Shown here: positions 1 through 64,000 of the stretch, in pieces
Numbering within the stretch: the stretch's first letter is position 1
Layout: the number at the start of each line of letters is the position of its first letter
NCBI GenBank assembly: GCA_001803045.1
Contig: MHAR01000091.1
Location: 4,188 to 68,187, forward strand
Direction: 5' to 3'
DNA from: Ignavibacteria bacterium RIFOXYB12_FULL_35_14
GTDB taxonomy: Bacteria > Bacteroidota > Ignavibacteria > Ignavibacteriales > Ignavibacteriaceae
DNA: 64,000 nt
Notes under the pieces: model-generated
Databases searched by the model: none
What the model saw: only the letters and a program-made list of their open reading frames with translations
Told to the model about the DNA's origin: nothing
Made by a program: the position numbers and the translations under genes

Positions 1-207
1 CCCTTTGCCTCATTGATTGTTATGCCGGCAAGAATTACTCTGGTTGATATTCCTTTGGCACATTTAATCCTATCAATTATTATAAATATTGCCACGATGG
101 TTTTGATTTTTATTCTCGCCGGGAAGATTTATCGCGTGGGAATTCTAATTACCGGCAAAAAACCAAAATGGTCTGAAGTTGTTAAGTGGTTTAAGTATAA
201 TTATTAG
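1..207 (+). CDS. C-terminal end of an ABC-2-type transporter permease (partial)
   Basis: The reading frame is open from the first base of the window and stops at 205-207, so only the last 68 residues are present. They contain one strongly hydrophobic membrane segment (about residues 20-41 of the visible part), then a short basic tail with GKIYRVGIL and TGKKP. This ending is typical of NatB/ABC-2-like export permeases, whose last helix is followed by such a cytoplasmic tail. The ATP-binding partner would lie upstream, outside the window. The family call rests on this short tail only, so another polytopic membrane protein is possible. Confidence 0.55.
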   Translation, partial: PFASLIVMPARITLVDIPLAHLILSIIINIATMVLIFILAGKIYRVGILITGKKPKWSEVVKWFKYNY

Positions 208-345
208 ATTTCGTTTCAGTTAATAGCATAACATAGTGGCAGGCACTGATGACACAGATTCAGCCAGGGGCTGACAGGTAAACAGATATACGCAGATGGG
301 TACAAACCAGTAACATCTACTTGCTATTGATTCACTTAATATATT

Positions 346-846
346 TTACTCTTGTGCCGGCATCCCATAAGCAGCCCATTCCTCGTTGGAAGGACCATAA
401 ATTCCGGGGACTTTTAATCCCAGCAATCTCATAACAACAGTAAGCTGTGCACGATGATGAATTTGATGAGTGGTAAGGATTCCTAAAGTTTTTCCTTTTG
501 CCCATGTTTCGCCGTACATGTCATCTTCTTTCATCAGAGTTTCATCATTCCATTTTGATTTTATCTCTGCGATCATATTTTCAGATGCTTGCTTGTATGA
601 TTTAACGATCTCAGATACACTTGCTGGAATTGGAACTTGTTCATCAACGGTTTCGAATGTTAATCCTGTTCTATGCACCATCTCACCAATTGATGTTGTA
701 ATATGCCAGGCAAGTCTTCCGGCAGTTCTAACTTTCTCATGGACTTTTTTGTTAAGCGATTCATCTGTTAGGTTAGATAAAACTTTTATAGTTGATTCAG
801 ATTCGTAATTCCAATCGAAAATGAAGTCAGATAGTTTGTAGTACAC
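346..846 (-). CDS. DinB family protein (putative metal-dependent enzyme)
   Basis: A 166-residue protein with the DinB/YfiT four-helix layout. His48 (in LAWHI) and the later His127/His131 (in TTHQIHHRAQL) fit the three-histidine metal site of the family, and the HxxxH-RAQ-LxxxLR stretch is the most recognisable element. DinB-superfamily proteins are cytoplasmic; many act as thiol-dependent transferases, but most, like this one, have no known substrate. The gene stands alone, transcribed towards the window start, with palindromic repeats just upstream (869-949). The length is normal for the family. Confident of the family, not of the reaction. Confidence 0.8.
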   Translation of the reverse strand: MYYKLSDFIFDWNYESESTIKVLSNLTDESLNKKVHEKVRTAGRLAWHITTSIGEMVHRTGLTFETVDEQVPIPASVSEIVKSYKQASENMIAEIKSKWNDETLMKEDDMYGETWAKGKTLGILTTHQIHHRAQLTVVMRLLGLKVPGIYGPSNEEWAAYGMPAQE

Positions 847-868
847 GGTTTTCTCCTTCTATTTATTT

Positions 869-949
869 GTCACACTTCGACCATTCGTCAAGCTCATGGC
901 TCAGTGTGACATGTTACAAATGTCAGTCTGAGCTTGTCGAAGAATGACT
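869..949. repeat. Pair of palindromic REP-like hairpins
   Basis: Two adjacent imperfect palindromes. The first (869-910) pairs GTCACACTTCGAC with GCTCAGTGTGAC; the second (921-949) pairs TGTCAGTCTGAGC with TCGAAGAATGAC. The second overlaps the 3' end of the GIY-YIG gene, whose last residues (HSSTSSD) it encodes. Related hairpins lie on the other side of that gene and at 13190-13220. Confidence 0.7.
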
Positions 950-1249
950 GATAGCAGTATTATTTTTCGTTTTACTTTTAGATAATAGTACAAGAGCATC
1001 AAAGTCTCCTCTCATCAAAGCTTCTTTCTTTTTTCTGCTCCAACCTTTTACTTGTTTTTCAAATCTAATTGCTTCATTAATGTCATTAAAACTAGTTGAG
1101 TAAACCAATTGAACAGGCAGACGACTCGAGGTATAACCCTTATGTATACCGGATTGATGCTCTGCTAATCTTTTCTCCAAGTTGTTTGTAACACCCGTGT
1201 AGTAACTGTGGTCTGAACATTCGAGGATATAGACAAAATATTCTTTCAT
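923..1249 (-). CDS. GIY-YIG nuclease family protein
   Basis: A 108-residue single-domain GIY-YIG endonuclease. The two strands of the motif read FVYIL (residues 5-9) and YYTG (16-19), followed by NNLEKRLAEH with the catalytic Arg and the FEKQVKGWSR helix with the metal-binding Glu. I start at the Met at 1249 because family members begin M-(K)-x-Y-x-VYIL; the longer frame to 1282 only adds residues encoded by the flanking palindrome. Both ends of the gene abut or overlap REP-like hairpins. A second family member at 44058-44351 is also boxed in by repeats. Standalone proteins of this type lack a proven role, and the repeats suggest a mobile or repeat-processing function. That role is inference; the family call is firm. 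Confidence 0.85.
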   Translation of the reverse strand: MKEYFVYILECSDHSYYTGVTNNLEKRLAEHQSGIHKGYTSSRLPVQLVYSTSFNDINEAIRFEKQVKGWSRKKKEALMRGDFDALVLLSKSKTKNNTAISHSSTSSD

Positions 1250-1256
1250 AAATAAA

Positions 1257-1325
1257 GGGTCATGTTTCGACAAACTCAACATGACATCGAGATTACTGTC
1301 ATTCTGAGCTTGACGAAGAATGAAA
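1257..1325. repeat. Pair of palindromic REP-like hairpins upstream of the GIY-YIG gene
   Basis: Two palindromes: 1259-1285 pairs GTCATGTTTCGAC with the end of CAAACTCAACATGAC, and 1298-1323 pairs TGTCATTCTGAGC with GACGAAGAATGA. They belong to the same family as the hairpins at 869-949 on the other side of the nuclease gene. They separate it from the 3' end of valS. Confidence 0.7.
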
Positions 1326-1329
1326 GATC

Positions 1330-4014
1330 CTACTTCAGATTATTAAATATCTCTCTCACCTTCAGCAAATTTGCTTCAACATCCTTCTTCTTCATCCTCT
1401 CCTTCTCAACAACTTCCGGTACAGCATTGCTTACAAATTTTTCGTTGGATAATTTTTTATCAATTCCAACTAACAAACCTTCAAGCCGTGAGATTTCTTT
1501 CTGCAGTCGATTCTTCTCAACATCTAAATCTATCAATCCTTCAAGGGGAACATAAATCTCACAATTTTTAATTATTGTTGAAGCACTCGCTTTAGGTTTT
1601 GTAATCGCTTCTGAAACTTGAACTTCTTCAACTTTTGCCAATTTCTTAATGTAATCAAGCTGATAATCTTTTACCGATGTTGATTTGATAAACGCTTTAA
1701 CAAATTTCGATGGAGGAATATTCATCTCACCTCGAACATTACGGATTGCAGTGATAATATCCTGAACAAATTCCATTTCCTTTTCTGCTTCAGTATTTAC
1801 CAGCATTTCATCAAACTTTGGATATTCAGAAGTTGAAATGCTTTCACCTTCTTTTCGTTCATAAATTCTCTGCCATAACTCTTCCGTGATGAATGGCATG
1901 AACGGATGAACAATCTTCAAAAGATTCTCAAACATCTTAATTGCTCGGGTGAGAACCACCGACTTAACTTCTTCACTATCCGAGTACAATCTATTCTTTG
2001 CAAGCTCTATGTACCAATCGCAGAAATCATTCCATACATATGTATAAATGATCTTTGAAGCATTATTTACTTCAAACTTATCCATCGCTTTATTTAGTGC
2101 TGAAAGTGTTTCATGGAAGCGTGAGTTGATCCATCTATCTGAAAAATCTATGTGCTTATCAATTAACTTTTCATTGAGAGGAACTGTTTGAGCGTTCATC
2201 AACAAAAATCTTCCGGCATTCCAAATTTTGTTGGAGAAGTTTCTGCCGAGTTCACATTTGTCGGTTGAGAAGAGAACATCCTGTCCAAGCGGCGCAAGGT
2301 AAATTACTGTAAACCTCAAAGCATCTGCACCGTAGTCGCAGATAACATCGAGCGGATCAGGCGAGTTGCCAAGCGACTTGCTCATCTTCCTTCCCTGAAC
2401 ATCGCGAATCACACTTGTGAAATAAACATCTTTAAATGGAATATCTTTCTTGAAGTACATTCCCGCCATAATCATTCTTGCAACCCAGAAGAAAATTATA
2501 TCGGGAGCGGTTACGAGCAAATCGGTTGGATAGTAATAATTTTGTTCTTCATCATTCACAAAAACATCATGCGCCCAAAGCCAGCTTGATGCCCATGTAT
2601 CAAGAACATCCTCGTCCTGTTTTAAATTCTTTGAACCACAATGCGGACATTTTTCTAGAGGATCCATCGATACAATCGGTTCCTTACATTCAAGTTTGCA
2701 ATGGTCATCACCCACGCAATACCAAACGGGAATTCTGTGTCCCCACCAAAGTTGCCGCGAGATGCACCAATCTTTAATGTTTGTCATCCAGTGTTCATAC
2801 GTTTTTACCCAATGATCGGGATGATAATTTACTTTTCCATCTTTAACAACTTGAAGTGCCGGCTCTGCCAACCCTGCTCCGCCTGAGGCGGATCCGCCTT
2901 CGGCGGACATGCTCATAAACCATTGTTCGGAAAGATATGGTTCTATCGGAACATTACCACGCTCAGAGTAACCAACTTTGTTCTGATAATTTTCAACCTT
3001 TGCAAGAAGTTCAAGCTCTTCAAACCTTGCAACAACTTTTTTTCTCGCTTCAAATCTATCGAGACCAACAAATTCTTTTGGAACATTTTCATTTAAGCTT
3101 GCATCGTCATTTAAGATATTAACAATCTCAAGTTTATGACGCTGACCCATGTCATAGTCATTCACGTCATGAGCAGGAGTAACCTTCACTGCGCCCGTTC
3201 CAAATTCCATATCAACATATTCATCAGAAAAAACTGGAATTTCTCTTCCAACAATTGGAAGCACAACTTTTTTCCCGATGAACTTTTTAAATCTTTCATC
3301 ATTTGGATTGACTGCAACTCCAGTATCACCAAGCATTGTCTCGGGTCGAGTAGTTGCAACAGTAATGAACTCGCTGCTGTCTTTCACCGGATACTTGAAA
3401 TACCAAAGCTTTCCGTTTACGGTTTTGTAAATTACTTCTTCATCTGAGATTGCAGATTTATTTGCGGGATCCCAATTCACCATTCTGAAGCCGCGGTATA
3501 TTTTGCCGTCATTGTAAAGATGAACAAACGCTTCAATAACTTTTTTGTAGTAATGATCATCCATCGTGAAGCGTTCTCTCTGCCAGTCACAGCTAACGCC
3601 AAGCTTTTTTAATTGCTGAATAATTATTCCGCCGTATTTTTCTTTCCATTCCCAGCAATGCTTTAGAAATTCCTCGCGACCGATTTCATACTTATTTATT
3701 TTATTATCCTTCAGCATCTTCACGACTTTAGATTCCGTAGCAATCGAGGCGTGATCTGTTCCCGGAACCCAGCATGCATTAAATCCTTGCATCCGTTTTG
3801 TGCGGATGAAAATATCCTGGATTGTGTTGTTTAGGATGTGACCCATTGTTAAGCTGCCGGTAATGTTCGGCGGAGGAATAACAATTGTATAAGGTTTTTT
3901 GTTTTTATCTATTTCCGAGTGAAAAATGTTGTGCTTAAGCCAGTTTACGTACCACTTTTCTTCTACATCTGCGGGGTTGTATGCTTTGGGCAATTCTTGA
4001 ATGTTAGTCGTCAT
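1330..4014 (-). CDS. valS: Valine--tRNA ligase
   Basis: Cytoplasmic class I aminoacyl-tRNA synthetase that charges tRNA-Val, 894 residues, normal for the bacterial enzyme. The HIGH-type motif is PPPNITGSLTMGH (about residues 47-59) and the KMSKS motif is GRKMSKSLGN at about 541-550. The editing (CP1) domain lies between them, with the usual TTRPETMLGDT. The last ~65 residues form the charged coiled-coil tRNA-binding arm. Two things are odd. About ten Gly/Ser/Ala-rich residues near 370-379, between WFMSMS and LAEPALQVV, are encoded by a palindromic repeat (2878-2907) that most ValRS lack. The promoter and first 28 codons are also found as decayed copies at 5318-5458 and 6118-6258. The ATG at 4014 is used in all three copies. 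The frame itself is intact. Confidence 0.97.
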   Translation of the reverse strand: MTTNIQELPKAYNPADVEEKWYVNWLKHNIFHSEIDKNKKPYTIVIPPPNITGSLTMGHILNNTIQDIFIRTKRMQGFNACWVPGTDHASIATESKVVKMLKDNKINKYEIGREEFLKHCWEWKEKYGGIIIQQLKKLGVSCDWQRERFTMDDHYYKKVIEAFVHLYNDGKIYRGFRMVNWDPANKSAISDEEVIYKTVNGKLWYFKYPVKDSSEFITVATTRPETMLGDTGVAVNPNDERFKKFIGKKVVLPIVGREIPVFSDEYVDMEFGTGAVKVTPAHDVNDYDMGQRHKLEIVNILNDDASLNENVPKEFVGLDRFEARKKVVARFEELELLAKVENYQNKVGYSERGNVPIEPYLSEQWFMSMSAEGGSASGGAGLAEPALQVVKDGKVNYHPDHWVKTYEHWMTNIKDWCISRQLWWGHRIPVWYCVGDDHCKLECKEPIVSMDPLEKCPHCGSKNLKQDEDVLDTWASSWLWAHDVFVNDEEQNYYYPTDLLVTAPDIIFFWVARMIMAGMYFKKDIPFKDVYFTSVIRDVQGRKMSKSLGNSPDPLDVICDYGADALRFTVIYLAPLGQDVLFSTDKCELGRNFSNKIWNAGRFLLMNAQTVPLNEKLIDKHIDFSDRWINSRFHETLSALNKAMDKFEVNNASKIIYTYVWNDFCDWYIELAKNRLYSDSEEVKSVVLTRAIKMFENLLKIVHPFMPFITEELWQRIYERKEGESISTSEYPKFDEMLVNTEAEKEMEFVQDIITAIRNVRGEMNIPPSKFVKAFIKSTSVKDYQLDYIKKLAKVEEVQVSEAITKPKASASTIIKNCEIYVPLEGLIDLDVEKNRLQKEISRLEGLLVGIDKKLSNEKFVSNAVPEVVEKERMKKKDVEANLLKVREIFNNLK
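2878..2907. repeat. Tandem mini-palindromes inserted in frame inside valS
   Basis: Two 15-bp perfect-stem hairpins, TCCGCCTGAGGCGGA and TCCGCCTTCGGCGGA, lie back to back. They are far more GC-rich than the surrounding gene. The 30 bp add ten residues without shifting the frame. The first 15-mer recurs exactly at 58547-58561 outside any gene, which marks it as a dispersed repeat, not native valS sequence. Confidence 0.8.
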
Positions 4015-4072
4015 TGTAACCGTAATTTATCTCTGTGAGGTGCAAATATAAGGAAAAATGGGGAAGTGGGGG
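3932..4072. repeat. valS 5'-end repeat, copy 1 (functional)
   Basis: A 141-bp segment covering valS codons 1-28, the leader and the TATATTTG promoter. It is the intact member of a set of three equal-length copies (also 5318-5458 and 6118-6258), all in the same orientation and alignable without gaps. Accessory genes fill the spaces between copies. Confidence 0.9.
4043..4050 (-). promoter_or_regulatory. Bacteroidetes-type -7 box (TATATTTG) of valS
   Basis: Read on the minus strand, TATATTTG matches the TAnnTTTG -7 consensus of the Bacteroidetes primary sigma factor. It lies about 30 bases upstream of the valS ATG. It is conserved in both extra copies of this region, so those copies may still be promoters. 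Confidence 0.6.
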
Positions 4073-4152
4073 ATGAGGAATGCTAATTGTTTAATTGTAC
4101 CCGATTTACAAAATAATAAAACACTTAAATAACGATACCTGTATGTCAAATA

Positions 4153-4773
4153 TCATTGCCATTTCTCTGGTTTTTTTAGGACATATCCGTTTGGTAAAGT
4201 TATTTCATCGGGAAACAAAGAGGATTTAAACTTTAGCTCGTGGTTGTGGAGAGTAATATAATTAGTCGCTTTTTGTTTAAGGTCATAGGAAAATCTGGAA
4301 GGAGGGAAATAAACAAAAATTTTATGTTTTGGTTTAATTTCGTTAATGAAATCAATTGGTGGGATTAAATCGCTGTCTGCAGAAATTAATATAGAAATGT
4401 CACATTGATCTAGTACTATATCTCTAATCATTTGAACTGCGATATGCACATCAGTTTCTTTTTCTTCGAATGTTTTAATTTTCTGACCATTATGTTCAAT
4501 GATTTTTTCTAAAAACTTACCGAGAAAGAGATGAAATTTTGGATTTAGCTTGTTAGCAGAAAGAAATAGGTCTTGGCGATCCTGTTTTCCCCTGGATTTC
4601 TGAATGGCTGAGAAATAATTAACTCTAACAAGTTCCTGGTGTGGTCTTATAAATTGCTCACAAAACCTGACTAAATCCAACCAGTAATACTTTTTCCAGT
4701 TTCTACTTTTTAGACCAAAATAGAAGTTAAAGCCATCTATGTAAAATATTACTCTTTGTTTTTTATCACTCAA
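4153..4773 (-). CDS. NYN domain protein (LabA/DUF88-like putative RNase)
   Basis: A 206-residue protein of the NYN (PIN-like) nuclease fold. The acidic residues expected to bind metal are visible: Asp13 in FYIDGFN, Asp108 in KETDVHIAV, and Asp133/Asp135 in ISADSDL. No second domain or signal peptide is seen. NYN proteins are usually cytoplasmic ribonucleases acting on structured RNA. The gene lies in cargo between two copies of the valS 5' end, so it was probably acquired. Its ATG is only about 20-30 bases after a strong terminator hairpin that ends a probable short RNA (4801-4862). A leader RNA plus terminator plus nuclease resembles the layout of type III toxin-antitoxin loci, though the fold differs from ToxN. 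Family call firm, role unknown. Confidence 0.85.
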   Translation of the reverse strand: MSDKKQRVIFYIDGFNFYFGLKSRNWKKYYWLDLVRFCEQFIRPHQELVRVNYFSAIQKSRGKQDRQDLFLSANKLNPKFHLFLGKFLEKIIEHNGQKIKTFEEKETDVHIAVQMIRDIVLDQCDISILISADSDLIPPIDFINEIKPKHKIFVYFPPSRFSYDLKQKATNYITLHNHELKFKSSLFPDEITLPNGYVLKKPEKWQ

Positions 4774-4793
4774 AATTATATCTCTCTTTCTCA

Positions 4794-4826
4794 GAAATAA
4801 AGAAGCCCCTCTGCAATTGAGGGGCT
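4794..4826 (-). terminator. Rho-independent terminator ahead of the NYN gene
   Basis: On the minus strand an 8-bp perfect stem, AGCCCCTC paired with GAGGGGCT (4804-4811 and 4819-4826), is followed by TCTTTATTT. It sits between a promoter-like box at 4866-4873 and the NYN start codon. It can therefore terminate a short leader transcript and let only read-through reach the nuclease gene. Confidence 0.65.
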
Positions 4827-4862
4827 AAACACAGGACTTTCTCATCCTGCGGGGGTAACGTA
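4801..4862 (-). ncRNA. Candidate small structured leader RNA of the NYN gene
   Basis: Downstream of a TATATTTG box (minus strand, 4866-4873) a transcript starting near 4860 would run about 60 nt. It would begin with GTTACCCCCG, fold a first hairpin (CAGGA, eight-base loop, TCCTG) and end in the GC-rich terminator hairpin at 4804-4826. There is no ORF in it. Promoter, two hairpins and terminator in 75 bp fit a discrete small RNA or an attenuator controlling the nuclease gene. I do not recognise an Rfam family. The call is inferred from layout only. Confidence 0.45.
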
Positions 4863-4865
4863 GTA

Positions 4866-4873
4866 CAAATATA
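4866..4873 (-). promoter_or_regulatory. Promoter-like TATATTTG box
   Basis: It matches the Bacteroidetes -7 consensus TAnnTTTG on the minus strand. It is placed about 10 bases before the predicted start of the small leader RNA and about 95 bases before the NYN start codon. Confidence 0.5.
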
Positions 4874-4991
4874 GGTGTAAAAGCATTTATAAGCAATATA
4901 TTTTTATAGGAATGTTCATAAATTTTCACTTAATAATAATTTACTTTTCGCAAAATTTAAAAAGCAACCAAGAAATACTTGAGGAGTAGAA

Positions 4992-5264
4992 ATGATAAAA
5001 AATAAATTAGATAAAGAAGAAAAAGCAATCCTCGATTCTTTTAATAAAGGAGAATGGAAATCGATTAAGAGTAAAAAGACTATAAACCGTCTTAGAAATG
5101 CTGCCCGAAATACAATTGAAAAGAATCTTCGAATTCATGTTAATATTTCAAGACGTGATTTAGAAGAATTACAAAAGAAAGCAATTAAGGAGGGATTGCC
5201 GTATCAGGCTTTCATCTCAAGCATCTTACACAAGTATGTGAATGGAAGATTGTCGGAGAGATAA
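4992..5264 (+). CDS. CopG/BrnA-like ribbon-helix-helix protein (orphan antitoxin)
   Basis: A 90-residue basic protein. The N-terminal half (residues 1-45) is charged. The C-terminal half has the pattern RIHVNISRRDLEELQKKA followed by GLPYQAFISSILHKY, that is a DNA-binding strand and two helices of the ribbon-helix-helix fold, as in antitoxins of the BrnA/CopG type. GAGGAG about 8 bases before the ATG supports the start. A BrnT-like or RelE-like toxin would be expected next to it, but none is found; the NYN gene is divergent and the downstream DNA is a valS 5'-end copy. It is either an orphan antitoxin or a repressor of the cargo. Family call moderate. Confidence 0.7.
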   Translation: MIKNKLDKEEKAILDSFNKGEWKSIKSKKTINRLRNAARNTIEKNLRIHVNISRRDLEELQKKAIKEGLPYQAFISSILHKYVNGRLSER

Positions 5265-5317
5265 TCAAGTTCCCGCCTTCTCTAATATTTTCCTCAACAT
5301 CTATCACCTAAAAATTC

Positions 5318-5458
5318 TGCTTAAGCTAGTTTACGTACCACTTTTCTTCCACTTCTGCGGGGTTGTATGCTTTGGACAGTTCTTGAATGTTAGTCGTCAT
5401 TGTAACTGTAATTTATCTCTGTGAGGTGCAAATATAAGGAAAAATGAGGAAGTGGGGG
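5318..5458. repeat. valS 5'-end repeat, copy 2 (decayed)
   Basis: A 141-bp gap-free copy of 3932-4072, about 95 percent identical by eye. Read on the minus strand it keeps the TATATTTG promoter, the ATG and the first 24 codons. The codon for Trp25 is then TAG, so it can only encode a short peptide. It marks the boundary between the NYN/RHH cargo and the next cargo segment. Confidence 0.88.
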
Positions 5459-5668
5459 TCGAGTGAATTGATGATTGATTGAATGGTTGAATGATTGAAA
5501 ATTAATTGTTCCCTTTGGGGTACAAAACTAATTATTTGAATGTTGAGGCGTGAATTGCTGAATTGTTAAATTATGTTTTAAAGTAAATACTTAAATGAAA
5601 ACTTTATAAATTTATTAGTGAGATTTATGATGAAGACCATATTTTAATCATTATGAAAAGAGTATAAT

Positions 5669-5998
5669 ATGCAATTGAGTTTTTCTGGGAATAATTACTT
5701 CTATAAGGTATTTTATTATGAAATAAAATCCTTGTATCATTTTTCTATAGTGGCAGTTCATAGAGAAACCAAAAGAACTTCTTTTATTACTACTACTAAT
5801 TTCATTTTGGATTTGTGTGATATAAACACTGAAGTAAAACGTTTTTGGGAATCAGAATGGCTAATTTCAAAAGAGGAACGAATACTTTTTACCCGCAGAT
5901 TTGAAGATTGTATAAAGCAGCAACATTCTTTAATTATGCTTGAAAAATTTCTTGACGAAGACAGACTTGAGGGTGAATGGGAAAATTTTAAACAATAA
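5669..5998 (+). CDS. Hypothetical protein in valS-associated cargo
   Basis: A 109-residue protein that I do not recognise. It has no signal peptide or membrane segment. The middle is hydrophobic and beta-like (HFSIVAVHRETKRTSFITTTNFI), and the C-terminal third is helical and acidic and ends with two Trp-containing turns. The start codon has no convincing ribosome-binding site. It lies alone between valS 5'-end copies 2 and 3, on the strand opposite to valS, in DNA that is more AT-rich than valS. Its position suggests accessory cargo. Function unknown. Confidence 0.5.
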   Translation: MQLSFSGNNYFYKVFYYEIKSLYHFSIVAVHRETKRTSFITTTNFILDLCDINTEVKRFWESEWLISKEERILFTRRFEDCIKQQHSLIMLEKFLDEDRLEGEWENFKQ

Positions 5999-6008
5999 GT
6001 TTTAGTTT

Positions 6009-6098
6009 TTACTTGAACCTCGAAAAATAATCATCAATTTCGCCTCGCATTTCTATTCCAACTTGCTCAAAACTATCAAGTAAATCTTCGTAAGCACC
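6009..6098 (-). pseudogene. 3' remnant of an unknown gene fused to valS 5'-end copy 3
   Basis: On the minus strand an open frame runs out of the repeat junction and encodes about 29 residues (GAYEDLLDSFEQVGIEMRGE and a further DDYFSRFK) before a TAA. It looks like the amphipathic C-terminus of a small soluble protein. Its 5' part is missing, replaced by the valS-derived repeat. It is probably what remains of an older cargo gene. Family unknown. Confidence 0.4.
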
Positions 6099-6117
6099 AT
6101 CTCTCACCTAAAAATTC

Positions 6118-6258
6118 TGCTAAAGCCAATAGCTGTACCACTTTTCTTCCACATCTGCGGGGTTGTATGCTTTAGGCAGTTCTCGAATGTCAGTCGTCAT
6201 TGTAACCGTAATTTATCTCTGTGAGGTGTAAATATAAGGAAAAATGGGGAAGTGAGGA
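6118..6258. repeat. valS 5'-end repeat, copy 3 (decayed, more diverged)
   Basis: A 141-bp gap-free copy, roughly 89 percent identical to the functional valS 5' end. It encodes the same first residues, but its Trp-Tyr-Ser-Tyr-Trp-Leu stretch differs from Trp-Tyr-Val-Asn-Trp-Leu of the active gene and is followed by a stop. The different wording suggests it came from another valS allele and did not arise by simple decay. The promoter box is kept. Confidence 0.85.
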
Positions 6259-6335
6259 GAGTTATCTGTAATTCTTATTATTCATGTCAATGATTAAGCT
6301 CTAAATAGTATTAGAATCGTTAGTATATCAATAAT

Positions 6336-7223
6336 TTATTTATTTTTTTCAAGCCAATCCCTCGCAGGTTTATAGTCTAATTTAGCTGACTCTTGTATAT
6401 ATGGGATTGCTTCTTCTTTTTTACCCATATCTAAATACACTTTTCCGAGATTAAAATAAAAACCGTCGTCTTGAGAGTTGTATTTGATTGCTTTCAAAAA
6501 ATATTCCTCTGCTAGGTTAAAGTTTTTATTTTTAAGATAAATTGCTCCTATTAAATTATATCCATCGGAAAATGTAGAATCAATTAATAATAATTTTTCC
6601 AAAAATCTTTTTGATGAATCGAGATTATTTTCATTGTAATAGGATAAACTTATTTTATATAAGACTTTGGAATTGGTACTGTCGTGGTCTAAATAATTTG
6701 TGTAATTTTCAATTGCTTGTTTGTATTTAACTTGATTTAAATAAATTTCACCAATATCAAAATAAAATTGCCACAAACTTGTATCAATATGCACTGCTTT
6801 ACTTAATGAATTTAAAACTTTGCTAGTGTCCTTTTTCCCCCTATAAACTAATGACAAACCAAGATATGCTGCTGCTGTATTTGAATCAATTTTTAAGCAC
6901 TCATCGAAATAATAAATTGCTTTATTTAAGTCATTTTTAAAATAGTACGCACTTCCCAATCCAAAATAAGTTTGAGTAAGATCAGATGTGGTATAGCTGA
7001 TCCTATTCACCTTACTTTTTATCTTCCCTTCTTCAACCGACCTTTTACGTAATTGAATTACGCGATTGTAAGAATTGATGACATTATCATAATCTTCTAC
7101 TTCTAAATATGCTTTCCCTAAAGTGACAAACGCTTTAAGAAAATTACCGTTTAATTTTGTAGCATTTAGACCACAATCAATAGTTTTGAAATAGTCACCT
7201 TTTTCGAAGTATATATTAGCCAA
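6336..7223 (-). pseudogene. TPR C-terminal part of a split protease-TPR gene
   Basis: A 295-residue frame made almost entirely of tetratricopeptide repeats (about seven, with repeated AxxYLGLSxVYR- and YFNLGKVYLDMG-like helices). It starts at a TTG, but the same frame is open upstream for 45 more codons, also TPR sequence. That stretch ends at the single TAA (7359-7361) closing the protease gene. I read the two as one gene of about 690 codons (6336-8408) broken by a nonsense mutation or a sequencing error. TPR domains mediate protein-protein contact. If the stop is real, this part is probably not translated on its own, since no ribosome-binding site is seen at the TTG. Confidence 0.7.
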
Positions 7224-7358
7224 GTTATTATATAATAAAGCAGAATTTGGGTCAATCTCTAGAGCAATATTTAGATAGTTTATTGCCTTATCGAATTCTT
7301 TTTTATACTTAAATATAAGCGCTAAATTACTATAAGTTTCATCATCAAATTTATTCGG

Positions 7359-8408
7359 TTATAATGCTGCTTGACAATACAGTATTGCTTTATCATATTC
7401 TTTTTTATGAATATAGATCGTACCTAAATTTTTATTAGCACCAGCGAATTGGGGATTCAATTGTACGGCTTTACTGTATAACTTTTCTGCTTTAGTATAG
7501 TCCCCTAACAATGTATATACATAACCCAATTGATTATATGCCAGTACAAATTGGGAATCTTTTCTAATTGTCAATTCTAAATATTTGATGGCACTGTCGA
7601 GGTCTTCAATTTTCCCAAATGCTAGGCTTAAATTATAATATATAGGCGCACAACTTGAATCAATTTTAGTAAATTCCTTAAAAATCCCAATTGATTTATG
7701 GTATTCGCCAGCATCATTAGCATTTATCCCCCTATAATACAAGTTTAGCAAGATTAGAGAACGTTTATCGTTTATGGGTATTAAATTTACACTCTTAAGT
7801 TCATCTATCGGAATAGCAAAATTTATGCTTTGACCTCTTTTATCTCCTCCTGAACTAATCCCAATAAGTTCACCCTGAGTATTTATAACTGCACCACCAC
7901 TACTGCCATGAGATATTGGGGCCGTGATTTGAATATATGTTCTGTTGAATTGTTGATAATATCCGAATTTACTAATAATACCATCTGACAACGTGTTTTC
8001 CAATCCCAGAGGACTTCCTAACGTAAAAATTTTTTGTCCGACTTTGACTTTATTCAGATCTGCCTGTTTGATGGATGGGAATTTGCCTCCTTTTATCTTG
8101 ATTATAAGAAGATCTCTTATGACATCTGCACCAACTATCAAGTCCCCAGAGTATTGTTTGCCGAAATGTTCGACTACAATTCTCTCTGATTTCTCAAAGT
8201 TATGATAATTTGTTACAACATAACCTGAATCATTTATGATTATGCCACTTCCTAGTCCCCTCAATCTACCGTCAAACCCAATAGCCTTAATCATTACAAC
8301 TGCATCTTTATATTTCTCATAAATTTGCACAGCGCTTAATTCTTGGGCAATAAGCGGTAAAGAATAGACAAGTGATATTATTGTTGTGATAACAGTTTTC
8401 TTAATCAT
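7359..8408 (-). CDS. Secreted trypsin-like serine protease with C-terminal TPRs
   Basis: A 349-residue protein with a signal peptide (residues 1-22, ending LIAQ), so exported. Residues 30-200 form a DegP/trypsin-like protease domain with all three catalytic residues: His69 in VTNYHNF, Asp99 in VIRDLLIIKI and Ser170 in SHGSSGGAV. No PDZ domain follows; instead TPR repeats start near residue 225. The frame stops abruptly inside a TPR (ILYCQAAL), and the same frame continues after the stop with more TPRs (6336-7223), so the protein is truncated relative to its ancestor. Proteases of this layout degrade or process misfolded exported proteins. The protease half is intact, so the short product may still be active. 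Not part of a visible operon. Confidence 0.8.
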   Translation of the reverse strand: MIKKTVITTIISLVYSLPLIAQELSAVQIYEKYKDAVVMIKAIGFDGRLRGLGSGIIINDSGYVVTNYHNFEKSERIVVEHFGKQYSGDLIVGADVIRDLLIIKIKGGKFPSIKQADLNKVKVGQKIFTLGSPLGLENTLSDGIISKFGYYQQFNRTYIQITAPISHGSSGGAVINTQGELIGISSGGDKRGQSINFAIPIDELKSVNLIPINDKRSLILLNLYYRGINANDAGEYHKSIGIFKEFTKIDSSCAPIYYNLSLAFGKIEDLDSAIKYLELTIRKDSQFVLAYNQLGYVYTLLGDYTKAEKLYSKAVQLNPQFAGANKNLGTIYIHKKEYDKAILYCQAAL

Positions 8409-8491
8409 ATTTTCACTAGTTCTTTGTCCAACATCTTATAAATTTAGACGTTCTAAAAAAGATGAAGTTTAACTATATAAACTATTCCCAG

Positions 8492-8698
8492 TTATTGATC
8501 CATTTTAATTTCAAGCACCTCATTCATCACCATTTCAATTTCCTCAATCTTAAACTTGTATTGTTTTCTTTCCTTTTCGTTGGAGCAATCCTTCTCCCCA
8601 CCAATAAAAAATTCAGCGAGAAATTTTGCTTCTTCTTCGTTCTTTGCTTTAATGTTTATAATGTAATCACAGTGTAGTGAGACTTGGTGGTTCTTCAT
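8492..8698 (-). CDS. Small acidic protein at the end of the restriction-modification operon
   Basis: A 68-residue soluble, charged protein starting about 8 bases after the restriction endonuclease stop codon, on the same strand, so probably co-transcribed. It begins with a beta-like stretch (VSLHCDYIINIKAKN) followed by an acidic helix (EEEAKFLAEFF), and ends with another helix rich in Glu and Met. I recognise no family. In this position it could be a small accessory, or simply a passenger of the R-M operon. The tight spacing and clear start support a real gene. Confidence 0.5.
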   Translation of the reverse strand: MKNHQVSLHCDYIINIKAKNEEEAKFLAEFFIGGEKDCSNEKERKQYKFKIEEIEMVMNEVLEIKMDQ

Positions 8699-8706
8699 TC
8701 AGTACC

Positions 8707-9543
8707 CTAAATTTTTATCTCTTTCTCGTCTTCCGGTGGTTCAATACCTAGGAACTCTTTATAAATTCTTGCTCGATACTTTTTACCTAAACTATTAATC
8801 ACATCAATAAACTGTTGATAAGTACCACTCCCACCAAGAAAATCCCAGAATTCATCTCCGATAAGCACAACTTTATCATTTTTCATATCAAACCATCTTT
8901 GAGGAAAACCCCATGCATAATCTTCTCTTTTGCCATAGGGATTATATGGAAGCGCAAAAAATGCGTCGTCAATTTTTCTTGGTTCCATGCTATAAAGTTT
9001 TAATATTTTTTCTTTACTTACTTTTGTAATGTCGCTATTAGGTAAAGGAGATTTTATTTCAAAAGCATATTTTTTATTGGCAATTTTATCTTCGGCATAA
9101 ACATCGCAAACCACAGTAACAGGAATTTTTTTTCCTTTACCTTCCAAGATATATTTTATTTCATTATCCCAATCAGGTTTAATTCGTTTTTGTCCTGCTT
9201 CTGGATGCTCCAACCTATTTAAGACTTCCGTTATTCGACGCAACCTTTCAACTCTAATGTTACCTACTATATGATGGTCGGTATCCGCAAATCCCATACC
9301 TTTTTCACCTGCAACTTTTGCTAAATTTTCCCAAACCTTACCGAACGGAGTGACAAACCTTCTTTCAAAATGTGATCCTTTAAAAATCTCATCTGGAACT
9401 AAAGCAGCATATAACGGTTTTTTAGCGCGATGCTCATCTTTTAAAAAAGGATCTTCAATTAGAACGCGATCCATCACTTTGTCCATCAAAGTTATGATAA
9501 GGATTTTTATCGCATCACTAATTTCTTTTGTTTTATCTTTCAT
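8707..9543 (-). CDS. Type II restriction endonuclease, TdeIII-like
   Basis: A 278-residue protein resembling the TdeIII family of type II restriction enzymes, which includes the ERRFVTPFGKVWE block seen at residues 60-72. A PD-(D/E)xK nuclease core is visible: Asp147 in VVCDVYAED and Glu162-x-Lys164 in YAFEIKSP. It cleaves DNA not protected by its methylase. TdeIII itself recognises GGNCC, but the target of this homologue cannot be read from sequence. The gene overlaps the 3' end of the methyltransferase by four bases (ATGA), so the two are translationally coupled, methylase first. That order lets protection accumulate before cleavage. Length is normal and no lesion is seen. Confidence 0.8.
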   Translation of the reverse strand: MKDKTKEISDAIKILIITLMDKVMDRVLIEDPFLKDEHRAKKPLYAALVPDEIFKGSHFERRFVTPFGKVWENLAKVAGEKGMGFADTDHHIVGNIRVERLRRITEVLNRLEHPEAGQKRIKPDWDNEIKYILEGKGKKIPVTVVCDVYAEDKIANKKYAFEIKSPLPNSDITKVSKEKILKLYSMEPRKIDDAFFALPYNPYGKREDYAWGFPQRWFDMKNDKVVLIGDEFWDFLGGSGTYQQFIDVINSLGKKYRARIYKEFLGIEPPEDEKEIKI

Positions 9544-11141
9544 ATAGTGTCTCGTAAATGAAATATAATTTCCGAATAAGCTCCCTTATCTTTTTCAGTT
9601 CTATTTAGAACAGGTCGTTTGAATTGCTGAACTATTTTCATTCCAGCTTTCTCTGCAATAGTTGGATATAAATTATTTTTGTCATTGGCAACAAGAAAAA
9701 CATGATAGTCCTCAACAAAATATTTTTTCATATTCAGCAAAACCTGGGAGATTCCTTCAACATAAGAATCTCTTGCATCTTTACCTTTACCTTTATATAA
9801 AGAACCAATCTCTAAATCATCTCTTCTTTTGAATCCAAATAAATCGTAAGCATAAGCATGCTGTTCGTGGTAATCAATTAACCCAACATATGGCGGACTA
9901 GAAAATATTCCTTTTATATTTTGCTTCTTAACCAAACTTGAAAGTTTTTTATCGACTTTCTTTAATTCTTCCAATAAATCAATTTCTCGGCTGTCGCCAG
10001 TTAAACAAATTTGTTTTGTTTCTGTTCGTATTTGATTAAACTCCGATAAGCGCTCAATAGTATCTTTGGTATATGTTTCCCACCATCTCAAGATTGAAAA
10101 AAGAGGTTTACAAATTTTACCATGCTTGTGGCAGTAATAGGTCGTACTTATCGGTTCAACAAGTGTAGCTAAATCAGCATGTGTAGTTGCCCGACACGAA
10201 CGAATTGTTCGACTAAGAATAAGTTTGAGAATATCTTTTGTATTAGTGTTTCTTAAAGTTTTGATTTTAGAATAAACAAATTCTAATTCATCCTTCACAT
10301 GCTTTGAGTACCATTTATCAAGAAATGTGTCTCCTTTTTCAATCTCAAGCACAATATCATACTTCTTTACTAATTCATTAAATATCGGAAGAAACTGTTT
10401 CTCTTTTTCCCCCGCATACTTTTCTTCATCAATTTGTCCTCGATTCAATTTGTATCGATAGTCTGGATTTGGAAAATATTTGTTGTTAAAAATGTTTAAC
10501 TCTTTTAGAAGAGCATTCTCAAATTCAAGAGTAGAATGCTGCTGTAAAAATCTTTTTAGAGCGATGGTAATTTTGTTTGAGTGTTCGGCAATCTCTTCAA
10601 TATTGTACTCATCTATTTTACAATTGGAGATAAAGGAATTAAAATATGAGATGTCAATTCCAATGGCATGCATTCCTAACTCATTGGCTTGAACTAGTGT
10701 CGTTCCACTTCCACAAAAGGGGTCGAGCACAATATCGCCCTTGTTGAAGTAAACTTCTTTCTTGAAATCGTCCGTGTGATCATCGAGGAAATATTCGACG
10801 AGTTGGGGAATAAATTTCCCTTTATAAGGATGCAGTCTATGAACATGTTTTGTTGTTTCCGCTTCTTTGTACTGGTCGAAAGATAAAGCCCAATTTAAGT
10901 CATCTCCGATTTTACTTTTATAATGAACTTCTCTCTTACCATTAAAAGATTTGTAATAATTGATTAATTCATTCTTTGAAACAAACGTATCGCCATTTTC
11001 ACCATATTTATGAATTCTTCCATAATTAATTAAATAAGTAATGTTTGAATTAGTTACATTTTTCCCAAGATGCTGTGAGGCCCAATCACTCGCTTCCCTA
11101 ATGGTCAAAAAATCACCTGGTTCAAATAGTTTTAATTGCAT
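9540..11141 (-). CDS. Site-specific DNA methyltransferase (N4-cytosine/N6-adenine type)
   Basis: A 533-residue S-adenosylmethionine-dependent DNA methylase. Motif I is DPFCGSGTT (residues 140-148), followed by GIDIS for cofactor binding. The catalytic motif IV is SSPPYVG (414-420), the S-P-P-Y form usual in N4-cytosine enzymes. A long middle region (about 170-400) probably holds target recognition. The first 70 residues look like a small winged-helix or excisionase-like DNA-binding domain (FLTIREASDWASQHLG), which may add specificity or autoregulation. It heads the operon with the restriction enzyme (8707-9543) and diverges from the serine hydrolase at 11373 across a 231-bp gap that should contain its promoter. 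The methylated base is inferred, not certain. Confidence 0.88.
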   Translation of the reverse strand: MQLKLFEPGDFLTIREASDWASQHLGKNVTNSNITYLINYGRIHKYGENGDTFVSKNELINYYKSFNGKREVHYKSKIGDDLNWALSFDQYKEAETTKHVHRLHPYKGKFIPQLVEYFLDDHTDDFKKEVYFNKGDIVLDPFCGSGTTLVQANELGMHAIGIDISYFNSFISNCKIDEYNIEEIAEHSNKITIALKRFLQQHSTLEFENALLKELNIFNNKYFPNPDYRYKLNRGQIDEEKYAGEKEKQFLPIFNELVKKYDIVLEIEKGDTFLDKWYSKHVKDELEFVYSKIKTLRNTNTKDILKLILSRTIRSCRATTHADLATLVEPISTTYYCHKHGKICKPLFSILRWWETYTKDTIERLSEFNQIRTETKQICLTGDSREIDLLEELKKVDKKLSSLVKKQNIKGIFSSPPYVGLIDYHEQHAYAYDLFGFKRRDDLEIGSLYKGKGKDARDSYVEGISQVLLNMKKYFVEDYHVFLVANDKNNLYPTIAEKAGMKIVQQFKRPVLNRTEKDKGAYSEIIFHLRDTI

Positions 11142-11372
11142 TATAAATTGGTGCTAAAATAATTCTATCATAAAATTATAAATTTATTTGCTAATAAACC
11201 CAAAGTGTCTGCTCATCCAATATATTCCAAAATAAATGTGGAATTATCATTAAAATATACCGCTCGCATAGAAATTCTTACCCTAAAGCAATTCTTATTT
11301 TATCCTTTAAACTGTTTAAGTAAGTTTTGTGAGTTAATTTAATCTACTCTTTAATTTCTATGAGGTTCTATC

Positions 11373-13097
11373 ATGAAACTTACCAAACCATTTTTTACAA
11401 TTGTAATAATCATACTTATTTCAACATCTGTTGTTGCACAAAGCAAAGCAGCTAAAATTGAAGACTTGCTGCAGCGCTACTATGATTATGGATTATTCAA
11501 TGGCTCAGCATTAGTAGCTGAAGATGGAAATATTATCTTCGAAAAAGGATTTGGTCTTGCTAATATGGAATGGAATGTTCCGAACACACCGGATACAAAG
11601 TTCAGAATCGGTTCAATCTCCAAGCAATTCACATCAACCATCATTATGCAGCTTGTAGAAGAAGGAAAAATTAAGCTCGATGCAAAGCTTACGGATTATC
11701 TTCCCAACTATAGAAAAGATACGGGCGATAAGGTTACAATACATCACCTTCTTAATCATACATCGGGAATTACACCATATACTAGTTTACAGGGAGTTTG
11801 GAGCGACTCTTTACGAAATCATTACAAGCAAGATTATTTTATCGAACACTTTCACAGCGGTGATTTGCAATTTGAACCGGGTTCAAAATATGTTTACAAC
11901 AATACCGGATATTATCTCTTGGCTGTAATTGCTGAGAAGGTCACCGGGAAAGGTTTCGGTGTACTGCTCAAAGAAAGAATATTTGATCCTTTGAAAATGA
12001 GAAATACTGGATCCGAAGACGATGAATTAATCATTGATAAGAAAGCATCCGGATATTTAAAGTCCGGAAGAACATTTCAGGTTGATCCTTACATATTTAT
12101 GCTAAACGCGATGGGTGCAGGGCATATTTATTCAACGGTTGAAGATATGCTTCTGTGGGATCAGGCACTTTATTCAACTAAAATTCTTTCCGAAGAAAGC
12201 AAAAACAAGATGTTCACACCTTACTTAAGTAATTATGGCTATGGTTGGATAATTGCCAAGGATACAATAAAAGGTACAAATGAAGCAATTACAATAACTG
12301 CTCATGATGGCGGAATATATGGATTTAACACTTCCTTTGTCCGAGTTCTTGAGAAAAAAATAATGATCGCAATCTTTAACAATACGGGACCTGCTCCGCT
12401 TCAGGAAATGGCTGGTCAAATTATACAAATTCTATATGATCAAGAGTTTAAGTATCCCAAAAGACCAATCCAGGATTATGTTGCAGGTATAGTTGAAACT
12501 GAAGGAATTGAGGCAGCGATCAGTGCCTATAAAAAAGTTAAGCAGGAAGAATTTGATTCTTATGATTTTTCCGAACAGCAGTTGAATAATCTAGGTTATT
12601 ATTATTTTCAAAATGGAAGAATAGATGAAGCGCTTGCTATCTTCAAGTTGAACATCGAAGCATTTCCATTGGCTTCTAATCCTTACGACAGCTATGCCGA
12701 AGCTCTGATGAAAAAGGGTGATAAAGAAGGTGCAATAGAAAATTATAAGAAATCAATCGATATCAATCCTGGAAACACAAACGGAATTGAAAAGCTGAAA
12801 GAGCTTGGAGTAGAGTATAAAAAGGAACTGACGGTAGAAAACAAAATTTTATCAAGATACACTGGGAACTACCAGCTGTTTCCAAATTTTATAATTACAG
12901 TTCGTGCTGATGGAGATAAAATATTTGCTCAAGCAACCGGACAAGCTGAGTTTGAAATCTTTCCGTCATCAGAGACAAAATTTTATTACAAAGTTGTTAA
13001 TGCACAAATTGAATTTGTTGCGAATGAAAATGGCGACTTCAATAAAATGATTTTGTATCAGAACAATCGCGAGATGCCCGGTGAACGGGTGAAGTAA
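11373..13097 (+). CDS. Exported serine hydrolase, class C beta-lactamase-like, with TPR
   Basis: A 574-residue protein with a signal peptide (1-23, ending VVAQ). Residues 30-360 form a penicillin-binding-protein/class C beta-lactamase domain: the SxxK motif is Ser81-Ile-Ser-Lys84, the YxN motif is Tyr175-Asn-Asn, and His-Asp-Gly near residue 311 replaces KTG, as in the esterase/peptidase branch. Two or three TPR-like helices follow (about 400-490), then a C-terminal beta domain with YTGNYQLF, typical of these family members. Such enzymes hydrolyse esters or D-amino-acid peptides in the periplasm, and true beta-lactamase activity is rare. The ATG follows TATGAGGTTCT. It stands alone on the + strand. 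Confidence 0.85.
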   Translation: MKLTKPFFTIVIIILISTSVVAQSKAAKIEDLLQRYYDYGLFNGSALVAEDGNIIFEKGFGLANMEWNVPNTPDTKFRIGSISKQFTSTIIMQLVEEGKIKLDAKLTDYLPNYRKDTGDKVTIHHLLNHTSGITPYTSLQGVWSDSLRNHYKQDYFIEHFHSGDLQFEPGSKYVYNNTGYYLLAVIAEKVTGKGFGVLLKERIFDPLKMRNTGSEDDELIIDKKASGYLKSGRTFQVDPYIFMLNAMGAGHIYSTVEDMLLWDQALYSTKILSEESKNKMFTPYLSNYGYGWIIAKDTIKGTNEAITITAHDGGIYGFNTSFVRVLEKKIMIAIFNNTGPAPLQEMAGQIIQILYDQEFKYPKRPIQDYVAGIVETEGIEAAISAYKKVKQEEFDSYDFSEQQLNNLGYYYFQNGRIDEALAIFKLNIEAFPLASNPYDSYAEALMKKGDKEGAIENYKKSIDINPGNTNGIEKLKELGVEYKKELTVENKILSRYTGNYQLFPNFIITVRADGDKIFAQATGQAEFEIFPSSETKFYYKVVNAQIEFVANENGDFNKMILYQNNREMPGERVK

Positions 13098-13158
13098 CAA
13101 GGTCATTTCCAAAAAATCAGTTGTGTCAAAGTAATTTTTATCTAAACATATAAAAAAC

Positions 13159-13278
13159 GCTGTCTCAAAAGTAATTTTTACTGTCACACTGAGCCAGTCG
13201 AAGTGTGATTTTAATCTGAATTGTCAGTCTTCGATGGCAATGCCACTCTGACTGACAATTTTGGACTTTGGAGACAGC
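13159..13278. repeat. MITE-like inverted-repeat element
   Basis: About 120 bp bounded by GCTGTCTCAAAAGT and its near-perfect inverted partner ACTTTGGAGACAGC. Inside are two copies of the REP-like TGTCACACTGAGC...GAAGTGTGA / GTCAGTCTTCGA hairpins. There is no ORF. It lies between convergent genes, so it could also serve as a bidirectional terminator. Confidence 0.55.
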
Positions 13279-13336
13279 CTCTTAAATTCCAACCTATCAA
13301 TTCTAATTATCGCACTAACACTTATCCTCCGAAGTG

Positions 13337-14632
13337 CTAACGAAGTAGGATCATCTTCTTTGTTAGAGTTGAACCGGCTGCATTTAACTTGTAAAGGTAA
13401 ACACCGCTCTGCAAGTCGGAAGCATCGAAAGTAATGCTGTGCGAGCCAGCTTCCATGTTTCGGTTAATTAAAGTTTTAACTTCCTGTCCAAGCAAATTGT
13501 AAACTACCAACCTTACGAATCCATTCTGTACTAAGGAAAAAGAAATTTGTGTTGAAGGATTGAACGGGTTTGGATAATTTTGTTTCAGTTCAAATGTGCT
13601 GATTAAATTTGTGCTTACCTGTACAACTTTTGAATATGAGTATGAACCGTCAAAGTCTAATTGTTTCAGCCGGTAAGAATAAACTGTTTGTGATAAAATA
13701 TTTTTATCAGTGAAACTATAATTGTTGGCAGCGGTTGTTGTTCCGTTTCCTTTCACAAAACCGATAGATTCCCACTTGTTCGAAGCTGACTTTCTCTCAA
13801 TTGAAAAACCGCTGTTATTAAGTTCTGTCGCCGTTGTCCATGCTAAATTAACCTCTGAACCATTAGCGGATGCATTAAATGAAACCAACTCTACCGGGAC
13901 TATATCACTCCAGAAAGTTGAAACTCTAATGCCATCAACGATAACATTAGCTGCATTTGAACTGCTGCCTTGTCTCAAATTGACTGTCCCGAGAGAAACA
14001 GCATCGGTTTGTGTTGTAGCTACGGTCAGATTTGGAGCAGGTTCAGTCCCGCTAATTGCAGGATTAATAAATAGATTTATAGTGTCGTTTGCAAGTCCAT
14101 CGTTCAGCGCGTATTTAACTACCAATAAATAAGTCGTGCCTGTCGTATAGATTGAATCGCTGTATGCAGCTGGGTTTGACGTGGTGGAGCTTTTCGAAAT
14201 TCCAAAAGTAAGATTACCATTTGCGGCAAGTCTAACGAAAGTACGCGCAAAGAAATCAAAAGTATTTGTAGGATTAACACCCAAATGCAAGAAATAATCT
14301 CCCGGTGTTTGTGCACTGGTTACGTTTACCATAAAAGAAGCGTATACCGAACCACTAGTTACAGAATCAGTATATTGTTTATTAACATCCTGCCCTGTAG
14401 TCGTTAATAAAGCTGCATTCCCAATTCCCGAAGAAGGATAACCAACATAACTCAGCCCAGGTGAAGCAACGGTAACCGGATTTACCGTAGATGTACCGGT
14501 TATATTCCATCCATGGTTTAGTAATGTGTCCCCTGCCGGGTAATCAAAATTCTCTTCTAATAGAAGCTGCGCAAAAGTGTTGAGTGAAAACAAAAGAGAA
14601 AGAACAAAAACCAGCGTGAAAATTTTTTTCAT
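13337..14632 (-). CDS. Secreted protein with T9SS type A sorting domain
   Basis: A 431-residue exported protein. The signal peptide is residues 1-22 (ending NTFAQ). The N-terminal half (25-235) is rich in Ser, Thr, Gly and aromatic residues in a beta-jelly-roll-like pattern, and a fibronectin-like stretch (about 240-330) follows, with FNASANGSEVNLAWTTAT. The last 80 residues carry NYPNPFNPSTQISFSL, a YNLLGQEV loop and SGVYLYKL, the C-terminal signal recognised by the type IX secretion system. The domain is removed or used for surface attachment after export. The binding target is unknown. It is monocistronic. Confidence 0.85.
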   Translation of the reverse strand: MKKIFTLVFVLSLLFSLNTFAQLLLEENFDYPAGDTLLNHGWNITGTSTVNPVTVASPGLSYVGYPSSGIGNAALLTTTGQDVNKQYTDSVTSGSVYASFMVNVTSAQTPGDYFLHLGVNPTNTFDFFARTFVRLAANGNLTFGISKSSTTSNPAAYSDSIYTTGTTYLLVVKYALNDGLANDTINLFINPAISGTEPAPNLTVATTQTDAVSLGTVNLRQGSSSNAANVIVDGIRVSTFWSDIVPVELVSFNASANGSEVNLAWTTATELNNSGFSIERKSASNKWESIGFVKGNGTTTAANNYSFTDKNILSQTVYSYRLKQLDFDGSYSYSKVVQVSTNLISTFELKQNYPNPFNPSTQISFSLVQNGFVRLVVYNLLGQEVKTLINRNMEAGSHSITFDASDLQSGVYLYKLNAAGSTLTKKMILLR

Positions 14633-14844
14633 AGAAAACCTCCTAATTTTTTTGTTTAAGTTACAAAAAAGATTGTAAATAAAAAGTAAAGATTAAAAAA
14701 AAATACCCCCAATTTGCGCAAGACGCTAAATGATGGTTTTGCCCAAAATTTTAGCTACATATTCATGGAACTTATTGTTTGGATTAGAATTCTAAGATTG
14801 GAATATCAGTTCAGCAATTAGTCAATCAGCGTTAATTTGGTATC

Positions 14845-15065
14845 TTAACTCTCAAATAGCTCTCTTGAGAGCTTTGACTGACGGATGATTGATTGTAATG
14901 TACCAATTTTTATTTCTGAATGATTGGTACTGGAATGGTTATTGTGGAATCGCCTTCTTTCTTTTGCAGAATAATATGGCTGCCCTTTTGTCGTATTATT
15001 TCAAAATTATGTTCTTCAAGGATTTTACATACTTGCTTTCCCGAAAGAATTTTCAGTTTACCCAA
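14845..15065 (-). pseudogene. hicA: HicA mRNA interferase toxin, frameshifted
   Basis: Starting at a TTG overlapping the end of hicB, the minus strand encodes GKLKILSGKQVCKILEEHNF and RQKGSHIILQKKEGDSTITI, the classic HicA double-stranded-RNA-binding-like fold with its catalytic His in KGSH. After PVP the frame shifts near 14924. Adding one base restores NHSEIKIGTLQSIIRQSKLS and a proper end RELFES at 14845. The length (221 bp) is one base short of 74 codons. As read, the product ends after IPVPIIQK and lacks the last helix. HicA cleaves mRNA; a frameshifted copy would relieve the need for the antitoxin. It may be a true mutation or an assembly error in a short A run. Confidence 0.8.
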
Positions 15066-15285
15066 CTGAAACCTTTAAACGTGTAATAAAGAATTCTGAT
15101 TGAAGGCGTTCTTCAATTTCCTGAGGAGATGCGTGTTCAAAAAACAACTCTAAAGCTTCCTGCAAATTTGACTTCGCTTCTTCAACTGTATTTCCTTGAC
15201 TTGCGATATCTAATTCCGGACACATTGCTACATATCCATTCCCCTCTTTTTCGATCAATGCAGTAAAATCTCTATTATGTTTCAT
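15058..15285 (-). CDS. hicB: HicB family antitoxin
   Basis: A 75-residue protein with the partial RNase-H-like fold of HicB: FTALIEKEGNGYVAMCPELD, then ASQGNTVEEAKSNLQEALEL and a short acidic tail. HicB binds and neutralises the mRNA interferase HicA. This small variant has no separate DNA-binding domain. The gene precedes hicA and overlaps it by eight bases, the usual coupled layout of the hicBA orientation. The hicA downstream is frameshifted. Start supported by AAAGG upstream of the ATG. Confidence 0.9.
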   Translation of the reverse strand: MKHNRDFTALIEKEGNGYVAMCPELDIASQGNTVEEAKSNLQEALELFFEHASPQEIEERLQSEFFITRLKVSVG

Positions 15286-15365
15286 CTTATACCTTTCCGA
15301 TAATTCAAATCAAAAATAGTTACTTAAAAAACCTTTTACAATGAGGGGATTTGACCACGCTAAAA

Positions 15366-16088
15366 CTACTCAACCAGATAAAGGTAATTCGGCAGCTTAA
15401 CTACAATTCCGCAATTCTCCCCTTGGCAATCCGTAAACTGGTCACCTACACAGCCGACAACTATATAACCTTTTTCCGTCATTTCTTTTCGCTTTAGTGA
15501 TTTGAACAGTGCCGATTTCGTTTTATAATCTTTTTTTCCCCGAACAATCAAAGTATCAAAGTCAATATAACCTGCGGCATTTAGATTTTTGAAGGTTGCG
15601 TTGTATTGATAATCTTTCTTACCAGTAATGAAAATGATTTTAAATCCTTTTTTTACTAGAAAATCATACAAATCTTTTACCTGAGGATTTGCCGGTGCAC
15701 TTGCTTTTTCAATCCATTCATCCCAATACTTTGATTCGTAGCCAAAACCGATTTGCTTTATGGCTTCATAATTGTCAAGAACAGTTTCATCAACATCAAA
15801 CACTACTGCTGAATTTGGATGAACTTCGATATTTGAAAATTTTTCTTTTGCTTCTATAATTATTTCGTTCATTTCTTTTTCATACTGTTCGGATTCGTAA
15901 TACTTTGCGACTTCATCTTTTGCTATATCGAGATTGATTAAAGCGGGAGAGCAGGAAAGTTGAAGGACTGCGAGAGTGAAACTGAGATATAGATAAGGAT
16001 TAAGCTTGCCCCTCGTACTGTATGAGTGCCAGGAATGAGGATTAAGATGAAGATTAAGAAGCTTAGTCAGACGATTTTTTCTAATCAT
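15366..16088 (-). CDS. HAD-family acid phosphatase (class B/e(P4)-like), probable lipoprotein
   Basis: A 240-residue haloacid-dehalogenase phosphatase. The nucleophile motif is VFDVDETVLDNY (Asp98, Asp100), motif II is IIFITGKKD, and motif IV is GDQFTDCQGE. The arrangement matches subfamily IIIB acid phosphatases and 5'-nucleotidases such as lipoprotein e(P4). A hydrophobic stretch ending LQLSCS (Cys46) fits a lipobox, so the enzyme is probably anchored in an envelope membrane. The 30 residues before it are unusually long for a signal peptide. The ATG overlaps the stop of the upstream esterase gene (ATGA), which supports this start and shows an operon. Likely role: dephosphorylating nucleotides or other organic phosphates outside the cytoplasm. 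Confidence 0.82.
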   Translation of the reverse strand: MIRKNRLTKLLNLHLNPHSWHSYSTRGKLNPYLYLSFTLAVLQLSCSPALINLDIAKDEVAKYYESEQYEKEMNEIIIEAKEKFSNIEVHPNSAVVFDVDETVLDNYEAIKQIGFGYESKYWDEWIEKASAPANPQVKDLYDFLVKKGFKIIFITGKKDYQYNATFKNLNAAGYIDFDTLIVRGKKDYKTKSALFKSLKRKEMTEKGYIVVGCVGDQFTDCQGENCGIVVKLPNYLYLVE

Positions 16089-16915
16089 TTGTAATCAATC
16101 CTTGTTCCGAAGAAAAATAACAATGGTCTTTCAATTCGTTTAGCCCATTCTGATTCCGTGTGATCGGCACCTGGTGAATAATAATAATCAATGTCCGTTC
16201 CAATTAAATATCCTTTCTGAGTCAGCTCGCAAAACATTTTTTGTCCGCGCGGCAAACCGTCTTCACCATGATCAATGTAAATTTTTATTTTCTTTTTCTC
16301 GCCGGTGTAATTCTTAACCATGTTAATTGCTTTATCACCTTCATAGTAAAATGAGCTGGACATGCAAGCCGCTTTTCCAAACACATCGGGATAATTCCAT
16401 GCTAACAGAAAAGAAATTAATCCTCCCATCGATGATCCCATTACAGCAGTATATTCTTCTCCGTTTAACGTTCGATAATATTTATCAATGAAAGGTTTTA
16501 GCTGCTCAACCATAAACTTCATATAATTTTTGCCCTTAACGGAATCGCTGTATTCCTCCAATCTTTCAGGTGTATTGTATATGCCTACAATAATTATCTC
16601 TTGAAGGTCGCCTGATTTAATTAAGCGGGTGGCTGTTTCATCAATCTGCCAATCAATTCCTATGTATGCTGTTTTCGGATCTACAACATTCTGTCCGTCC
16701 TGCATGTAAAGAACTGGATATCGCCGATGGATTTCTTTCTTATAGCTTGGCGGCAGCCATACAATAATGTCTCTTCTGTTATTCAGGGTTTTTGAATAAA
16801 ATTTCCGATGATATTCAACTTTACCAACAATTTTAGGTTTTCCGTTAACTGGTTTCTGCTTATTAGAACTGCTCAATTTTTTTCGTCTATTTATTAAAGG
16901 TGATTCTTCTCTCAT
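16085..16915 (-). CDS. Esterase family alpha/beta hydrolase (esterase D/Fes-like)
   Basis: A 276-residue alpha/beta hydrolase of the putative-esterase (PF00756-like) type. The nucleophile elbow is GSSMGG with Ser162. The acid is probably the Asp in YIDHGEDG (about 214-221) and the catalytic His is in GADHTESEW near residue 254. YPVLYMQDGQN (66-76) is a family hallmark. No signal peptide is visible; the N-terminal 30 residues are basic and low in complexity. Family members cleave S-formylglutathione, siderophores, feruloyl esters or mycolates, so the substrate is open. It overlaps the downstream acid phosphatase by four bases and is probably co-transcribed with it. Confidence 0.85.
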   Translation of the reverse strand: MREESPLINRRKKLSSSNKQKPVNGKPKIVGKVEYHRKFYSKTLNNRRDIIVWLPPSYKKEIHRRYPVLYMQDGQNVVDPKTAYIGIDWQIDETATRLIKSGDLQEIIIVGIYNTPERLEEYSDSVKGKNYMKFMVEQLKPFIDKYYRTLNGEEYTAVMGSSMGGLISFLLAWNYPDVFGKAACMSSSFYYEGDKAINMVKNYTGEKKKIKIYIDHGEDGLPRGQKMFCELTQKGYLIGTDIDYYYSPGADHTESEWAKRIERPLLFFFGTRIDYK

Positions 16916-17204
16916 TATCTGCCTTGATGTATTCTTTAATTATCAGGGTGGTAAAAATACTTTTTAAGCAAAAAGAATGCAAAACGATTGATGCTGATTT
17001 GGTTGCGAAAAGCATAACTATTCCAAGGTTATATTGAATATTACAGTCAAATTAATTGCTGTATTGTTAAATTGTTTTATTGTTACCGACTTTTCACGTC
17101 TCACATTTCACGTTTTACGATCAAACATTCTTTCTTTTCCAATGGATTATTGTTCTAATTTTATGGATTTTTACTTTATAATTTTTCAGAGGTTGTAATC
17201 GCAT

Positions 17205-18449
17205 ATGGCAGTAATAAGACCTTTCAAAGCATTGAAGCCCACAAAAGAAAACGCTCCGGTTGTTGCAAGTGTTCCTTATGATGTTGTTAACCGCGAAGAA
17301 GCTAAGGAAAAAGCTAAAGGTAACAAGCTTAGTTTTTTAAGAGTTACTCGATCCGAAATAGATCTCGATGATATAATCAATCCGTACTCAAGTGAAGTTT
17401 ATAAAAAAGCAAAAGAAACATTAGAGCAATTCAAGAAAGAAAAGATATTAATTCAAGATTCTAAACCGCATTTTTATTTATATCGACTTTTAATGGCTGG
17501 AAGAACTCAAGTTGGAATTCTAGGAACTTTTTCGATAGATGAGTACGACGACAACGTAATACTTAAGCATGAAAAAACCCGCAAAGAGAAAGAAGATGAT
17601 AGAACTAATCACATAATTACTACTGAAGCTCAAACAGGTCCGGTTTTTTTAACTTACAAAGGAGTCGAAAGTATCAATAAAATTGTTGACAAAGTATTAG
17701 AATCAGAACCGTTGTTTTTGTTTACATCTTCAGATGGAATACGACATACTATCTGGCAAGTTCTTGAAGAACATAATGCCACAATAATTGATGAGATTGG
17801 AAAAGTCTGGAACTTGTATATCGCTGACGGACATCATCGTGCGGCAAGTGCAAGCCGTGCACAAAAAGTTAAAAAAGAATCTAATCCCAATCATATCGGC
17901 GATGAAGAATACAACTATTTTATCGGAGTTTTATTTCCTGCAGAGCAGCTTCACATAATGCCGTACAACAGAGTTGTTTTTAATCTTAATGGGAACACTA
18001 AACAAGAATTCCTAAATAAGATAAGTGAAAAATTTGTTTATGATAAGATCAATGTAAAGGAACCGGTTGATCGAAGAAATATCGGTATGTATTTAGGCGG
18101 TGTGTGGTATAATCTTAAACCGAAAGATTCTGTTATTGCAAGTATCAGCCTTGCAAAATCAGTTGCGGAAACTTTGGATGTAAGCATACTTCAGGATTTT
18201 CTCCTAAATCCAATACTTGGAATAGATGATCCCCGCACAAATAAGAATATTGATTTCATTGGCGGAATACGAGGCACGGCCGAACTTGAAAAATTAGTTA
18301 ACTCAGGAAAAGCAATGGTAGCTTTTTCGCTTTACCCGGTTTCGGTCAATGATTTGATGAGCATTGCAGATGCTGGAGAAGTTATGCCGCCAAAATCAAC
18401 CTGGTTCGAACCAAAGCTTAGAGATGGATTATTAGTTCATTTAATTTAA
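17205..18449 (+). CDS. DUF1015 family protein, linked to serine biosynthesis
   Basis: A 414-residue member of the conserved DUF1015 family. Marks are the N-terminal RPFKALKPTKENA and SVPYDVVNREEA, HEKTRKEKEDDRTNH near residue 125, and YIADGHHRAAS near 207-217. The conserved His and Asp residues look like an active site, but no reaction is established to my knowledge. No membrane segment or signal is present. It lies 76 bp upstream of serC in the same direction, as often seen in other phyla, which points to a role in phosphoserine or serine metabolism. The start is an ATG preceded by GAGG. Confidence 0.85.
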   Translation: MAVIRPFKALKPTKENAPVVASVPYDVVNREEAKEKAKGNKLSFLRVTRSEIDLDDIINPYSSEVYKKAKETLEQFKKEKILIQDSKPHFYLYRLLMAGRTQVGILGTFSIDEYDDNVILKHEKTRKEKEDDRTNHIITTEAQTGPVFLTYKGVESINKIVDKVLESEPLFLFTSSDGIRHTIWQVLEEHNATIIDEIGKVWNLYIADGHHRAASASRAQKVKKESNPNHIGDEEYNYFIGVLFPAEQLHIMPYNRVVFNLNGNTKQEFLNKISEKFVYDKINVKEPVDRRNIGMYLGGVWYNLKPKDSVIASISLAKSVAETLDVSILQDFLLNPILGIDDPRTNKNIDFIGGIRGTAELEKLVNSGKAMVAFSLYPVSVNDLMSIADAGEVMPPKSTWFEPKLRDGLLVHLI

Positions 18450-18525
18450 ATCTTAGCGTCTTTGTGTCTTTGCGGTGAAACGACAAAGTGAAACAGAGAC
18501 CGTAAAAAACAAAAAGGAATAACTC

Positions 18526-19614
18526 ATGGAAAAAAGAATTTATAACTTTGCTGCTGGTCCGGCAATTTTACCGGAACCTGTATTAAAAGAAGCACAAGAA
18601 CAATTATGGGCGCTTCCGGGAGTTGGAATGTCAATCCTGGAAATCAGCCATCGTTCTAAAACTTTTGATAAAATTATTGCAGAAGCAAAAGAAGGATTAA
18701 AATCCTTGCTTAGCATTAGCGATGATTACGAACTTCTTTTTCTTCAAGGTGGAGCGAGTCTTCAATTCTCAATGGTTCCGCTTAACCTAATGGTAAAGAA
18801 TAAAAAAGCCGATTACATCGTAACCGGAAGCTGGTCAAAGAAAGCTGTTAAGGAAGCAAAGCGGGTCGGAACTGTTAACATTGCTGCGTCAACTGAAGAA
18901 GGAAATTTCAAGCGAATTCCTAAACAGGAAGAACTTAAGCTCGATCCTCAAGCCGATTATGTTCACTTCACTTCCAACAATACGATCTTTGGAACTGAAT
19001 GGCACAAAGAACCTGAAGTTAGAAATGTTCCGCTGGTTTGCGACGCATCTTCAGATATTCTGCACAAAAAAATTGATGTTAGTAAATATGCTTTGATTTA
19101 TGCCGGTGCTCAAAAGAATATAGGGCCATCGGGCGTTACTTTGGTAATTATCCGAAAAGATTTGCTTGAAAGAAGTTCCGATTCTCTTCACACGATGCTG
19201 AATTACAAAACTCATGTTGAAAACAATTCGTTGTATAACACTCCAAACGTATTTGGCATTTACATTATAAATCTTGTTTGCAAATGGCTAAATGGTTTGG
19301 GCGGATTAGATGGAATGTACAAGATCAACAAAGAAAAAGCGGACATTCTTTACAAATGTATTGATGAAAGCGGCGGTTTTTACAAAGGTCATGCAGAAAA
19401 AGACAGCCGTTCGTTAATGAATATCACTTTTAATCTTGCATCAGAAGATTTAGAAAAGAAATTGGTTAGCGAAGCAACCGCTGCAGGATTTGATGGATTG
19501 AAAGGTCATCGTTCTGTTGGCGGCTTGCGTGCATCGATCTACAATGCTTTCCCTAAAAAAGGAGTTGAAGATTTAGTGAGCTTCATGAAAGATTTTCAGA
19601 AAAAGAATGGATAA
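18526..19614 (+). CDS. serC: Phosphoserine aminotransferase
   Basis: A 362-residue PLP-dependent class V aminotransferase that converts 3-phosphohydroxypyruvate and glutamate to phosphoserine in serine (and pyridoxal) synthesis. It begins YNFAAGPAILPEPVL, has LLFLQGGASLQFSMVPLNL for phosphate binding, and Lys197 in YAGAQKNIGPSG as the PLP-binding lysine. Length is normal. An AAAGGA ribosome-binding site precedes the ATG. It sits between DUF1015 and a small lipoprotein gene; no serA or serB is in the window. Confidence 0.97.
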   Translation: MEKRIYNFAAGPAILPEPVLKEAQEQLWALPGVGMSILEISHRSKTFDKIIAEAKEGLKSLLSISDDYELLFLQGGASLQFSMVPLNLMVKNKKADYIVTGSWSKKAVKEAKRVGTVNIAASTEEGNFKRIPKQEELKLDPQADYVHFTSNNTIFGTEWHKEPEVRNVPLVCDASSDILHKKIDVSKYALIYAGAQKNIGPSGVTLVIIRKDLLERSSDSLHTMLNYKTHVENNSLYNTPNVFGIYIINLVCKWLNGLGGLDGMYKINKEKADILYKCIDESGGFYKGHAEKDSRSLMNITFNLASEDLEKKLVSEATAAGFDGLKGHRSVGGLRASIYNAFPKKGVEDLVSFMKDFQKKNG

Positions 19615-19643
19615 TTTTTTAGTAAACATTGTGTGAGGATGTT

Positions 19644-20072
19644 ATGAAATATTTCTTATCGTTATTTTCTATTTACTTATTGATATTCGCGGGCTGCGGA
19701 AAAGAAGATGAGGCTCAGCTCGAAGCTTACAACGCCGAAGCTTTTGCTTATGATCTCGGCGAAAGCTGGGAAGTGAATGCAACCACAAGAGTAAAAGGAT
19801 TTTTCCAAAAGGAGGAAAACGGAACATTCACCGCATTACTTTCTTATGATATTGATTTAGTTACGGTTGCCGGTGATACAATAAAATCCCTGGTCAGCAG
19901 AACAGAAGACAAAATGAAAAATGAAAAGATGAGTGATGTCGATCTCGAAACCCAGTTCGATCTCGATTCAACTTATGCCGAAGGAAATTATAAAGTAATT
20001 TTTATAGTAAAAGATATGAATACAGAGCAAACGGCAAAATCATCTGCCGAGTTTGTTCTTGAGGAAGAATGA
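19644..20072 (+). CDS. Small hypothetical lipoprotein
   Basis: A 142-residue protein starting at the ATG at 19644, chosen because GTGAGG lies 6 bases upstream. The signal sequence ends LLIFAGC, a good lipobox with Cys17, so the product is probably an envelope lipoprotein. The mature part is acidic and beta-rich (ALLSYDIDLVTVAGDTIKSL), resembling an immunoglobulin-like fold that might bind another envelope protein. It is 30 bases after serC and ends before a clear terminator (20099-20125), so it is the last gene of that unit. Function unknown. Confidence 0.7.
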   Translation: MKYFLSLFSIYLLIFAGCGKEDEAQLEAYNAEAFAYDLGESWEVNATTRVKGFFQKEENGTFTALLSYDIDLVTVAGDTIKSLVSRTEDKMKNEKMSDVDLETQFDLDSTYAEGNYKVIFIVKDMNTEQTAKSSAEFVLEEE

Positions 20073-20096
20073 AAGAGAATTAAATATTTAAAATTA

Positions 20097-20127
20097 AAAA
20101 CCACTGGCAAGCAGTGGTTTTTTATTA
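20097..20127 (+). terminator. Rho-independent terminator of the serC unit
   Basis: An 8-bp perfect stem AACCACTG/CAGTGGTT with a five-base loop, preceded by A residues and followed by a run of T. It lies 25 bases after the lipoprotein stop codon and can act on both strands. Confidence 0.85.
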
Positions 20128-20171
20128 CTAATTCTCCAAGGAGTCCTCGGACAATCATTTATCCATTCATT

Positions 20172-20558
20172 TCACAAATATTCCTCAGGAATTCTCTTTC
20201 TTCCTGAAAAACCGGAATCCAAATCATGGTAAAAATTAATAGTCTCCTCATCTGTACGCCAGCACAGAAGCACTTCTTCACCGTCAATTATTGAGGGGAA
20301 ATCGACTAATCCGATTGTAAAGTTCCAATCCTTATAAATGCAGCCGATCTCTTCTAATTCTTTGATAAATCCTTCAACACTCTCGGCCATTTTTTTAATG
20401 AATGGGTCATGCTCGATTTGGCCGTTAATATCTTCGGCATATAATCGCATTTCTCTGGTTGTATTGAGAATATCCTCAACGATCTTCCTCACAAGAGGTA
20501 ATGTTTTGACCGCTTCCGATGGCGTAAAATATTTTGTTTCTGTTATCATCCTATTCAA
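20172..20558 (-). CDS. DUF2203 family protein
   Basis: A 128-residue cytoplasmic protein of the DUF2203 family. The first half is a long helical hairpin (KYFTPSEAVKTLPLVRKIVE onward). The second half has the family signature DFPSIIDGEEVLLCWRTDEE, then FYHDLDSGFSGRKRIPEEYL with conserved Trp, Arg, His and Gly. The biochemical role of the family is unknown. It stands alone, convergent with the serC unit, and the ATG follows a short intergenic region with no clear partner gene. Confidence 0.85.
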   Translation of the reverse strand: MNRMITETKYFTPSEAVKTLPLVRKIVEDILNTTREMRLYAEDINGQIEHDPFIKKMAESVEGFIKELEEIGCIYKDWNFTIGLVDFPSIIDGEEVLLCWRTDEETINFYHDLDSGFSGRKRIPEEYL

Positions 20559-20870
20559 ATACCTTTTATTCTTGATTCTATAACCGAATTAAAAAGTTTC
20601 CCGGTATTTATTTATTAATCCGCTCAAGCGAAAATAATCGTAAATCTTTCATAAATCAAAGCTGAAATTTATTATCAGGGTCACGGCTGTCCAAGATAAT
20701 CATGAAATAGGAAAAAAGTGCTCTAATTATCTGAATCCTAATGACTATAATTATCTCCGAATACAACCCCTCCCGTATTTATTTCTATTCTCCTCTTTTC
20801 AAAAGAATAATCTTCTTAGTATTGGAAAGACTTTTAGATTATAAATTTTTTCTCAGAATGTGAAAATAAT

Positions 20871-21005
20871 GTGATAAGGTTGAAGTAACTTATCTTAATA
20901 TGTGTTACTGAGGTTAAAATTTTTAGACCTTCAATCAGCATTTGAATAAATATTTTTCTTAGACCTTAGTAAAACCAATAACCTAACGAAATAAAACCTT
21001 ATCAC
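20871..21005. repeat. 135-bp nested-palindrome element (family B, copy 1) in a 713-bp gene-free gap
   Basis: Outer inverted repeats GTGATAAGGTT and AACCTTATCAC enclose a second, inner imperfect pair built on GTTACTGAGGTT and ACCTTAGTAA. There is no ORF. A second copy lies in opposite orientation at 47502-47643 with the same outer and inner pairs and spacing. The rest of the gap 20584-21296 holds no gene I can support; it is AT-rich, with a hairpin-like GGAACTGGGTTTG half-repeat near 21165. Confidence 0.65.
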
Positions 21006-21296
21006 CTTCTTTCTTTTGGGTATTGTTTACAGTACAACGTTAAAATTAAACCAATCTGAAATTTAAATGGACAGACATGATTAGGGTATCAGCTCTAATA
21101 AAATGTTAATATTTTGTCATTTCGCAATCGAGCAGGGTTCCGTTGAGGTTTAGGACTAAGAGTTAGGAACTGGGTTTGTATTTTCTCTTTTGAATAAGGT
21201 GAAATATTAAATTCATCGAATCCATTTTTGAAAAATCAACTCTAACTAAAACGAAAATTTATTCTTTTTGTTTTAAGATAAACTCATTTAAACTTT

Positions 21297-21929
21297 ATGA
21301 CACCTATGAACATATCACTTTTAGAAAAAATAAACTCAATTGGATTAAGTTACCGGCAGTATCTCAATTTAACAGCCAGGGAAATTGAGACTGCTGATTC
21401 AGCACAATTAACTGAAGAAGAACATGCGCAGTTGGAGAACAAAAAGCTTAATCTTCATCGAATGAAAAGAATAGAAAAACATTATCAGGTTGGTGAAGGA
21501 TTGAAAAATATTGCTCAATCTGTCGATAAACCGCAATTGTGGATGATCATTTCAGAAACATGGTGCGGCGATTCAGCACAAAACATACCTTATATTTTTA
21601 AAATTGCAGAACTAAATCCCAAAATTGATCTAAGAATAGTCTTACGGGATACAAATCCTGACATCATGAACTTATATCTAACTAACGGCACTAGAAGCAT
21701 TCCGATACTGGTAGTTTTTGATGAGTTCGGGAATGAATTATTAAAATGGGGACCAAGACCAATGGCAGCGAAACAATTGGTTAACGACTTAATTACGCAA
21801 GGTACCGATAAAATTGTAAGAGCTCAGAAACTCCATCTGTGGTATGGCCGCAATAAAGGAAAAGACTTAGAACTTGAGATGACAGCAATGCTCAAATCGA
21901 TGATGATTAAAACTGAATGGGAAGGTTGA
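21297..21929 (+). CDS. Thioredoxin-like family protein
   Basis: A 210-residue protein with a thioredoxin fold in the middle. WMIISETWCGDSAQNIPYI (82-100) matches the strand-helix of thioredoxin, but the active site is C-G-D-S with a single Cys90. TRSIPILVVFD around residues 142-152 supplies the cis-proline loop. With one cysteine it cannot run a normal dithiol exchange and may act through mixed disulfides or simply bind thiols. The N-terminal 75 residues are helical and charged. No signal peptide, so cytoplasmic. A second Met at codon 4 is an alternative start. Matches the Thioredoxin_9-type family common in Bacteroidetes and Firmicutes. Confidence 0.8.
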   Translation: MTPMNISLLEKINSIGLSYRQYLNLTAREIETADSAQLTEEEHAQLENKKLNLHRMKRIEKHYQVGEGLKNIAQSVDKPQLWMIISETWCGDSAQNIPYIFKIAELNPKIDLRIVLRDTNPDIMNLYLTNGTRSIPILVVFDEFGNELLKWGPRPMAAKQLVNDLITQGTDKIVRAQKLHLWYGRNKGKDLELEMTAMLKSMMIKTEWEG

Positions 21930-21984
21930 GATCTTGAATTTCTAGGTTTTATTCTTCATCATCTTAATCTGCGGGCATAAATCT

Positions 21985-23364
21985 CTACTTGGTTAGAATT
22001 AAATATGAATATGGTTCCAGAGCAACCGTGGATGTAATTTCCACAGCAGAACTGTCAAATGCATTTTTCCACATTGTATTCGCCAATGCGGTGGGGGTTG
22101 TATAGGCTACGTTATTATTCCTCACATTTACTAATACTAAAATTTCTTTCTCTTGAAATATTTTTTTAAATGCTAACACATTTACCGCATCAAATTTTTC
22201 AATACTGCCTTTTCTTAACGCATCAAAATTATTATACACTGAGAGTAATTCCTTATAAGTCTTGAGCATATCGGGATTAAGAGACCAGTTAATAGGCTGG
22301 CGGGTGAAAAAAGGAATTGTATTACTTACTCCAACTTCCTGGCTGCCATAAATAAGAGGAACACCTCCCAAATAAATTGTGATTACGGATGCTGCCAGAG
22401 CACCTTTTTTTCCATTAAAAATTGTTATTGGAGTTGCATCCCATGCAGATTCATCGTGATTGGTTGTGAATCTTAATTTATGTTTACCGGAAGGAATGTT
22501 ATTATATTCCTCATAGTGGGTGGAGAAAAGATAGCTTGCTGAATAGCTGTCTCTAAAAACATTTTTTATCGTGGTGTAAAAATCCCAAGAATAATTCATT
22601 TGAAATCCAGCGGTAAAATGATCGGATCTTGCACCTTCAGCAAGTAAGATTAAACTCTTTCCCTCTATTTTAGATAATTCGCTTATTGCCTGTTTCCAAA
22701 AATCATAAGGTACAAAATCGGCTGCATCGCACCTAAACCCATCAACATCAGCATTAAGCACCCAATATTTCATTGACTTTATCATCTCATTTCTCATTTC
22801 CTGATTATCAAAATTTAAATCGGCAACATCCTGCCAATTTGTTCCTGGCGGATGGATAATATTGCCCGATGCGTCTTGGGTAAACCAAGATTTATTTTGA
22901 ATCCACGGATTATCCCAAGAAGTATGGTTTGCCACCCAATCAATAATTACTTTTATATTCCGCTTATGCGCTTCTTGCACGAGAGTTTTAAAATTTTCCA
23001 TGGTTCCGAATTCCGAATTCACTTCGGTAAAATTTTTTACACAGTATGGTGAATTTACGGTGTTTATTTGCCCAATTGGGTGAATAGGCATAAACCAAAT
23101 TGTATTAACACTCAACGCTTTAATCGAATCCAATCTATTAACTATGCCTTGAAATGTTCCTTCATTACTAAACGCTCTGATATTAATTTCATACAAGATT
23201 ATGTTTTCTACGTTGGGTGTATTTTCTGCAGGTCCTTGAGTAGGTTCAACCACACTTTTATCAGTACATTGGATGAGAAGAGCAAGCGGCAGGATTTTGA
23301 GAAGTATGATGCTTGAAGTAAGCAGCTTGTGCACAAAGATTTTTGTGAAAATATTTATTCTCAT
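21985..23364 (-). CDS. GH13 alpha-amylase family lipoprotein
   Basis: A 459-residue glycoside hydrolase family 13 enzyme. A lipobox LLIQC (Cys33) after a hydrophobic segment makes it an envelope lipoprotein. The four GH13 regions are present: VIIDWVANH (139-147), GFRCDAADF with nucleophile Asp213, LLAEGA with acid/base Glu243, and FTTNHDES with Asp304. A short C-terminal beta domain follows the barrel. The barrel is compact, with a reduced B domain. It hydrolyses or rearranges alpha-glucans or malto-oligosaccharides at the cell surface or in the periplasm. The gene is single, with no sus genes nearby. Exact specificity cannot be told. Confidence 0.88.
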   Translation of the reverse strand: MRINIFTKIFVHKLLTSSIILLKILPLALLIQCTDKSVVEPTQGPAENTPNVENIILYEINIRAFSNEGTFQGIVNRLDSIKALSVNTIWFMPIHPIGQINTVNSPYCVKNFTEVNSEFGTMENFKTLVQEAHKRNIKVIIDWVANHTSWDNPWIQNKSWFTQDASGNIIHPPGTNWQDVADLNFDNQEMRNEMIKSMKYWVLNADVDGFRCDAADFVPYDFWKQAISELSKIEGKSLILLAEGARSDHFTAGFQMNYSWDFYTTIKNVFRDSYSASYLFSTHYEEYNNIPSGKHKLRFTTNHDESAWDATPITIFNGKKGALAASVITIYLGGVPLIYGSQEVGVSNTIPFFTRQPINWSLNPDMLKTYKELLSVYNNFDALRKGSIEKFDAVNVLAFKKIFQEKEILVLVNVRNNNVAYTTPTALANTMWKNAFDSSAVEITSTVALEPYSYLILTK

Positions 23365-23555
23365 AACGTTCGACTCATTAAAAACTTAAAATATCTACTA
23401 AAACTTATGGGATTAATATAAAAATATTAATTAAGAAATATTTCATGATGTCTAAATCCAATTTTTTACTGGAAAAATTTCAGATATGATAGAGTAAAAT
23501 CTTCAATTCAAAATATTTTTTTCCTTAACTTTGTCAAAAGTTTTAGTAAAATTTA

Positions 23556-24305
23556 TTGTCAGCTTTAGAATCATCCATATTACTATTCGTAATTGGTTCG
23601 GCTGCCGGATTTCTAAATGTATTCGCCGGCGGTGGTTCATCATTAACTTTACCTGCATTAATTTTCCTCGGGCTCGATGCCTCAGTTGCAAACGGAACAA
23701 ATAGAATCGCAATTCTTGTTCAGAATCTCTCCGCAGTTCATTCCTTTAAACAAGAAAAATTTTTTGAATCCAAGCTTAGCGTTAAGCTAGCACTTTTAAC
23801 TTTACCGGGAGCAATTGTCGGTGCTGTTGCCGCCGTTAAAATAAGCGATGAGACTTTCGAAACAATTCTTGGCACTGTAATGATTGGAGTAATAATCTCT
23901 TTATTGATTCCAATGCCCAAGCAAGATGATGTAAGCAGCAGGACAAAGCTGAAAACAATCCCAATGTATCTATCAATGTTTGTGATCGGTTTTTATGGAG
24001 CTTTCATACAAGTTGGCGTGGGTTTTCTTTTGATGGCTGCACTGCATTACTTATTGAAACTTGACCTTGTGCGAGTAAATATGCACAAGGTTTTTATAGT
24101 TTTGATTTTTACAGTTCCGGCATTGATACTTTTTATTTTAACAAATAACATTAACTGGCAAATGGCAATTAGTCTTTCTCTTGGCAATGCAGTTGGTGCC
24201 TGGTGGTCTGCAAAAGTATCTGTGCGTAAGGGTGAGAAATTTATTAAGATGATTTTAATTGTTGCAGTGCTTATTATGGCGCTTAAACTTTTAAAAGTTT
24301 TTTAA
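23556..24305 (+). CDS. TauE/SafE family membrane transporter
   Basis: A 249-residue polytopic inner-membrane protein with about eight hydrophobic segments in two similar halves. AGFLNVFAGGGSSLTLPALIFLGLD (residues 16-40 region) and NGTNRIAILVQN are hallmarks of the TauE/SafE (sulfite exporter) family, as is GFYGAFIQVGVGFLLMA in the second half. Family members export sulfite, sulfoacetate or other small organic anions. No sulfur genes are nearby, so the substrate is open. It starts at a TTG; no ATG fits better. It lies 43 bp upstream of an MFS gene in the same direction. Confidence 0.85.
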   Translation: MSALESSILLFVIGSAAGFLNVFAGGGSSLTLPALIFLGLDASVANGTNRIAILVQNLSAVHSFKQEKFFESKLSVKLALLTLPGAIVGAVAAVKISDETFETILGTVMIGVIISLLIPMPKQDDVSSRTKLKTIPMYLSMFVIGFYGAFIQVGVGFLLMAALHYLLKLDLVRVNMHKVFIVLIFTVPALILFILTNNINWQMAISLSLGNAVGAWWSAKVSVRKGEKFIKMILIVAVLIMALKLLKVF

Positions 24306-24348
24306 CTTAGAACATTGTACATTCAATCTTAAATAATCTAAGGAAAAA

Positions 24349-25773
24349 ATGGCTGACTTGAATACAACCAACTCTTCAACTGATGAAGGTGTTATCCAAA
24401 AAACTATTCGCGAAGTAACTCAACCATTTAAGGATTTATTTAAAGCATCGCGAGCTTTATGGGGAATAAACCTCTCCTACTTGCTCGAAGGAATAACCTA
24501 TTTCGGTATTGTCGGTTATCTTGTAATTTATTTTAACAATTATGTTAAACTTAACGACATAAGCGCCGGACAAATGGTGGGAATTCAAACTGCAGGAATT
24601 ACACTCGCCATGCTTTTCCTTGGTGCAACTGTAGATTGGATTGGAGTAAGAAAATCTTTACTCTATGCTCTTGGATTCATGTTGATTGGAAGATTATTCC
24701 TGACGATTGGCCCCAACATAACCTCAAATGCTGGTTTGTGGTCTTCAGCTCATTTAATTGCGATGCTTGGAATTTTAGGAATTGTTTTAGGCTACGGGAT
24801 TTATCAACCGGCATGTTATGCGGCAGTAAAGCAATTTACAACTGGAAAGACTTCTGCAATGGGTTATGCAATGCTTTACGCACTAATGAATCTTGGGGGT
24901 TTTTTGCCAGGCATCATTGGGCCTCCAATTAGAAAAGCATTCGATTCAAACGGGCAAGGCATACTCGCTGTGTTCTGGGTGTATATTGCATTAACGGTTG
25001 CCGGTATAATTGTGATTGCAGTTATTCTTACAAAAAAAACAGTAGAGAATGCAATTCATGAATCGAGCAATGAGACGAAGGAAAAAATTGAAGCCGATAC
25101 AAAAGCAGAAGCTGAAAAGTCCGCAAAGGAAAAAATTAAGTTCTACCTAAAGAATTTTCCGATGAAGGATTACAGGTTTATGTTCTTCATTTTTATTTTA
25201 ATCCCGGTTCAAACTCTATTTGCTCACAATTGGCTAACCCTGCCGATTTACTTCAGCAGAGCATTTACAGGTGTTGTCCAAGATAACTTCGAATTTTTTG
25301 TAAACTTCAATCCGATATTAATTTTCATTTTAACGCCAATGGTTGCGGCTTTAACGGCACAAAAAAATGCTTACAAAATGATGATCATTGGAACGTTTGT
25401 AATGGCATCACCAACTTTTATACTTGCAACAGGGCCATCTCTCGGGGCAGTTTTTGGTTACTTAATTATTATGACAATCGGTGAAGCAATGTGGCAGCCA
25501 AGATTTCTGCAGTGGGTTGCAGAGATAGCGCCAAAGGGAATGACCGGGATTTACATGGGAATCGGGCAGTTCCCCTGGTTTCTCACTAAAGTGGTTACAT
25601 CGTTATATTCAGGCTGGTTTTTGATGACGTATTGCCCCGAGGGTGCTGATCCATCGCAAATGAATACGGAAACGATGTGGTTGATTTACGGTTTTATTGC
25701 AATCATAAGTCCAATTGGATTAGTGCTTGCAAGAAATTGGATGTTGAAAGGATTTAAGCACAAAGCAGAATGA
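24349..25773 (+). CDS. Major facilitator superfamily transporter
   Basis: A 474-residue inner-membrane protein with about twelve membrane segments and a charged cytoplasmic loop in the middle (about 235-265, KEKIEADTKAEAEKSAKEK). The segment FLGATVDWIGVRKSLLY (about residues 89-106) is the MFS loop 2-3 motif. YGIYQPACYAAVKQF and GGFLPGIIGPPIR recall the proton-coupled oligopeptide (POT) branch, but its usual ExxERFxYY motif is replaced by YLLEGITYFG. Peptides or small organic acids are possible substrates. The stop codon overlaps the start of the next gene (ATGA), so the two are coupled. Confidence 0.82.
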   Translation: MADLNTTNSSTDEGVIQKTIREVTQPFKDLFKASRALWGINLSYLLEGITYFGIVGYLVIYFNNYVKLNDISAGQMVGIQTAGITLAMLFLGATVDWIGVRKSLLYALGFMLIGRLFLTIGPNITSNAGLWSSAHLIAMLGILGIVLGYGIYQPACYAAVKQFTTGKTSAMGYAMLYALMNLGGFLPGIIGPPIRKAFDSNGQGILAVFWVYIALTVAGIIVIAVILTKKTVENAIHESSNETKEKIEADTKAEAEKSAKEKIKFYLKNFPMKDYRFMFFIFILIPVQTLFAHNWLTLPIYFSRAFTGVVQDNFEFFVNFNPILIFILTPMVAALTAQKNAYKMMIIGTFVMASPTFILATGPSLGAVFGYLIIMTIGEAMWQPRFLQWVAEIAPKGMTGIYMGIGQFPWFLTKVVTSLYSGWFLMTYCPEGADPSQMNTETMWLIYGFIAIISPIGLVLARNWMLKGFKHKAE

Positions 25774-26801
25774 ATAAAAAAATAATTTGGATCCTGAGGT
25801 TCATACTCGGTTCTCTTTTCATTCTTTCAGCAATATCAAAGCTGATTCCAATTGAAGCGTTTGACCTTACAATTGTAAATCAAGGAATTGCTGATTGGAA
25901 TGTGGCACCATATCTCTCGCGCTTCATAATAAGCATCGAGCTTTTTTTAGGAATAAGCTTTTTCATAAATCCATTTGTGAAGAAGATAGCTGTACCTTTT
26001 TCTTTTCTTCTGCTGGTAGTTTTTTGTGTCCATCTTATTTATCTGATTGCATCCGGAAGCGGAAATAAAAACTGCGGATGTTTTGGCGAGTTGATACCAA
26101 TGTCTTCTTTGGAAGCATTAATTAAAAATTTGGTTCTTATCTTTTTACTTTTCTTACTTAATAAATATTTTCTTTACGAAAAAAAACTTAACTACTCTTT
26201 TGCGTTTGCTGTGTTCTCAATTGTTTTTGCTGGGATGTTTTTAATCTTTCAGATAAAGCCGTACAATGTTCCACCGAAAGATGAATCTTTAATACAGATA
26301 ATTGATTCAGTACAATCCATTTCTCCTTCAACTTTAGAGAAAAACCTCTATACTGTTCGGGCAAAAGAGGAGACATCTGTAGTTAAAAAGAATGACGATT
26401 CAGAAAAGCCAAATCCTCCAAAAGCCGTTTCTGTATTTGCCACATTCAAAGAGTTCAGCAATAATCAAAATGTAAATCTTGATGATGGGATTAAGCTTGT
26501 CTGCCTTTTCAGCTTAGATTGTGAAGACTGCATGGAAACTGCCCACAAACTTGGTGAAGCAAAAAAGCAGTGGATGAATTTTCCTCCTCTCTATATTTTA
26601 TTTCTTGGAGAAGAAGAACAAGTTACCGGATTTTTTGAGCAAGCTGAAACAATTTTTCCTTATAAAATTATTTCACCTCAGACTTTCTTCCCGCTAATTA
26701 AAAATTACCCGCCGAGAATTGTTTTACTGAATAATGGGAATATCATCGGTGATTGGGGTTATGAGAGTTTTAGTGTGGATGAATTGAGAAAGAAGATTTA
26801 A
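25770..26801 (+). CDS. MauE/DoxX-type membrane protein with C-terminal thioredoxin-like domain
   Basis: A 343-residue fusion. Residues 1-150 hold four or five membrane helices of the DoxX/MauE type (LRFILGSLFILSAISKLIPI at the start) with NCGCFGE near residue 110, a conserved Cys pair of redox-linked members. After a proline-rich linker (about 200-215) comes a soluble domain with FSLDCEDCMETAHK, a CxxC at the place of a thioredoxin active site, and later YPPRIVLLNNGNIIG. Proteins of this design probably pass reducing or oxidising equivalents across the membrane to exported proteins. It is coupled to the MFS gene by a four-base overlap. The orientation of the soluble domain is not clear from sequence. 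Confidence 0.78.
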   Translation: MNKKIIWILRFILGSLFILSAISKLIPIEAFDLTIVNQGIADWNVAPYLSRFIISIELFLGISFFINPFVKKIAVPFSFLLLVVFCVHLIYLIASGSGNKNCGCFGELIPMSSLEALIKNLVLIFLLFLLNKYFLYEKKLNYSFAFAVFSIVFAGMFLIFQIKPYNVPPKDESLIQIIDSVQSISPSTLEKNLYTVRAKEETSVVKKNDDSEKPNPPKAVSVFATFKEFSNNQNVNLDDGIKLVCLFSLDCEDCMETAHKLGEAKKQWMNFPPLYILFLGEEEQVTGFFEQAETIFPYKIISPQTFFPLIKNYPPRIVLLNNGNIIGDWGYESFSVDELRKKI

Positions 26802-27035
26802 TTATTTGAACGGCTGATTAGACAATTGCTCTTCCATCTTCTTGCTGGCTTTTTGTTCGCTGATAACTTCGATTGCTTTCCGCTTATCTTTGTTGTAAAA
26901 ATCATATGTGGCTGCAAAAACAGTGGTGGTAATGCTGCCTCCATTTCTTCTTATCCTTAACGCAATTCGAATGAAAGTTACCATTACTGCGATAAGTACG
27001 AATAAAATAACGAGTAAGGTCGATAGATCTTGCAC
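26802..27035 (-). CDS. Small single-pass membrane protein
   Basis: A 77-residue protein with one N-terminal membrane segment (about residues 6-26, LLVILFVLIAVMVTFIRIA). Basic residues RIRRNGG follow directly, which sets the rest in the cytoplasm, and a charged helical tail ends the protein. No family recognised. Its stop codon lies immediately next to the stop of the convergent thioredoxin-fusion gene. The start ATG is the only one in frame. Confidence 0.55.
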   Translation of the reverse strand: MQDLSTLLVILFVLIAVMVTFIRIALRIRRNGGSITTTVFAATYDFYNKDKRKAIEVISEQKASKKMEEQLSNQPFK

Positions 27036-27179
27036 AGGCTTTCCGCTGATTGTTTAACCATCAATAGCATCACTCAAATATCACTTTAACATCGGTTTCA
27101 ATTTCACCGACACATAATTTTCTTATCTCGGATCTATTAAGTGAATTTCAAGTAAATCGAAATTTAAAAAGCAGGAAAA

Positions 27180-27428
27180 CTACCCTTTTAGTCTTTCGTA
27201 CTCTTCAAGAGCCATTTTTTCCAGTTTCTCTTTCAATTCTTTTGGAACAATAACTTTATCATAGAACTTTCCGTCTTTTCCTTTTTCATCGGGAGCAGAC
27301 ATAAACAACCCGTTTGCACCGTTTACTAATCTGAATCCTTTGATGATTATCTCTTCTTCCGTCTGGATATCGAAGAAAGCTGCGGTTTTTGATTCGCCTT
27401 TGAGAGGATTCATTCTGGAAATTTTCAT
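27180..27428 (-). CDS. spoVG: SpoVG family protein (septation/RNA-binding regulator)
   Basis: An 82-residue protein matching SpoVG: KISRMNPL at the start, AAFFDIQTEEEIIIKGFRLV for the central strands, the signature NGLFMSAPDEKGKDGKFYD, and a C-terminal helix ending ALEEYERLKG. SpoVG proteins bind nucleic acids and affect septation, sporulation or virulence genes in Firmicutes. In this non-sporulating lineage the role is probably RNA-level or transcriptional regulation. The gene stands alone, divergent from etfB, and an AAAGG precedes the ATG. The family call is good; the gene name is used by homology only. Confidence 0.78.
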   Translation of the reverse strand: MKISRMNPLKGESKTAAFFDIQTEEEIIIKGFRLVNGANGLFMSAPDEKGKDGKFYDKVIVPKELKEKLEKMALEEYERLKG

Positions 27429-27796
27429 TGTATACCTTTCATTAGTAAGTAAGAGAATTTTGTTGTAGTCTAATTTAATGTTTATAGGGAAATTATCAAT
27501 TAAAATTATAAAAAAATCTATTCGGGGCTAATAAATTAAGTTATTTTCAGCATCAATTGCTAAATAAACCATTTATAAATAGCAGCTAAGCTGGAACAAT
27601 TCTATAGTTGTCTGCCGAATGCGAATCAGTAATGTAACTCAATGGCAACACTTTATATTGCAACTAATCTGTTAACTAGCGGATACGAATTGAATTTTAT
27701 TAGTGATAATTCGTACAATTCGTTGCAAATCTTCAAAACCGTTTGCTAAACCTCAACTATTTTTTGTAATTTTCGCAATCTTTTAATAGGAAATCT
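27429..27796. other. Intergenic region between spoVG and etfB
   Basis: A gap of 368 bp between divergent genes. It must hold both promoters. It contains a weak inverted repeat built on CGAATT...AATTCG (27687-27721) and is otherwise AT-rich. No ORF, RNA or clear operator could be supported. Confidence 0.4.
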
Positions 27797-28687
27797 ATGA
27801 TAAAAAATAGCATTGTAATGGTTAAGCAAGTTCCCGACACAGCAAACATATCCGGACAGGTGATGAAGGAAGACGGCACTGTAAACCGTGCAAAGCTTCC
27901 CGCAATTTTTAATTACGAAGACAGAGTTGCGCTTGAGTTTGCCCTTCAAGTAAAAGATAAATTTGGCGGAAAGGTAACTGCAATTACTATGGGCCCTCCG
28001 CGTGCATCGGATGTTCTTAGAGAATGCTTGTACATGGGTGCAGATGAAGCGATTCTAATTAGTGATAGAAAATTTGCCGGTGCAGATACTCTTGCAACCT
28101 CTTACGTTTTGGCTGAAACTATAAAGCATATTGGAAACTATGATTTTATTTTTGCAGGCAGACAAGCTATTGACGGCGATACTGCTCAAGTTGGTCCTCA
28201 AACTGCTGAAAAGCTTCACATCCCCCAAATTACCTATGCCGATGAAATTCTTGCGGTTGGAGAATCTTCAGTAAAAATAAAAAAGAAGATTGAAGGAGGA
28301 TACGAAATTCTTGAATCATCTCTTCCGGTTTTAGTTACTGTAATTAAAGATGCTGCTTTCCCGCGACCATTCCAGGCAAAGCGAATCATGGCTTATAAAA
28401 ATGCTAAGACTCTTTCCGAGCTTGAAAAACTTACTGAAGGAAATTCACTCCTTTATGTTGATCAACTTCAAGATGAATATGAAACTCGTGGTTTGTACAT
28501 TAAAACCTTAACTATGGACGATCTTAAGCTCGATGAAAGCAGATGCGGAATTCATGGTTCTCCAACAAAAGTTTATAAAGTTGAATCTGTTGTGTTAGCA
28601 GGCAGCCATCATCAGATAGTACCTCCCACGAAAGAAGGAATTGGAGACTTAATTGACAACTTACTTGCAGATCATATACTAGGTTAA
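27797..28687 (+). CDS. etfB: Electron transfer flavoprotein subunit beta
   Basis: A 296-residue FixA/EtfB protein. It starts IVMVKQVPDT and has the adenine-nucleotide-binding fold with IFAGRQAIDGDTAQVGPQTA near residues 118-137. The latter is the typical pattern of EtfB binding AMP or a second FAD. With EtfA it carries electrons from acyl-CoA dehydrogenases to the quinone pool. It heads a tight operon etfB-etfA-acyl-CoA dehydrogenase-small ORF (gaps of 3, 3 and 13 bp). AGGAAAT precedes the ATG. Confidence 0.95.
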   Translation: MIKNSIVMVKQVPDTANISGQVMKEDGTVNRAKLPAIFNYEDRVALEFALQVKDKFGGKVTAITMGPPRASDVLRECLYMGADEAILISDRKFAGADTLATSYVLAETIKHIGNYDFIFAGRQAIDGDTAQVGPQTAEKLHIPQITYADEILAVGESSVKIKKKIEGGYEILESSLPVLVTVIKDAAFPRPFQAKRIMAYKNAKTLSELEKLTEGNSLLYVDQLQDEYETRGLYIKTLTMDDLKLDESRCGIHGSPTKVYKVESVVLAGSHHQIVPPTKEGIGDLIDNLLADHILG

Positions 28688-28690
28688 ATT

Positions 28691-29710
28691 ATGGAAATAC
28701 AAAACAAAGATGTATGGGTCTTTATCGAGCAGCGAAATGGTAAGCCGGCAGATGTAAGTTTTGAACTTCTTTCTAAAGGAAGAAAATTAGCTGACAGCTT
28801 AAAGAGTTCGCTAAAAGCAATTTTGCTTGGGCATAATATCAAACCGATTGCAGAAGAAACATTTAAATACGGTGCTGAGGAAGCAATTATCGTAGATAAC
28901 CAACAGCTTGCATATTACCGCACAATGCCTTACAGCAGAATCTTAAATGATTTGGTTGAAAAATATAAACCACGAGTAATGCTTTATGGTGCTACGGTTA
29001 TTGGAAGAGATTTAGCTCCGCGAGTTGCTTCACACACTAAAAGCGGGCTCACTGCTGATTGTACCGATCTTCAAATCTCCAATGTAAAATATATTAAGAA
29101 AGAATTTAAGGATCTGCTTTTGCAAATTCGTCCTGCATTCGGAGGAAATATAATTGCAACAATTATTTCTCCCGATGTTCATACTCAAATGGCAACTGTC
29201 CGTGAGGGTGTGATGAGAATAGAAACTGTGGGCAAACCTGCCAAAGGAAAAATAACCGAAGTTCCCTATGTTCATGAAAAGTTTGATGACGTAGTGAAAA
29301 TAATTGAGCAGCATCGAAAAGAGAACAAAGTGAACCTAAAAGCTGCACCAATTATAGTTTCCGGCGGTTATGGACTAGGTTCAAAGGAAAATTTTGAGCT
29401 TGTAAAAGAATTGGCTCACACTATCGGCGGTGAAGTTGCAGGAACTCGCGCTGCTGTTGATGCCGGATTTATTTCTTCTGATCGTCAAGTTGGACAAACT
29501 GGAGTTACGGTTCGACCTAAATTGTACATTGCATGCGGAATATCGGGCGCTATTCAGCATCGTGCAGGCATGCAGGAGTCGAACAAGATAATCGCAATTA
29601 ATTCCGATCCCGATGCACCAATTTTTGGAGTTGCTCACTATGGAATAGTTGGTGATGCAATGCAAATTATTCCAATGTTCATTAACGTTTTCAAACAAAA
29701 GTTGAGATAA
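28691..29710 (+). CDS. etfA: Electron transfer flavoprotein subunit alpha
   Basis: A 339-residue EtfA/FixB protein. The C-terminal FAD-binding part carries VSGGYGLGSKENFELVKELA, then SDRQVGQTGVTVRPKLYIAC and GISGAIQHRAGM, the PROSITE-like EtfA signature. The N-terminal half is the Rossmann-like domain that packs on EtfB. It lies 3 bp after etfB and 3 bp before the dehydrogenase, so the complex and its electron donor are made together. No iron-sulfur or extra domain is present. Confidence 0.95.
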   Translation: MEIQNKDVWVFIEQRNGKPADVSFELLSKGRKLADSLKSSLKAILLGHNIKPIAEETFKYGAEEAIIVDNQQLAYYRTMPYSRILNDLVEKYKPRVMLYGATVIGRDLAPRVASHTKSGLTADCTDLQISNVKYIKKEFKDLLLQIRPAFGGNIIATIISPDVHTQMATVREGVMRIETVGKPAKGKITEVPYVHEKFDDVVKIIEQHRKENKVNLKAAPIIVSGGYGLGSKENFELVKELAHTIGGEVAGTRAAVDAGFISSDRQVGQTGVTVRPKLYIACGISGAIQHRAGMQESNKIIAINSDPDAPIFGVAHYGIVGDAMQIIPMFINVFKQKLR

Positions 29711-29713
29711 CTA

Positions 29714-31435
29714 ATGCCAAACTTTTTCACCGATAATAAAGATCTTCTTTTCCACTTTGATAATTTAGACTTAAAAGAAGTAGTAGATTTTTATGAAGAT
29801 AATTATAAGCAGGCAGATAAATTTAATTTTGCACCCGTTAATTATGATGATGCAAAAGAAAATTTTAGACGCATATTAGAAATTACAGGTGACATTGCAG
29901 CTAATTATATTGCACCAAGATCTTCAGGAATTGATGAGGAAGGTGCAACTTTTAAAGATGGAAAAGTTCACTACGCAAAAGGAACGAGAGAGTCTCTTGA
30001 TCTTTTATCCAAAGCAGAATTAATGGGAATGATTCTGCCGCGAGAATACGGCGGACTTAATTTTCCTACAACCATATACATGTTTGCTGTTGAAATGATT
30101 TCCCGTGCCGATGCTTCTCTAATGAACATATTTGGATTGCAAGATATTGGACGAACAATTGTTGAGTTCGGAAGCATCGAACAAAAACAAGAATTCCTTC
30201 CACATTTTTCATCGGGTAAATATACTGCAGCAATGGCACTTACAGAACCCGATGCCGGTTCAGATCTTCAGGCGGTTAAGCTTACTGCTTATCAAGATGA
30301 AAAAGGAAATTGGTTTTTGCGTGGAGTAAAAAGATTCATTACCAACGGAAATGGTGAGGTGCTGCTTGTGCTTGCAAGAACTGAGGCAGGAACAAAAGAT
30401 GCACGCGGTTTAAGTATGCTCGTTTGTTACGGCGATGAAACTGTTAAGGTAAGAAGAATTGAACACAAGCTTGGCATTCATGGTTCTCCAACCTGCGAGC
30501 TTCAGTTCAACGATACTCCGGCTCAACTGGTTGGAGCAAGAAGATTTGGACTGCTAAAGTATGTTTTGTACTTGATGAACAGAGCGCGTGTTGGAATTGG
30601 TGCTCAATCACTTGGTATTTCTCAAGAAGCTTATGAGCAGGCATTAAAGTATGCAAAAGCACGTGAACAATTTGGTAAACCGATTTACAATTTGCCTGTG
30701 GTTTCTAATATGCTTATAGATATGCGTGTGTCGCTTGAAGCAAACAGATCGTTGTTTTATAACACATGCGTTTGGCTTGATAAAAAAGAAATGCTTGAAA
30801 CTCTTGTTGAAAGACTGAAAGCAGATAAAAAACCGGTAACTGAAGTAAATGAAAGATTAAAAGAAGCAACGAAGGTTCTGAATCTTTTAACTCCGCTCAC
30901 AAAATATTTATTGTCTGAATCTTCCAATAAAATTTGTTTTGACTCATTGCAGATTCACGGAGGAACGGGTTATATGCATGAGTTTGGAATTGAACGCCTA
31001 AGCAGAGATGCCAGAATTACAAACATCTATGAGGGAACTTCTCAATTGCAGATTGTAGCCGCTTCTGGCGGAGTTATAAATGATATTTTGGTAGAGTACT
31101 TTAACGAGTGGGAAAAGAAAGAATACAAAGGCAGTTTAATAAATCTTCTTGGAATTCTAAAAGAAATCCGGGTAATTTTTAATGAGTGCCTCAAATACAT
31201 CAAAGATAAAAAAGACCCTAACATTCAAGATGTGGCTGCTAAAGATTTGGTAGAACTTTATGGTTACATCTACATCGGATTTCTGGTTCTTAATGAAGCA
31301 AACGAAGATCAGCGGAAAGTATTTACAGCCCGAAGATACATTCTTGATGCACTAACCAAAGCGAGAAAAAATGCCGAGGCAATTAAGAATGAACTATATT
31401 CGGACATACTTCACGCTGATACAATTTTAATTTAA
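29714..31435 (+). CDS. Acyl-CoA dehydrogenase family protein
   Basis: A 573-residue flavoenzyme, longer than the usual ~380 residues because of a C-terminal helical extension (about 445-573), as in VLCAD-like members. Signatures include MALTEPDAGSDLQAVKLTA for FAD/substrate binding, then ARVGIGAQSLGISQEAYE. The end of the core is IHGGTGYMHEFGIERLSRDA and NIYEGTSQLQ with Glu440 at the place of the catalytic base. It oxidises an acyl-CoA to the enoyl-CoA and passes electrons to the EtfAB encoded just upstream. Chain-length preference is not readable. Confidence 0.93.
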   Translation: MPNFFTDNKDLLFHFDNLDLKEVVDFYEDNYKQADKFNFAPVNYDDAKENFRRILEITGDIAANYIAPRSSGIDEEGATFKDGKVHYAKGTRESLDLLSKAELMGMILPREYGGLNFPTTIYMFAVEMISRADASLMNIFGLQDIGRTIVEFGSIEQKQEFLPHFSSGKYTAAMALTEPDAGSDLQAVKLTAYQDEKGNWFLRGVKRFITNGNGEVLLVLARTEAGTKDARGLSMLVCYGDETVKVRRIEHKLGIHGSPTCELQFNDTPAQLVGARRFGLLKYVLYLMNRARVGIGAQSLGISQEAYEQALKYAKAREQFGKPIYNLPVVSNMLIDMRVSLEANRSLFYNTCVWLDKKEMLETLVERLKADKKPVTEVNERLKEATKVLNLLTPLTKYLLSESSNKICFDSLQIHGGTGYMHEFGIERLSRDARITNIYEGTSQLQIVAASGGVINDILVEYFNEWEKKEYKGSLINLLGILKEIRVIFNECLKYIKDKKDPNIQDVAAKDLVELYGYIYIGFLVLNEANEDQRKVFTARRYILDALTKARKNAEAIKNELYSDILHADTILI

Positions 31436-31448
31436 ACAGGAGAGATAA

Positions 31449-31661
31449 ATGAAAAAAACAATCAGAATAGTATACCGAATATTCGACGACCACGAAGAAA
31501 AACATTATGTGATGAGTTCGCTTACTCACAAGCGGTTAGAAAATCTTTTTGAGAAATATAAAGGCAAAAAGGAAAAAGTTTATGCTAAAGAATTCATTGC
31601 ATTTCTTCACAAGCACGATCCCAAAACCGAAGAAGTTGAGGTAAAGGATTTTTATTTTTAG
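31449..31661 (+). CDS. Small conserved-looking protein after the acyl-CoA dehydrogenase
   Basis: A 70-residue soluble basic protein: a first strand TIRIVYRIFDD, a helix (LTHKRLENLFEKYKG) and an acidic C-terminus VEVKDFYF. It starts 13 bp after the dehydrogenase with a good AGGAGAG site, so it belongs to the etf operon. I recognise no family. It could be a small accessory of the dehydrogenase. After it, up to 31875, I see no gene; a 24-codon minus-strand frame near 31720-31791 (MLRANYTAPEF) looks like a gene fragment. Confidence 0.55.
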   Translation: MKKTIRIVYRIFDDHEEKHYVMSSLTHKRLENLFEKYKGKKEKVYAKEFIAFLHKHDPKTEEVEVKDFYF

Positions 31662-31875
31662 CTCTTATTAACCTTAAAGCTTAAACACACCACATATGAT
31701 GCGTTAACCATTAAGATTGTCCCGCACTTTGTAAAAAGGGGTCTAAGACAGCTTTAAATTCTGGTGCCGTGTAATTTGCTCTCAGCATAATGTTCTCCCA
31801 AATGGCTAAGGAATTTTTATTTTTTACACGTAAGTAATTTGGTTAAAATTACAAAGTGGCTGATTGGGTAGGAAT

Positions 31876-32436
31876 TTATATGATTAGTTTAGGGCGATTC
31901 ACCTCATTAACAAAAAGAAAAAATATTCCAATCATAATTTGAAATGAAGTGGTTACATAATAATAAGCCGGTCCGACTCCTACTTCATGATAATAAACGA
32001 AGAACTTTAACAATAGTGAAAACTCATACACAACCAACATTAAGTGAAATAACAAAATCCTGCGATTCTCACTAAAAAAAACAACTAAGATTCTAAGAAA
32101 AGAGATAAAAATTATAAAGTGGATTACAATTTGGATAATAGTAGAAACATTGATGGGATATAACACAACAAACAAACCTATGGTTAAGCAGGCAAAAACA
32201 AGCCAAAGCTTAATTTTTCTTTTAATTTCAAATAGGGTCGGATATAGAAGTACTATTGTTCCGAAAAGATAAGAAACAGTATAATTTAAATTAAGTATAT
32301 GACCCAAACTGTAAGCTATTGGATCAAGTAAACCGAGTATCAGGAAGAAAAGAAAGAATCTTGTTTTAAATTGCCTGATTGGGATAATCAGCCAGACAAT
32401 TATAGTTATATACGCAATCGATTTAAGTATCAACAT
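31876..32436 (-). CDS. Hypothetical polytopic membrane protein
   Basis: A 186-residue very hydrophobic protein with about six membrane segments, short loops and basic residues after the second and third helices (KTRFF, EIKRKIKLW). No transporter or enzyme motif is visible. It overlaps by one base the stop of the upstream secreted-protein gene (TAATG), so the two form an operon. A TACGTA-N4-TACGTA box lies upstream of that operon. It may be the membrane partner of the exported protein. Function unknown. Confidence 0.6.
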   Translation of the reverse strand: MLILKSIAYITIIVWLIIPIRQFKTRFFLFFLILGLLDPIAYSLGHILNLNYTVSYLFGTIVLLYPTLFEIKRKIKLWLVFACLTIGLFVVLYPINVSTIIQIVIHFIIFISFLRILVVFFSENRRILLFHLMLVVYEFSLLLKFFVYYHEVGVGPAYYYVTTSFQIMIGIFFLFVNEVNRPKLII

Positions 32437-32858
32437 TAATTACAAAATGGAGGACAAATTAGTGCATACTCCAAAGTAAAATTGCCATTAGTGATTGTTA
32501 AAACTTCCTTGCGTTGTTCTATGTAAGTCACCGGAGTATTCCCATTGTCTAATAATTCCTGAACGATCGAAGTAGAATATACATGAAATACTTCCGAACT
32601 ACTTACTGAAAACCCTGACGGTAATAAAACTTTTCTACTATCATCCAAAATATAAACATCATTATTGATAATATTAAACATAATTACTTTTGAACTTTGG
32701 CCTACAAAAGCCTTCAGACTTGAAGCAGGCATTTCTTTTGAAACTAATACTGTTCCGAAAAGTTCATTAGCTTCTTCCTTACTGAGAATCTTACCCTGTG
32801 AATATACATTTATGCTCATCAAGGTAACAACGGAAAGTGCAAATAATAACTTTTTCAT
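32436..32858 (-). CDS. Small exported protein with C-terminal Cys pair
   Basis: 140 residues when started at the ATG at 32858, chosen because AAAGGAGAAAAAA lies just upstream and the product then begins with a normal signal peptide (KKLLFALSVVTLMSINVYSQ). The mature part is 119 residues with alternating hydrophobic stretches and ends with ICPPFCN, a Cys-x3-Cys pair at the extreme C-terminus that could form a small loop. I recognise no family. It is first in an operon with the six-helix membrane protein and faces the response regulator gene across a region with two regulatory-looking boxes, so it is a candidate target of that system. Confidence 0.6.
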   Translation of the reverse strand: MKKLLFALSVVTLMSINVYSQGKILSKEEANELFGTVLVSKEMPASSLKAFVGQSSKVIMFNIINNDVYILDDSRKVLLPSGFSVSSSEVFHVYSTSIVQELLDNGNTPVTYIEQRKEVLTITNGNFTLEYALICPPFCN

Positions 32859-32913
32859 TTTTTTCTCCTTTTTTTTGTTGTCCCAAGATATTACTACAGC
32901 ATAACATAGTAAA

Positions 32914-32929
32914 TACGTACTTATACGTA
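32914..32929. promoter_or_regulatory. TACGTA-N4-TACGTA box 1
   Basis: TACGTACTTATACGTA: two TACGTA half-sites separated by four bases. It lies 55 bp upstream of the exported-protein start codon (32858). The same 16-bp layout occurs at 33018 and 35206, near the two-component genes. Probably an operator for a dimeric regulator, possibly the NarL-type protein encoded at 33087. Confidence 0.6.
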
Positions 32930-33017
32930 TTTTTACTTGAGGGTTTCTATGGGTAGGGTTCGAAAAATCAACAAATTCGCAAGTTTTATTAAGAATTTTT
33001 CTTGAGGGTAAAAACAA

Positions 33018-33033
33018 TACGTACTTATACGTA
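33018..33033. promoter_or_regulatory. TACGTA-N4-TACGTA box 2
   Basis: TACGTACTTATACGTA, identical to box 1. It sits in a second copy of a ~90-105 bp segment: 32909-33003 and 33015-33103 align with indels and both end near TTAAGAATTTTTCT. It lies between the response regulator stop and the exported-protein promoter. Confidence 0.6.
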
Positions 33034-33086
33034 TATGCACTTAGAGGATTTCTGGGAAAGTAAAATTCAAAAATTCTTAAGTTTCG

Positions 33087-33764
33087 TTAAGAATTTTTCT
33101 TTTTAAACGCAGCATATGATATTGCATACTTGATTAATTCAGGAAAGGAATTGAGTTTTAATTTCTGCATAATGCGTCCTCTATGGGTATCTACTGTTCT
33201 TTTGGCACTGTATAATTTATCTGCTATTTCATTGCTCGTCAATCCATCAGCGATCAATAAAAGGATTTCTTCTTCTTTGCTTGATAGCTGAGCAATCTCT
33301 TCAAAACCCGTAGAATACATATGACTTTCATAATCAGCGATGAGCTTTTCGATTTGCTCGTCAGAAAACCCCTGACCAAAATACTTTTTACCCTCTGATA
33401 TAATCTTGATAGCGTGGAGCAATTCTTTTTTCGTTACATTCTTATGTATTAATCCTGATCCGCCTGATTTTATGCAATGATATATATAATCCTCACCGCC
33501 ATACATCGATAAATATATAACTTTAATGTTGGGATCTCTTTCTGAGAGAATACTTACAGCCTCCATGCCTGATAACTCGGGCATGGAGATATCTGTTATT
33601 ACAAGATCTGGTTTTAGCTTAAAATATTTATAAATCAGATCTTTGCCGTCATTTGCCTCACCAACTATTCTAATCTTTTCTTCCGATAAGAGAAGACTAA
33701 TAATCCCTTTGCGGAACAGTTCGTGATCATCTGCAATTAGTATTTTGATTATATGATTTAACAT
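33087..33764 (-). CDS. NarL/FixJ-family response regulator
   Basis: A 225-residue two-domain regulator. The receiver domain (1-120) has the acidic pair in IADDHELFR, the phospho-acceptor Asp58 in VITDISMP and Lys108-like residues in IHKNVTKKE. The LuxR-type helix-turn-helix (about 155-215) reads LSSKEEEILLLIADGLTSNE followed by TVDTHRGRIMQKLKL. It is 6 bp downstream of its sensor kinase, the usual pair layout. The phosphorylated dimer would bind DNA; the nearby TACGTA boxes are the obvious candidates. Confidence 0.93.
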   Translation of the reverse strand: MLNHIIKILIADDHELFRKGIISLLLSEEKIRIVGEANDGKDLIYKYFKLKPDLVITDISMPELSGMEAVSILSERDPNIKVIYLSMYGGEDYIYHCIKSGGSGLIHKNVTKKELLHAIKIISEGKKYFGQGFSDEQIEKLIADYESHMYSTGFEEIAQLSSKEEEILLLIADGLTSNEIADKLYSAKRTVDTHRGRIMQKLKLNSFPELIKYAISYAAFKKKNS

Positions 33765-33770
33765 AACATG

Positions 33771-34919
33771 TTAATCCTGTCTGAACGGTATCTCAGCAAT
33801 GATGGTTAATCCATTAGTTTCAGAAGAATCAATTTTTAATACGCCATTGAATCCTTCTGTTCGTTCTTTCATATTTAACAATCCAAAACCGCTGTTTTCT
33901 CCCTCAATTTTTTCATTGTCAATTATCCCGCAGCCATTATCAGTTATTATTGTTCTTAAAATTTCTTTGTCCTTCATAATGATAACGCTAAACTCACTAG
34001 CACCTGAGTGTTTTACAATGTTACTGATTGCCTCCTGAATAAGCCTGTAAAAATAGATTTCTAATTTTTTGTTCAGCCTCTGATTCAATCCAATGATCTG
34101 AATGCTCCCCGATATGCCGCTTTCTTTTGAGATGTTGTTGCATAAAGTTCTCAATGCAGGCTCAAGTCCCATCTCATCAAGTACCTTCGGCTTAAGATCA
34201 TAAATTATCCTTCTTAATTCTTCGGTAGTGTTTTCAAGATGGAACTCAATCGGTTGAAGCAGGGCAATTATATTTTCAGCCGATTCGTCTGACATTCTCC
34301 TCAGTCCTAACTGAACAAAATATAAATCCTGAACAATACCATCATGCAATTCATGAGCTATTCTGAATCTTTCTTCATCAAGCTGGTTTTGAAGATGAGT
34401 AGAAAGCTGCTTCAATTTGATTTCAAGATTTTTTATTCCAGATATATCGCGAAGGTAGAACTGCACAATACCAAGATCAGCATTACCTTTTAATAAAACA
34501 TTATAGTGTACACCATTAAATGGAAAAGCGAATGAGTAACTTTCATTTAATTCGATTTTTTTTTGTAAGTCCGGCAGAGAGAGATTAAAAATTTTATCGG
34601 TGAGTATTGTCCCGATCTCTATTTTCAATAATGAATATGCAGCTTTATTAAAAAAAATTACTTTGCCTTCATAGTTCACTCTCAGAACTGGATCAGGATC
34701 AAGCTCAGCAAATTGAGCCATCATTTTACTGTTTCTTAGCTCGATCTCTTTTTTTTCTTGAATGTGTTTATGTTCGAGGGGTTTTACAAGATAACGATTT
34801 ATAAAGTACAGTAGTATCACTACCGTTACGGCAATGAAGATTATCAAGAAGAATGGATTTGACCAGCTGTTTATGATATCATAAAAAAGAGAATTATAGT
34901 TGTCTGCTGTTTGCATCAT
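33771..34919 (-). CDS. NarX/DegS-type sensor histidine kinase with PAS domain
   Basis: A 382-residue membrane kinase. One membrane helix (about 22-40) is followed by a short PAS domain (about 65-165), then the HisKA_3 dimerisation region with the phospho-His192 in HELHDGIVQDLY. The ATPase domain has N-box EAISNIVKHS and the G boxes TDNGCGI and GFGLLNMKER. There is almost no periplasmic part, so the signal is probably sensed in the membrane or cytoplasm (PAS). It is the first gene of the pair with the NarL-like regulator. The PAS ligand is unknown. Confidence 0.92.
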   Translation of the reverse strand: MMQTADNYNSLFYDIINSWSNPFFLIIFIAVTVVILLYFINRYLVKPLEHKHIQEKKEIELRNSKMMAQFAELDPDPVLRVNYEGKVIFFNKAAYSLLKIEIGTILTDKIFNLSLPDLQKKIELNESYSFAFPFNGVHYNVLLKGNADLGIVQFYLRDISGIKNLEIKLKQLSTHLQNQLDEERFRIAHELHDGIVQDLYFVQLGLRRMSDESAENIIALLQPIEFHLENTTEELRRIIYDLKPKVLDEMGLEPALRTLCNNISKESGISGSIQIIGLNQRLNKKLEIYFYRLIQEAISNIVKHSGASEFSVIIMKDKEILRTIITDNGCGIIDNEKIEGENSGFGLLNMKERTEGFNGVLKIDSSETNGLTIIAEIPFRQD

Positions 34920-35303
34920 ATCAATATAAAATGGTTTAGAATTTACTTGATAATTTCATAATAATATCAAAAAAAGGTGGTTGAATCACATTCCTTTTAT
35001 TTCCCAAAGCAAAAAACATTCATTAGAATCTACTGATTTTCAAAATCTTCATAGACAAGATACTGAAATTAATAAAATAGATTGAAATGATTTTTCAAGT
35101 CAACCACCTATTAGATGTCTTTTTACAGATTACCTCTCAAACCGTGTAAGTGTAAGCATTTGCTACAGTTACCGGTTTTAACACAAATCTTAAGATTATT
35201 AAAAATACGTATATATACGTATTTACTTTTTACCCAACGATTTTAATCTTATTAGTGTTATACGAAACTCGTATATCTGTTAAGATAAAAAAGAAGGGTA
35301 AAA
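34920..35303. other. Divergent regulatory region between sensor kinase and DUF3892 cluster
   Basis: A gap of 384 bp. Its right half contains box 3 (35206-35221) followed by TTACTTTTTACC and then AAGAAGGGTA as ribosome-binding region of the DUF3892 gene. No ORF. A long AT-rich stretch (34970-35110) shows nothing I can name. Confidence 0.5.
35206..35221. promoter_or_regulatory. TACGTA-N4-TACGTA box 3
   Basis: TACGTATATATACGTA, the same 16-bp two-half-site layout as boxes 1 and 2 with a different spacer. It lies 83 bp upstream of the first ATG of the DUF3892/deacetylase/nuclease cluster and suggests that cluster shares a regulator with the operon at 32858. Confidence 0.6.
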
Positions 35304-35582
35304 ATGATAGAGAGAAAAGTTACAAATACAAGAAAAGATGAAAACGGGAGGATAATAGATTTTTGCAACCCGGTCGAGTGGTGGTCACCGAGAAATGCCA
35401 TTGAAGTTATAAATGATATTGAAGAGTCATATTATTTGTACTACGTGGTTGTTAATGGACAGAAAGTTTTAATAAAAGTAATTAATGGCTCGGTGGAAAA
35501 GTTCTTAAGAACCGATCCCGACAAAACAACCAAAAACTATCTAGATGATCTTCCGGTGTTAGAATCAACAATGCATAAATGA
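35304..35582 (+). CDS. DUF3892 domain protein (stand-alone copy)
   Basis: A 92-residue protein of the DUF3892 type: VTNTRKDENGRI, a WWSP core, then YYVVVNGQKVLIKV and FLRTDPDKTTKNYLDDLPVL, which resembles the usual YLRT-D-x3-NNLL-x-LP ending. The family is small, beta-rich, of unknown function and often found in accessory regions. At 45614 the same domain is fused to the deacetylase; here a TGA after MHK separates the two. It is the first gene after box 3. Confidence 0.78.
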   Translation: MIERKVTNTRKDENGRIIDFCNPVEWWSPRNAIEVINDIEESYYLYYVVVNGQKVLIKVINGSVEKFLRTDPDKTTKNYLDDLPVLESTMHK

Positions 35583-35592
35583 AAATCGTTAT

Positions 35593-36183
35593 ATGAACAT
35601 TAAATATGATTCATTGATCGGACTAAGTGAGGTAATGCTAACATTTAATGATGGCCCTCATTCCACTTTAACTCCCAGATTATTGGATTTGCTAAAGGAG
35701 GAAAATATAAAAGCTATGTTTTTTGTGCTTGGTATAAATGTGGCTGCAAATAATAATATTAAAATTGTGAAACGTGCTTTTGAAGAAGGACATATTATTG
35801 GCAATCACACATACTTCCATAGAAATCTTAGGAGTTTATCTGATTTTGAAATTCAAACAGAAATTCTGAATACAGAGGGATTTATTAAAGATTACATGAA
35901 AACCCCTAAACCATTTCGCCCGCCGTACGGTGCAACAAACTCAAGGATAAATAGAATAGTCCGGGAATTGGGTTATGTAAATGTTCTTTGGAATGTAGAT
36001 ACACTTGACTGGAAGGATAAAAGTATTAAGTGGGTTAAGAGTGCAATTCCGCAAATATATGCTCGAGAATATAATGTTGTTTTAATGCATGACACTTATG
36101 AGTCAACCATAAATAATGTATTAGAACTAATAAAAGCAATAAAGGGAAAAAAAGAGCGATATGAGTTTATTAGTTATGTGTGA
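35593..36183 (+). CDS. CE4 polysaccharide deacetylase-like protein with altered motif 1
   Basis: A 196-residue NodB-homology protein. Motif 2 (NHTYFH), motif 3 (RPPYG), motif 4 (DTLDW) and motif 5 (LMHD) are intact. Motif 1, normally TFDDG, reads TFNDG: residue 19 is Asn in place of the Asp that acts as catalytic base, while the metal-binding Asp20 remains. It may therefore bind but not deacetylate its glycan. The duplicate at 45614-46492 keeps TFDDG. There is no signal peptide, which is unusual for a cell-wall enzyme. It follows the DUF3892 gene by 10 bases and precedes an SNase-like gene. Confidence 0.85.
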   Translation: MNIKYDSLIGLSEVMLTFNDGPHSTLTPRLLDLLKEENIKAMFFVLGINVAANNNIKIVKRAFEEGHIIGNHTYFHRNLRSLSDFEIQTEILNTEGFIKDYMKTPKPFRPPYGATNSRINRIVRELGYVNVLWNVDTLDWKDKSIKWVKSAIPQIYAREYNVVLMHDTYESTINNVLELIKAIKGKKERYEFISYV

Positions 36184-36233
36184 AGTTAAACAGTTTAATT
36201 TAAAATCTTATAATATTTTCAAGGAGAACAATA

Positions 36234-36506
36234 ATGCAGGATACTATTTACGGAATGGTTGACACTGTAATTGACGGAGACACAATAATTATTATTGTTA
36301 CAGAAGTTAGTAAAGCCAATCAGAGCACATACAATAGATGGGAGCGTATTAGAATTGTAAATATTGATGTTTCAGAGTTAGGGTCGTTAGATGGAGACCG
36401 GGATAAAGTGAAGCTGGAAAATGCAATTAAACGGAAAAAAGTACAATGTTCAGTTCAGTCGAGAGACCCGCAGGGCAGAGTTGTAGCTGATGTTAAAATT
36501 ATTTGA
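36234..36506 (+). CDS. Staphylococcal-nuclease-like single-domain protein (copy 1)
   Basis: A 90-residue OB-fold protein resembling thermonuclease. VIDGDTIIIIV carries the first metal Asp, ERIRIVNIDVSEL aligns with the R-x4-D-x2-E core (SNase Arg35, Asp40, Glu43), and QGRVVADV aligns with the Arg87 region. The last two helices of SNase are missing, and there is no signal peptide. AAGGAG precedes the ATG. Paralogues lie at 45306 and 46533, and a truncated one at 39866. Conserved residues suggest possible nuclease activity. A role in attack on phage or rival DNA is speculation. Confidence 0.75.
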   Translation: MQDTIYGMVDTVIDGDTIIIIVTEVSKANQSTYNRWERIRIVNIDVSELGSLDGDRDKVKLENAIKRKKVQCSVQSRDPQGRVVADVKII

Positions 36507-36738
36507 GGAATAGCGTATGATAGTAAATAACAGGATAGCGGGAAATTTTATTTATATCATTATGATAAGTAGAGCTTTTACATTGCTCACACTTACTTTT
36601 TTAGGTGAGCTTTTTACAATTGTGAGTTTACAGAATAACTAACAATTTGCAACAGGAATAAATCATTTTTATTACTTTCCAAGTGGGTTTACTTAAAATT
36701 AAAAGAACAACAAATAATTTTTAAAAAGGAATTATAAT

Positions 36739-37605
36739 ATGAAAAAAATGACTGTGATAGTTCTAATAATTTTTTTAACTCAAATTTACCTAACCGCGCA
36801 AGTTGTAACTAATGTTGCGCCCCTTAAACCAGGGAATAAGTGGATTTACTATTCTTATGTCGTTTTTCAAGGAAGCATAGAAAAGTATGAAGTTATAGAT
36901 TCTTTGAAGATGATTAATGACATTCAATTTTTTACAATATACAATACACCTTATAATGATATAACTTACACCACTTTATTGGATAATGGTTTTTTTGCAC
37001 GATATGATGAATCGATGCCAGATTCTCTCTACAAGTACTTTAAAATGAATCCAAAGTTAGGAGATGAGTGGCAGCAGAATTTAGCAAACATCGGAACGAC
37101 CTTATATAGTACTATAATTGATACATTTTCTGCACCGGTTTTCAATAAAATTACGTTAATTTTTGTAGTTGATCGTACTGATAGTGGGGTGGTTGGCAGT
37201 CGAGAATACTGGACTGAGGAATTCGGAATGCTTAACGGCTTATACGAGCAAGCTGAAGATATACTGAAGGGTTGTGTAATAGACGGAGTGATATATGGCG
37301 ATACCTCCACAGTTGGTATTGAAGATGAAGAGGACTTGACAAATGAATTTATGTTATATCAGAACTATCCTAATCCATTTAATTCGAATACTGTAATAAG
37401 TTGGCAATTGCCAAGTTACAGTATTGTGGAGTTAAAGATATTTGATTTGCTTGGTAGAGAGGTTGAGACTCTGGTCAACCAATATTATAGTCCAGGAAAA
37501 TACCACATTACCTTTCAGATTAAGGACTTGCCTAGCGGTATTTATCTTTACAGAATTGTCACTGATAATTTTTCTAAAATAAATAAAATGATCTATTTAA
37601 AATAG
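36739..37605 (+). CDS. Secreted protein with T9SS type A sorting domain
   Basis: A 288-residue exported protein with signal peptide 1-20 (ending YLTAQ). Residues 25-190 form a beta-rich domain of unknown type with APLKPGNKWIYYSYVVFQG, a pattern seen in several secreted FCB proteins. The C-terminal sorting signal (about 205-288) reads NYPNPFNSNTVISW, FDLLGREVETLV and SGIYLYRIV. The protein should be released or anchored by the type IX system. It is followed after 55 bp by the M6 peptidase gene, so they may be co-expressed. No enzymatic motif. Confidence 0.82.
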   Translation: MKKMTVIVLIIFLTQIYLTAQVVTNVAPLKPGNKWIYYSYVVFQGSIEKYEVIDSLKMINDIQFFTIYNTPYNDITYTTLLDNGFFARYDESMPDSLYKYFKMNPKLGDEWQQNLANIGTTLYSTIIDTFSAPVFNKITLIFVVDRTDSGVVGSREYWTEEFGMLNGLYEQAEDILKGCVIDGVIYGDTSTVGIEDEEDLTNEFMLYQNYPNPFNSNTVISWQLPSYSIVELKIFDLLGREVETLVNQYYSPGKYHITFQIKDLPSGIYLYRIVTDNFSKINKMIYLK

Positions 37606-37660
37606 AACACTCTTAAAGGAAATTTAGTTAATCTTTTAAAATTGATGATGGAGAATTAAA

Positions 37661-39805
37661 ATGAAAAACAAAATCTTATATACGACTTTAATATTTTTTC
37701 TGACAGCAGTATTTATTTATTCAGAAGTCCCTGAATCAATAGTATGCCAAACATCGCAGGGATCTGGACCGCAATCTACAACATGGGGATTATATAAACC
37801 TGCACAAACCGGAACTGGAGAATATTTCCGTATTCTCATTGCATATGCCCAATTTGCTTCGGATAATACACAGGATACTGTTTGGCCACTTAATCAACTA
37901 CCGAATTGGAAAAATGATCTGATTGATAATACAGTTACAGGAACTTATAGGGATCAAACTTTATCTGATTATTTTGACGTGGCTTCTAAAGGTAAATTTG
38001 ATTTCATCGGCGATGTGTATCAAGACACTATTATTATACCTACAAATATGTCTTATGGCGCTGCAAATCAGTATGTAATCAATGAACTTAATGCCAACAT
38101 TTCAGATTTTTCTAGATATGATAACTGGAAGTTAGTAAACGGTAATCACATTTTTTCAGAAGGCAATGGTGATGGTTATGTAGATATGTTAATTATTATT
38201 TATAGAAATGGACATAGTAGTTTTGGTATCAAAGGTGGAATTGCAAATCTAAATATTTCGGAATATACTACTCATGATTTGAAAAAAATAAATGGTGGCA
38301 CAAGTGCCATTGGTTCGGGGATAACTACGAGGGTTGGTTTAACTGGAAAATTTGCAATTGTTGGACATTTAGCACATGAGTTTGGACATTATTTGTTTGG
38401 ATCTGGGCATACAAATTTTGGTGGATTGATGGCAGGAGATCCGTATCCCTATTCGACTGAAACCTATATGATGAGTGCCTGGGAAAGAGCACGCTTAGGT
38501 TATATAAATCTTTCAATTCCGCAAACGGATGGTCAAGAAATCCAGTTAGGTGATTTTGTAACGGATGTTACTCATAATTATAATGCAATTAAAATTCCTA
38601 TTCCATTTAATAATCCAAGTTCTTCAACATTTTTGATGGTGGAAAATCATCAGAGAGTAAGTAAATACGACCAAATAATGCGCGGAGAATCATTGGAAGG
38701 CAATTGGAATTTAACAACAACGCTCGGCCAAGGTTTGTACATTTGGGTTATAACTAACGGAAATAATTATGCCCCGACAATTGATATTAAGGCAGCCGAT
38801 GGATCATGGAATTGGACGTATGATGGAGATTATTATGCGGGTCCAGGTTGGTATGTAGGTTACCCATGGGAAGGTTATCTGCCCAAAACATATCATTCCA
38901 GCGTTAACAGAAATACAGGGAAAAGTGATCGTTATCCTTGGCATTTGGTGTGGCATAATCAATGGGCTTCAAAATGGGTTGATAAAAATCCCAATACTGG
39001 GAATTATGAACTTACACGAGATGTGATGGGGGAGGTAAATGATGCATTCAACTTAGGCTATGTTGAGCTACTTACTCCATGGAGCAATCCAAGCTCTTAT
39101 GTAAATGGGACGACAGATATTTCAGTTCAGCTTTTAAGTAAAAATGGAAATAATATTACATTAAAAGTATATTCAACTAGTGCGTCAGCTCAATCTCTTC
39201 CACCTTCCAAACCACAAAACTTAAAAATTGGTCCAAACCCTGGTAATAATCTTGTAAAATTAACATGGACTGCAAACGCCGAACCTCCGGGCGATATAGT
39301 TCTCTATGAAGTTTCAAGAAAGGTTGATGAGTATGGGACCGGATGGTTAGTAATAGCCACTACTACAAATACCTATTATGTAGATCCGGAAATGTACTAT
39401 GCTCCAGTAGGAGGTCTTGTCGGCTCGCATTATAGAATCAGAGCAAAAGATATACAGGGACTTTATTCTATATACAGTGATGAAGTTTCTGTAAGAACTG
39501 AACCAATGAATAAAGAAGCATTATTTGTTGCAACCTCCGATAAACTAGATTATAAAATTCAGAATTATCCCAATCCTTTTAATCCAACAACAAATATTGT
39601 TTACCAGATTAAAGAGAAGGGATTTGTTTCACTTCAGGTTTTTGATATAATTGGCAGAGAAGTTTCTCAATTAGTTAAAGAGACAAAAGAACCTGGTGTA
39701 TATTCAGTTTCTTTTGACGCAAGCAACCTACCAAGCGGAGTTTACATATATTCTTTGCGGGTGAATGACTTTGTTCAGAACCAAAAGATGACATTGTTGA
39801 AATAA
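37661..39805 (+). CDS. M6-like zinc metalloprotease with fibronectin III and T9SS sorting domain
   Basis: A 714-residue secreted protein. After a signal peptide (1-22) comes an immune-inhibitor-A/M6-like protease domain (about 50-360) with zinc motif HEFGHYLFGSGH (His239, Glu240, His243, His250) and a following GGLMAGD that can be the Met-turn. A fibronectin type III domain (about 513-612, starting PPSKPQNLKIGPNPG) follows. The end has NYPNPFNPTTNIVY and SGVYIYSLRV, the T9SS signal. It probably degrades extracellular proteins. A strong terminator (39818-39860) closes the unit. Confidence 0.88.
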   Translation: MKNKILYTTLIFFLTAVFIYSEVPESIVCQTSQGSGPQSTTWGLYKPAQTGTGEYFRILIAYAQFASDNTQDTVWPLNQLPNWKNDLIDNTVTGTYRDQTLSDYFDVASKGKFDFIGDVYQDTIIIPTNMSYGAANQYVINELNANISDFSRYDNWKLVNGNHIFSEGNGDGYVDMLIIIYRNGHSSFGIKGGIANLNISEYTTHDLKKINGGTSAIGSGITTRVGLTGKFAIVGHLAHEFGHYLFGSGHTNFGGLMAGDPYPYSTETYMMSAWERARLGYINLSIPQTDGQEIQLGDFVTDVTHNYNAIKIPIPFNNPSSSTFLMVENHQRVSKYDQIMRGESLEGNWNLTTTLGQGLYIWVITNGNNYAPTIDIKAADGSWNWTYDGDYYAGPGWYVGYPWEGYLPKTYHSSVNRNTGKSDRYPWHLVWHNQWASKWVDKNPNTGNYELTRDVMGEVNDAFNLGYVELLTPWSNPSSYVNGTTDISVQLLSKNGNNITLKVYSTSASAQSLPPSKPQNLKIGPNPGNNLVKLTWTANAEPPGDIVLYEVSRKVDEYGTGWLVIATTTNTYYVDPEMYYAPVGGLVGSHYRIRAKDIQGLYSIYSDEVSVRTEPMNKEALFVATSDKLDYKIQNYPNPFNPTTNIVYQIKEKGFVSLQVFDIIGREVSQLVKETKEPGVYSVSFDASNLPSGVYIYSLRVNDFVQNQKMTLLK

Positions 39806-39817
39806 ACCAATGCGGAA

Positions 39818-39862
39818 CAAGGGCAAGTTATCCGTTAGCTAACGGATGCTTGCCCTTTAATT
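39818..39862 (+). terminator. Strong terminator after the M6 protease gene
   Basis: A long stem pairs AAGGGCAAG with CTTGCCCTT, and TCCGTTAGCTAACGGA forms a perfect inner palindrome. A TTAATTTT tail follows. It begins about 13 bases after the stop codon. Confidence 0.85.
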
Positions 39863-39865
39863 TTA

Positions 39866-40066
39866 TGACGTAAGAATAAGCAATATAATTACAACAGATA
39901 GTAACGTATAAGAATTGCAAATATTGATGCTGAAGAGTTAGATACATTGGGAGGTAAGCGAGATAAAGCCAAACTTGAAAGCGTTGTTCAAGGAAAAGTG
40001 GTTTCTTGTTCTGTCCAGTCGAGAGATACATTTGGCAGAGTTGTAGCTGATGTTAAAGTTGTTTGA
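39866..40066 (+). pseudogene. 5'-truncated SNase-like pseudogene (copy 2)
   Basis: The end of the SNase-like family is preserved: RIRIANIDAEELDTLGGKRD, then CSVQSRDTFGRVVADVKVV and a TGA. The start (MQD-VIDGDT part) is missing. The Trp-Glu codons before RIRI are replaced by TAG TAA, so it cannot be translated normally. It lies right after the protease terminator. It shows that the family was once present between the two intact clusters. Confidence 0.75.
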
Positions 40067-40227
40067 GATGAGGATAAGAGGTTTGTCATTTTTGGGTGTC
40101 GGTGTAAAGAAGCATAAATTTTTTAACTAAAGAAACATTAGTTGGAGATTATTTTAAATAACTGTTCCGGTAGTGTTGTATTTTAACATAACACGCCGGT
40201 AGCTTCCAAATTTTTTAGGTGAAGAAA

Positions 40228-40707
40228 ATGAATAAAAAACTTTTAATTTTCTTTTTATTTCTAATCTCAAAATTAACTTTTGCACAAGTTGTTCCAGAAA
40301 TTGAATGGTTGAAAATTTACGATGGAATCGGCAACGGAAATGACTTTGTCAATGATATAAAAATTGATAAGGATTATAATATTTATCTGGTCGGAAGAAG
40401 CGAAGGAATGGACGGAACGCCAGATTTTATAATAATGAAATATTCAAACACCGGTGATTCTTTATTAAATATCCGATTTATCTCTTCACAAAATGCTTGG
40501 GACGAAGCAAATTCGATCGCGGTTGATTCGAGCGGACATATTTATGCAATTGGAAGCTCTTCTTTTGGTCAATCTTCATTTTATTCAGTCTTTTTCAAAT
40601 ATTCCCCATCGGTAGTGTTGTTTGGAGTAAAAATTATTTTTCCAGAATTTCTAAATCACGAAAAGCTGAAGTCTAAATGCATAACAGGGCAAACATGTTA
40701 TTCTTAG
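40228..40707 (+). pseudogene. Remnant of a secreted SBBP-type beta-propeller protein
   Basis: From the ATG at 40228 a signal peptide (NKKLLIFFLFLISKLTFAQ) leads into WLKIYDGIGNGNDFVNDIKI and DKDYNIYLVGRSEG, then SIAVDSSGHIYAIGSS, the ~50-residue repeats of SBBP/beta-propeller proteins. After about 125 residues (FKYSP) the frame is lost. In another frame the sequence goes on GSVVWSKNYFSRISKSRKAE and then stops, so one base is missing near 40608-40612 and most of the protein is deleted. The 3' end overlaps the start of the histidine kinase gene. Probably not functional. Confidence 0.6.
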
Positions 40708-42512
40708 ACCAAAAATATTTAGAATTTATTGAAAACCTGAACGAAGGCATTTGGATAATTGATGCAGATGCTAAAACTACTTTTGTAAACACTCACATGG
40801 CTGAAATGCTCGGCTACACTCCAAATGAAATGATTGGAAAACATATATTTTACTTTATGGATGAGGCTGTGATTGAATCTGCTAAAAACAACCTTCAACG
40901 AAGAGCCCAAGGAATTCGAGAGAGTTTGGAATTTGAATTTAAACATAAGAATGGGAGAAAAGTTATAACCTCTCTGAATACCTATCCTTTATTGCATAAT
41001 GATGGCAAATACAATGGTGCTCTCGCAGCTATTACAGATATTACTGAAAGAAAAGACCTTGGGAAGATTATCCATCAACTTGAGATAAAATTCAAATCCA
41101 TTTTTGATTATGCATCAATTGGGTTAGCTATATTAAGTAAGGACATGCAAATCATAGATGCAAATGATGACTTCTGTGAAAAGCTGCAATATTCAAAGGA
41201 CGAGATTTTTAATTTAAGTCTCTTATCGATTATTTTACCTGAAAACAAAAGTGAATTAATAAATAATATAGACAAACTTATTGATGGCACATCGAATGGA
41301 TTTGTAGCTGAATATAAATTCATAAGAAAAAACGGTTCTATTGGCTGGGGTTTCACTAATTTTTTTGCCGTTAAGGAAAGGGAAAACAAGGAAATAAAAA
41401 TTATATTCAGTCTCAGAGATATTACTGAGAAAAGAAATATGGAATATGAACTCTTCAAAAGTGAAGCCCTATTTAAAAGTGTGTTTGAGAATTCTACAGC
41501 TGCAATAACTATTTGGGATAGTGAACTTAGAAATTTATATACAAATCCTGCTGCCTTTGACCAATTTGGAAAAAAGAGAGAAACAGTACCCCCGATAAGA
41601 CACACGTGTGAAGGATTACCAAATCTGCCTGGCTTTTATGAAAAGTGGGAAAAGAGAGTTCTCGATTGCTTTTCATCAGGTATTGCAAATCAATATTCGG
41701 ATGTCGATCAAATCGGAAGTAAATCCATCAGCAGCGAATCTTATACAAATCCAATAAGGGATGAAAAGGGGAATATATTCGCAGTTGCAATATTTTTCAG
41801 AGATGTTACAAAACGAAAACAAATTGAAAAAGAATCTCATGAACAAGAAAAATTTGCTGAGCTTGGAAAAATGGCAGCACATCTTTCACATGAAATTAGA
41901 TCACCTTTGGCATCCATTAGCATGAATGTAGATTTGTTGAGCAAAAATCTAAAACTTGGTGAAAGACAGCAAAAATCATTTGAAATAATAGATGAAGAGA
42001 TTATACGATTAAATCGTCTTCTTAAAGAAATTCTTAGCTTTTCAGGAGAATTTCATCTAAACAAAATGAATTTTGATATAAAAGAAGCGATTGAAAATAT
42101 CTATAGTATTTTTAAAGCGAGTTTCAAGTGCAAAAATATTAAGTTTGTTAATAGCGTTAATTCCCAAATAGTTCATGCTGATGCAGATAAGATAAAATCT
42201 GTGTTCATTTGTCTAATAGAAAATTCTATGGAAGCTATAGATAACAATGGCGATATTAAGGTATATTCACATTGTATATCTAATGATAACATTTTCGAAT
42301 TTTTTATTAAGGATTCTGGTTGCGGATTTGAAAATAATGCAAAATTGTTCGATCCATTCTACACCACTAAAGAGAAGGGAACGGGATTGGGCTTACCTAT
42401 TGCAAAAAACATTATCGAAAAACACGGAGGTACAATAAATTTGGTTTCAAGCAGACCGGGTGAAACAATCTTCAAAATAAATTTGCCGATAAATGAAAAA
42501 AACAATCAGTAA
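40677..42512 (+). CDS. Cytoplasmic multi-PAS sensor histidine kinase
   Basis: A 611-residue soluble kinase: three PAS domains (about 10-120, 135-250 and 265-385, each followed by a D(I/V)T(E/K)(R/K) ending), then HisKA with phospho-His405 in AHLSHEIRSPLAS. The HATPase domain has N-box LIENSMEAI and G boxes DSGCGF and GTGLGLPIAK. No membrane segments. It overlaps the sigma-54 response regulator gene by 20 bases and is its evident partner (NtrB/NtrC-like). Met7 (40695) is an alternative start. PAS ligands unknown. Confidence 0.92.
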   Translation: MHNRANMLFLDQKYLEFIENLNEGIWIIDADAKTTFVNTHMAEMLGYTPNEMIGKHIFYFMDEAVIESAKNNLQRRAQGIRESLEFEFKHKNGRKVITSLNTYPLLHNDGKYNGALAAITDITERKDLGKIIHQLEIKFKSIFDYASIGLAILSKDMQIIDANDDFCEKLQYSKDEIFNLSLLSIILPENKSELINNIDKLIDGTSNGFVAEYKFIRKNGSIGWGFTNFFAVKERENKEIKIIFSLRDITEKRNMEYELFKSEALFKSVFENSTAAITIWDSELRNLYTNPAAFDQFGKKRETVPPIRHTCEGLPNLPGFYEKWEKRVLDCFSSGIANQYSDVDQIGSKSISSESYTNPIRDEKGNIFAVAIFFRDVTKRKQIEKESHEQEKFAELGKMAAHLSHEIRSPLASISMNVDLLSKNLKLGERQQKSFEIIDEEIIRLNRLLKEILSFSGEFHLNKMNFDIKEAIENIYSIFKASFKCKNIKFVNSVNSQIVHADADKIKSVFICLIENSMEAIDNNGDIKVYSHCISNDNIFEFFIKDSGCGFENNAKLFDPFYTTKEKGTGLGLPIAKNIIEKHGGTINLVSSRPGETIFKINLPINEKNNQ

Positions 42513-43857
42513 AATTTTAGTTATTGACGACGAAGAATCTTTCCGTGAAACCATTCGGCTTTGTCTTGAAGACAAAAGCTTCAATATAATTACTGCTTCA
42601 AGTGGTGAAGAAGGAATCAGTTTATTTGAAAAAGAACGACCTGATATAGTTATAACTGATTTAAAAATGCCCAAGATGAACGGTTTGGACGTTCTTACTC
42701 ATATTAAATCGCTCGACAAAAACGTTCCAATCATTATGCTGACAGCTTTTGATGATGTTCCCTATACAATTGAGGCAATGAAAATTGGAGCTTATGACTT
42801 TGTCAGCAAGCCAATCAAAGTTGATGCTTTAAAATCATTAATCGCCCGTGCATTGTCAAACAGAGCCTCAGAAAATGGTCGAGATATTGATATTACAAAT
42901 GTAGCACTTGACCATTCATATGAAACCGGGTTAATTGGTAAAACTGCCGTTATGAGGGAATTAATTAAGCAGATAGGACCCATTTCGACAAACAGAACAA
43001 ATATTTTAATTGAAGGTGAAAATGGCACAGGTAAAGAAGTTTTAGCTCATTTAATTCATTCATCCGGCATTACAAAAAATCAACCGTTTATTGGTATTAA
43101 CTGCACAGCACTTTCTTCTTCGCTGCTTGAGAGTGAATTATTCGGACATGATAAAGGTTCTTTCACGGGAGCAATAAAAACAAAACGGGGAAAATTTGAA
43201 CTTGCCGGCGAAGGAACGTTATTCCTGGATGAAATATCCGAAATGCCTTTGGAAATGCAGGTAAAGATGCTTAGAGTTTTGCAGGAAAAAGAGTTTGAGC
43301 GAGTTGGAGGAGAAGAAAGCATTCCCTTTAAAGCACGTGTTATTGCTGCAACTAATCAAAATCTATTTAGGCTTGTTACGGAGAAAAAATTCAGACGCGA
43401 TTTATATTACCGGTTAAAAGTAGTTCACTTGCGCGTTCCTCCTCTCAGAAAGAGAAAGGAAGATATTCCTGCTTTAGTAGTCCATCTTTTAGGAAAAATT
43501 AACAGAGAGTTAAATAAAAATGTAATTAAAATTCCTTACGAAACTATGGAATTGCTTAAAGAAAATTATTGGGATGGAAATGTAAGAGAACTTGAAAACA
43601 CACTTCGACGTGCTGCTGTTTTGGCTAAGGGTGAGAGTATTGAGAAAGAAAATGTTTCATTACCAAACTATATTGATGATGAACCAATAGAATCAAATAT
43701 GACGACCTTAGCCGAAGCTCAAAGAAAGTACATTGAATTCGTTTTGAACCAGGTAAATTGGAATAAACATAAAGCATGTGAAATCTTAGCTATAACAAAA
43801 CCAACTCTCCTTAAAAAAATCAAAGAGTATAATCTTCACCCGGCGAATCATAATTAG
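42493..43857 (+). CDS. NtrC-family sigma-54-dependent response regulator
   Basis: A 454-residue three-domain activator. The receiver has Asp56 in VITDLKMPKM. The AAA+ domain has Walker A GENGTGKE (about 175-182), the sigma-54 contact loop GSFTGA (222-227; GAFTGA with Ser at position 2), Walker B GTLFLDEISEMP and an arginine finger region RRDLYYRL. The C-terminal Fis-type helix-turn-helix is NKHKACEILAITKPTLLKK. It activates sigma-54 promoters after phosphorylation by the overlapping upstream kinase. Targets cannot be identified here. Confidence 0.95.
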   Translation: MKKTISKILVIDDEESFRETIRLCLEDKSFNIITASSGEEGISLFEKERPDIVITDLKMPKMNGLDVLTHIKSLDKNVPIIMLTAFDDVPYTIEAMKIGAYDFVSKPIKVDALKSLIARALSNRASENGRDIDITNVALDHSYETGLIGKTAVMRELIKQIGPISTNRTNILIEGENGTGKEVLAHLIHSSGITKNQPFIGINCTALSSSLLESELFGHDKGSFTGAIKTKRGKFELAGEGTLFLDEISEMPLEMQVKMLRVLQEKEFERVGGEESIPFKARVIAATNQNLFRLVTEKKFRRDLYYRLKVVHLRVPPLRKRKEDIPALVVHLLGKINRELNKNVIKIPYETMELLKENYWDGNVRELENTLRRAAVLAKGESIEKENVSLPNYIDDEPIESNMTTLAEAQRKYIEFVLNQVNWNKHKACEILAITKPTLLKKIKEYNLHPANHN

Positions 43858-43892
43858 TATTTACCTCTTTTGTTTCTTCACTATACTTATAC

Positions 43893-43951
43893 TGTCATTT
43901 CGATCCCGATTCGCATACTTTAACGGTGTGTATCGGGAGAGAAATCTTTTC
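43893..43951. repeat. Direct repeat left of the second GIY-YIG gene
   Basis: About 59 bp running from TGTCATTTCGATCCCGATTC to GTGTATCGGGAGAGAAATCTT. Its inner parts can pair (CGATCCCGAT with TATCGGGAG). A close copy lies on the other side of the gene at 44486-44545 in the same orientation. A shorter relative, GTCATGTCGACCGAAGGGAG then ACATCTT, abuts the gene at 44032-44060. Confidence 0.65.
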
Positions 43952-44057
43952 CCTTAAAAACGTAATTCATCATCCCGCTTCAGCCAGAGGCTGATAAAAA
44001 ATCGGGGGTTCAGAATACGGTCAGTTTTTCTTGTCATGTCGACCGAAGGGAGACATC

Positions 44058-44351
44058 TTAAATAAATAATTCATTTGCCAAGTCTTTCCAAGAAGGGTTC
44101 ATTGATTCAACCAATTTGTTTTTCTTCTCTCTCCGCCATTTTTTTATTTCTTTTTCTCGGTTTATTGCTGAAATGATATCGTGAGTCGGTTCAAAATAAA
44201 CAAGTTTAGACAAATTATACTTTTTAGTAAACCCGTCTATTACTTTATTTCGGTGCTCATAAATCCTACGAACCAAATTATTAGTAACACCAGTATAGAT
44301 TACTTTGTTATTCCAATTGGTAAGGATATATATGAAAAATTGTTCTGCCAT
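44058..44351 (-). CDS. GIY-YIG nuclease family protein (second copy)
   Basis: A 97-residue single-domain nuclease: FFIYIL (residues 5-10) and IYTG for the GIY-YIG strands, NNLVRRIYEH with the catalytic Arg, and NREKEIKKWRREKK with the metal-binding Glu. It is clearly related to the protein at 923-1249 but not a recent duplicate. It is transcribed from inside a block of repeats; direct copies of a 59-bp repeat lie at 43893 and 44486. Single-gene, repeat-bracketed GIY-YIG nucleases may spread with, or process, such repeats, which is inference. Confidence 0.85.
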   Translation of the reverse strand: MAEQFFIYILTNWNNKVIYTGVTNNLVRRIYEHRNKVIDGFTKKYNLSKLVYFEPTHDIISAINREKEIKKWRREKKNKLVESMNPSWKDLANELFI

Positions 44352-44803
44352 ATTCTATGTCCAAAAATAATTATCAAAAAATAAAAAAAGATTCCTCATA
44401 TAGCTAAGACACGGATTCGGAATGACAGTCAGTTCTCATTGGCATGTGGAATCCCGCATAAACGGGATAAACTCCGAGAGACATCTGTCAAGTCGATCCC
44501 GATTCAAAAACTTTAGTGATGTGTATTGGGAGAGACATCTTCACCCCTTTTAAGATTTCTCAGTCTTCCGCTAAACCGGAATCCTTCGAAATGACTGAAC
44601 CGAAACTTTTTAACCATCCTCTTTAAAAATAAAACCGTAAAGATTCTTTACCCACCGTTAAAATATTATACCCTCACCCGAACAAAATCAATGGCAATAC
44701 TTCATAACGAGTCAAATTCTTAAATAGAAACACTTGGCACATAAATTGGTTTTTTAAACCTGCTTAAATCTATTATACAGTCATATATAAAGCGAGCGCT
44801 TCA
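44352..44803. other. Repeat-rich gap upstream of the CheW-like gene
   Basis: It contains the right-hand 59-bp direct repeat (44486-44545), a small palindrome ATCCCGCATAAACGGGAT (44451-44468), and AGTCTTCCGCTAAACCGGAA-type debris. No ORF of note. The last 100 bp should hold the promoter of the CheW-like gene, but no clear box was found. Confidence 0.5.
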
Positions 44804-45262
44804 ATGAGTGATTCTTGCGCCAATCTCGATTTATTTAGCGGCCTAGTTGTTTATTATTTAGATGATAAACTCTTCTGCGTTAACATTGATGATGTATTTG
44901 CAATAGTCAATCCTGCTGATTACCCTAAAAACTTTAGCCATTTCTATCTAATAAATTCAAACGTAGAAATTGAAAACGTTGCCATTTCGGTTATCGACCT
45001 TTATTCCTTATTTAAATTAAAGAGGCATAAAATTACGTCGACTAGCCGAATTATTTCATTAGAAATTGAGGAGCATGCCATTGGGTTTTTAGTAGATAAA
45101 GTTGAAGAAGTGATAACTCTGAACCCAGGCATGCGGAATGATTTTAAATTTATCGAATATAAAAACGAAAAATTCTTAGCTGGAAAGGTAAAATACCATG
45201 ATGCAGTATTTTATTTGCCGAACTTCAAAAAAATAGTTAACGAATCAATTGATCATTACTAA
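44804..45262 (+). CDS. Stand-alone CheW-like domain protein
   Basis: A 152-residue protein with the CheW beta-barrel layout: VVYYLDDKLFCVNIDDVFAI, then NVAISVIDLYSLFKLKR and IGFLVDKVEEVITL at the expected spacing. CheW couples receptors to the CheA kinase. Here there is no receptor, CheA or flagellar gene nearby, and several usual core residues are changed, so it may be a diverged adaptor in another signalling complex. It precedes the second SNase/deacetylase cluster by about 40 bp and could belong to its transcript. Confidence 0.72.
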   Translation: MSDSCANLDLFSGLVVYYLDDKLFCVNIDDVFAIVNPADYPKNFSHFYLINSNVEIENVAISVIDLYSLFKLKRHKITSTSRIISLEIEEHAIGFLVDKVEEVITLNPGMRNDFKFIEYKNEKFLAGKVKYHDAVFYLPNFKKIVNESIDHY

Positions 45263-45305
45263 TACAATGGATATGAACATTTTTAATGCTTCTGAGGAGA
45301 AAATA

Positions 45306-45578
45306 ATGCAAGACATTATTTACGGTCTAGTAAACTCGGTTATTGATGGCGATACATTTATTATCAAAGGCACAGAGGCCAGTGAGTCCAATAAAAACAA
45401 ATATAGTAAATGGGAGCGCATTAGAATTGCAAATATTGACCTATCAGAATTGAAAACACCTGGCGGTTATCGAGATAAAGTTAAACTTGAAAGTACAATT
45501 CAAGGAATAGAAGTGAGTTGTTCGGTTCAGTCGAGAGATAGTTTTGGACGAGTAGTTGCTGAAGTAGAATTATTATAA
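45306..45578 (+). CDS. Staphylococcal-nuclease-like single-domain protein (copy 3)
   Basis: 90 residues from the ATG at 45306, chosen because GAGGAGAAAATA lies just upstream and the product then matches copies 1 and 4. VIDGDTFII, ERIRIANIDLSEL and FGRVVAEV place the SNase metal and catalytic residues (Asp, Arg, Asp, Glu, Arg). It is most like the copy at 46533: the two share the insert YSKWERIRI/YNKWERIRI and KTPGGYRDKVKLEST. It lies upstream of the fused DUF3892-deacetylase gene, whereas copy 4 lies downstream, so the cluster is nuclease-fusion-nuclease. No signal peptide. Confidence 0.75.
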   Translation: MQDIIYGLVNSVIDGDTFIIKGTEASESNKNKYSKWERIRIANIDLSELKTPGGYRDKVKLESTIQGIEVSCSVQSRDSFGRVVAEVELL

Positions 45579-45613
45579 ATATAATAAAATGAAGTCAGCA
45601 TTGTTGAAGAAAA

Positions 45614-46492
45614 ATGATGGAAAGAAAAGTCACAAATACAAGAAAAGATGAAAACGGGAGGATTATAGCTCTTTGTAATCCGGTTGAGTGGTGGTCACCG
45701 AGAACGTTAGCTGAAGTGATTATTGATATTGAAGTGTCATTTTACACATACTATGTGGTTGTTGGTGGGCAAAGAGTTTTAATAAAAGTTGCTAATGGAT
45801 CTGCGGAAAAGTATTTAAGAACCGATCCTGATAAAACAACAAAAAACAACCTGGATGATCTACCAGTGTTAGAATCCATAATCAAAAAAGAAAGGCATTT
45901 TATGAACATTAAATATGATTCTGTAAATAGAATAAATGAGGTAATGTTAACCTTTGATGACGGACCTCATTCTACTTTAACTCCAAAATTGTTGGACTTG
46001 CTAAAGCAAGAGAATATTAAAGCAATGTTTTTTGTGCTTGGTGTAAATGTGGCTGCAGATAATAATATTGAAATTGTGAAACGTGCATTTGAAGAAGGAC
46101 ATATTATCGGTAATCACACATACTTTCACAGAAACCTTAGAAGCTTAGCTGACTTTGAAATAAAATCGGAAATACTGAACACAGAAGAATTTATTAAAGA
46201 ATACATGCCAACCCCAAAACCTTTTCGGCCGCCATATGGGGCAACAAACTCAAGGGTAAATACAATAGTCAAGGAATTAGGTTATGTAAATGCTCTTTGG
46301 AATGTAGATACACTTGATTGGAAGGATAAAAGTATTAAGTGGGTCGAGAACTCAATTCCACAAATATATGCGCGAGAATATAATGTTGTTTTAATGCATG
46401 ATACTTATGAAACAACCATAAATAATGTATCTGAACTAATAAAAGCAATAAAGAATAAATATGGGCAATATGAGTTTATTAGTTATGTATAA
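45614..46492 (+). CDS. Fused DUF3892-polysaccharide deacetylase (CE4) protein
   Basis: A 292-residue two-domain protein. Residues 1-90 are DUF3892 (VTNTRKDENGRI, YLRTDPDKTTKNNLDDLP); residues 97-292 are a NodB-type deacetylase. Unlike the copy at 35593, motif 1 is a canonical TFDDG (Asp115, Asp116); NHTYFH, RPPYG, DTLDW and LMHD are also intact, so it should be active on N-acetylated glycans. The two genes of the first cluster are here one frame, because the TGA region is replaced by a seven-residue linker (KKERHFM). Translation could also start at the internal Met97. No export signal is visible. Confidence 0.88.
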   Translation: MMERKVTNTRKDENGRIIALCNPVEWWSPRTLAEVIIDIEVSFYTYYVVVGGQRVLIKVANGSAEKYLRTDPDKTTKNNLDDLPVLESIIKKERHFMNIKYDSVNRINEVMLTFDDGPHSTLTPKLLDLLKQENIKAMFFVLGVNVAADNNIEIVKRAFEEGHIIGNHTYFHRNLRSLADFEIKSEILNTEEFIKEYMPTPKPFRPPYGATNSRVNTIVKELGYVNALWNVDTLDWKDKSIKWVENSIPQIYAREYNVVLMHDTYETTINNVSELIKAIKNKYGQYEFISYV

Positions 46493-46532
46493 AGTAAAAC
46501 AAAAAAAATAAAATGCTTCTGAGGAGAAAATA

Positions 46533-46805
46533 ATGCAAGATATTATTTACGGTTTAGTCTGCGCGGTTATTGATGGAGATACATTTATTATCAAAGTCAC
46601 AGAGGCAAGTGAGTCCAACAAAAACAAATATAATAAATGGGAACGCATTAGAATTGCAAATATTGACCTATCAGAGTTGAAAACACCTGGCGGTTATCGA
46701 GATAAAGTTAAACTTGAAAGTACAATTCAAGGAAAAGAAGTGAGTTGTTCAGTCCAGTCGAGAGACGAATCCGGACGAGTAGTTGCCGAAGTGAAAGTAA
46801 TTTGA
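46533..46805 (+). CDS. Staphylococcal-nuclease-like single-domain protein (copy 4)
   Basis: A 90-residue SNase-like OB fold, closest to the protein at 45306. VIDGDTFIIKV, WERIRIANIDLSEL and SGRVVAEVKVI supply the conserved metal and catalytic positions. Upstream DNA (AATGCTTCTGAGGAGAAAAT) is nearly identical to that before copy 3, so gene and leader were duplicated together. It follows the fused deacetylase gene by 40 bp and precedes the DUF2188 gene. Family function unproven. Confidence 0.75.
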   Translation: MQDIIYGLVCAVIDGDTFIIKVTEASESNKNKYNKWERIRIANIDLSELKTPGGYRDKVKLESTIQGKEVSCSVQSRDESGRVVAEVKVI

Positions 46806-46827
46806 ATATAATAAAAGGCAGACAGTA

Positions 46828-47076
46828 ATGTTTAAGAAAAGCGATAGAATCGTTTTTAAACGTGAAGACGGAAAGCATGTGAACAAAAAATTAGATTCCC
46901 CAAAAGCTTCATCTTTACATAAAACACAAAGGGAGGCTGAGAGAACAGCAAGAGAGATGTTGAAAAATTCTGGTGGCGGAGAGTTAATCACAAAAGGTTT
47001 GAATGGAAAAATTCGTAGTAAGGATACTATTCCGCACGCTAAAGATCCATTTCCACCAAAAGATAAAGAGAATTAG
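46828..47076 (+). CDS. DUF2188 domain protein
   Basis: An 82-residue small basic protein of the DUF2188 family. Although the start is atypical (MFKKSDRIVFKREDGKHV), the core has KASSLHKTQREAERTAREM, GGGELITKGLNGKIR and the hallmark ending KDTIPHAKDPFPP. The family is widespread, binds nothing known, and often sits near stress or accessory genes. It is the last gene of the cluster, 22 bp after SNase copy 4. GGCAGACAG, not a good ribosome-binding site, precedes the ATG. Confidence 0.82.
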   Translation: MFKKSDRIVFKREDGKHVNKKLDSPKASSLHKTQREAERTAREMLKNSGGGELITKGLNGKIRSKDTIPHAKDPFPPKDKEN

Positions 47077-47335
47077 TTCGTGGTTAAAAAGCTTGATAAG
47101 TAAACAAAAATGATTAATAAAAAAGCTATGCTGAGGAAAGTTGCATTACTGTTTTAAGCGAAGAGTTAGGCAGAACGACTTTAATACTTAGAGTAGCTGC
47201 TTAACATAATTTATTTTTTTAAATATCATTTTGTGTCTTTATGTGACTGACGTGGCGAAGCTGTGTTTAATATGGCTTACCTCATGTTTAATTAATAACG
47301 CACTTTACCCAAAATAACGATTGGAACACATAAAC

Positions 47336-47385
47336 AAACCCAGTTTCTAAACGAACAAAGCAAGCAATGCTGAGAAACTGGGTTT
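47336..47385. repeat. CCCAGTT hairpin repeat, copy 1
   Basis: AAACCCAGTTTCT pairs with AGAAACTGGGTTT across a 24-base loop containing CGAACAAAGCAAGCAATG. A related hairpin with TAACCCAGTTCCT lies at 51745-51795, and a half copy near 21165. Confidence 0.6.
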
Positions 47386-47501
47386 GTAAGCTTAACATTG
47401 CGTAAGGTAAGTTAATAAATTCAATTTGCCCTAGCATATCTGTCCAAAATAAATATGAGTTTTTGTATTATTATTTTATATCACATGGTGCCATTATTAG
47501 A

Positions 47502-47643
47502 AATAAGCTGATAAGGTTATTTTTCACTAGGATATATGTGGTTACTAAGGTTTTAAAAAAATATACACTTGTGGATTAAATATTTAAAGGTGCAAACCTT
47601 AGTAACAAACTAAGATAAATCCTGTTGCCCTTATCAGCTTATT
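47502..47643. repeat. Nested-palindrome element (family B, copy 2)
   Basis: Perfect 15-bp outer inverted repeats AATAAGCTGATAAGG / CCTTATCAGCTTATT, with an inner pair GTTACTAAGGTTT / AAACCTTAGTAAC (47541-47553 and 47593-47606 region). In reverse orientation it aligns along its length with 20871-21005. Non-coding and MITE-like. Confidence 0.7.
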
Positions 47644-47946
47644 AAAAAAATTAAGCAAGCAGATATAATCGTTTGTTGGAAGTGCCATTAAAACCACCGA
47701 GATATTTTGGATTTAGAAAAAAGAAAAGAAACTAATTTAATGGGGATAGAAATACGAATTTGATGAGTACTATTTTACACGAGTTAATTTCTAAATATTT
47801 ATATGAGTATTATATTTGTTTTGGACAGTAGTGAATGAATCAATCAAAACTCCTAACTTCCCCGTGGTTTTTAATGTGCATATATTTAATTATTGTAAAT
47901 AAAAAGTATTTAGAAAATTTTTAATTTAATTAATGCAAAGAGAAAA

Positions 47947-48459
47947 ATGATATCTAAAATATTCTTAACAGTAATAACGGTTTTCATCTTTCTGACTCCG
48001 CTGGCAGCGCAGGAAGATATACAAATTGGTTCACAGAAATATGTTGCACGTCAACAGACCGGCTTCTTTGATTTTTCGGACCCAACGGGTATAAATATCA
48101 AAGTTCAGATTTGGGGTTATGTTAAATTTCCGGGCTACTATGTTATACCTGCCCGCAGTGCACTTAACGATTTGATTTCGTTAGCAGGCGGACCCACCGA
48201 AGATGCACTACTTGATGATATTAGGATACTTCGCACTAACCCTGATTCCTCCACTATGACGTTGAGATATAATTATGATGAACTTCTCTGGGGCGATAAG
48301 TTAAGTATTTCAACAAATTTTCCGAGAATGTATGCGGGTGATATGTTGATTGTTCCAGGTGAACCACGTTATTTCGCTAGACAGGATGTAAACTTTTATC
48401 TTTCCATAACAACCGCACTTGCATCTATCGCAGCAATAATTTTAAGTATAACTAAATAG
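47947..48459 (+). CDS. SLBB-domain polysaccharide export-like protein
   Basis: A 170-residue exported protein with signal peptide 1-21 (ending PLAAQ). Residues 50-95 are an SLBB domain (KVQIWGYVKFPGYYVIPARS, DLISLAGGPTEDAL), as in outer-membrane polysaccharide export proteins (Wza family). The N-terminal Poly_export domain is missing, so it is shorter than Wza, and a hydrophobic C-terminal segment (about 148-168) could anchor it. It precedes the Wzc-like kinase by 11 bp, the usual pairing in capsule or exopolysaccharide loci. Confidence 0.82.
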   Translation: MISKIFLTVITVFIFLTPLAAQEDIQIGSQKYVARQQTGFFDFSDPTGINIKVQIWGYVKFPGYYVIPARSALNDLISLAGGPTEDALLDDIRILRTNPDSSTMTLRYNYDELLWGDKLSISTNFPRMYAGDMLIVPGEPRYFARQDVNFYLSITTALASIAAIILSITK

Positions 48460-48470
48460 AAAAATTTAAA

Positions 48471-50726
48471 ATGAATAATAATAAAAACGATTTTGATTTC
48501 CAGGAATTAGAAGGCAGAAACTTTAAAGATTACCTTATACTGCTTCGAAAAAATTTAACTCCATTTCTCATAATCCTTATTATGAGCATCGCAGTATCAA
48601 TAGTTTATACGCTAAGATTACCTGATATATATGTATCTGAAACTTCAATAAAAATATCTAAATCGGGCGGCAGCGTACTGCAATCGCAGCCCTTTGGGGA
48701 TTTTGGTGATTTAGGCAGCGACAGAATTATTAATAATGAAATAGAAATACTTAAAAGCTACGATCTGCGTGAAATTATTGCTAAAGCGTTGTTGGATTCG
48801 TTTGCACAATCGTCGTCAAAAGATGATTTCAAGCTGTTGTACAAATCAGAATCAGAATTTAGAAACGATAATAAAAGACTGCTTAAATTAGGTGAAATAG
48901 AAGGGGTGCTTGGGAGCAAAGTAAACATTGAACAGAAAAGAGGACTTGATGTAATTGTTATATCGGCTGAATCACCCTCTCCAAAAGAAGCTGCCTTAAT
49001 AGCTGCACTTTATGCAAAGGTATATAGAACTTATAATCTCGAAATCAACCGGGAGCAACTAAGCTATATTCGTAACTTTTTGGATCAACAGCGGGCCGAA
49101 AAGAAAACGCAGCTTAGCCAGGCAGAGGACACCTTAAGAGCTTTCCAGGAAAAAGGAGGAATGATTGCTTTAGACGAACAGTCTCAATTACTTATTCAGC
49201 AATTATCCCAATTCGAGGCACAGATGAATGCTGCAAAGATAGAATTAGTCGCGTCTGAAGAAGTGTTAAATAAGTACAAGGACGAACTTTCAAAGCAGGA
49301 TCCTAAACTAGCCGATTACCTAGAGAGCGTTACATCAGAAACATATATAACCGCATTGCAAAATCAGATTGCCGAATTACAATTGAATAAAGATATTGCG
49401 TTGGCAAGATTAGAACCGGGTATTGATATATCGCAAAAAGTTAAAGAGTTCGATGTTAAAATAAGAGAGCTTAAGGATAGATTAGATGAAAAAATAAAAG
49501 TGCTAAAGTCCGGAATTTTGGCCAGCAGCCCGGAAGCAGTAAGAGGAATTTCACAAAAAATTATTGAGGCAGAAGTTAAAAATCAATCTTTAAGGAGTTC
49601 GGTCACCGGTTTAAGTGCTTTAGTCAATAGATATGAAGAGAGGTTCAACAGGCTGCCTAAAACTACGCTAGAACTTGCAAGATTTAAAAGAACACGTGAA
49701 TCTTCGGAAAAACTTTTTACGCTGATTGAAGAAAAATATCAGGAAGCTCTAATTAATGAGCAATCTCAGGCGGGTAACGTTTTAATAATTGATAATGCAA
49801 GAATCCCATCCGGTCCTTCCAAACCAAACAGACACCTTTTGATCCTTATCGGAGTGCTGATGGGATTTGGGCTTGGATTCGGATTCGTCTTAGTGAAAGA
49901 TTATTTCGATAATACAATTAAAACACCGGAGGATATTGAAAAACAAAATGTAAATGTATTGGCGTGGATACCTAAAGTCGAGGAGCTAAATGGTAAAAGT
50001 AAAAATGGCAATGATTTTATTATTGAAAAAAATCCAAGCTCTATACCGAGCGAAACAATACGAGGATTAAGAACCCGCGTCCAATTTTCCAAAGTAGACA
50101 AAGATAAGCTAAAAACAATTCTTGTAACATCTCCCGCACCACTGGAAGGAAAAACCACAATTGCACTGAACCTGGCAGGCAGCTTTGCGCAGGGTAATAG
50201 AAAAACTTTGCTGATTGATGCGGATTTGAGAAAGCCAAGATTACATCAAGTATTTAATAAAGAAAAACAACCCGGGTTGGTTGATTACCTATTCGGAGAA
50301 GTGCCATTTGAAAAAGTATTAACAGTGACCAATACAAAAAATTTATTCCTAATTACTTCGGGAATGATAGCTCCCAATCCTGCCGAGATGCTTGATTCAG
50401 TTCAGATGGAAAATCTGCTTGCAAAAGTGCGCACTGAGTTTGATTATGTAGTTATTGACTCCTCGCCAATCGTTGCTGTTACCGATGCTGAAATACTTGC
50501 GCGAAAAGTTGATGGTTCAATACTGGTAGTTTCATCTAATAAGACTGAAAAAGATTTATTAAATCTGGCAGTTCAGCTAATAAAAAATGACAGTTCATAT
50601 TTAATCGGCACGGTGCTTAATAGGTTCAGCTCGAAATCGGGTTATGGCAGCTACTACAAATACTATTATTATTATTCATCTGATGGTAAGAAAAAGTCCA
50701 CAAAAAAGAAGCATTCGAAAACGTAG
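48471..50726 (+). CDS. Polysaccharide co-polymerase / BY-type tyrosine autokinase (Wzc-like)
   Basis: A 751-residue inner-membrane protein. A Wzz domain with the first membrane helix (about 33-53) is followed by a long periplasmic coiled coil (about 190-400) and the GNVR region with LPKTTLELARFKR. After the second helix (about 448-468) comes the cytoplasmic kinase: Walker A SPAPLEGKTT (about 553-562), Walker A' LLIDADLRKPR and Walker B YVVIDSSP. The C-terminal tail has the autophosphorylated tyrosine cluster YGSYYKYYYYYSS. It controls chain length and export of an extracellular polysaccharide together with the SLBB protein upstream. Confidence 0.93.
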   Translation: MNNNKNDFDFQELEGRNFKDYLILLRKNLTPFLIILIMSIAVSIVYTLRLPDIYVSETSIKISKSGGSVLQSQPFGDFGDLGSDRIINNEIEILKSYDLREIIAKALLDSFAQSSSKDDFKLLYKSESEFRNDNKRLLKLGEIEGVLGSKVNIEQKRGLDVIVISAESPSPKEAALIAALYAKVYRTYNLEINREQLSYIRNFLDQQRAEKKTQLSQAEDTLRAFQEKGGMIALDEQSQLLIQQLSQFEAQMNAAKIELVASEEVLNKYKDELSKQDPKLADYLESVTSETYITALQNQIAELQLNKDIALARLEPGIDISQKVKEFDVKIRELKDRLDEKIKVLKSGILASSPEAVRGISQKIIEAEVKNQSLRSSVTGLSALVNRYEERFNRLPKTTLELARFKRTRESSEKLFTLIEEKYQEALINEQSQAGNVLIIDNARIPSGPSKPNRHLLILIGVLMGFGLGFGFVLVKDYFDNTIKTPEDIEKQNVNVLAWIPKVEELNGKSKNGNDFIIEKNPSSIPSETIRGLRTRVQFSKVDKDKLKTILVTSPAPLEGKTTIALNLAGSFAQGNRKTLLIDADLRKPRLHQVFNKEKQPGLVDYLFGEVPFEKVLTVTNTKNLFLITSGMIAPNPAEMLDSVQMENLLAKVRTEFDYVVIDSSPIVAVTDAEILARKVDGSILVVSSNKTEKDLLNLAVQLIKNDSSYLIGTVLNRFSSKSGYGSYYKYYYYYSSDGKKKSTKKKHSKT

Positions 50727-50896
50727 TTATCCCGCTTCACTTTAAGCCAGAGGCTTACAAGCAGTTACGCCGAGATGAATGAGTGAATGCCAAGATAAAA
50801 TGAATGTCCGCCTTCGTTTATAAATCGATTGATAAGCTGGTTATTGAATATGAGCCAAGCAGTTAATTATATCATCCCGCCGGAATTAAGAATTTC

Positions 50897-51004
50897 GAGA
50901 GTGACCAAAAAGTAATATTTATCAGTAAATGGAACGCTGATGACACTGATTTTAAATGATTTTCGCAGATTTTTTAATTGAATAATTACTTTTTGGTCAC
51001 GCTC
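50897..51004. repeat. MITE-like element with 20-bp inverted repeats
   Basis: GAGAGTGACCAAAAAGTAAT is matched with one mismatch by ATTACTTTTTGGTCACGCTC in inverted orientation, 108 bp end to end. The inside has no ORF and contains the common GATGACACTGATTTTAAATG-type filler also seen at 240-290 and 53218. Confidence 0.65.
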
Positions 51005-51202
51005 AATATTTGTAGCACAACAAAGCACCACTCGATCAGAATCCCATAGGGATGAAATAGCCGAATAAAATTTATTAAAGCACGAAAATTTTAATATAAA
51101 AAAGTTAAAGTTAATCCTAATAATTTATCTCGCTTTAACGAATCACGAATTTTCTGTTGTTGATTGATGAATGTAAACCTTCGCTTGATAAATTGATTGA
51201 TG

Positions 51203-51328
51203 CCTCCCTAAAGTGAGGTAAACCTTCCCTAAAGTGAGGTAAACCATCCCTAAAGTGAGGTAAACCTTCCCTAAAGTGAGGTGAACCATCCCTAAAGTGA
51301 GGTAAACCATCCCTAAAGTGAGGTAAAA
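51203..51328. repeat. 21-bp tandem repeat array 1 (six units)
   Basis: The core CCCTAAAGTGAGGT occurs six times with an exact 21-bp period (51206, 51227, 51248, 51269, 51290, 51311), separated by AAACCTT or AAACCAT. The core is an imperfect palindrome (CCT-A-T-AGG). The array is bounded by TGCCTC on one side and AAAATT on the other, the same bounds as array 2 (57938-58035), which has the opposite orientation. Read on the minus strand it encodes YLTLG(K/M)V heptads. Confidence 0.9.
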
Positions 51329-51744
51329 TTGATGATTTGCACAGTTGCAAAGGTAAAAGCCACGTAGGAAGTCCACAGTAGGCAGTCCGCAGTCAACAGT
51401 CAACAGTCCACAAGAAGCATCACAGTTGGCAATCAGCATTAAAAATTAAAAATTATTCAGCGCGCTAATAACGGGGTAAATTATAGATTAAAAATTGTAA
51501 ACCGCCAAAGGCGTGGTAGCTTTGAATTTAGTAAGTGCCGTAGGCACGATATGTTTGTAGCTAACCAATTAACCAAAATAATTAAAGCCCCGCCCGTCTA
51601 AGTCGGGCAAGTGGGGGCGAAATAGAAGTCTGCAGTCCGTAAGAGGCAGTCTGCAGTCCGCAAAAGGAAAATAGATTGAAAATCAACAAACACCAAGCAA
51701 GATTTATAACCCGACTACGTATGAATTGAAATGACGACAGAAAA

Positions 51745-51795
51745 CTAACCCAGTTCCTCACAAACGAAATAAGGAATGTTAAGGAACTGGGTTAG
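51745..51795. repeat. CCCAGTT hairpin repeat, copy 2
   Basis: CTAACCCAGTTCCT pairs with AGGAACTGGGTTAG across a loop containing CAAACGAAATAAGGAATG. The stem and loop wording match the repeat at 47336-47385 with scattered changes, many of them compensatory (TTTCT/AGAAA against TTCCT/AGGAA). Confidence 0.65.
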
Positions 51796-51822
51796 TCAAT
51801 CAGATTGTCCCCCGACATGAAC

Positions 51823-52141
51823 GCATAGGCGTCAACTTAACAACTATTTTTATTTTAGAATTAATACAATTTATCTAATTTATCTAACAAAATAAGGGTT
51901 TCTATATGTCATCCCTTACGGGATTTTATTTCCTGTTTTATTCATTTTTCTATAATCCTACCATCCCTATCGGGATTTATATTTGTTAATCCCAATAGGA
52001 TGAAATTATTATAATAATACTAAGGAATAACACAACTTAATCCCAATGGGATGATATTATAAAAATGCTGAATTACTCTCAAAACAAAATAATTAGCAAT
52101 TTATTACTTAAAAATTGATACTCTTAGGTTGACGCTAATGC
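51823..52141. repeat. 319-bp inverted-repeat element
   Basis: The ends are GCATAGGCGTCAACTTAA and the inverted TTAGGTTGACGCTAATGC (15 of 18 positions match). Inside are four ATCCC/GGGAT mini-palindromes and no ORF. It is a non-autonomous element or composite of repeats. Confidence 0.5.
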
Positions 52142-52311
52142 GACACGAACAGGACAGGCTATGTCAGCCATGAAAAGGTAGTCGGCAAGCAGTAGACAGC
52201 AGTTCGTAATGGATAAGCAGAAGAATGAAAAGCAATAACTGAAAACTTGTTAAGAGTCGCTTCGGAATAAAAAATCAAATAAATATTATTAAAGATTAAA
52301 AAGAGCACAGT

Positions 52312-53202
52312 TTGAAAAGGTTTGGAATTACCGGTGTAGCCGGTTATATAGCTCCCCGCCACTTAAAAGCAATTAAAGATACCGGTAATGTATTAATTGC
52401 AGCTGCAGATCCGCACGATTCTGTTGGAATATTAGATCAGTATTTTCCAGATGCGGCATTCTTTACAGAGATTGAGCGATTTGATCGTCACCTTGATAAA
52501 TTGAGAAGATCGGGTGAGGGAATTGATTACATATCAATTTGTTCACCCAACAATTTGCATGATGCACATATAAGATTAGCATTAAGAAATGATGCCCATG
52601 CAATTTGTGAAAAACCTCTCGTGCTTAATCCATGGAATCTCGATCTTTTGGAAAAGTTGGAAGCAGAGTATGGAAAAAAGATATATACTGTCCTTCAACT
52701 TAGAGTGCACCCTTCCCTAACTGCTTTAAAAGATAAAATTAAAAAAGAGAAAAGAACTGCGAAATACAAAGTTGAGTTAACGTATATCACCTCCCGCGGA
52801 AGGTGGTATGATTATTCATGGAAAGGTGATCAGCAGAAATCCGGTGGTATAGCAACAAATATTGGTATTCATTTTTTCGATTTGCTGATGTGGCTGTTCG
52901 GAAAGCCAGTGAATCAAAATTCGCTGCTTATTAAAAAGGATAAGATGAGAGGTGAATTGGAACTGGAAAACGCTGATGTTACGTGGTATTTATCCATTGA
53001 TAAAAATGATTTACCAGGTGAACAGCAAAAAAATGGAAGAGCTACTTACCGCTCTATAAAGATAGATGGTAAAGAAATTGAGTTTACAGATGGCTTTACT
53101 AAGCTGCATACTGAAGTCTATAAAAGGACTCTTAATGGAAATGGATTCACAATTGCCGATGTAAGAGCATCAATTGAATTTGTGCAGGGATTGAGAACGT
53201 AG
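52312..53202 (+). CDS. wlbA: Gfo/Idh/MocA oxidoreductase, WlbA/WbpB-like (UDP-GlcNAcA 3-dehydrogenase)
   Basis: A 296-residue NAD-dependent sugar dehydrogenase. The nucleotide-binding start KRFGITGVAGYIAPRHLKAI lacks the plain GxGxxG but matches WlbA-type enzymes, as do DYISICSPNNLHDAHIRLAL and ICEKPLVLNPWN with the catalytic EKP. These oxidise UDP-N-acetylglucosaminuronic acid at C3 on the way to 2,3-diacetamido sugars of O-antigen. The partner aminotransferase and acetyltransferase (WlbC/WlbB) are not in the window, and the DegT gene at 61217 could be but need not be the partner. It starts at TTG (no ATG fits). It sits between two repeat blocks. Confidence 0.85.
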   Translation: MKRFGITGVAGYIAPRHLKAIKDTGNVLIAAADPHDSVGILDQYFPDAAFFTEIERFDRHLDKLRRSGEGIDYISICSPNNLHDAHIRLALRNDAHAICEKPLVLNPWNLDLLEKLEAEYGKKIYTVLQLRVHPSLTALKDKIKKEKRTAKYKVELTYITSRGRWYDYSWKGDQQKSGGIATNIGIHFFDLLMWLFGKPVNQNSLLIKKDKMRGELELENADVTWYLSIDKNDLPGEQQKNGRATYRSIKIDGKEIEFTDGFTKLHTEVYKRTLNGNGFTIADVRASIEFVQGLRT

Positions 53203-53250
53203 GAAAATCAATAGCACACAGATGACACAGATTCAACTGATTAACACACG

Positions 53251-53382
53251 TTACGCAAAAAAGTTAGGGATAAGAGATGACATCTTTAATTTTTTTAGAA
53301 AATTCAGATTATTCGACATTTCTGTAAAAGATATGAGATTCAATTTTGCTTACTAAAAGATGTCATCTCTCGGTCTGCGTAA
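53251..53382. repeat. MITE-like inverted-repeat element
   Basis: An inner pair GAGATGACATCTTT / AAAGATGTCATCTC (53274 and 53356) lies inside an outer pair TTACGCA / TGCGTAA (53251 and 53376). No ORF. The GAGA(T)GACATCT wording is shared with the repeats around the second GIY-YIG gene (44032-44060, 44486-44545). Confidence 0.55.
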
Positions 53383-53539
53383 GGTGAATGATTAACACAG
53401 ATTTATATTTAATATGACTTTTCGATGGAGGAGGTATGAACTGATAACTGTCCGAAGAACTCTTTCAAAAGAATTAAAAGACTGTCATGGTGCAACCTGG
53501 AGAGCCAAGATAGATAGGACACCGTCATGGAGTAGGAGC

Positions 53540-53650
53540 CTGTCCGAATACTGTCATTCTGAATTTATTTCAGAATCTTACTCTCTTAAAATGGAATAAT
53601 TTTGAGACCTTGAACCGAGTTCAAGGTAATAAAAGCTAATTCTCGGACAG
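53540..53650. repeat. Inverted-repeat element CTGTCCGA/TCGGACAG
   Basis: 111 bp bounded by an 8-bp perfect inverted repeat. Inside are TGTCATTCTGAATTTATTTC..GAATCT and a TTGAACCGAGTTCAA palindrome, all widespread REP-like motifs of this group. The short frame through it (53414-53599) is repeat-derived and not called a gene. The surrounding DNA 53400-53760 is a mosaic of palindromes containing CCGTCATGG and GTCATGGAT..ATCCATGAC-like pairs. Confidence 0.5.
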
Positions 53651-53703
53651 ACTCGTGGTCCGTGACGGCCCTGAGTTTCTGTCATGGATTCGTCCATGAC
53701 AGC

Positions 53704-53754
53704 CGTGGAACCGTCTCCGTTCCGAATGGTGTCGGAACTTCGCCGAGATAAAAT
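53704..53754. repeat. Cassette hairpin repeat A (diverged)
   Basis: GTGGAACCGTCTCCGTTCCG ... CGGAACTTCGCCGAGATAAA. It shares CCGTCT-CGTTC and TTCGCCGAGATAAA with copies D and E. It precedes the HigBA module and is the left-most member of a set of six (others at 54644, 55527, 56524, 58158 and 58448). Confidence 0.55.
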
Positions 53755-53857
53755 GATTGAATGACCATGAATTACCAACAAGCAAAATCACTTTCCATTG
53801 AGCAATAAATAAAAATTTATATTTACTTTGGTTCACAAATAGGTTAACTTCGGCTGC

Positions 53858-54202
53858 GTGAGAGAAATAATTTTTTACAAAACGGTTAACAATAAAATAC
53901 CTATCGAGGAATTTTTTGAATCGCTTTCTGAAAAACAAGTGGAAAAGGTATTGTGGGTTTTACGTTTAATCAAGCAGCTGGATAAAGTACCAATTGACTA
54001 CTTCAAGAAATTAGAAAGCACGAATGATATTTGGGAAGTAAGAGCTAGTTCGGGAAATAATGAATTTCGATTACTGGGATTTTGGTACAAGTCAAGCTTT
54101 ATTGTTTTAACAAATGGATTTAGGAAGAAATCACAGAAAACGCCAAAATCAGAAATTGAATCAGCAGAAAGCAGAAAAAAAGATTTTTTACAAAGGAGTT
54201 AA
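53858..54202 (+). CDS. higB: RelE/HigB-type toxin (phage Gp49-like)
   Basis: A 114-residue type II toxin: [20 protein letters not shown] at the start, [20 protein letters not shown] in the middle, then [20 protein letters not shown] and [16 protein letters not shown]. This is the Gp49/HigB branch of RelE-like mRNA interferases, with the expected basic Arg/Lys residues and Phe at the ends of the strands. The start is GTG after a weak site. The antitoxin gene begins one base after the stop. The tail [14 protein letters not shown] is slightly longer than usual. Module between hairpin repeats A and B. Confidence 0.88.
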
Positions 54203-54203
54203 A

Positions 54204-54479
54204 ATGGATGATTTAGAGAAATATATAGAAAAGAGAAAAGGCAAAAGTAAAAAATTTGCTAAGAGCTTTGAAAAAGGTTACGAAAGTTTTAAGATTGGGA
54301 TTTTGCTCCGTCAAGCAAGAGAAGAAGTTGGAGTAACTCAAAAAGAGCTTGCGGAAAAGCTTAGCACCAAAAAGTCTGCAATCTCACGAATAGAAAACCA
54401 CGCTGAAGATATAAGGCTTTCTACTTTAAAGAGTTACTTAGAGGCATTAGGTAAAAAATTACAAATAAACATACAATAA
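54204..54479 (+). CDS. higA: HigA-type antitoxin (XRE helix-turn-helix)
   Basis: 91 residues from the ATG at 54204, chosen because AAAGGAGTT sits 5-6 bases upstream; a longer frame starting at 54114 runs inside the toxin gene. The HTH is [20 protein letters not shown] followed by [12 protein letters not shown], and the end [17 protein letters not shown] is typical. It binds the HigB toxin and represses the operon. Toxin-first order is usual for hig loci. Translationally coupled to higB. Confidence 0.9.
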
Positions 54480-54643
54480 TCCGGCAGTTGTATACCCAAG
54501 GAAAGTCGGCGATAATAAGAATGAAGAAAAGAGTGTAAGAACAATAAATGACAACGAATTTCCAATGACTACTAATGGCTTTTTTCAACGAATGACCGTG
54601 GGGCACAAGTGAAGCAATAAAAGTGAAACGAGAAACGTGAAAT

Positions 54644-54714
54644 GGGAAACGTGATTCGGCTTCTCCCCATAAACCTTTCTGCAGATAGGCAAGATCGGGA
54701 TTCGCCGGGATAAA
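54644..54714. repeat. Cassette hairpin repeat B
   Basis: GGGAAACGTGATTCGGCTTC through GGGATTCGCCGGGATAAA. The arms CGGCTTCTCCC and GGGATTCGCCG pair imperfectly, and CTGCAG lies in the loop. Nearly identical (about one mismatch over 67 bp) to copy C at 55527. It lies between HigBA and the broken four-helix-bundle gene; the rest of 54480-54814 has no gene. Confidence 0.75.
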
Positions 54715-54814
54715 TGCGACATAAAATAATCAATCATTATTAGCTATACCTCTTCCCTTTTCAGTACACGCTAAGTAAAAAGTATAAAGTTAAAAGTAAA
54801 AAGTTTTAAAAGGA

Positions 54815-55277
54815 ATGAGTAAAAGTTTTATGAAAGAGAACGAGTTACAAAAACGTTTATTTGACTTTGCTGTCCTGGGGGTGGAATACTTTTAGAGAGC
54901 TCTCGAACACAGTTACGGAAAAAGAATTATTAAATATTAAAAAAATGAATTGTACTATTCCACCCCCTGAAGTTTTGAAATTTCTTCCGAGTCTTCCTAA
55001 GACAGCCGAATTTAGTGTTATTCGATATCAGTTGGCTAAATCATCCACATCAGCAGGCGCTAACTATGAAGAATCTCAGTCGGGATCCTCTAGAGCGGAT
55101 TTTCTAAATAAAGTTAGAATTTCCCTTCGAGAAATGAGAGAATCGAACTATTGGCTAAGGATAATTTCTACCATCCAAAACGATAATAAACTTGTTGATC
55201 AGCTGACTTTTCTTATTCAAGAATCAGAAGAATTAAAGAATATTCTTGGTGCCATTGTCTCTAAATCAAATAAATAA
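54815..55277 (+). pseudogene. Four-helix-bundle (S23-like) protein gene interrupted by a 91-bp element
   Basis: The 5' part (from ATG 54815 or 54830) encodes KENELQKRLFDFAV; the 3' part encodes VLKFLPSLPKTAEFSVIRYQ and SSTSAGANYEESQSGSSRAD, with MRESNYWLRII, the hallmarks of the 23S-rRNA intervening-sequence-like four-helix-bundle family. Between them lies a 91-bp inverted-repeat element (54877-54967). Removing exactly these 91 bases joins DFAVL to EVLKFLPSL in one frame of 123 codons, the normal family length. With the element the frame is broken, so only a fragment from an internal ATG could be made. Family role is unclear. Confidence 0.8.
54877..54967. mobile_element. 91-bp MITE inserted in the four-helix-bundle gene
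   Basis: The ends are GGGGGTGGAATA and TATTCCACCCCC, a perfect 12-bp inverted repeat; the inside is AT-rich with no ORF. Excision end to end restores the host reading frame, so the boundaries are well defined. No clear target duplication is seen, apart from a possible CTG on both sides. It needs a transposase supplied from elsewhere. Confidence 0.8.
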
Positions 55278-55526
55278 CTTTATACTTTTCCCCTTATTCG
55301 TCCCTTGAGCATTACTTTATACTTTGTACTTTTTTCTTTTATCTTATACGCAGAGGAACCTTACGTATAATAAGCCAAATGACTACAAATAACCTTATTC
55401 CAACACATGACCGTTAGTGGGGACGGGAGACACGAAAGCTGCAAAGGCAAAAGTGCCAAAAAGATAAGTATCTTTGGGAACAAAATGTTGCGATGAAAAA
55501 TTATAATAGTGTACTTACGGTTTTGT

Positions 55527-55596
55527 GGGAAACGTGATTCGGCTTCTCCCCATAAACCTTTCTGCAGATAGGCATGATCGGGATTCGCCGGGATAA
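55527..55596. repeat. Cassette hairpin repeat C
   Basis: Same wording as copy B: GGGAAACGTGATTCGGCTTC through GATCGGGATTCGCCGGGATAA. Preceded by AAATTATAATAGTGTACTTA and CGGTTTTGTGG, which recurs before 58690. It lies between the four-helix-bundle remnant and the MntA-HepT module. No gene in the rest of 55278-55688. Confidence 0.75.
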
Positions 55597-55688
55597 TTTG
55601 ACGACTATACAGATGGAAGAATCAATAGTTCTATTGCTTCATCAGGCTTTTTAAACTAACTTTAAAATAAAAATTTAAGAATAAATTT

Positions 55689-56105
55689 ATGAATAGTATG
55701 CCGGCTGATGAAAAGGAACATATTATTTCAAAACTTATTTCTGTTCTGGGAAATAAGGCAGAGTTTGCTCTGGTTTTTGGGTCTATACTTTCTGAAAATT
55801 TTAACGATAATAGCGATATTGATACGGCTGTTTACTTACATAAAGAATTTAACACACCTGAAACAAAATATGAGCTGCGAAAAGAAATAATTAATTTATT
55901 TAATCGTGATATCGACTTAGTATTTTTGAACGATGCCGATATAATTATTACCATGCAGATTTTAGCAAACGGCAGCCTTATCATAAATGAAATTCCATCG
56001 CTTTATATATTATTTAAAGCCAAAAAAATAAGCGAGTATTTAGACTTTAAGCTTAGCCGCAAAATAATAGAAAATAATTTACTGAATGGAAGGTTGTATG
56101 CTTGA
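55689..56105 (+). CDS. mntA: MntA-type nucleotidyltransferase antitoxin
   Basis: A 138-residue minimal nucleotidyltransferase. The active site reads VFGSILSENFNDNSDIDTAV, i.e. G-S, ten residues, D-x-D, with a third Asp in RDIDLVFL. MntA proteins are antitoxins that AMPylate (or otherwise modify) the HEPN toxin HepT. The gene overlaps hepT by 8 bases (ATGCTTGA), so the pair is coupled. No signal or extra domain. Module between hairpin repeats C and D. Confidence 0.9.
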   Translation: MNSMPADEKEHIISKLISVLGNKAEFALVFGSILSENFNDNSDIDTAVYLHKEFNTPETKYELRKEIINLFNRDIDLVFLNDADIIITMQILANGSLIINEIPSLYILFKAKKISEYLDFKLSRKIIENNLLNGRLYA

Positions 56106-56526
56106 AAAGGATGCAGTATTATCTAAAATCTCGATAATAAAAAATTGCATTAATTCCATTAAGACTGCCACTAAGCTAAAACCTGAAAAATTAGACGAGA
56201 CTTTTATACAAGATGTATTTGTCCTAAACCTCCAACGAGCGATTCAGGCTTGTATTGATATAGCCAACATTATTATTGCAAAAAAAGGGCTGAAACTTCC
56301 TGCCGCTTATAAAGAATCATTCCTAATTCTAAATCAAAATGGTATTATCAATAAAAATATTGCCGATAAGATGATTAATATGGTAGGATTTAGAAATATC
56401 GCCATACATGAGTACCAGGAATTAAATTCCAACATTTTGAAATCAATTCTATTGAAAGATTTAAAGGACTTTGAAGACTACTACAGCGTAATATATCCGA
56501 AAATTGATGATTTGTTTAATGAATGA
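56098..56526 (+). CDS. hepT: HepT-type HEPN toxin (RNase)
   Basis: 142 residues from the ATG at 56098 (GGAAGG lies 6 bases upstream); a frame from 56086 adds four residues. All-helical HEPN fold with the catalytic R-x4-H motif in FRNIAIHEYQEL, and a DIANIIIAKKGLKLP helix shared by HepT proteins. The Tyr after the His (HEY) is the residue AMPylated by MntA in described systems. Unmodified HepT cleaves RNA. The pair is a type VII-like toxin-antitoxin system. Intact. Confidence 0.9.
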   Translation: MLEKDAVLSKISIIKNCINSIKTATKLKPEKLDETFIQDVFVLNLQRAIQACIDIANIIIAKKGLKLPAAYKESFLILNQNGIINKNIADKMINMVGFRNIAIHEYQELNSNILKSILLKDLKDFEDYYSVIYPKIDDLFNE

Positions 56527-56606
56527 TCCGTCTTCTCCCGATTTTCCTGGCTGCCATGCCTAAGGCAGGTAAACCGATAGGCAAGATCGGGATTCGCCGA
56601 GATAAA
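56524..56606. repeat. Cassette hairpin repeat D
   Basis: GATCCGTCTTCTCCCGATTT through ATCGGGATTCGCCGAGATAAA. The arms CTTCTCCCGAT/ATCGGGATTCG pair, and a second small hairpin GCCATGCCTAAGGCAGG lies in the loop. Over more than 70 bp almost identical to copy F (58448). It starts at the hepT stop codon. Confidence 0.75.
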
Positions 56607-56806
56607 GAGGTAAAAAGCTAGAGGTGAAGCGGTAAAGGTCCGCCCCGAAGAAATGAGGAGTGAGAAGCGGAAGGTGGTTAGTTAGCTGGCGAAGACAGGA
56701 TGCCTGCAGGCAAAACTAGATTACATAAAATTAAATAGACTAAGACCAAACTAATTTTTATTCCGTTAACTATTTAATTAAGTTAGAGAAGCAAAAGCTT
56801 ACCAAA

Positions 56807-57178
56807 ATGAACAGAGAAGAAGTCAACCAAATATTAAAAGGCGTGGTGTGGGATTATGATATAGATCCTTATGAATTATATTTAGTTACTATTGATCAAA
56901 AACCTTCTTTCGGATTTTTTACCAAAGAAAATATACTATTAAGATTTTTAGAACGTTTAACATGGTATGAGCTGCAATCATTGTATGATAAAGAATATTT
57001 TAAAAAAAATATTACAGCAGCGTTGCTAAACCGTTTGAAAAATAAGCAAATCAGACAGAAATATGAATTTATACTCAAAATCTTACGAGGAGAAGCTGTA
57101 TCCTTTTCAGGATGGGATACTGAAAATCGTAAGCGAATCAAATCTACCCTTTTATCTAACCGGTGGTACGGCGCTTAG
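56807..57178 (+). CDS. Probable antitoxin partner of the AbiEii-type toxin
   Basis: A 123-residue, largely helical protein (LRFLERLTWYELQSLYDKEY, then ITAALLNRLKNKQIRQKYEF). I do not recognise the family with certainty, but genes of this size and style are regularly found directly before AbiEii/AbiGii-type nucleotidyltransferase toxins. The C-terminal 38 codons overlap the toxin gene by 116 bp in another frame (ending RWYGA). Either the overlap is natural, or the toxin starts later. AAAGCTTACCAAA before the ATG is a poor ribosome-binding site. Confidence 0.6.
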   Translation: MNREEVNQILKGVVWDYDIDPYELYLVTIDQKPSFGFFTKENILLRFLERLTWYELQSLYDKEYFKKNITAALLNRLKNKQIRQKYEFILKILRGEAVSFSGWDTENRKRIKSTLLSNRWYGA

Positions 57179-57764
57179 CAGATACTACTTCCAACACCGC
57201 TATTCAGATGATTTAGATCTTTTTGTTAATGCCGATCCGAACTATAAAAATTATATAAAACTATTAATTGCAGCCTTAGAAGTTAAAGAAAATGAAGGCG
57301 CATTAACGTTACACAAGAATAAGCTGATAACTTTGGAAGATTACACACAGGTAATACTATCAAAAAACGAAGCAACTTTGAAAATTGATTTGGTTAATGA
57401 TATCGGTGCGCATTTCGGAGAATTCCCTTACCACAAAATATTGGGAAAAATTGACGGCTGGAGAAATATTTTGTCAAATAAAATTTCGGCACTATTCAGG
57501 TACGAAATCAAGGACTATGTTGACATCTGGGTAATTGCTAAGAACGAGAGTTTTTGCTGGAAAGAAATGATATTGGAAGCAAAGGAAAAAGAAGCAGCAG
57601 TTGATCCAATTGAGATTTTTAATCTTTTTAGATCCTTCCCTTTTGATAATCTTAATTTAATAAAATGGATTAAGGATTTTAATAAGGAAAAAATAGACAC
57701 TGATTTCAATACTATTGCTGAAGATATTTTTTACGGACGCGAAAATTCGCTGTGTACTAAATAG
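57063..57764 (+). CDS. AbiEii/AbiGii-type nucleotidyltransferase toxin
   Basis: A 233-residue nucleotidyltransferase. LPFYLTGGTALSRYYFQHRY, then SDDLDLFVN (about 40-60) is the family signature, with G-G-T and D-x-D at the catalytic positions; LKIDLVNDIGAHFG supplies a further Asp. RYEIKDYVDIWVIAK is a conserved C-terminal block. These toxins block growth by modifying tRNA or other targets and serve in abortive phage defence. It overlaps the upstream partner by 116 bp; LYPFQDGILKIVSES fits the normal family N-terminus, so the ATG near 57063 is credible. Module between hairpin repeats D and E/F. Confidence 0.85.
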   Translation: MNLYSKSYEEKLYPFQDGILKIVSESNLPFYLTGGTALSRYYFQHRYSDDLDLFVNADPNYKNYIKLLIAALEVKENEGALTLHKNKLITLEDYTQVILSKNEATLKIDLVNDIGAHFGEFPYHKILGKIDGWRNILSNKISALFRYEIKDYVDIWVIAKNESFCWKEMILEAKEKEAAVDPIEIFNLFRSFPFDNLNLIKWIKDFNKEKIDTDFNTIAEDIFYGRENSLCTK

Positions 57765-57879
57765 AGGCGGATTAGTGAGCGCTGGTTTTTAAATTATAAA
57801 TTAGAAATTAACAATTAGAAATTAGATTGTGAATTTTAAATAATTCCTTCATTCAATATTTATAAGTTATAATTGATTT

Positions 57880-58050
57880 ATGGACGAAGGCCTTGGACAA
57901 AGATTATTTGATTTCGCTATGCGAATAATTAAATTTTACCTCACTTTAGGGAAGGTTTACCTCACTTTAGGGAAGGTTTACCTCACTTTAGGGAAGGTTT
58001 ACCTCACTTTAGGGAAGGTTTACCTCACTTTAGGGAGGCAACAATTATAA
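57880..58050 (+). pseudogene. Four-helix-bundle N-terminus running into a heptad array
   Basis: From the ATG at 57880 the frame encodes MDEGLGQRLFDFAMRIIKF, the N-terminal helix of an S23-like four-helix-bundle protein. It continues in frame through the 21-bp array as YLTLGKV repeated, ending YLTLGRQQL and TAA (56 codons). The rest of the family fold is missing. The array thus sits at nearly the same point of the gene (after FA-x2-IIKF) where the MITE at 54877 broke another family member. Translation is possible but unproven. Confidence 0.55.
57938..58035. repeat. 21-bp tandem repeat array 2 (five units)
   Basis: ACCTCACTTTAGGG occurs five times at an exact 21-bp period (57938, 57959, 57980, 58001, 58022), spaced by AAGGTTT. 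It is the reverse complement of array 1 (51203-51328) and has the same bounding bases (AAATTTT before, AGGCA after). Units are identical, which suggests recent expansion. Confidence 0.92.
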
Positions 58051-58157
58051 TTATATAAACTGCTTCCCTTATGATCTTTTTGAAAATTACAAGCAGCAAG
58101 TAACAAATAACAAACAAATGACAATTTCCAATGACTACAAATGACCGAAAGTAAGAT

Positions 58158-58203
58158 GGAAAACGTGATCCGTCTTCGTTCTAAAGAATTTCGCCGAGAT
58201 AAA
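58158..58203. repeat. Cassette hairpin repeat E (short form)
   Basis: GGAAAACGTGATCCGTCTTC then GTTCTAAAGAATTTCGCCGA and GATAAA. It has the same ends as copies A-D but a short loop. It lies downstream of array 2. Confidence 0.6.
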
Positions 58204-58447
58204 GGGGTGAAATGGAGCAGAATCAACAACTACCTCCCTTTCAAATGGATACCAATTGGTTACGAAGTAAACAATAACTCTTGCGCTTACGATATATTTC
58301 ATTCATTCATTCAAAATTCATCATTCAACCAAACAATAGCAGCTATGCAGACAAGCATTGCGAATGCACCAAATGAAGTTCTCGCTGATTCATGGTTCTG
58401 GAATGTAAAAAATAGAAGATAGTATCCGTCAGTTGACGGAAGAAGCT

Positions 58448-58526
58448 AGTCCGGCTTCTCCCGATTTTCCTGGCTGCCATGCCTAAGGCAGGTAAACCGA
58501 TAGGCAAGATCGGGATTCGCCGAGAC
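58448..58526. repeat. Cassette hairpin repeat F
   Basis: GTCCGGCTTCTCCCGATTTT through AAGATCGGGATTCGCCGAGA. Nearly identical to copy D. It is the right-most member of the set and closes the repeat-rich region before the CDP-sugar genes. Confidence 0.75.
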
Positions 58527-58546
58527 TTTTAAAAGGTAGAAGAAAG

Positions 58547-58561
58547 TCCGCCTGAGGCGGA
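58547..58561. repeat. TCCGCCTGAGGCGGA mini-palindrome
   Basis: An exact copy of the left half of the palindromic insertion inside valS (2878-2892). Confidence 0.8.
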
Positions 58562-58830
58562 TAAATAGAAAAAAGTTGAACTATCTCCTGCCTACTAAAT
58601 TCTATCTACTATCTCCTATATACTGATGAAGTACAATAACCCAATGCCAAATTATAATGCGGTGATTACGATTTTGTGGGAAAAGTGAATGTAATTGATG
58701 ATTGATGAATTATGATTGATAAATATCTAAAAAATAATTTGGGCCATATATTTTATTTGTAAACAAACTAAGTTTGATTACAACTTTAGATAATAAGTCT
58801 CTAAAAATACCATTATTTATTGAGTAGAAT

Positions 58831-59613
58831 ATGAAAGTAATTATTCTTTGCGGCGGACAAGGAACAAGGTTAAGAGAAGAAACAGAATATAAACCAAAAC
58901 CAATGGTGGAGATAGGTGGAAAACCGATTCTCTGGCACATTATGAAAATTTATGCGCATTACGGTTATAAAGATTTTGTTTTGGCTCTTGGATACAAAGG
59001 TGATATTATTAGAAATTATTTCCTGAACTATTATACTTATAATAACGATTTTACAGTTCATCTTGGAAATGAAGAGAAAATTGTAGTTCATAACAACCAT
59101 GATGAACGTGATTGGAAAGTAACACTTGCTGAAACCGGTGATGAGTCAATGACCGGTTATAGAGTTAAACTTGCAGCAAAATATCTCGAAGGAGATAATT
59201 TTATGCTCACTTATGGTGATGCTGTAGCAGATGTGAATATCGCAGAACTTGTGAAATTCCACAATAAACAAAATACAATTGGAACTGTGACCGGTGTTTA
59301 TCCGCCTTCTCGCTTTGGTGATCTTGCTGTTAATGATAACTTAGTAGAAAAATTTAAGCAGAAGCAGAAAGATGTTGTTAATCAAGCGCCAATAAATGGT
59401 GGTTTCTTTGTTTTTAAAAAGGAATTTATAGATTTATTACCAGATGACCCAAATGCTGATTTGGAAGGTGAAGCTATGCAGAAAATTACGAATGATAAGC
59501 AACTTTCCGTTTTTAAACATACCGGGTTTTGGCAGCCGATGGATACCTACCGTGAATATGAATTATTAAATAAAATGTGGAAAGAAAATCCTCAATGGAA
59601 AGTGTGGGAGTAA
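58831..59613 (+). CDS. rfbF: Glucose-1-phosphate cytidylyltransferase
   Basis: A 260-residue nucleotidyltransferase that makes CDP-glucose from CTP and glucose-1-phosphate. It starts KVIILCGGQGTRLREETEYK, with KPMVEIGGKPILWHIMKIY and the CDP-glucose-specific DFTVHLGN. GGFFVFKKEFIDLL and FWQPMDTYREYELL close the family pattern. Length is as expected (about 257). First gene of a CDP-sugar operon; the next gene starts 3 bp downstream. ATG at 58831 after GAGTAGAAT. Confidence 0.95.
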   Translation: MKVIILCGGQGTRLREETEYKPKPMVEIGGKPILWHIMKIYAHYGYKDFVLALGYKGDIIRNYFLNYYTYNNDFTVHLGNEEKIVVHNNHDERDWKVTLAETGDESMTGYRVKLAAKYLEGDNFMLTYGDAVADVNIAELVKFHNKQNTIGTVTGVYPPSRFGDLAVNDNLVEKFKQKQKDVVNQAPINGGFFVFKKEFIDLLPDDPNADLEGEAMQKITNDKQLSVFKHTGFWQPMDTYREYELLNKMWKENPQWKVWE

Positions 59614-59616
59614 AAT

Positions 59617-60684
59617 TTGTTCGAAATTTATCAAAATAAAAAAGTATTCATTACCGGTCATACCGGTTTTAAAGGATCCTGGCTGTCCTTATGGCTCTTA
59701 AAAATAGGGGCTGAGATAATTGGTTATGCACTTGATCCTCAGAATGAAAAAGATAATTATGTACTTGCCGAGCTAGAGCACAAAATAAAAGATTTTAGAA
59801 ATGATATTCGTGATTATACTAAACTTGCTAATGTGATTAATACTGAACAACCGGAAATTATTTTCCATCTTGCCGCTCAACCTTTAGTGCTTGATAGTTA
59901 TAAAGATCCTCATTATACGATTGAGACAAACACACAAGGAACGGCTAATATTATTGAAGCGTTTCGAAATTCTGAAACAGTAAAAGCTTTGATAGTTATT
60001 ACAACTGACAAAGTTTATCAAAATAACGAACGGGAATGGGGATACCAGGAAACTGATAGATTAGGAGGTAAAGATCCATATAGCGCGAGTAAAGCTGCAG
60101 CCGAATTATTAATCTCGTCATATCAAAAATCTTTCTTCAATAATAATAATAAACTTTTGGTTTCTGTTAGGGCTGGTAATGTAATTGGAGGTGGCGATTG
60201 GTCGGAGAACAGAATCGTACCCGATTGTATTAAAGCACTTGAACGGAGTGAAAGAATAATTATTAGAAATCCACATGCTACAAGGCCTTGGCAGCATGTA
60301 TTAGAACCTTTAGGCGGTTATCTATTATTGGGAGAAAAACTTCTTCAAAATAGATCTGAATTTGTTGGTGCCTGGAATTTTGGACCGTATTTATCAAATG
60401 TGATCAACGTTAAAGAATTGGTTAAGAAAGTTATTATAGCATACGGGATGGGAGAGTATATTATTCAAAACAACATGAATTCACAAGCCGAAGCGAATTT
60501 CCTCTCGTTAGATATTACTAAAGCAATTAACAAGTTAAGCTGGAAACCCTTACTGAATATTGATGAAACAATTGATTTTACAATAGAATGGTATAAAAAT
60601 TACAACTCAACTAATGTTTTTAATTTCTGTCATAATCAAATAACTAAATACGAAGAATTATGGAAATTAAGGAACAAGAAGTAG
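59617..60684 (+). CDS. rfbG: CDP-glucose 4,6-dehydratase
   Basis: A 355-residue short-chain dehydrogenase/reductase that turns CDP-glucose into CDP-4-keto-6-deoxyglucose. NAD site VFITGHTGFKGSWLSLWL (residues 9-26), ITTDKVYQN near 129-137, and the YSASKAAAE catalytic Tyr-Lys pair near 154-162. RPWQHVLEPLGGYL is characteristic of this enzyme. It starts with a TTG 3 bp after rfbF, and its 3' end overlaps the next gene by 25 bases. Confidence 0.94.
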   Translation: MFEIYQNKKVFITGHTGFKGSWLSLWLLKIGAEIIGYALDPQNEKDNYVLAELEHKIKDFRNDIRDYTKLANVINTEQPEIIFHLAAQPLVLDSYKDPHYTIETNTQGTANIIEAFRNSETVKALIVITTDKVYQNNEREWGYQETDRLGGKDPYSASKAAAELLISSYQKSFFNNNNKLLVSVRAGNVIGGGDWSENRIVPDCIKALERSERIIIRNPHATRPWQHVLEPLGGYLLLGEKLLQNRSEFVGAWNFGPYLSNVINVKELVKKVIIAYGMGEYIIQNNMNSQAEANFLSLDITKAINKLSWKPLLNIDETIDFTIEWYKNYNSTNVFNFCHNQITKYEELWKLRNKK

Positions 60685-61220
60685 AAGGTGTTTTTGAAAT
60701 ATACTTAAAACCAATGGAGGATGATAGAGGGTTCTTCATGCGGGTTTTTGATGAAACTTTATTTGAGAATGCAGGTATTAACCGGAAATGGGTTCAAGAA
60801 AATCATTCAAAATCTTTGCGCAAAGGAATAATTAGAGGACTTCATTTACAAATTCCTCCTTTTACTGAAGCCAAACTTGTAAGATGTATCTGCGGAGCGG
60901 TTCTGGATGTATTTGTTGATCTACGATTTGGTTCTAAGACATTCGGAAAGTGGGGGAGTTTGGAATTATCTGAGAGTAATAAAAATATGATTTTTATACC
61001 ACGAGGATTTGCCCATGGATTTTGCACACTTACGGAAAAATCAGAAGTGCTTTATAAAGTTGATAATTACTTTTCAAAAGAGAATGAAGTTGGCATTAAT
61101 TGGGACGATAAGGATATCGGTATAGTTTGGTCTATTGAAAACCCAATATTATCTGAAAAGGATAAAAATAACATTACATTAAAAGCTTTTACCGAAAAGT
61201 ATATAGGTATTGTTGTATGA
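60660..61220 (+). CDS. dTDP-4-dehydrorhamnose 3,5-epimerase-like sugar epimerase
   Basis: A 186-residue RmlC-type cupin. GVFEIYLKPMEDDRGFFMRV starts the fold, RGLHLQIPPFTEAKLVRC has the catalytic His, and DVFVDLRFGSKTFGKW with FIPRGFAHGFCTL are family blocks. In this operon the substrate is most likely CDP-4-keto-6-deoxyglucose, not the dTDP-sugar, by position after rfbFG. It would epimerise C3 and/or C5. It overlaps rfbG by 25 bases and the aminotransferase by 4. Confidence 0.9.
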   Translation: MEIKEQEVEGVFEIYLKPMEDDRGFFMRVFDETLFENAGINRKWVQENHSKSLRKGIIRGLHLQIPPFTEAKLVRCICGAVLDVFVDLRFGSKTFGKWGSLELSESNKNMIFIPRGFAHGFCTLTEKSEVLYKVDNYFSKENEVGINWDDKDIGIVWSIENPILSEKDKNNITLKAFTEKYIGIVV

Positions 61221-62344
61221 ATATCAGATTATTTAAGCCCTCTGTGGGTAAAGAAGAATTAGAAAATATCAAAGATGCATTTGACCGTTCATGGATAGGG
61301 CTTGGTCCAAAAGTAAATGAATTTGAAGAAGCTTGGGAACATTTCATCGGTTGTGAAGAAGCGATTGCACTTAACTCCGCAACGGCGGCACTTCATTTGG
61401 CTCTTGCAGTCTTCGGTTTTCAGAAAAGTAAAAAGGTTTTAGTTCCTTCATTAACTTTTTCTTCAACCGCTTCAGCAGTTTTATACAATGGACTCATCCC
61501 TGTTTTTGTTGATTCTGATCCATTAACACTAGGTATGAGTTTGGATGACTTGGATGAGAAATATAATAGGGATTGCGTTGCGATAATTCCCGTGCATTAT
61601 TGTGGACATCCAGTTCCGATGGATAAAATTGTTCCTTGGGCGAGAGAAAGAGATTTGAAAATAATTGAGGATTGTGCACACACAACAGGAAGTGAATACA
61701 TGGGGAAAAAACTGGGTACGTGGGGTGATATCGGTTGTTTTAGTTTTGAGGAGAAAAAATTGATGACAACCGGGGACGGAGGCATGATTATTTCAAATGA
61801 TTCTGATTTACTTAAAAATGTAAGAGCCATGCGGTGGGTTGGTATTGATAAAGACAATTGGAAAACGGCAGTTGAATATACTAGTGTCAATAAAGACGCG
61901 CTTCATTGGTTTTACGAGTTAAGTATACTTGGCTATAAGTATAATATGAATGATTTAGCGGCTTCAATTGGCCTGGCACAATTAATTAAATTACCTGAAA
62001 TGAATAGAAGACGATCTGAAATTATTAAGATGTACTTAGATGGAATTAGAAATACTGAATTGATATCTCCTTTATTACCGTTTGATCCTGATAAATACAT
62101 TTACCAAATGTTTGGTATAAGAGCTGAAAAAAGGGATGATCTTATGATTTTTCTAAAATCAAAAGGAATCGCAACGGGTTGTCATTATACACCTTTATCC
62201 ATACAGCCCTTGTTCATAAAGTGGGGAAATAATTGCCCATTTATTGAAAAAGAACACAATCATTTTATCACTCTTCCATTACATGCTGACTTGGAAAATG
62301 GGGAGGTAGATTACATTATTGAAAATATCGAAGCGTATAAGTAA
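61217..62344 (+). CDS. DegT/DnrJ/EryC1/StrS sugar aminotransferase
   Basis: A 375-residue PLP enzyme. LNSATAALHLALAVFGFQKS binds the phosphate, IIPVHYCGHPVPMD and IIEDCAHTTGSEY are hallmarks, and GCFSFEEKKLMTTGDGGMI contains a lysine at the PLP position (about residue 180). This makes it an aminotransferase and not a lysine-lacking 3-dehydrase such as RfbH. It should aminate a keto sugar made by the preceding genes. Coupled to the epimerase gene by ATGA. C3 or C4 specificity unknown. Confidence 0.9.
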   Translation: MNIRLFKPSVGKEELENIKDAFDRSWIGLGPKVNEFEEAWEHFIGCEEAIALNSATAALHLALAVFGFQKSKKVLVPSLTFSSTASAVLYNGLIPVFVDSDPLTLGMSLDDLDEKYNRDCVAIIPVHYCGHPVPMDKIVPWARERDLKIIEDCAHTTGSEYMGKKLGTWGDIGCFSFEEKKLMTTGDGGMIISNDSDLLKNVRAMRWVGIDKDNWKTAVEYTSVNKDALHWFYELSILGYKYNMNDLAASIGLAQLIKLPEMNRRRSEIIKMYLDGIRNTELISPLLPFDPDKYIYQMFGIRAEKRDDLMIFLKSKGIATGCHYTPLSIQPLFIKWGNNCPFIEKEHNHFITLPLHADLENGEVDYIIENIEAYK

Positions 62345-63308
62345 TAATAATATTAAGATTAAAAAATATTTATTAGTTAATGTAAATATTCAAGAATATT
62401 TAACATTTATACTGAATAATAATGGGTTGGTTTTTCATGAACCATTTTTTAATGAAGTTGTAAAAACACAATTTAAGCTACCATTTTTTTATTATGCTGC
62501 GTATTTAGAGAATGAATTAATAGGTTTTTGCCCTGTCTATCAATTAAGTAACAAACTGATTCTCAAGACATTCGAATTAAAACCCTTATATGATGTTCCA
62601 TATGGGGGTTGGATTTACAATGAGAACTTAATCTCACATTCGGAGTTAATTAAGAAATTACCGGAAGGAATTTTTAATAAAATTGTATACTATTCTAAAC
62701 CTATAGTTAATGAAAATATCTCACCAGAATTCACATGTCACAATACGGTCCTAATCGATTTGCTGGAAAATGAAGCAAACATTTGGGAAAGATCTATTAA
62801 TTCGAAAAGAAGAAATATGATAAGGAAAGCTTGGAAAAATAATATAATAGTTAAAAAATATATTGACCTTTCGGGTTTGACAATTCTTTGGCCTATTCTC
62901 GAATCTATACATAAGAAACTTGGGTATCATGTTTTGAATAATATTAAGTATTATCAACAACTATTAAACTATTATTTTACTAAAAAACAAGCAATCGTTC
63001 TTATTGCTTTTCAGAATACTGTACCTATCTCCGGGATCATTTTAATTGGGAATAAGAATATGATGCATTATTGGAAAGGTGCAAGTTTATTTGGGCATCC
63101 AAAATTGGGTCAAGGTGAATTATTACAATGGGAGGCAATCAAATGGGCAAAATCTGTCGGAAGCAGATATTATGATCTATGCGTGGTAGAAAAAGAGAAT
63201 TTACCTGAAATCTATAATTTTAAAACTGGATTTTCAAAACATCTTATTCCATATTATCTATTTTCTAAAAGTTCTCTGATATTTAAAATTTTAAACAAAT
63301 TTCTATAA
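62319..63308 (+). CDS. FemAB/GNAT-like acyltransferase
   Basis: A 329-residue protein of the FemAB/acetyltransferase type: YYAAYLENELIGFCPVYQLS in the first GNAT-like half, then SKRRNMIRKAWKNNIIVKKY, IVLIAFQNTVPISGIILIGN and the closing YYDLCVVEKENLPEIYNFKT with GF. Such proteins in polysaccharide loci add amino acids or acyl groups to sugars or lipid-linked units. It starts at a TTG inside the 3' end of the aminotransferase gene (26-base overlap). The donor is unknown. Confidence 0.75.
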   Translation: MKISKRISNNNIKIKKYLLVNVNIQEYLTFILNNNGLVFHEPFFNEVVKTQFKLPFFYYAAYLENELIGFCPVYQLSNKLILKTFELKPLYDVPYGGWIYNENLISHSELIKKLPEGIFNKIVYYSKPIVNENISPEFTCHNTVLIDLLENEANIWERSINSKRRNMIRKAWKNNIIVKKYIDLSGLTILWPILESIHKKLGYHVLNNIKYYQQLLNYYFTKKQAIVLIAFQNTVPISGIILIGNKNMMHYWKGASLFGHPKLGQGELLQWEAIKWAKSVGSRYYDLCVVEKENLPEIYNFKTGFSKHLIPYYLFSKSSLIFKILNKFL

Positions 63309-63358
63309 TAATAATATTAAAGATGAATTATCATGGTCCATGTTTATAAAAAGAATTT

Positions 63359-63991
63359 ATGAATTATCTGGTTTTCTCTAATCCGTTGACAGGTCTTCCA
63401 TTCATCATGAATTTTAAAAATCCCGCTCCTACAGTTGTGATAACAAGATCTAAAAGCATTGATAATTGGAAGAACATTCTTTCTCGTTTCATTAGAAATA
63501 GATATACAGTGGAAGATTATGTTAGGTTTATAAGAAAAATTGAATTTTATGACTATAATTCTCTATCCCCGATCATATTAAAAAAAATAATTGAGAAGTA
63601 TAACATTGAAATTGGATTTATTACAACATTTTCTGATATAATAAAGCCACAGTTGTATTCATTATTCCCCAAAGGGGTCTATAATTTCCATCCTTCTATC
63701 CTACCAGCTCACGGAGGGGCCGATCCAATTTATTGGGTCTTGAAAAATAAAGATAGATTCACAGGTACAACTTGCCACAAAATAACTGACAGACTTGACA
63801 CAGGGGAAATCCTTTTACAATCTAATTATTTAGTGGGGGATATGAATTATAAAAAGTTGTTTGCACGTTATGTCCAAGACGTAAGTTGGATGTACAAGGA
63901 GATCTTAGATAACTTCGATTATATATATGCTAATAGAAGGCTAGCAGTTGATGCGGTTTTTGATTCTCCACTGAAGTCGAATTCAAATTAA
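63359..63991 (+). CDS. Sugar N-formyltransferase-like protein
   Basis: A 210-residue formyltransferase of the methionyl-tRNA formyltransferase fold. The catalytic residues are visible: Asn109 and His111 in YNFHPSILPAHGG, and Asp147 in RLDTGEILL. GADPIYWVLKN also matches the family. It uses N10-formyltetrahydrofolate to formylate an amine. Short length, lack of the tRNA-binding C-domain and position after a sugar aminotransferase point to an amino sugar as acceptor. The frame is complete and ends 10 bases before the window edge. Operon likely continues. Confidence 0.85.
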   Translation: MNYLVFSNPLTGLPFIMNFKNPAPTVVITRSKSIDNWKNILSRFIRNRYTVEDYVRFIRKIEFYDYNSLSPIILKKIIEKYNIEIGFITTFSDIIKPQLYSLFPKGVYNFHPSILPAHGGADPIYWVLKNKDRFTGTTCHKITDRLDTGEILLQSNYLVGDMNYKKLFARYVQDVSWMYKEILDNFDYIYANRRLAVDAVFDSPLKSNSN

Positions 63992-64000
63992 AAATAGTCT

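Follow-up and report, generated by a model that had tools for sequence, protein, structure and literature searches.

Elements of the SXT/R391 type enter the 5′ end of prfC by means of a tyrosine integrase and a short core, and CIME/ICE accretion in Streptococcus places integrase-less segments in tandem, with repeated gene-end sequences between them. Homology-facilitated illegitimate recombination has been seen experimentally in naturally transformable bacteria of other phyla. A further process, insertion with long target duplication, is said to be treated by Nobusato, Uchiyama, Ohashi and Kobayashi in 2000 (Gene) and by Furuta in 2010 (NAR). According to two sources, it is known from the restriction-modification genes of Helicobacter pylori, among others (cited in PMC1643837), and involves long, variable target duplications of the order of 100 bp (PMC3874152).

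Here, we analysed a window (the whole stretch of 64,000 nucleotides, whose coordinates are used throughout) from G000, the Ignavibacteria-group genome under study, which belongs to an uncultured bacterium. Our results demonstrate that gene ends were displaced in association with small modules, more than once at the same site, across two genera and over many targets. The features of the valS region, where this displacement is serial, are the following:

1330..4014, minus strand: valS, intact, 894 codons, whose 5′ end is the working copy
3932..4072, minus strand: copy 1, working valS promoter and first 28 codons (repeat search, alignment)
4153..4773, minus strand: NYN-domain nuclease gene, 206 aa, PADLOC HEC-09 (Pfam PF01936, PADLOC)
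4795..4862, minus strand: NYN leader RNA, two hairpins, the second terminator-like (folding, comparison among relatives)
4992..5264, plus strand: ribbon-helix-helix-like (CopG/BrnA antitoxin-like) gene, 90 aa (weak Pfam and NCBIfam matches)
5298..5320, minus strand: shared stretch of ~23 bp behind copy 2 (alignment with 6098-6120)
5318..5458, minus strand: copy 2, displaced valS promoter and start, closed by TAG, with the derived WYVN as in copy 1
5669..5998, plus strand: orphan ORF109, 109 aa (family searches)
6008..6110, minus strand: gene 3′ remnant of ~32 codons, in frame behind copy 3 (sequence)
6098..6120, minus strand: shared stretch of ~23 bp behind copy 3 (alignment with 5298-5320)
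6118..6258, minus strand: copy 3, displaced valS promoter and start, closed by TAG, with Y before W as commonly in relatives
6336..8408, minus strand: trypsin-like/TPR gene, hotspot cargo, with one in-frame stop (ORFs, Pfam)
8492..8698, minus strand: orf68, also present in the valS-HAD gap of genomes G001, G002 and G012
8707..11141, minus strand: TdeIII-type type II restriction endonuclease and methyltransferase, hotspot cargo (Pfam, PADLOC)

An earlier note on this DNA had described three copies of the valS 5′ end in the same orientation, and both the repeat search and the whole-genome search agree with it. Indeed, the repeat forms one family of three direct copies (3909-4071, 5295-5457 and 6095-6257), 141 bp long and extended to 163 bp in the repeat search; the whole-genome search gave identities of 100, 93 and 89% (E 1e-80, 3e-59 and 7e-51) and returned no fourth place in G000. 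The two identities to the working copy had first been estimated by eye as about 95 and 89%. The valS gene itself is 92% identical to its ortholog in G001, a genome of the same genus. Stop codons terminate copies 2 and 3, as had been claimed (WYVN* and WYSYWL* in the sequence); the two copies depart from valS at the same codon (28) and share a further ~23 bp, CATCTMTCACCTAAAAATTCTGC, past the departure point (5298-5320 and 6098-6120). An assembly artefact is unlikely, since the copies differ by 7-11%, their flanks are unlike and the architecture was found again in independently assembled genomes. The common departure codon, with 23 bp alike beyond it, would suit site-specific integration, in which a tyrosine or serine recombinase provided in trans would use a valS attachment site around the palindrome GCTTAAGC and an element end CACCTAAAAATTCTGC present in copies 2 and 3; in addition, 11 Phage_integrase-family matches lie elsewhere in G000. 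We nevertheless regard such integration as improbable, and a first argument against it is that the junction 17-mer has no exact match in G000 or G001 outside its two known sites.

The cargo differs from one interval to the next: the NYN nuclease gene, its leader RNA and the ribbon-helix-helix-like gene lie between copies 1 and 2, ORF109 and the gene remnant between copies 2 and 3, and the trypsin/TPR gene, a small conserved ORF and the TdeIII-type restriction-modification pair outside copy 3. The NYN protein matches Pfam NYN with 41.8 bits and PADLOC HEC-09 with 211.5 bits over its full length (residues 6-206 on profile positions 2-203 of 203), and through the HEC-09 profile its gene is a candidate for a defence function; a search by sequence returned no related solved structure. 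These matches, with a folding z-score of -5.0 for the leader, sustain the initial claim of a NYN nuclease preceded by a leader RNA, and the orphan ORF is likewise as first described, ORF109 having no match in Pfam, PADLOC or NCBIfam. The proposed ribbon-helix-helix assignment is weak, with a CopG_antitoxin score of 21.5 bits that stays under the 28-bit cut-off, and no toxin partner was seen for this gene (4992..5264). With ORFs and Pfam, no integrase was detected in the intervals that separate the copies, nor in the cargo genes examined as far as window position 12000, and cargo devoid of an integrase speaks against site-specific integration. Note that the trypsin-like/TPR gene (6336-8408) contains one in-frame TAA, located near 7359, which splits it, and that orf68 (68 codons, no family match) is kept in the gap of G001, G002 and G012 while the neighbouring cargo differs.

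The leader RNA is real, as its z-score and the compensatory changes in a relative establish. It occurs in six genomes, of which G000, G045, G029 and G031 carry it with a NYN gene or fragment and G027 and G076 in decayed form; both hairpins display a compensatory change in G031, and broken pairs are confined to the two decayed copies. No match was obtained in Rfam at gathering scores or in viral contigs. The order of promoter, short structured RNA, terminator-like hairpin and nuclease gene at the NYN locus is similar to that of type III toxin-antitoxin systems, as a resemblance only.

The gap that separates valS from the HAD-phosphatase/serC block is a hotspot at which small modules of the defence and toxin-antitoxin type are acquired. 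In roughly twenty genomes of the family the gap is empty, the HAD phosphatase being located directly upstream of valS and, in most of these genomes, followed farther along by the esterase, DUF1015 and serC genes; the gap of G054 is empty, and the remaining family genomes carry unrelated cargo in it. As an example, in G001, which is the sole further representative of the genus, valS is present in one copy and the gap is filled with a ParB-domain gene and a gene without assignment; its homology to the window stops at base 4071, the same base as the repeats. The gap of G004 contains a small two-gene module, read by eye only as a PIN-type toxin and a DUF433-type antitoxin. In G045, which belongs to another genus of the same family, the position immediately upstream of valS is taken by the same NYN gene (84% identical), again with this leader, and beyond the NYN gene follows a partial second copy of that genome's own valS 5′ end (103 bp, 82%). 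This displaced copy leaves valS at about codon 19 and not at codon 28 as in G000, which is a further point against site-specific integration; over ~100 bp only, it is 82 and 81% identical to the congeners G027 and G076, compared with 73% for the working G045 copy. The empty sites, which the earlier note had proposed to look for in relatives, and the G045 parallel support its claim that DNA entered repeatedly at the valS 5′ end and displaced the older promoter and start. The cargo, however, is not bound to a flanking valS copy: G027 and G076 have a decayed NYN gene and leader at valS with no second valS copy, and in G029 the NYN gene is found beside menH, flanked by a 67-bp repeat found only there. 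Across G045 and G029 the NYN relatives are 84-86% identical, and more distant homologs (32-44% identity) have no repeats flanking the gene. Our literature search found nothing that links valS to genomic islands.

A scan for two-copy direct repeats, read with ORFs and Pfam and covering 1.09 Mb of the 4.1 Mb of G000 with a spacing of at least 300 bp, revealed the same footprint at other loci (the labels fbp, OMP, permease, MazEF-like, HicB, HicBA of G045 and HEPN-like were given by eye, whereas the other module names are backed by Pfam):

fbp 3′ end, around ParE/Phd (G000 scan)
outer-membrane (OMP) gene 3′ end, 234 bp, around HicA/HicB (G000 scan)
C23 gene 3′ end, around HepT/MNT (G000 scan)
L220:56-2923, menH 3′ end in three copies, with MazEF-like and MNT/HEPN-like pairs between them (G000 scan)
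L251:4197-4662, tRNA-Ser and partial tRNA-Ser, around a GIY-YIG gene (G000 scan)
permease promoter and first codons, around a CNNM transporter gene (G000 scan)
promoter segment, around a DNA methylase (G000 scan)
43892-44541, GIY-YIG gene between 57-bp direct repeats, 82% identical (G000 window)
L159:9763-10446, serC 5′ end and displaced copy, around HicBA (G045)

The repeats derive from the target gene and measure 57-234 bp at the G000 loci and 67-103 bp in relatives, with flanking copies 75-93% alike across loci. The menH locus is a second serial accretion in G000, and the orthologous sites of C23 and OMP in G001 are empty or module-free. In G000 the footprint thus extends to the 3′ ends of genes, to a promoter and to a tRNA; it is no peculiarity of valS or of 5′ ends, and the initial interpretation has to be modified in this respect. 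Neither transposase nor integrase was recognised in the inserts by ORFs and Pfam, nor was an integrase seen in the tRNA-Ser/GIY-YIG interval (L251:4197-4662). In addition, the target sequences are otherwise unrelated and have no core in common, and repeats of 57-234 bp far exceed typical cores, both of which weigh against site-specific integration.

A module was present between the copies nearly every time, over many targets and two genera, and this bears on another scheme, in which unequal crossing-over would have duplicated the valS 5′ segment in tandem and the intervals would later have gained and lost DNA in unrelated events. The single orientation of all copies and the junction common to copies 2 and 3 agree with this scheme, which is nonetheless very improbable, as it does not account for the near-constant module, for homology that ends at gene boundaries, or for the lack of any adjacent cargo-free duplicate in the scan (within its spacing of at least 300 bp). 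A control scan of outgroup loci (0.61 Mb) gave five pairs, of which three lie within or between similar genes, one is a local repeat and one (L068) is possibly similar to the loci listed above.

Several other repeats were considered as target duplications and rejected: 54643/55526 and 56527/58450 of the window belong to related repeat families, C79 49516/51400 is a palindromic repeat, and C18, L262, L288 and window 45285/46512 are paralogous gene pairs or repeated domains. Within the window, a nuclease-like gene is nearly duplicated at 45285-46849 (338 bp, 89%) with another gene between the copies, and two pairs of 71- and 76-bp repeats (98.6%), which form one dispersed family, flank nucleotidyltransferase-type toxin-antitoxin-like genes at 54643-58525.

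The order of the valS displacements can be read from the residue preceding the conserved W, which is mostly Y in relatives, whereas copies 1 and 2 have VN and copy 3 has SY. On this comparison VN is the derived state; most likely, copy 3 was displaced when valS did not yet have VN and copy 2 once VN had arisen, and copy 3 would thus be the older of the two, since copies 1 and 2 carry the derived WYVN and copy 3 does not. Identity to the working copy also drops with distance (93 and then 89%). The WYSYWL of copy 3, first taken for an allele from another strain, need not be one, because Y before W is common in relatives and copy 3 can be the oldest fossil. A complication is that copies 2 and 3 share the 23-bp junction while copy 2 has the VN of copy 1, which needs recombination between units; recombination of an incoming junction-bearing unit with the resident copy, in the few bases that separate the VN codons from the junction, would fit this arrangement.

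How the two copies at each site arose is addressed by their boundaries and differences. One possibility is a true target duplication, in which staggered nicks (57-234 bp apart) would receive a linear module and be filled in, so that the copies are identical at first and the displaced one decays. Variable repeats of ~100 bp, the lack of a transposase and the enrichment in defence modules recall the published description for restriction-modification genes. Furthermore, for OMP and valS, G001 is more similar to the working copy than to the displaced ones, an observation that a local duplication with subsequent decay accounts for as well. We consider this origin rather unlikely, however. Instead of stopping at random positions, homology ends no more than a few bases from the stop codon in the four families of 3′ ends, and for valS and serC it ends where the promoter or RBS does; a random staggered cut would not respect such gene-end boundaries, whereas recombination between diverged orthologous gene ends would. 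The coding differences between copies also depart from a decaying-duplicate model, which assumes decay of one copy and constraint on the other: pooled over loci from one identity cut-off, 65 are synonymous and 56 nonsynonymous (P = 2e-4), fbp driving much of the result. For fbp alone the numbers are 11 and 2 (P = 4e-4), and the codon differences of the serC copies in G045, compared by eye, are synonymous only, which is unlike neutral decay; for valS alone, where the numbers are small, the test is not significant (P 0.33-0.57). In addition, the similarity between the two displaced menH copies extends farther than the similarity of either to the working end, which also speaks against target duplication. 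Because homology stops at gene boundaries and the pooled data display a synonymous excess (mainly fbp; not at valS alone), the sequences suggest that many flanking repeats are two alleles, one of which was imported.

We therefore favour, as a probable explanation, a serial acquisition of modules at gene ends through a homologous gene end on the incoming DNA, with the oldest displaced copy farthest out. At least twice in the lineage, module-carrying DNA would have used the valS 5′ end to join the chromosome. On each occasion, the new module would have been placed immediately upstream of a complete valS gene, with the former promoter and first 28 codons on the far side of the module, severed from the gene. 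Of the two displaced ends, copy 3 would be the older and copy 2 the more recent, and the same process would have acted at several other gene ends of G000. We infer that incoming DNA with a homologous gene end next to its cargo recombined and left the resident end behind, either by single-crossover integration of a circle or by homology-anchored illegitimate recombination, so that the flanking repeats would often be one resident and one imported allele. A dedicated recombinase would not be needed, and none was seen. The NYN remnants at valS in G027 and G076, which have no displaced copy, count as evidence against this explanation. A more specific possibility, which we put forward only tentatively and hold to be on the unlikely side, is that small defence and toxin-antitoxin modules travel as cassettes addressed by a homologous housekeeping gene end of 60-240 bp, excise as circles when the flanking gene-end copies undergo ordinary recombination, and re-enter the orthologous end in other cells by homology. 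If true, this would constitute a mobility cycle with no element-encoded enzyme, in which the target gene is restored each time and older ends are stacked outward.

Altogether, the recurrence of this footprint points to a general and little-studied spread of defence genes that lack a mobile-element enzyme of their own, and bears on how toxin-antitoxin and small defence genes move in the absence of a mobile element. Displaced gene ends serve as dated footprints that record the target, the order and possibly the donor lineage, and that can be counted automatically in any genome.

Compared with known systems, the valS locus resembles SXT/R391 and other 5′-end integrative elements in that the 5′ end of a housekeeping gene is entered and the complete gene restored with its promoter; in contrast, it has no integrase, its repeats reach 140 bp and more, and the targets have no common core. 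With CIME/ICE accretion it shares integrase-less segments in tandem with repeated gene ends between them, whereas neither a parental ICE nor a shared attachment core is present and the units comprise one to three genes. Homology-facilitated illegitimate recombination would likewise combine one homologous anchor, linked foreign DNA and an illegitimate joining of the other end. The footprint of insertion with long target duplication is present, with empty sites, long and variable target repeats and no transposase or integrase. The two have in common transposase-less inserts of the defence type, variable direct target repeats of ~100 bp and empty sites in relatives. The present loci differ in that insertion is serial at one gene end (twice at valS and twice at menH), that the cargo consists mostly of toxin-antitoxin or single-nuclease genes, and that the repeats are diverged and end at gene boundaries, with a synonymous excess that suggests one imported copy. 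Serial stacking, toxin-antitoxin cargo and indications that the repeats are often alleles are additions to this precedent, and if the repeats are alleles, insertion with long target duplication would itself be explained by ordinary recombination at gene ends.

Follow-up and report, generated by a model that had tools for sequence, protein, structure and literature searches.

Gene content of the locus

The 64,000-nucleotide stretch analysed here, referred to as the window, encodes on its reverse strand a HisKA_3 histidine kinase (HK, 33771..34919) followed by a NarL/FixJ-family response regulator (RR, 33087..33764). RR has a receiver domain (PF00072, 7.4e-25, 87.7 bits) and then a GerE/LuxR HTH domain (PF00196, 4.6e-16, 58.6 bits), both above the gathering scores. 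HK combines HisKA_3 (PF07730, 41 bits) and HATPase_c (PF02518, 45 bits) domains with a weak PAS match and one N-terminal membrane segment, which carries an NP motif present in 41 of 47 homologues. Family searches found no periplasmic sensor domain in HK. The initial annotation called these genes a NarX/NarL-like pair, which is correct at the family level (HisKA_3 kinase, receiver plus GerE regulator and the geometry of a 16-bp site described below) but not beyond it, since scores against the equivalog models are far below the cut-offs. With 119 bits against the NarL model (cut-off 250), 87 bits against the NarX model (cut-off 578) and no nitrate genes among the predicted targets, we consider it highly improbable that this is a NarX-NarL pair for nitrate/nitrite, despite the family-level similarity and the NarL-like 16-bp site.

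Further along the same strand lie EXP (32436..32858), an exported 140-aa protein ending in an invariant CPPxC motif, and directly downstream of it MEM (31876..32436), a 186-aa membrane protein with seven predicted helices. Neither matched a Pfam or NCBIfam family, and by their sequences they are two new protein families. Of the 164 genomes available for the order (Ignavibacteriales), 97 encode EXP. Outside the order it was found in a single genome of the class and, elsewhere in the phylum, in three genomes belonging to one genus; its named records are mostly Ignavibacteria metagenome assemblies. The gene order HK-RR-EXP-MEM is a recurring one: among 84 EXP loci, 76 have MEM immediately downstream of EXP and 40 have HK-RR immediately upstream. 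A further 16 have an HK after MEM and 7 have another HK nearby; in the remaining 21 no kinase was found near EXP, partly owing to contig ends.

Comparison of 70 EXP sequences revealed that C135, P137 and C139 are invariant and P136 nearly so. The AF2 model (pLDDT 81) predicts a folded domain of ~115 residues, with only the CPPxC tail and the signal region outside it. A signal peptide or lipobox was recognised by a rough rule on 66 of 83 EXP proteins. MEM has invariant or near-invariant residues at W15, F28, F31, Y137 and F173, none of them Cys or His. Fold comparison gave no significant match for EXP, with sliding-clamp domains weakly similar (best E 0.013, TM 0.45), or for MEM, with seven-helix receptors and rhodopsins weakly similar (best E 0.052). 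One locus (L090:5980-6792) encodes a tandem two-domain EXP protein in which both halves end in CPPYC. At three loci from another class of the phylum (L184-L186), EXP lies beside a different membrane protein of ~280-290 aa, a kinase-like gene and a NarL-type RR. The association of EXP with signalling thus outlives the MEM family.

TACGTA boxes in the window and the genome

A pattern scan of the window confirmed the three exact TACGTA-N4-TACGTA matches that had been reported in the initial annotation. Box 1 (32914..32929, - strand), read with the EXP operon, is a predicted RR dimer site. Box 2 (33018..33033, - strand) has the same sequence, TACGTACTTATACGTA, and box 3 (35206..35221, + strand), which reads TACGTATATATACGTA, is a perfect 16-bp palindrome located between the divergent HK-RR and DUF3892 operons. 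Boxes 1 and 2 arose by tandem duplication of a ~104-bp segment, and the three boxes therefore have only two independent origins. The earlier argument that a 16-bp site occurring three times is unlikely by chance holds as regards rarity, but for two independent events.

Allowing up to two mismatches, five places in the window matched compared to 1.16 expected, and none of 100 dinucleotide shuffles reached five. In the whole genome (4,098,855 bases) the exact box occurs at four places and a reversed control pattern at none. Three of the four surround the kinase/regulator pair and the fourth is upstream of another exported-protein gene. One mismatch added a single place, inside a glycosyltransferase-like gene, and two mismatches were uninformative (47 matches, against 222 for the reversed control). 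The shuffles and the genome-wide rarity rule out a chance repeat as the source of the boxes, and the exact box proved to be rare and intergenic, not spread within genes.

Linkage of the box to the module

To the initial annotation's question of whether relatives keep box and regulator together, the genomes of the order gave a largely positive answer. The exact box is present in 17 of 164 genomes, and in 11 of these a homologous module adjoins it. Among the 43 exact boxes in the 164 genomes, whose surroundings were fetched, 27 lie near an HK-RR(-EXP) module, by a hand tally in which near meant a homologous HK-RR pair or, in G098, EXP at a contig end. The other six box-bearing genomes have exact boxes only away from any module seen. 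Chance is a likely source of these, since several are single and some intragenic; in one of the six, G044, the boxes are on short contigs.

The box was also conserved in Ignavibacteria RBG_16_34_14 (L149), whose EXP is 82% identical to that of the window. Upstream of EXP the DNA of the two has diverged, while both boxes and their spacers are identical and 105 bp apart, compared to 104 bp in the window.

We then counted dyads with a GTA-N4-TAC core and at least two further complementary pairs. They were detected in 27 of 130 regions upstream of EXP or HK compared to 9 of 454 upstream regions that served as controls (p=4e-12), some of the nine control regions being the regulon's own box sites, and in 28 of 136 regions compared to 1.4 in shuffles. 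Upstream of EXP in L127 and L137 are other symmetric repeats (AGTAGGGATATCCCTACT in three copies; TAGGGTTTACCCTA), which suggest box types outside the GTA-N4-TAC class. Four genomes of genus g4 (L020, L163, L164, L165) have the box-linked HK-RR pair with no EXP and MEM next to it; in three of them, L020, L163 and L164, the boxes are flanked by RR on one side and by two response regulators consisting of a receiver only on the other.

Probable operator switching between lineages

The sister species (G001) has the same layout as the window, with the 90-aa protein, deacetylase and DUF3892 genes divergent from HK-RR-EXP-MEM, and its RR is 65% identical to the window RR. The TACGTA box is absent from this genome (3.9 Mb). 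Instead, TCCGTA-N4-TACGGA occurs at two positions matching box positions of the window; these are its only copies in G001, and the window genome has none. The position orthologous to box 3 holds TCCGTAGTTCTACGGA. The half-site thus differs by one base pair between the sister species, with gene layout and site positions unchanged.

Other lineages have TTAGTA-N4-TACTAA and similar boxes, with the TTAGTA type at six other loci. Genome-wide searches placed these at the module in 5 of 6 cases in G099, 3 of 3 in G061 and 2 of 2 in G090. All of these box types share the GTA-N4-TAC core, and the outer bases follow the type of regulator: the recognition helix has Tyr (IDFYR/IDYYR) in RRs of the TTA type and His (VDTHR and the like) in those of the TAC type. 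Since the TTA-type RRs form one clade, this correlation represents one or few events rather than many independent ones. As judged from the sequences compared, the DNA box changes its letters together with its regulator across Ignavibacteriales.

These results bear on whether the boxes serve RR at all. A different, unlinked transcription factor, with the kinase/regulator pair nearby by accident, would fit the several box-bearing genomes with boxes away from the module. However, boxes accompany RR in 11 genomes, including g4 where EXP and MEM are not adjacent, and the box letters change with RR both in the sister species and in the TTA-type lineages; we consider such a factor very unlikely. They also bear on a reading of the boxes as terminators of transcription or as incidental palindromes of AT-rich sequence. 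Boxes 1 and 2 are just downstream of RR, and the sister-species site beside EXP looks like a stem followed by T. Against this, no terminator-like match was found at any box and the spacer bases are also conserved. Box 3 and its sister-species counterpart have divergent genes on either side, a setting in which a terminator would serve no purpose, and this explanation is hardly credible. Being rare, intergenic, conserved, linked to the module and co-varying with the regulator in the sister species, the boxes support the initial annotation's proposal of a small regulon of the adjacent regulator, whose binding to them is predicted.

Promoter geometry

The boxes were read towards the target gene and examined for core promoter elements. 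A -35-like hexamer (TTTACT/TTGACC-like) abuts the TACGTA box in 19 oriented sites compared to 4.3 in shuffles, by a criterion chosen after some sites had been looked at. TAnnnT lies exactly 17 bp past this hexamer in 10 of 18 sites; no other spacing between 10 and 25 bp occurs in more than two. In the window, the promoter scan showed this geometry clearly at box 1, where TTTACT (32908..32913, - strand) abuts the box and the -10-like TATCTT (32885..32890, - strand) follows at 17 bp, ahead of the EXP ATG at 32858. At box 3 it is partial (TTTACT at 35222..35227, + strand, with a weak -10, AATCTT, at 17 bp), and at box 2 it is absent. The TTA-type sites examined lacked the abutting -35/-10 of the TACGTA boxes, so that the geometry holds for TAC-type sites only.

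By standard promoter numbering the box centre is near -44. This layout is that of a class II activator and resembles the one at napF, where NarL acts. The 7-2-7 site used by NarL for activation spans -40 to -49 at napF and -38 to -47 at yeaR (PMC4549865). RR could instead be a repressor or negative feedback element at the boxes, since the sites abut the -35 and NarL-family proteins can repress, for example at frdA (PMC4549865). However, the end of the box coincides with the start of the -35-like hexamer, and the 17-bp spacing to the -10 is the layout expected of an activator. We therefore think repression rather unlikely.

Candidate targets

Predicted to be controlled from box 3 is the DUF3892 gene (35304..35582, + strand; PF13031, 8.1e-06), which lies beside a GTA-N4-TAC-type dyad in all six fetched loci examined. 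The next gene in the same direction encodes a polysaccharide deacetylase (35593..36183, + strand; PF01522, 1.1e-32) that is syntenic in the sister species with 69% identity. It is followed by a 90-aa conserved hypothetical protein (36234..36506, + strand) with a syntenic sister-species homologue, 38% identical. The last had been labelled a nuclease, a label that we drop as there was no significant family match.

The fourth box of the genome is intergenic, in the region of contig C37 at about 13214-13479 (L019:8215-8480), and is accompanied by TTTACT-17-TATATT. Downstream of it comes a 30-codon ORF (MIKSVLMHVLTAFLIFLITYLPNKQFHVNN), followed by the gene for a protein of 621 aa that carries a T9SS sorting tail. 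Box targets in relatives are largely envelope or exported proteins, namely lipoproteins in G004 and G042 and MauE-like and O-antigen-ligase-like clusters in G038. Lipoproteins behind boxes in two distant genomes (L021, L022, L026:5737-6804) have a recurring GRRDYTWTVDT-like motif and WGSSPxDVW repeats, and those tested matched no Pfam family. In G038 (L027:9586-18798) three further boxes are upstream of near-identical MauE-like genes, in clusters that also hold an O-antigen-ligase-like protein and a 6-bladed beta-propeller lipoprotein.

Proposed mechanism

Box rarity, linkage, conservation, co-variation, promoter geometry and module conservation are computed observations. The mechanism that we propose to account for them, and consider very likely, is that the boxes are operators of the adjacent RR for class II activation of EXP-MEM, the HK-RR/DUF3892 region and one distant gene, with EXP and MEM as partners of HK. 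HK would phosphorylate RR, and an RR dimer would bind the 16-bp inverted dyad through its GTA-N4-TAC core and the outer TAC/GTA triplets. Bound directly upstream of the -35 hexamer, RR would recruit RNA polymerase as a class II activator. It would thereby switch on EXP-MEM and one distant gene for a T9SS-type exported protein, and would also activate the divergent HK-RR/DUF3892-deacetylase region, resulting in autoregulation. What we infer is that RR binds the boxes, that it activates rather than represses, and what EXP and MEM do.

Since no periplasmic sensor domain was found in HK, sensing at the envelope or feedback to the kinase probably falls to EXP, exported and with its conserved Cys tail, and to the seven-helix MEM. 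In LiaFSR-type systems accessory proteins have such a role.

A bolder reading, which we regard as unlikely, is that Ignavibacteriales use HK-RR-EXP-MEM as a self-contained channel for cell-to-cell signalling or self-sensing. Exported EXP would provide the signal in the form of its conserved CPPxC tail, which is predicted to be disordered, either free or still attached. MEM, with its seven helices, would receive or process this signal and be coupled to HK at the membrane segment that bears the NP motif. RR would close the loop via the box, and lineage-specific switching of box and regulator would insulate parallel channels.

The mechanism that we favour, with RR as class II activator and EXP and MEM as partners of HK, would give one bacterial group a regulator with its predicted operator, the layout of the core promoter and a compact regulon. 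Literature searches found no studied regulation of comparable kind in that group and nothing on this box or module. A single signalling module would connect two uncharacterised families, EXP and MEM, with DUF3892. Collected across the order, the loci also form a natural record of how operators switch, and since a one-base-pair half-site change occurred with layout and positions kept, regulator-operator co-evolution is directly testable.

Comparison with known systems

The module shares with E. coli NarX-NarL a HisKA_3 kinase, a receiver plus GerE regulator and a predicted class II position like that at napF. The NarL site is likewise a 16-bp inverted sequence with outer TAC...GTA (engineered NarL site TACCCCTAAAGGGGTA, PMC4549865). 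Length and outer triplets of the 7-2-7 site fit the box, but the half-site of the box is TACGTA, not the NarL heptamer, and across lineages it is the inner GTA-N4-TAC of the box that stays fixed and the outer triplet that varies. Unlike NarX-NarL, in which membership was rejected on the equivalog scores given above, the module has a kinase with no identified periplasmic domain, the partners EXP and MEM, and no nitrate genes.

AgrBDCA is similar in having a small exported product, a polytopic membrane protein of ~190 aa, a kinase and a regulator in one cluster. However, EXP is predicted to be a folded ~115-residue domain rather than a short propeptide, and the kinase and RR families differ. An Agr-like peptide protease role for MEM was rejected, as it has no conserved Cys/His pair.

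With LiaFSR and VraTSR the module shares a NarL-type RR, a HisKA_3 kinase with no large sensor domain, an accessory membrane protein in the cluster and predicted autoregulated, envelope-related targets. LiaF is an accessory inhibitor in LiaFSR (PMC3543457). In contrast, neither EXP nor MEM is related to LiaF as judged by Pfam/NCBIfam, seven helices are predicted in MEM, and the module adds an exported Cys-tailed protein and is almost wholly confined to one order. Membership in LiaFSR was rejected, with HK scoring 92 bits against the Strep_LiaS model (cut-off 450) and EXP and MEM giving no LiaF match. By analogy, the module may nevertheless function as LiaFSR does, as a three-component envelope system with a NarL-family regulator, while being a member of neither LiaFSR nor NarX-NarL. 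Collectively, the best reading of the sequences is that HK-RR-EXP-MEM represents an autoregulated NarL-family envelope-signalling system.
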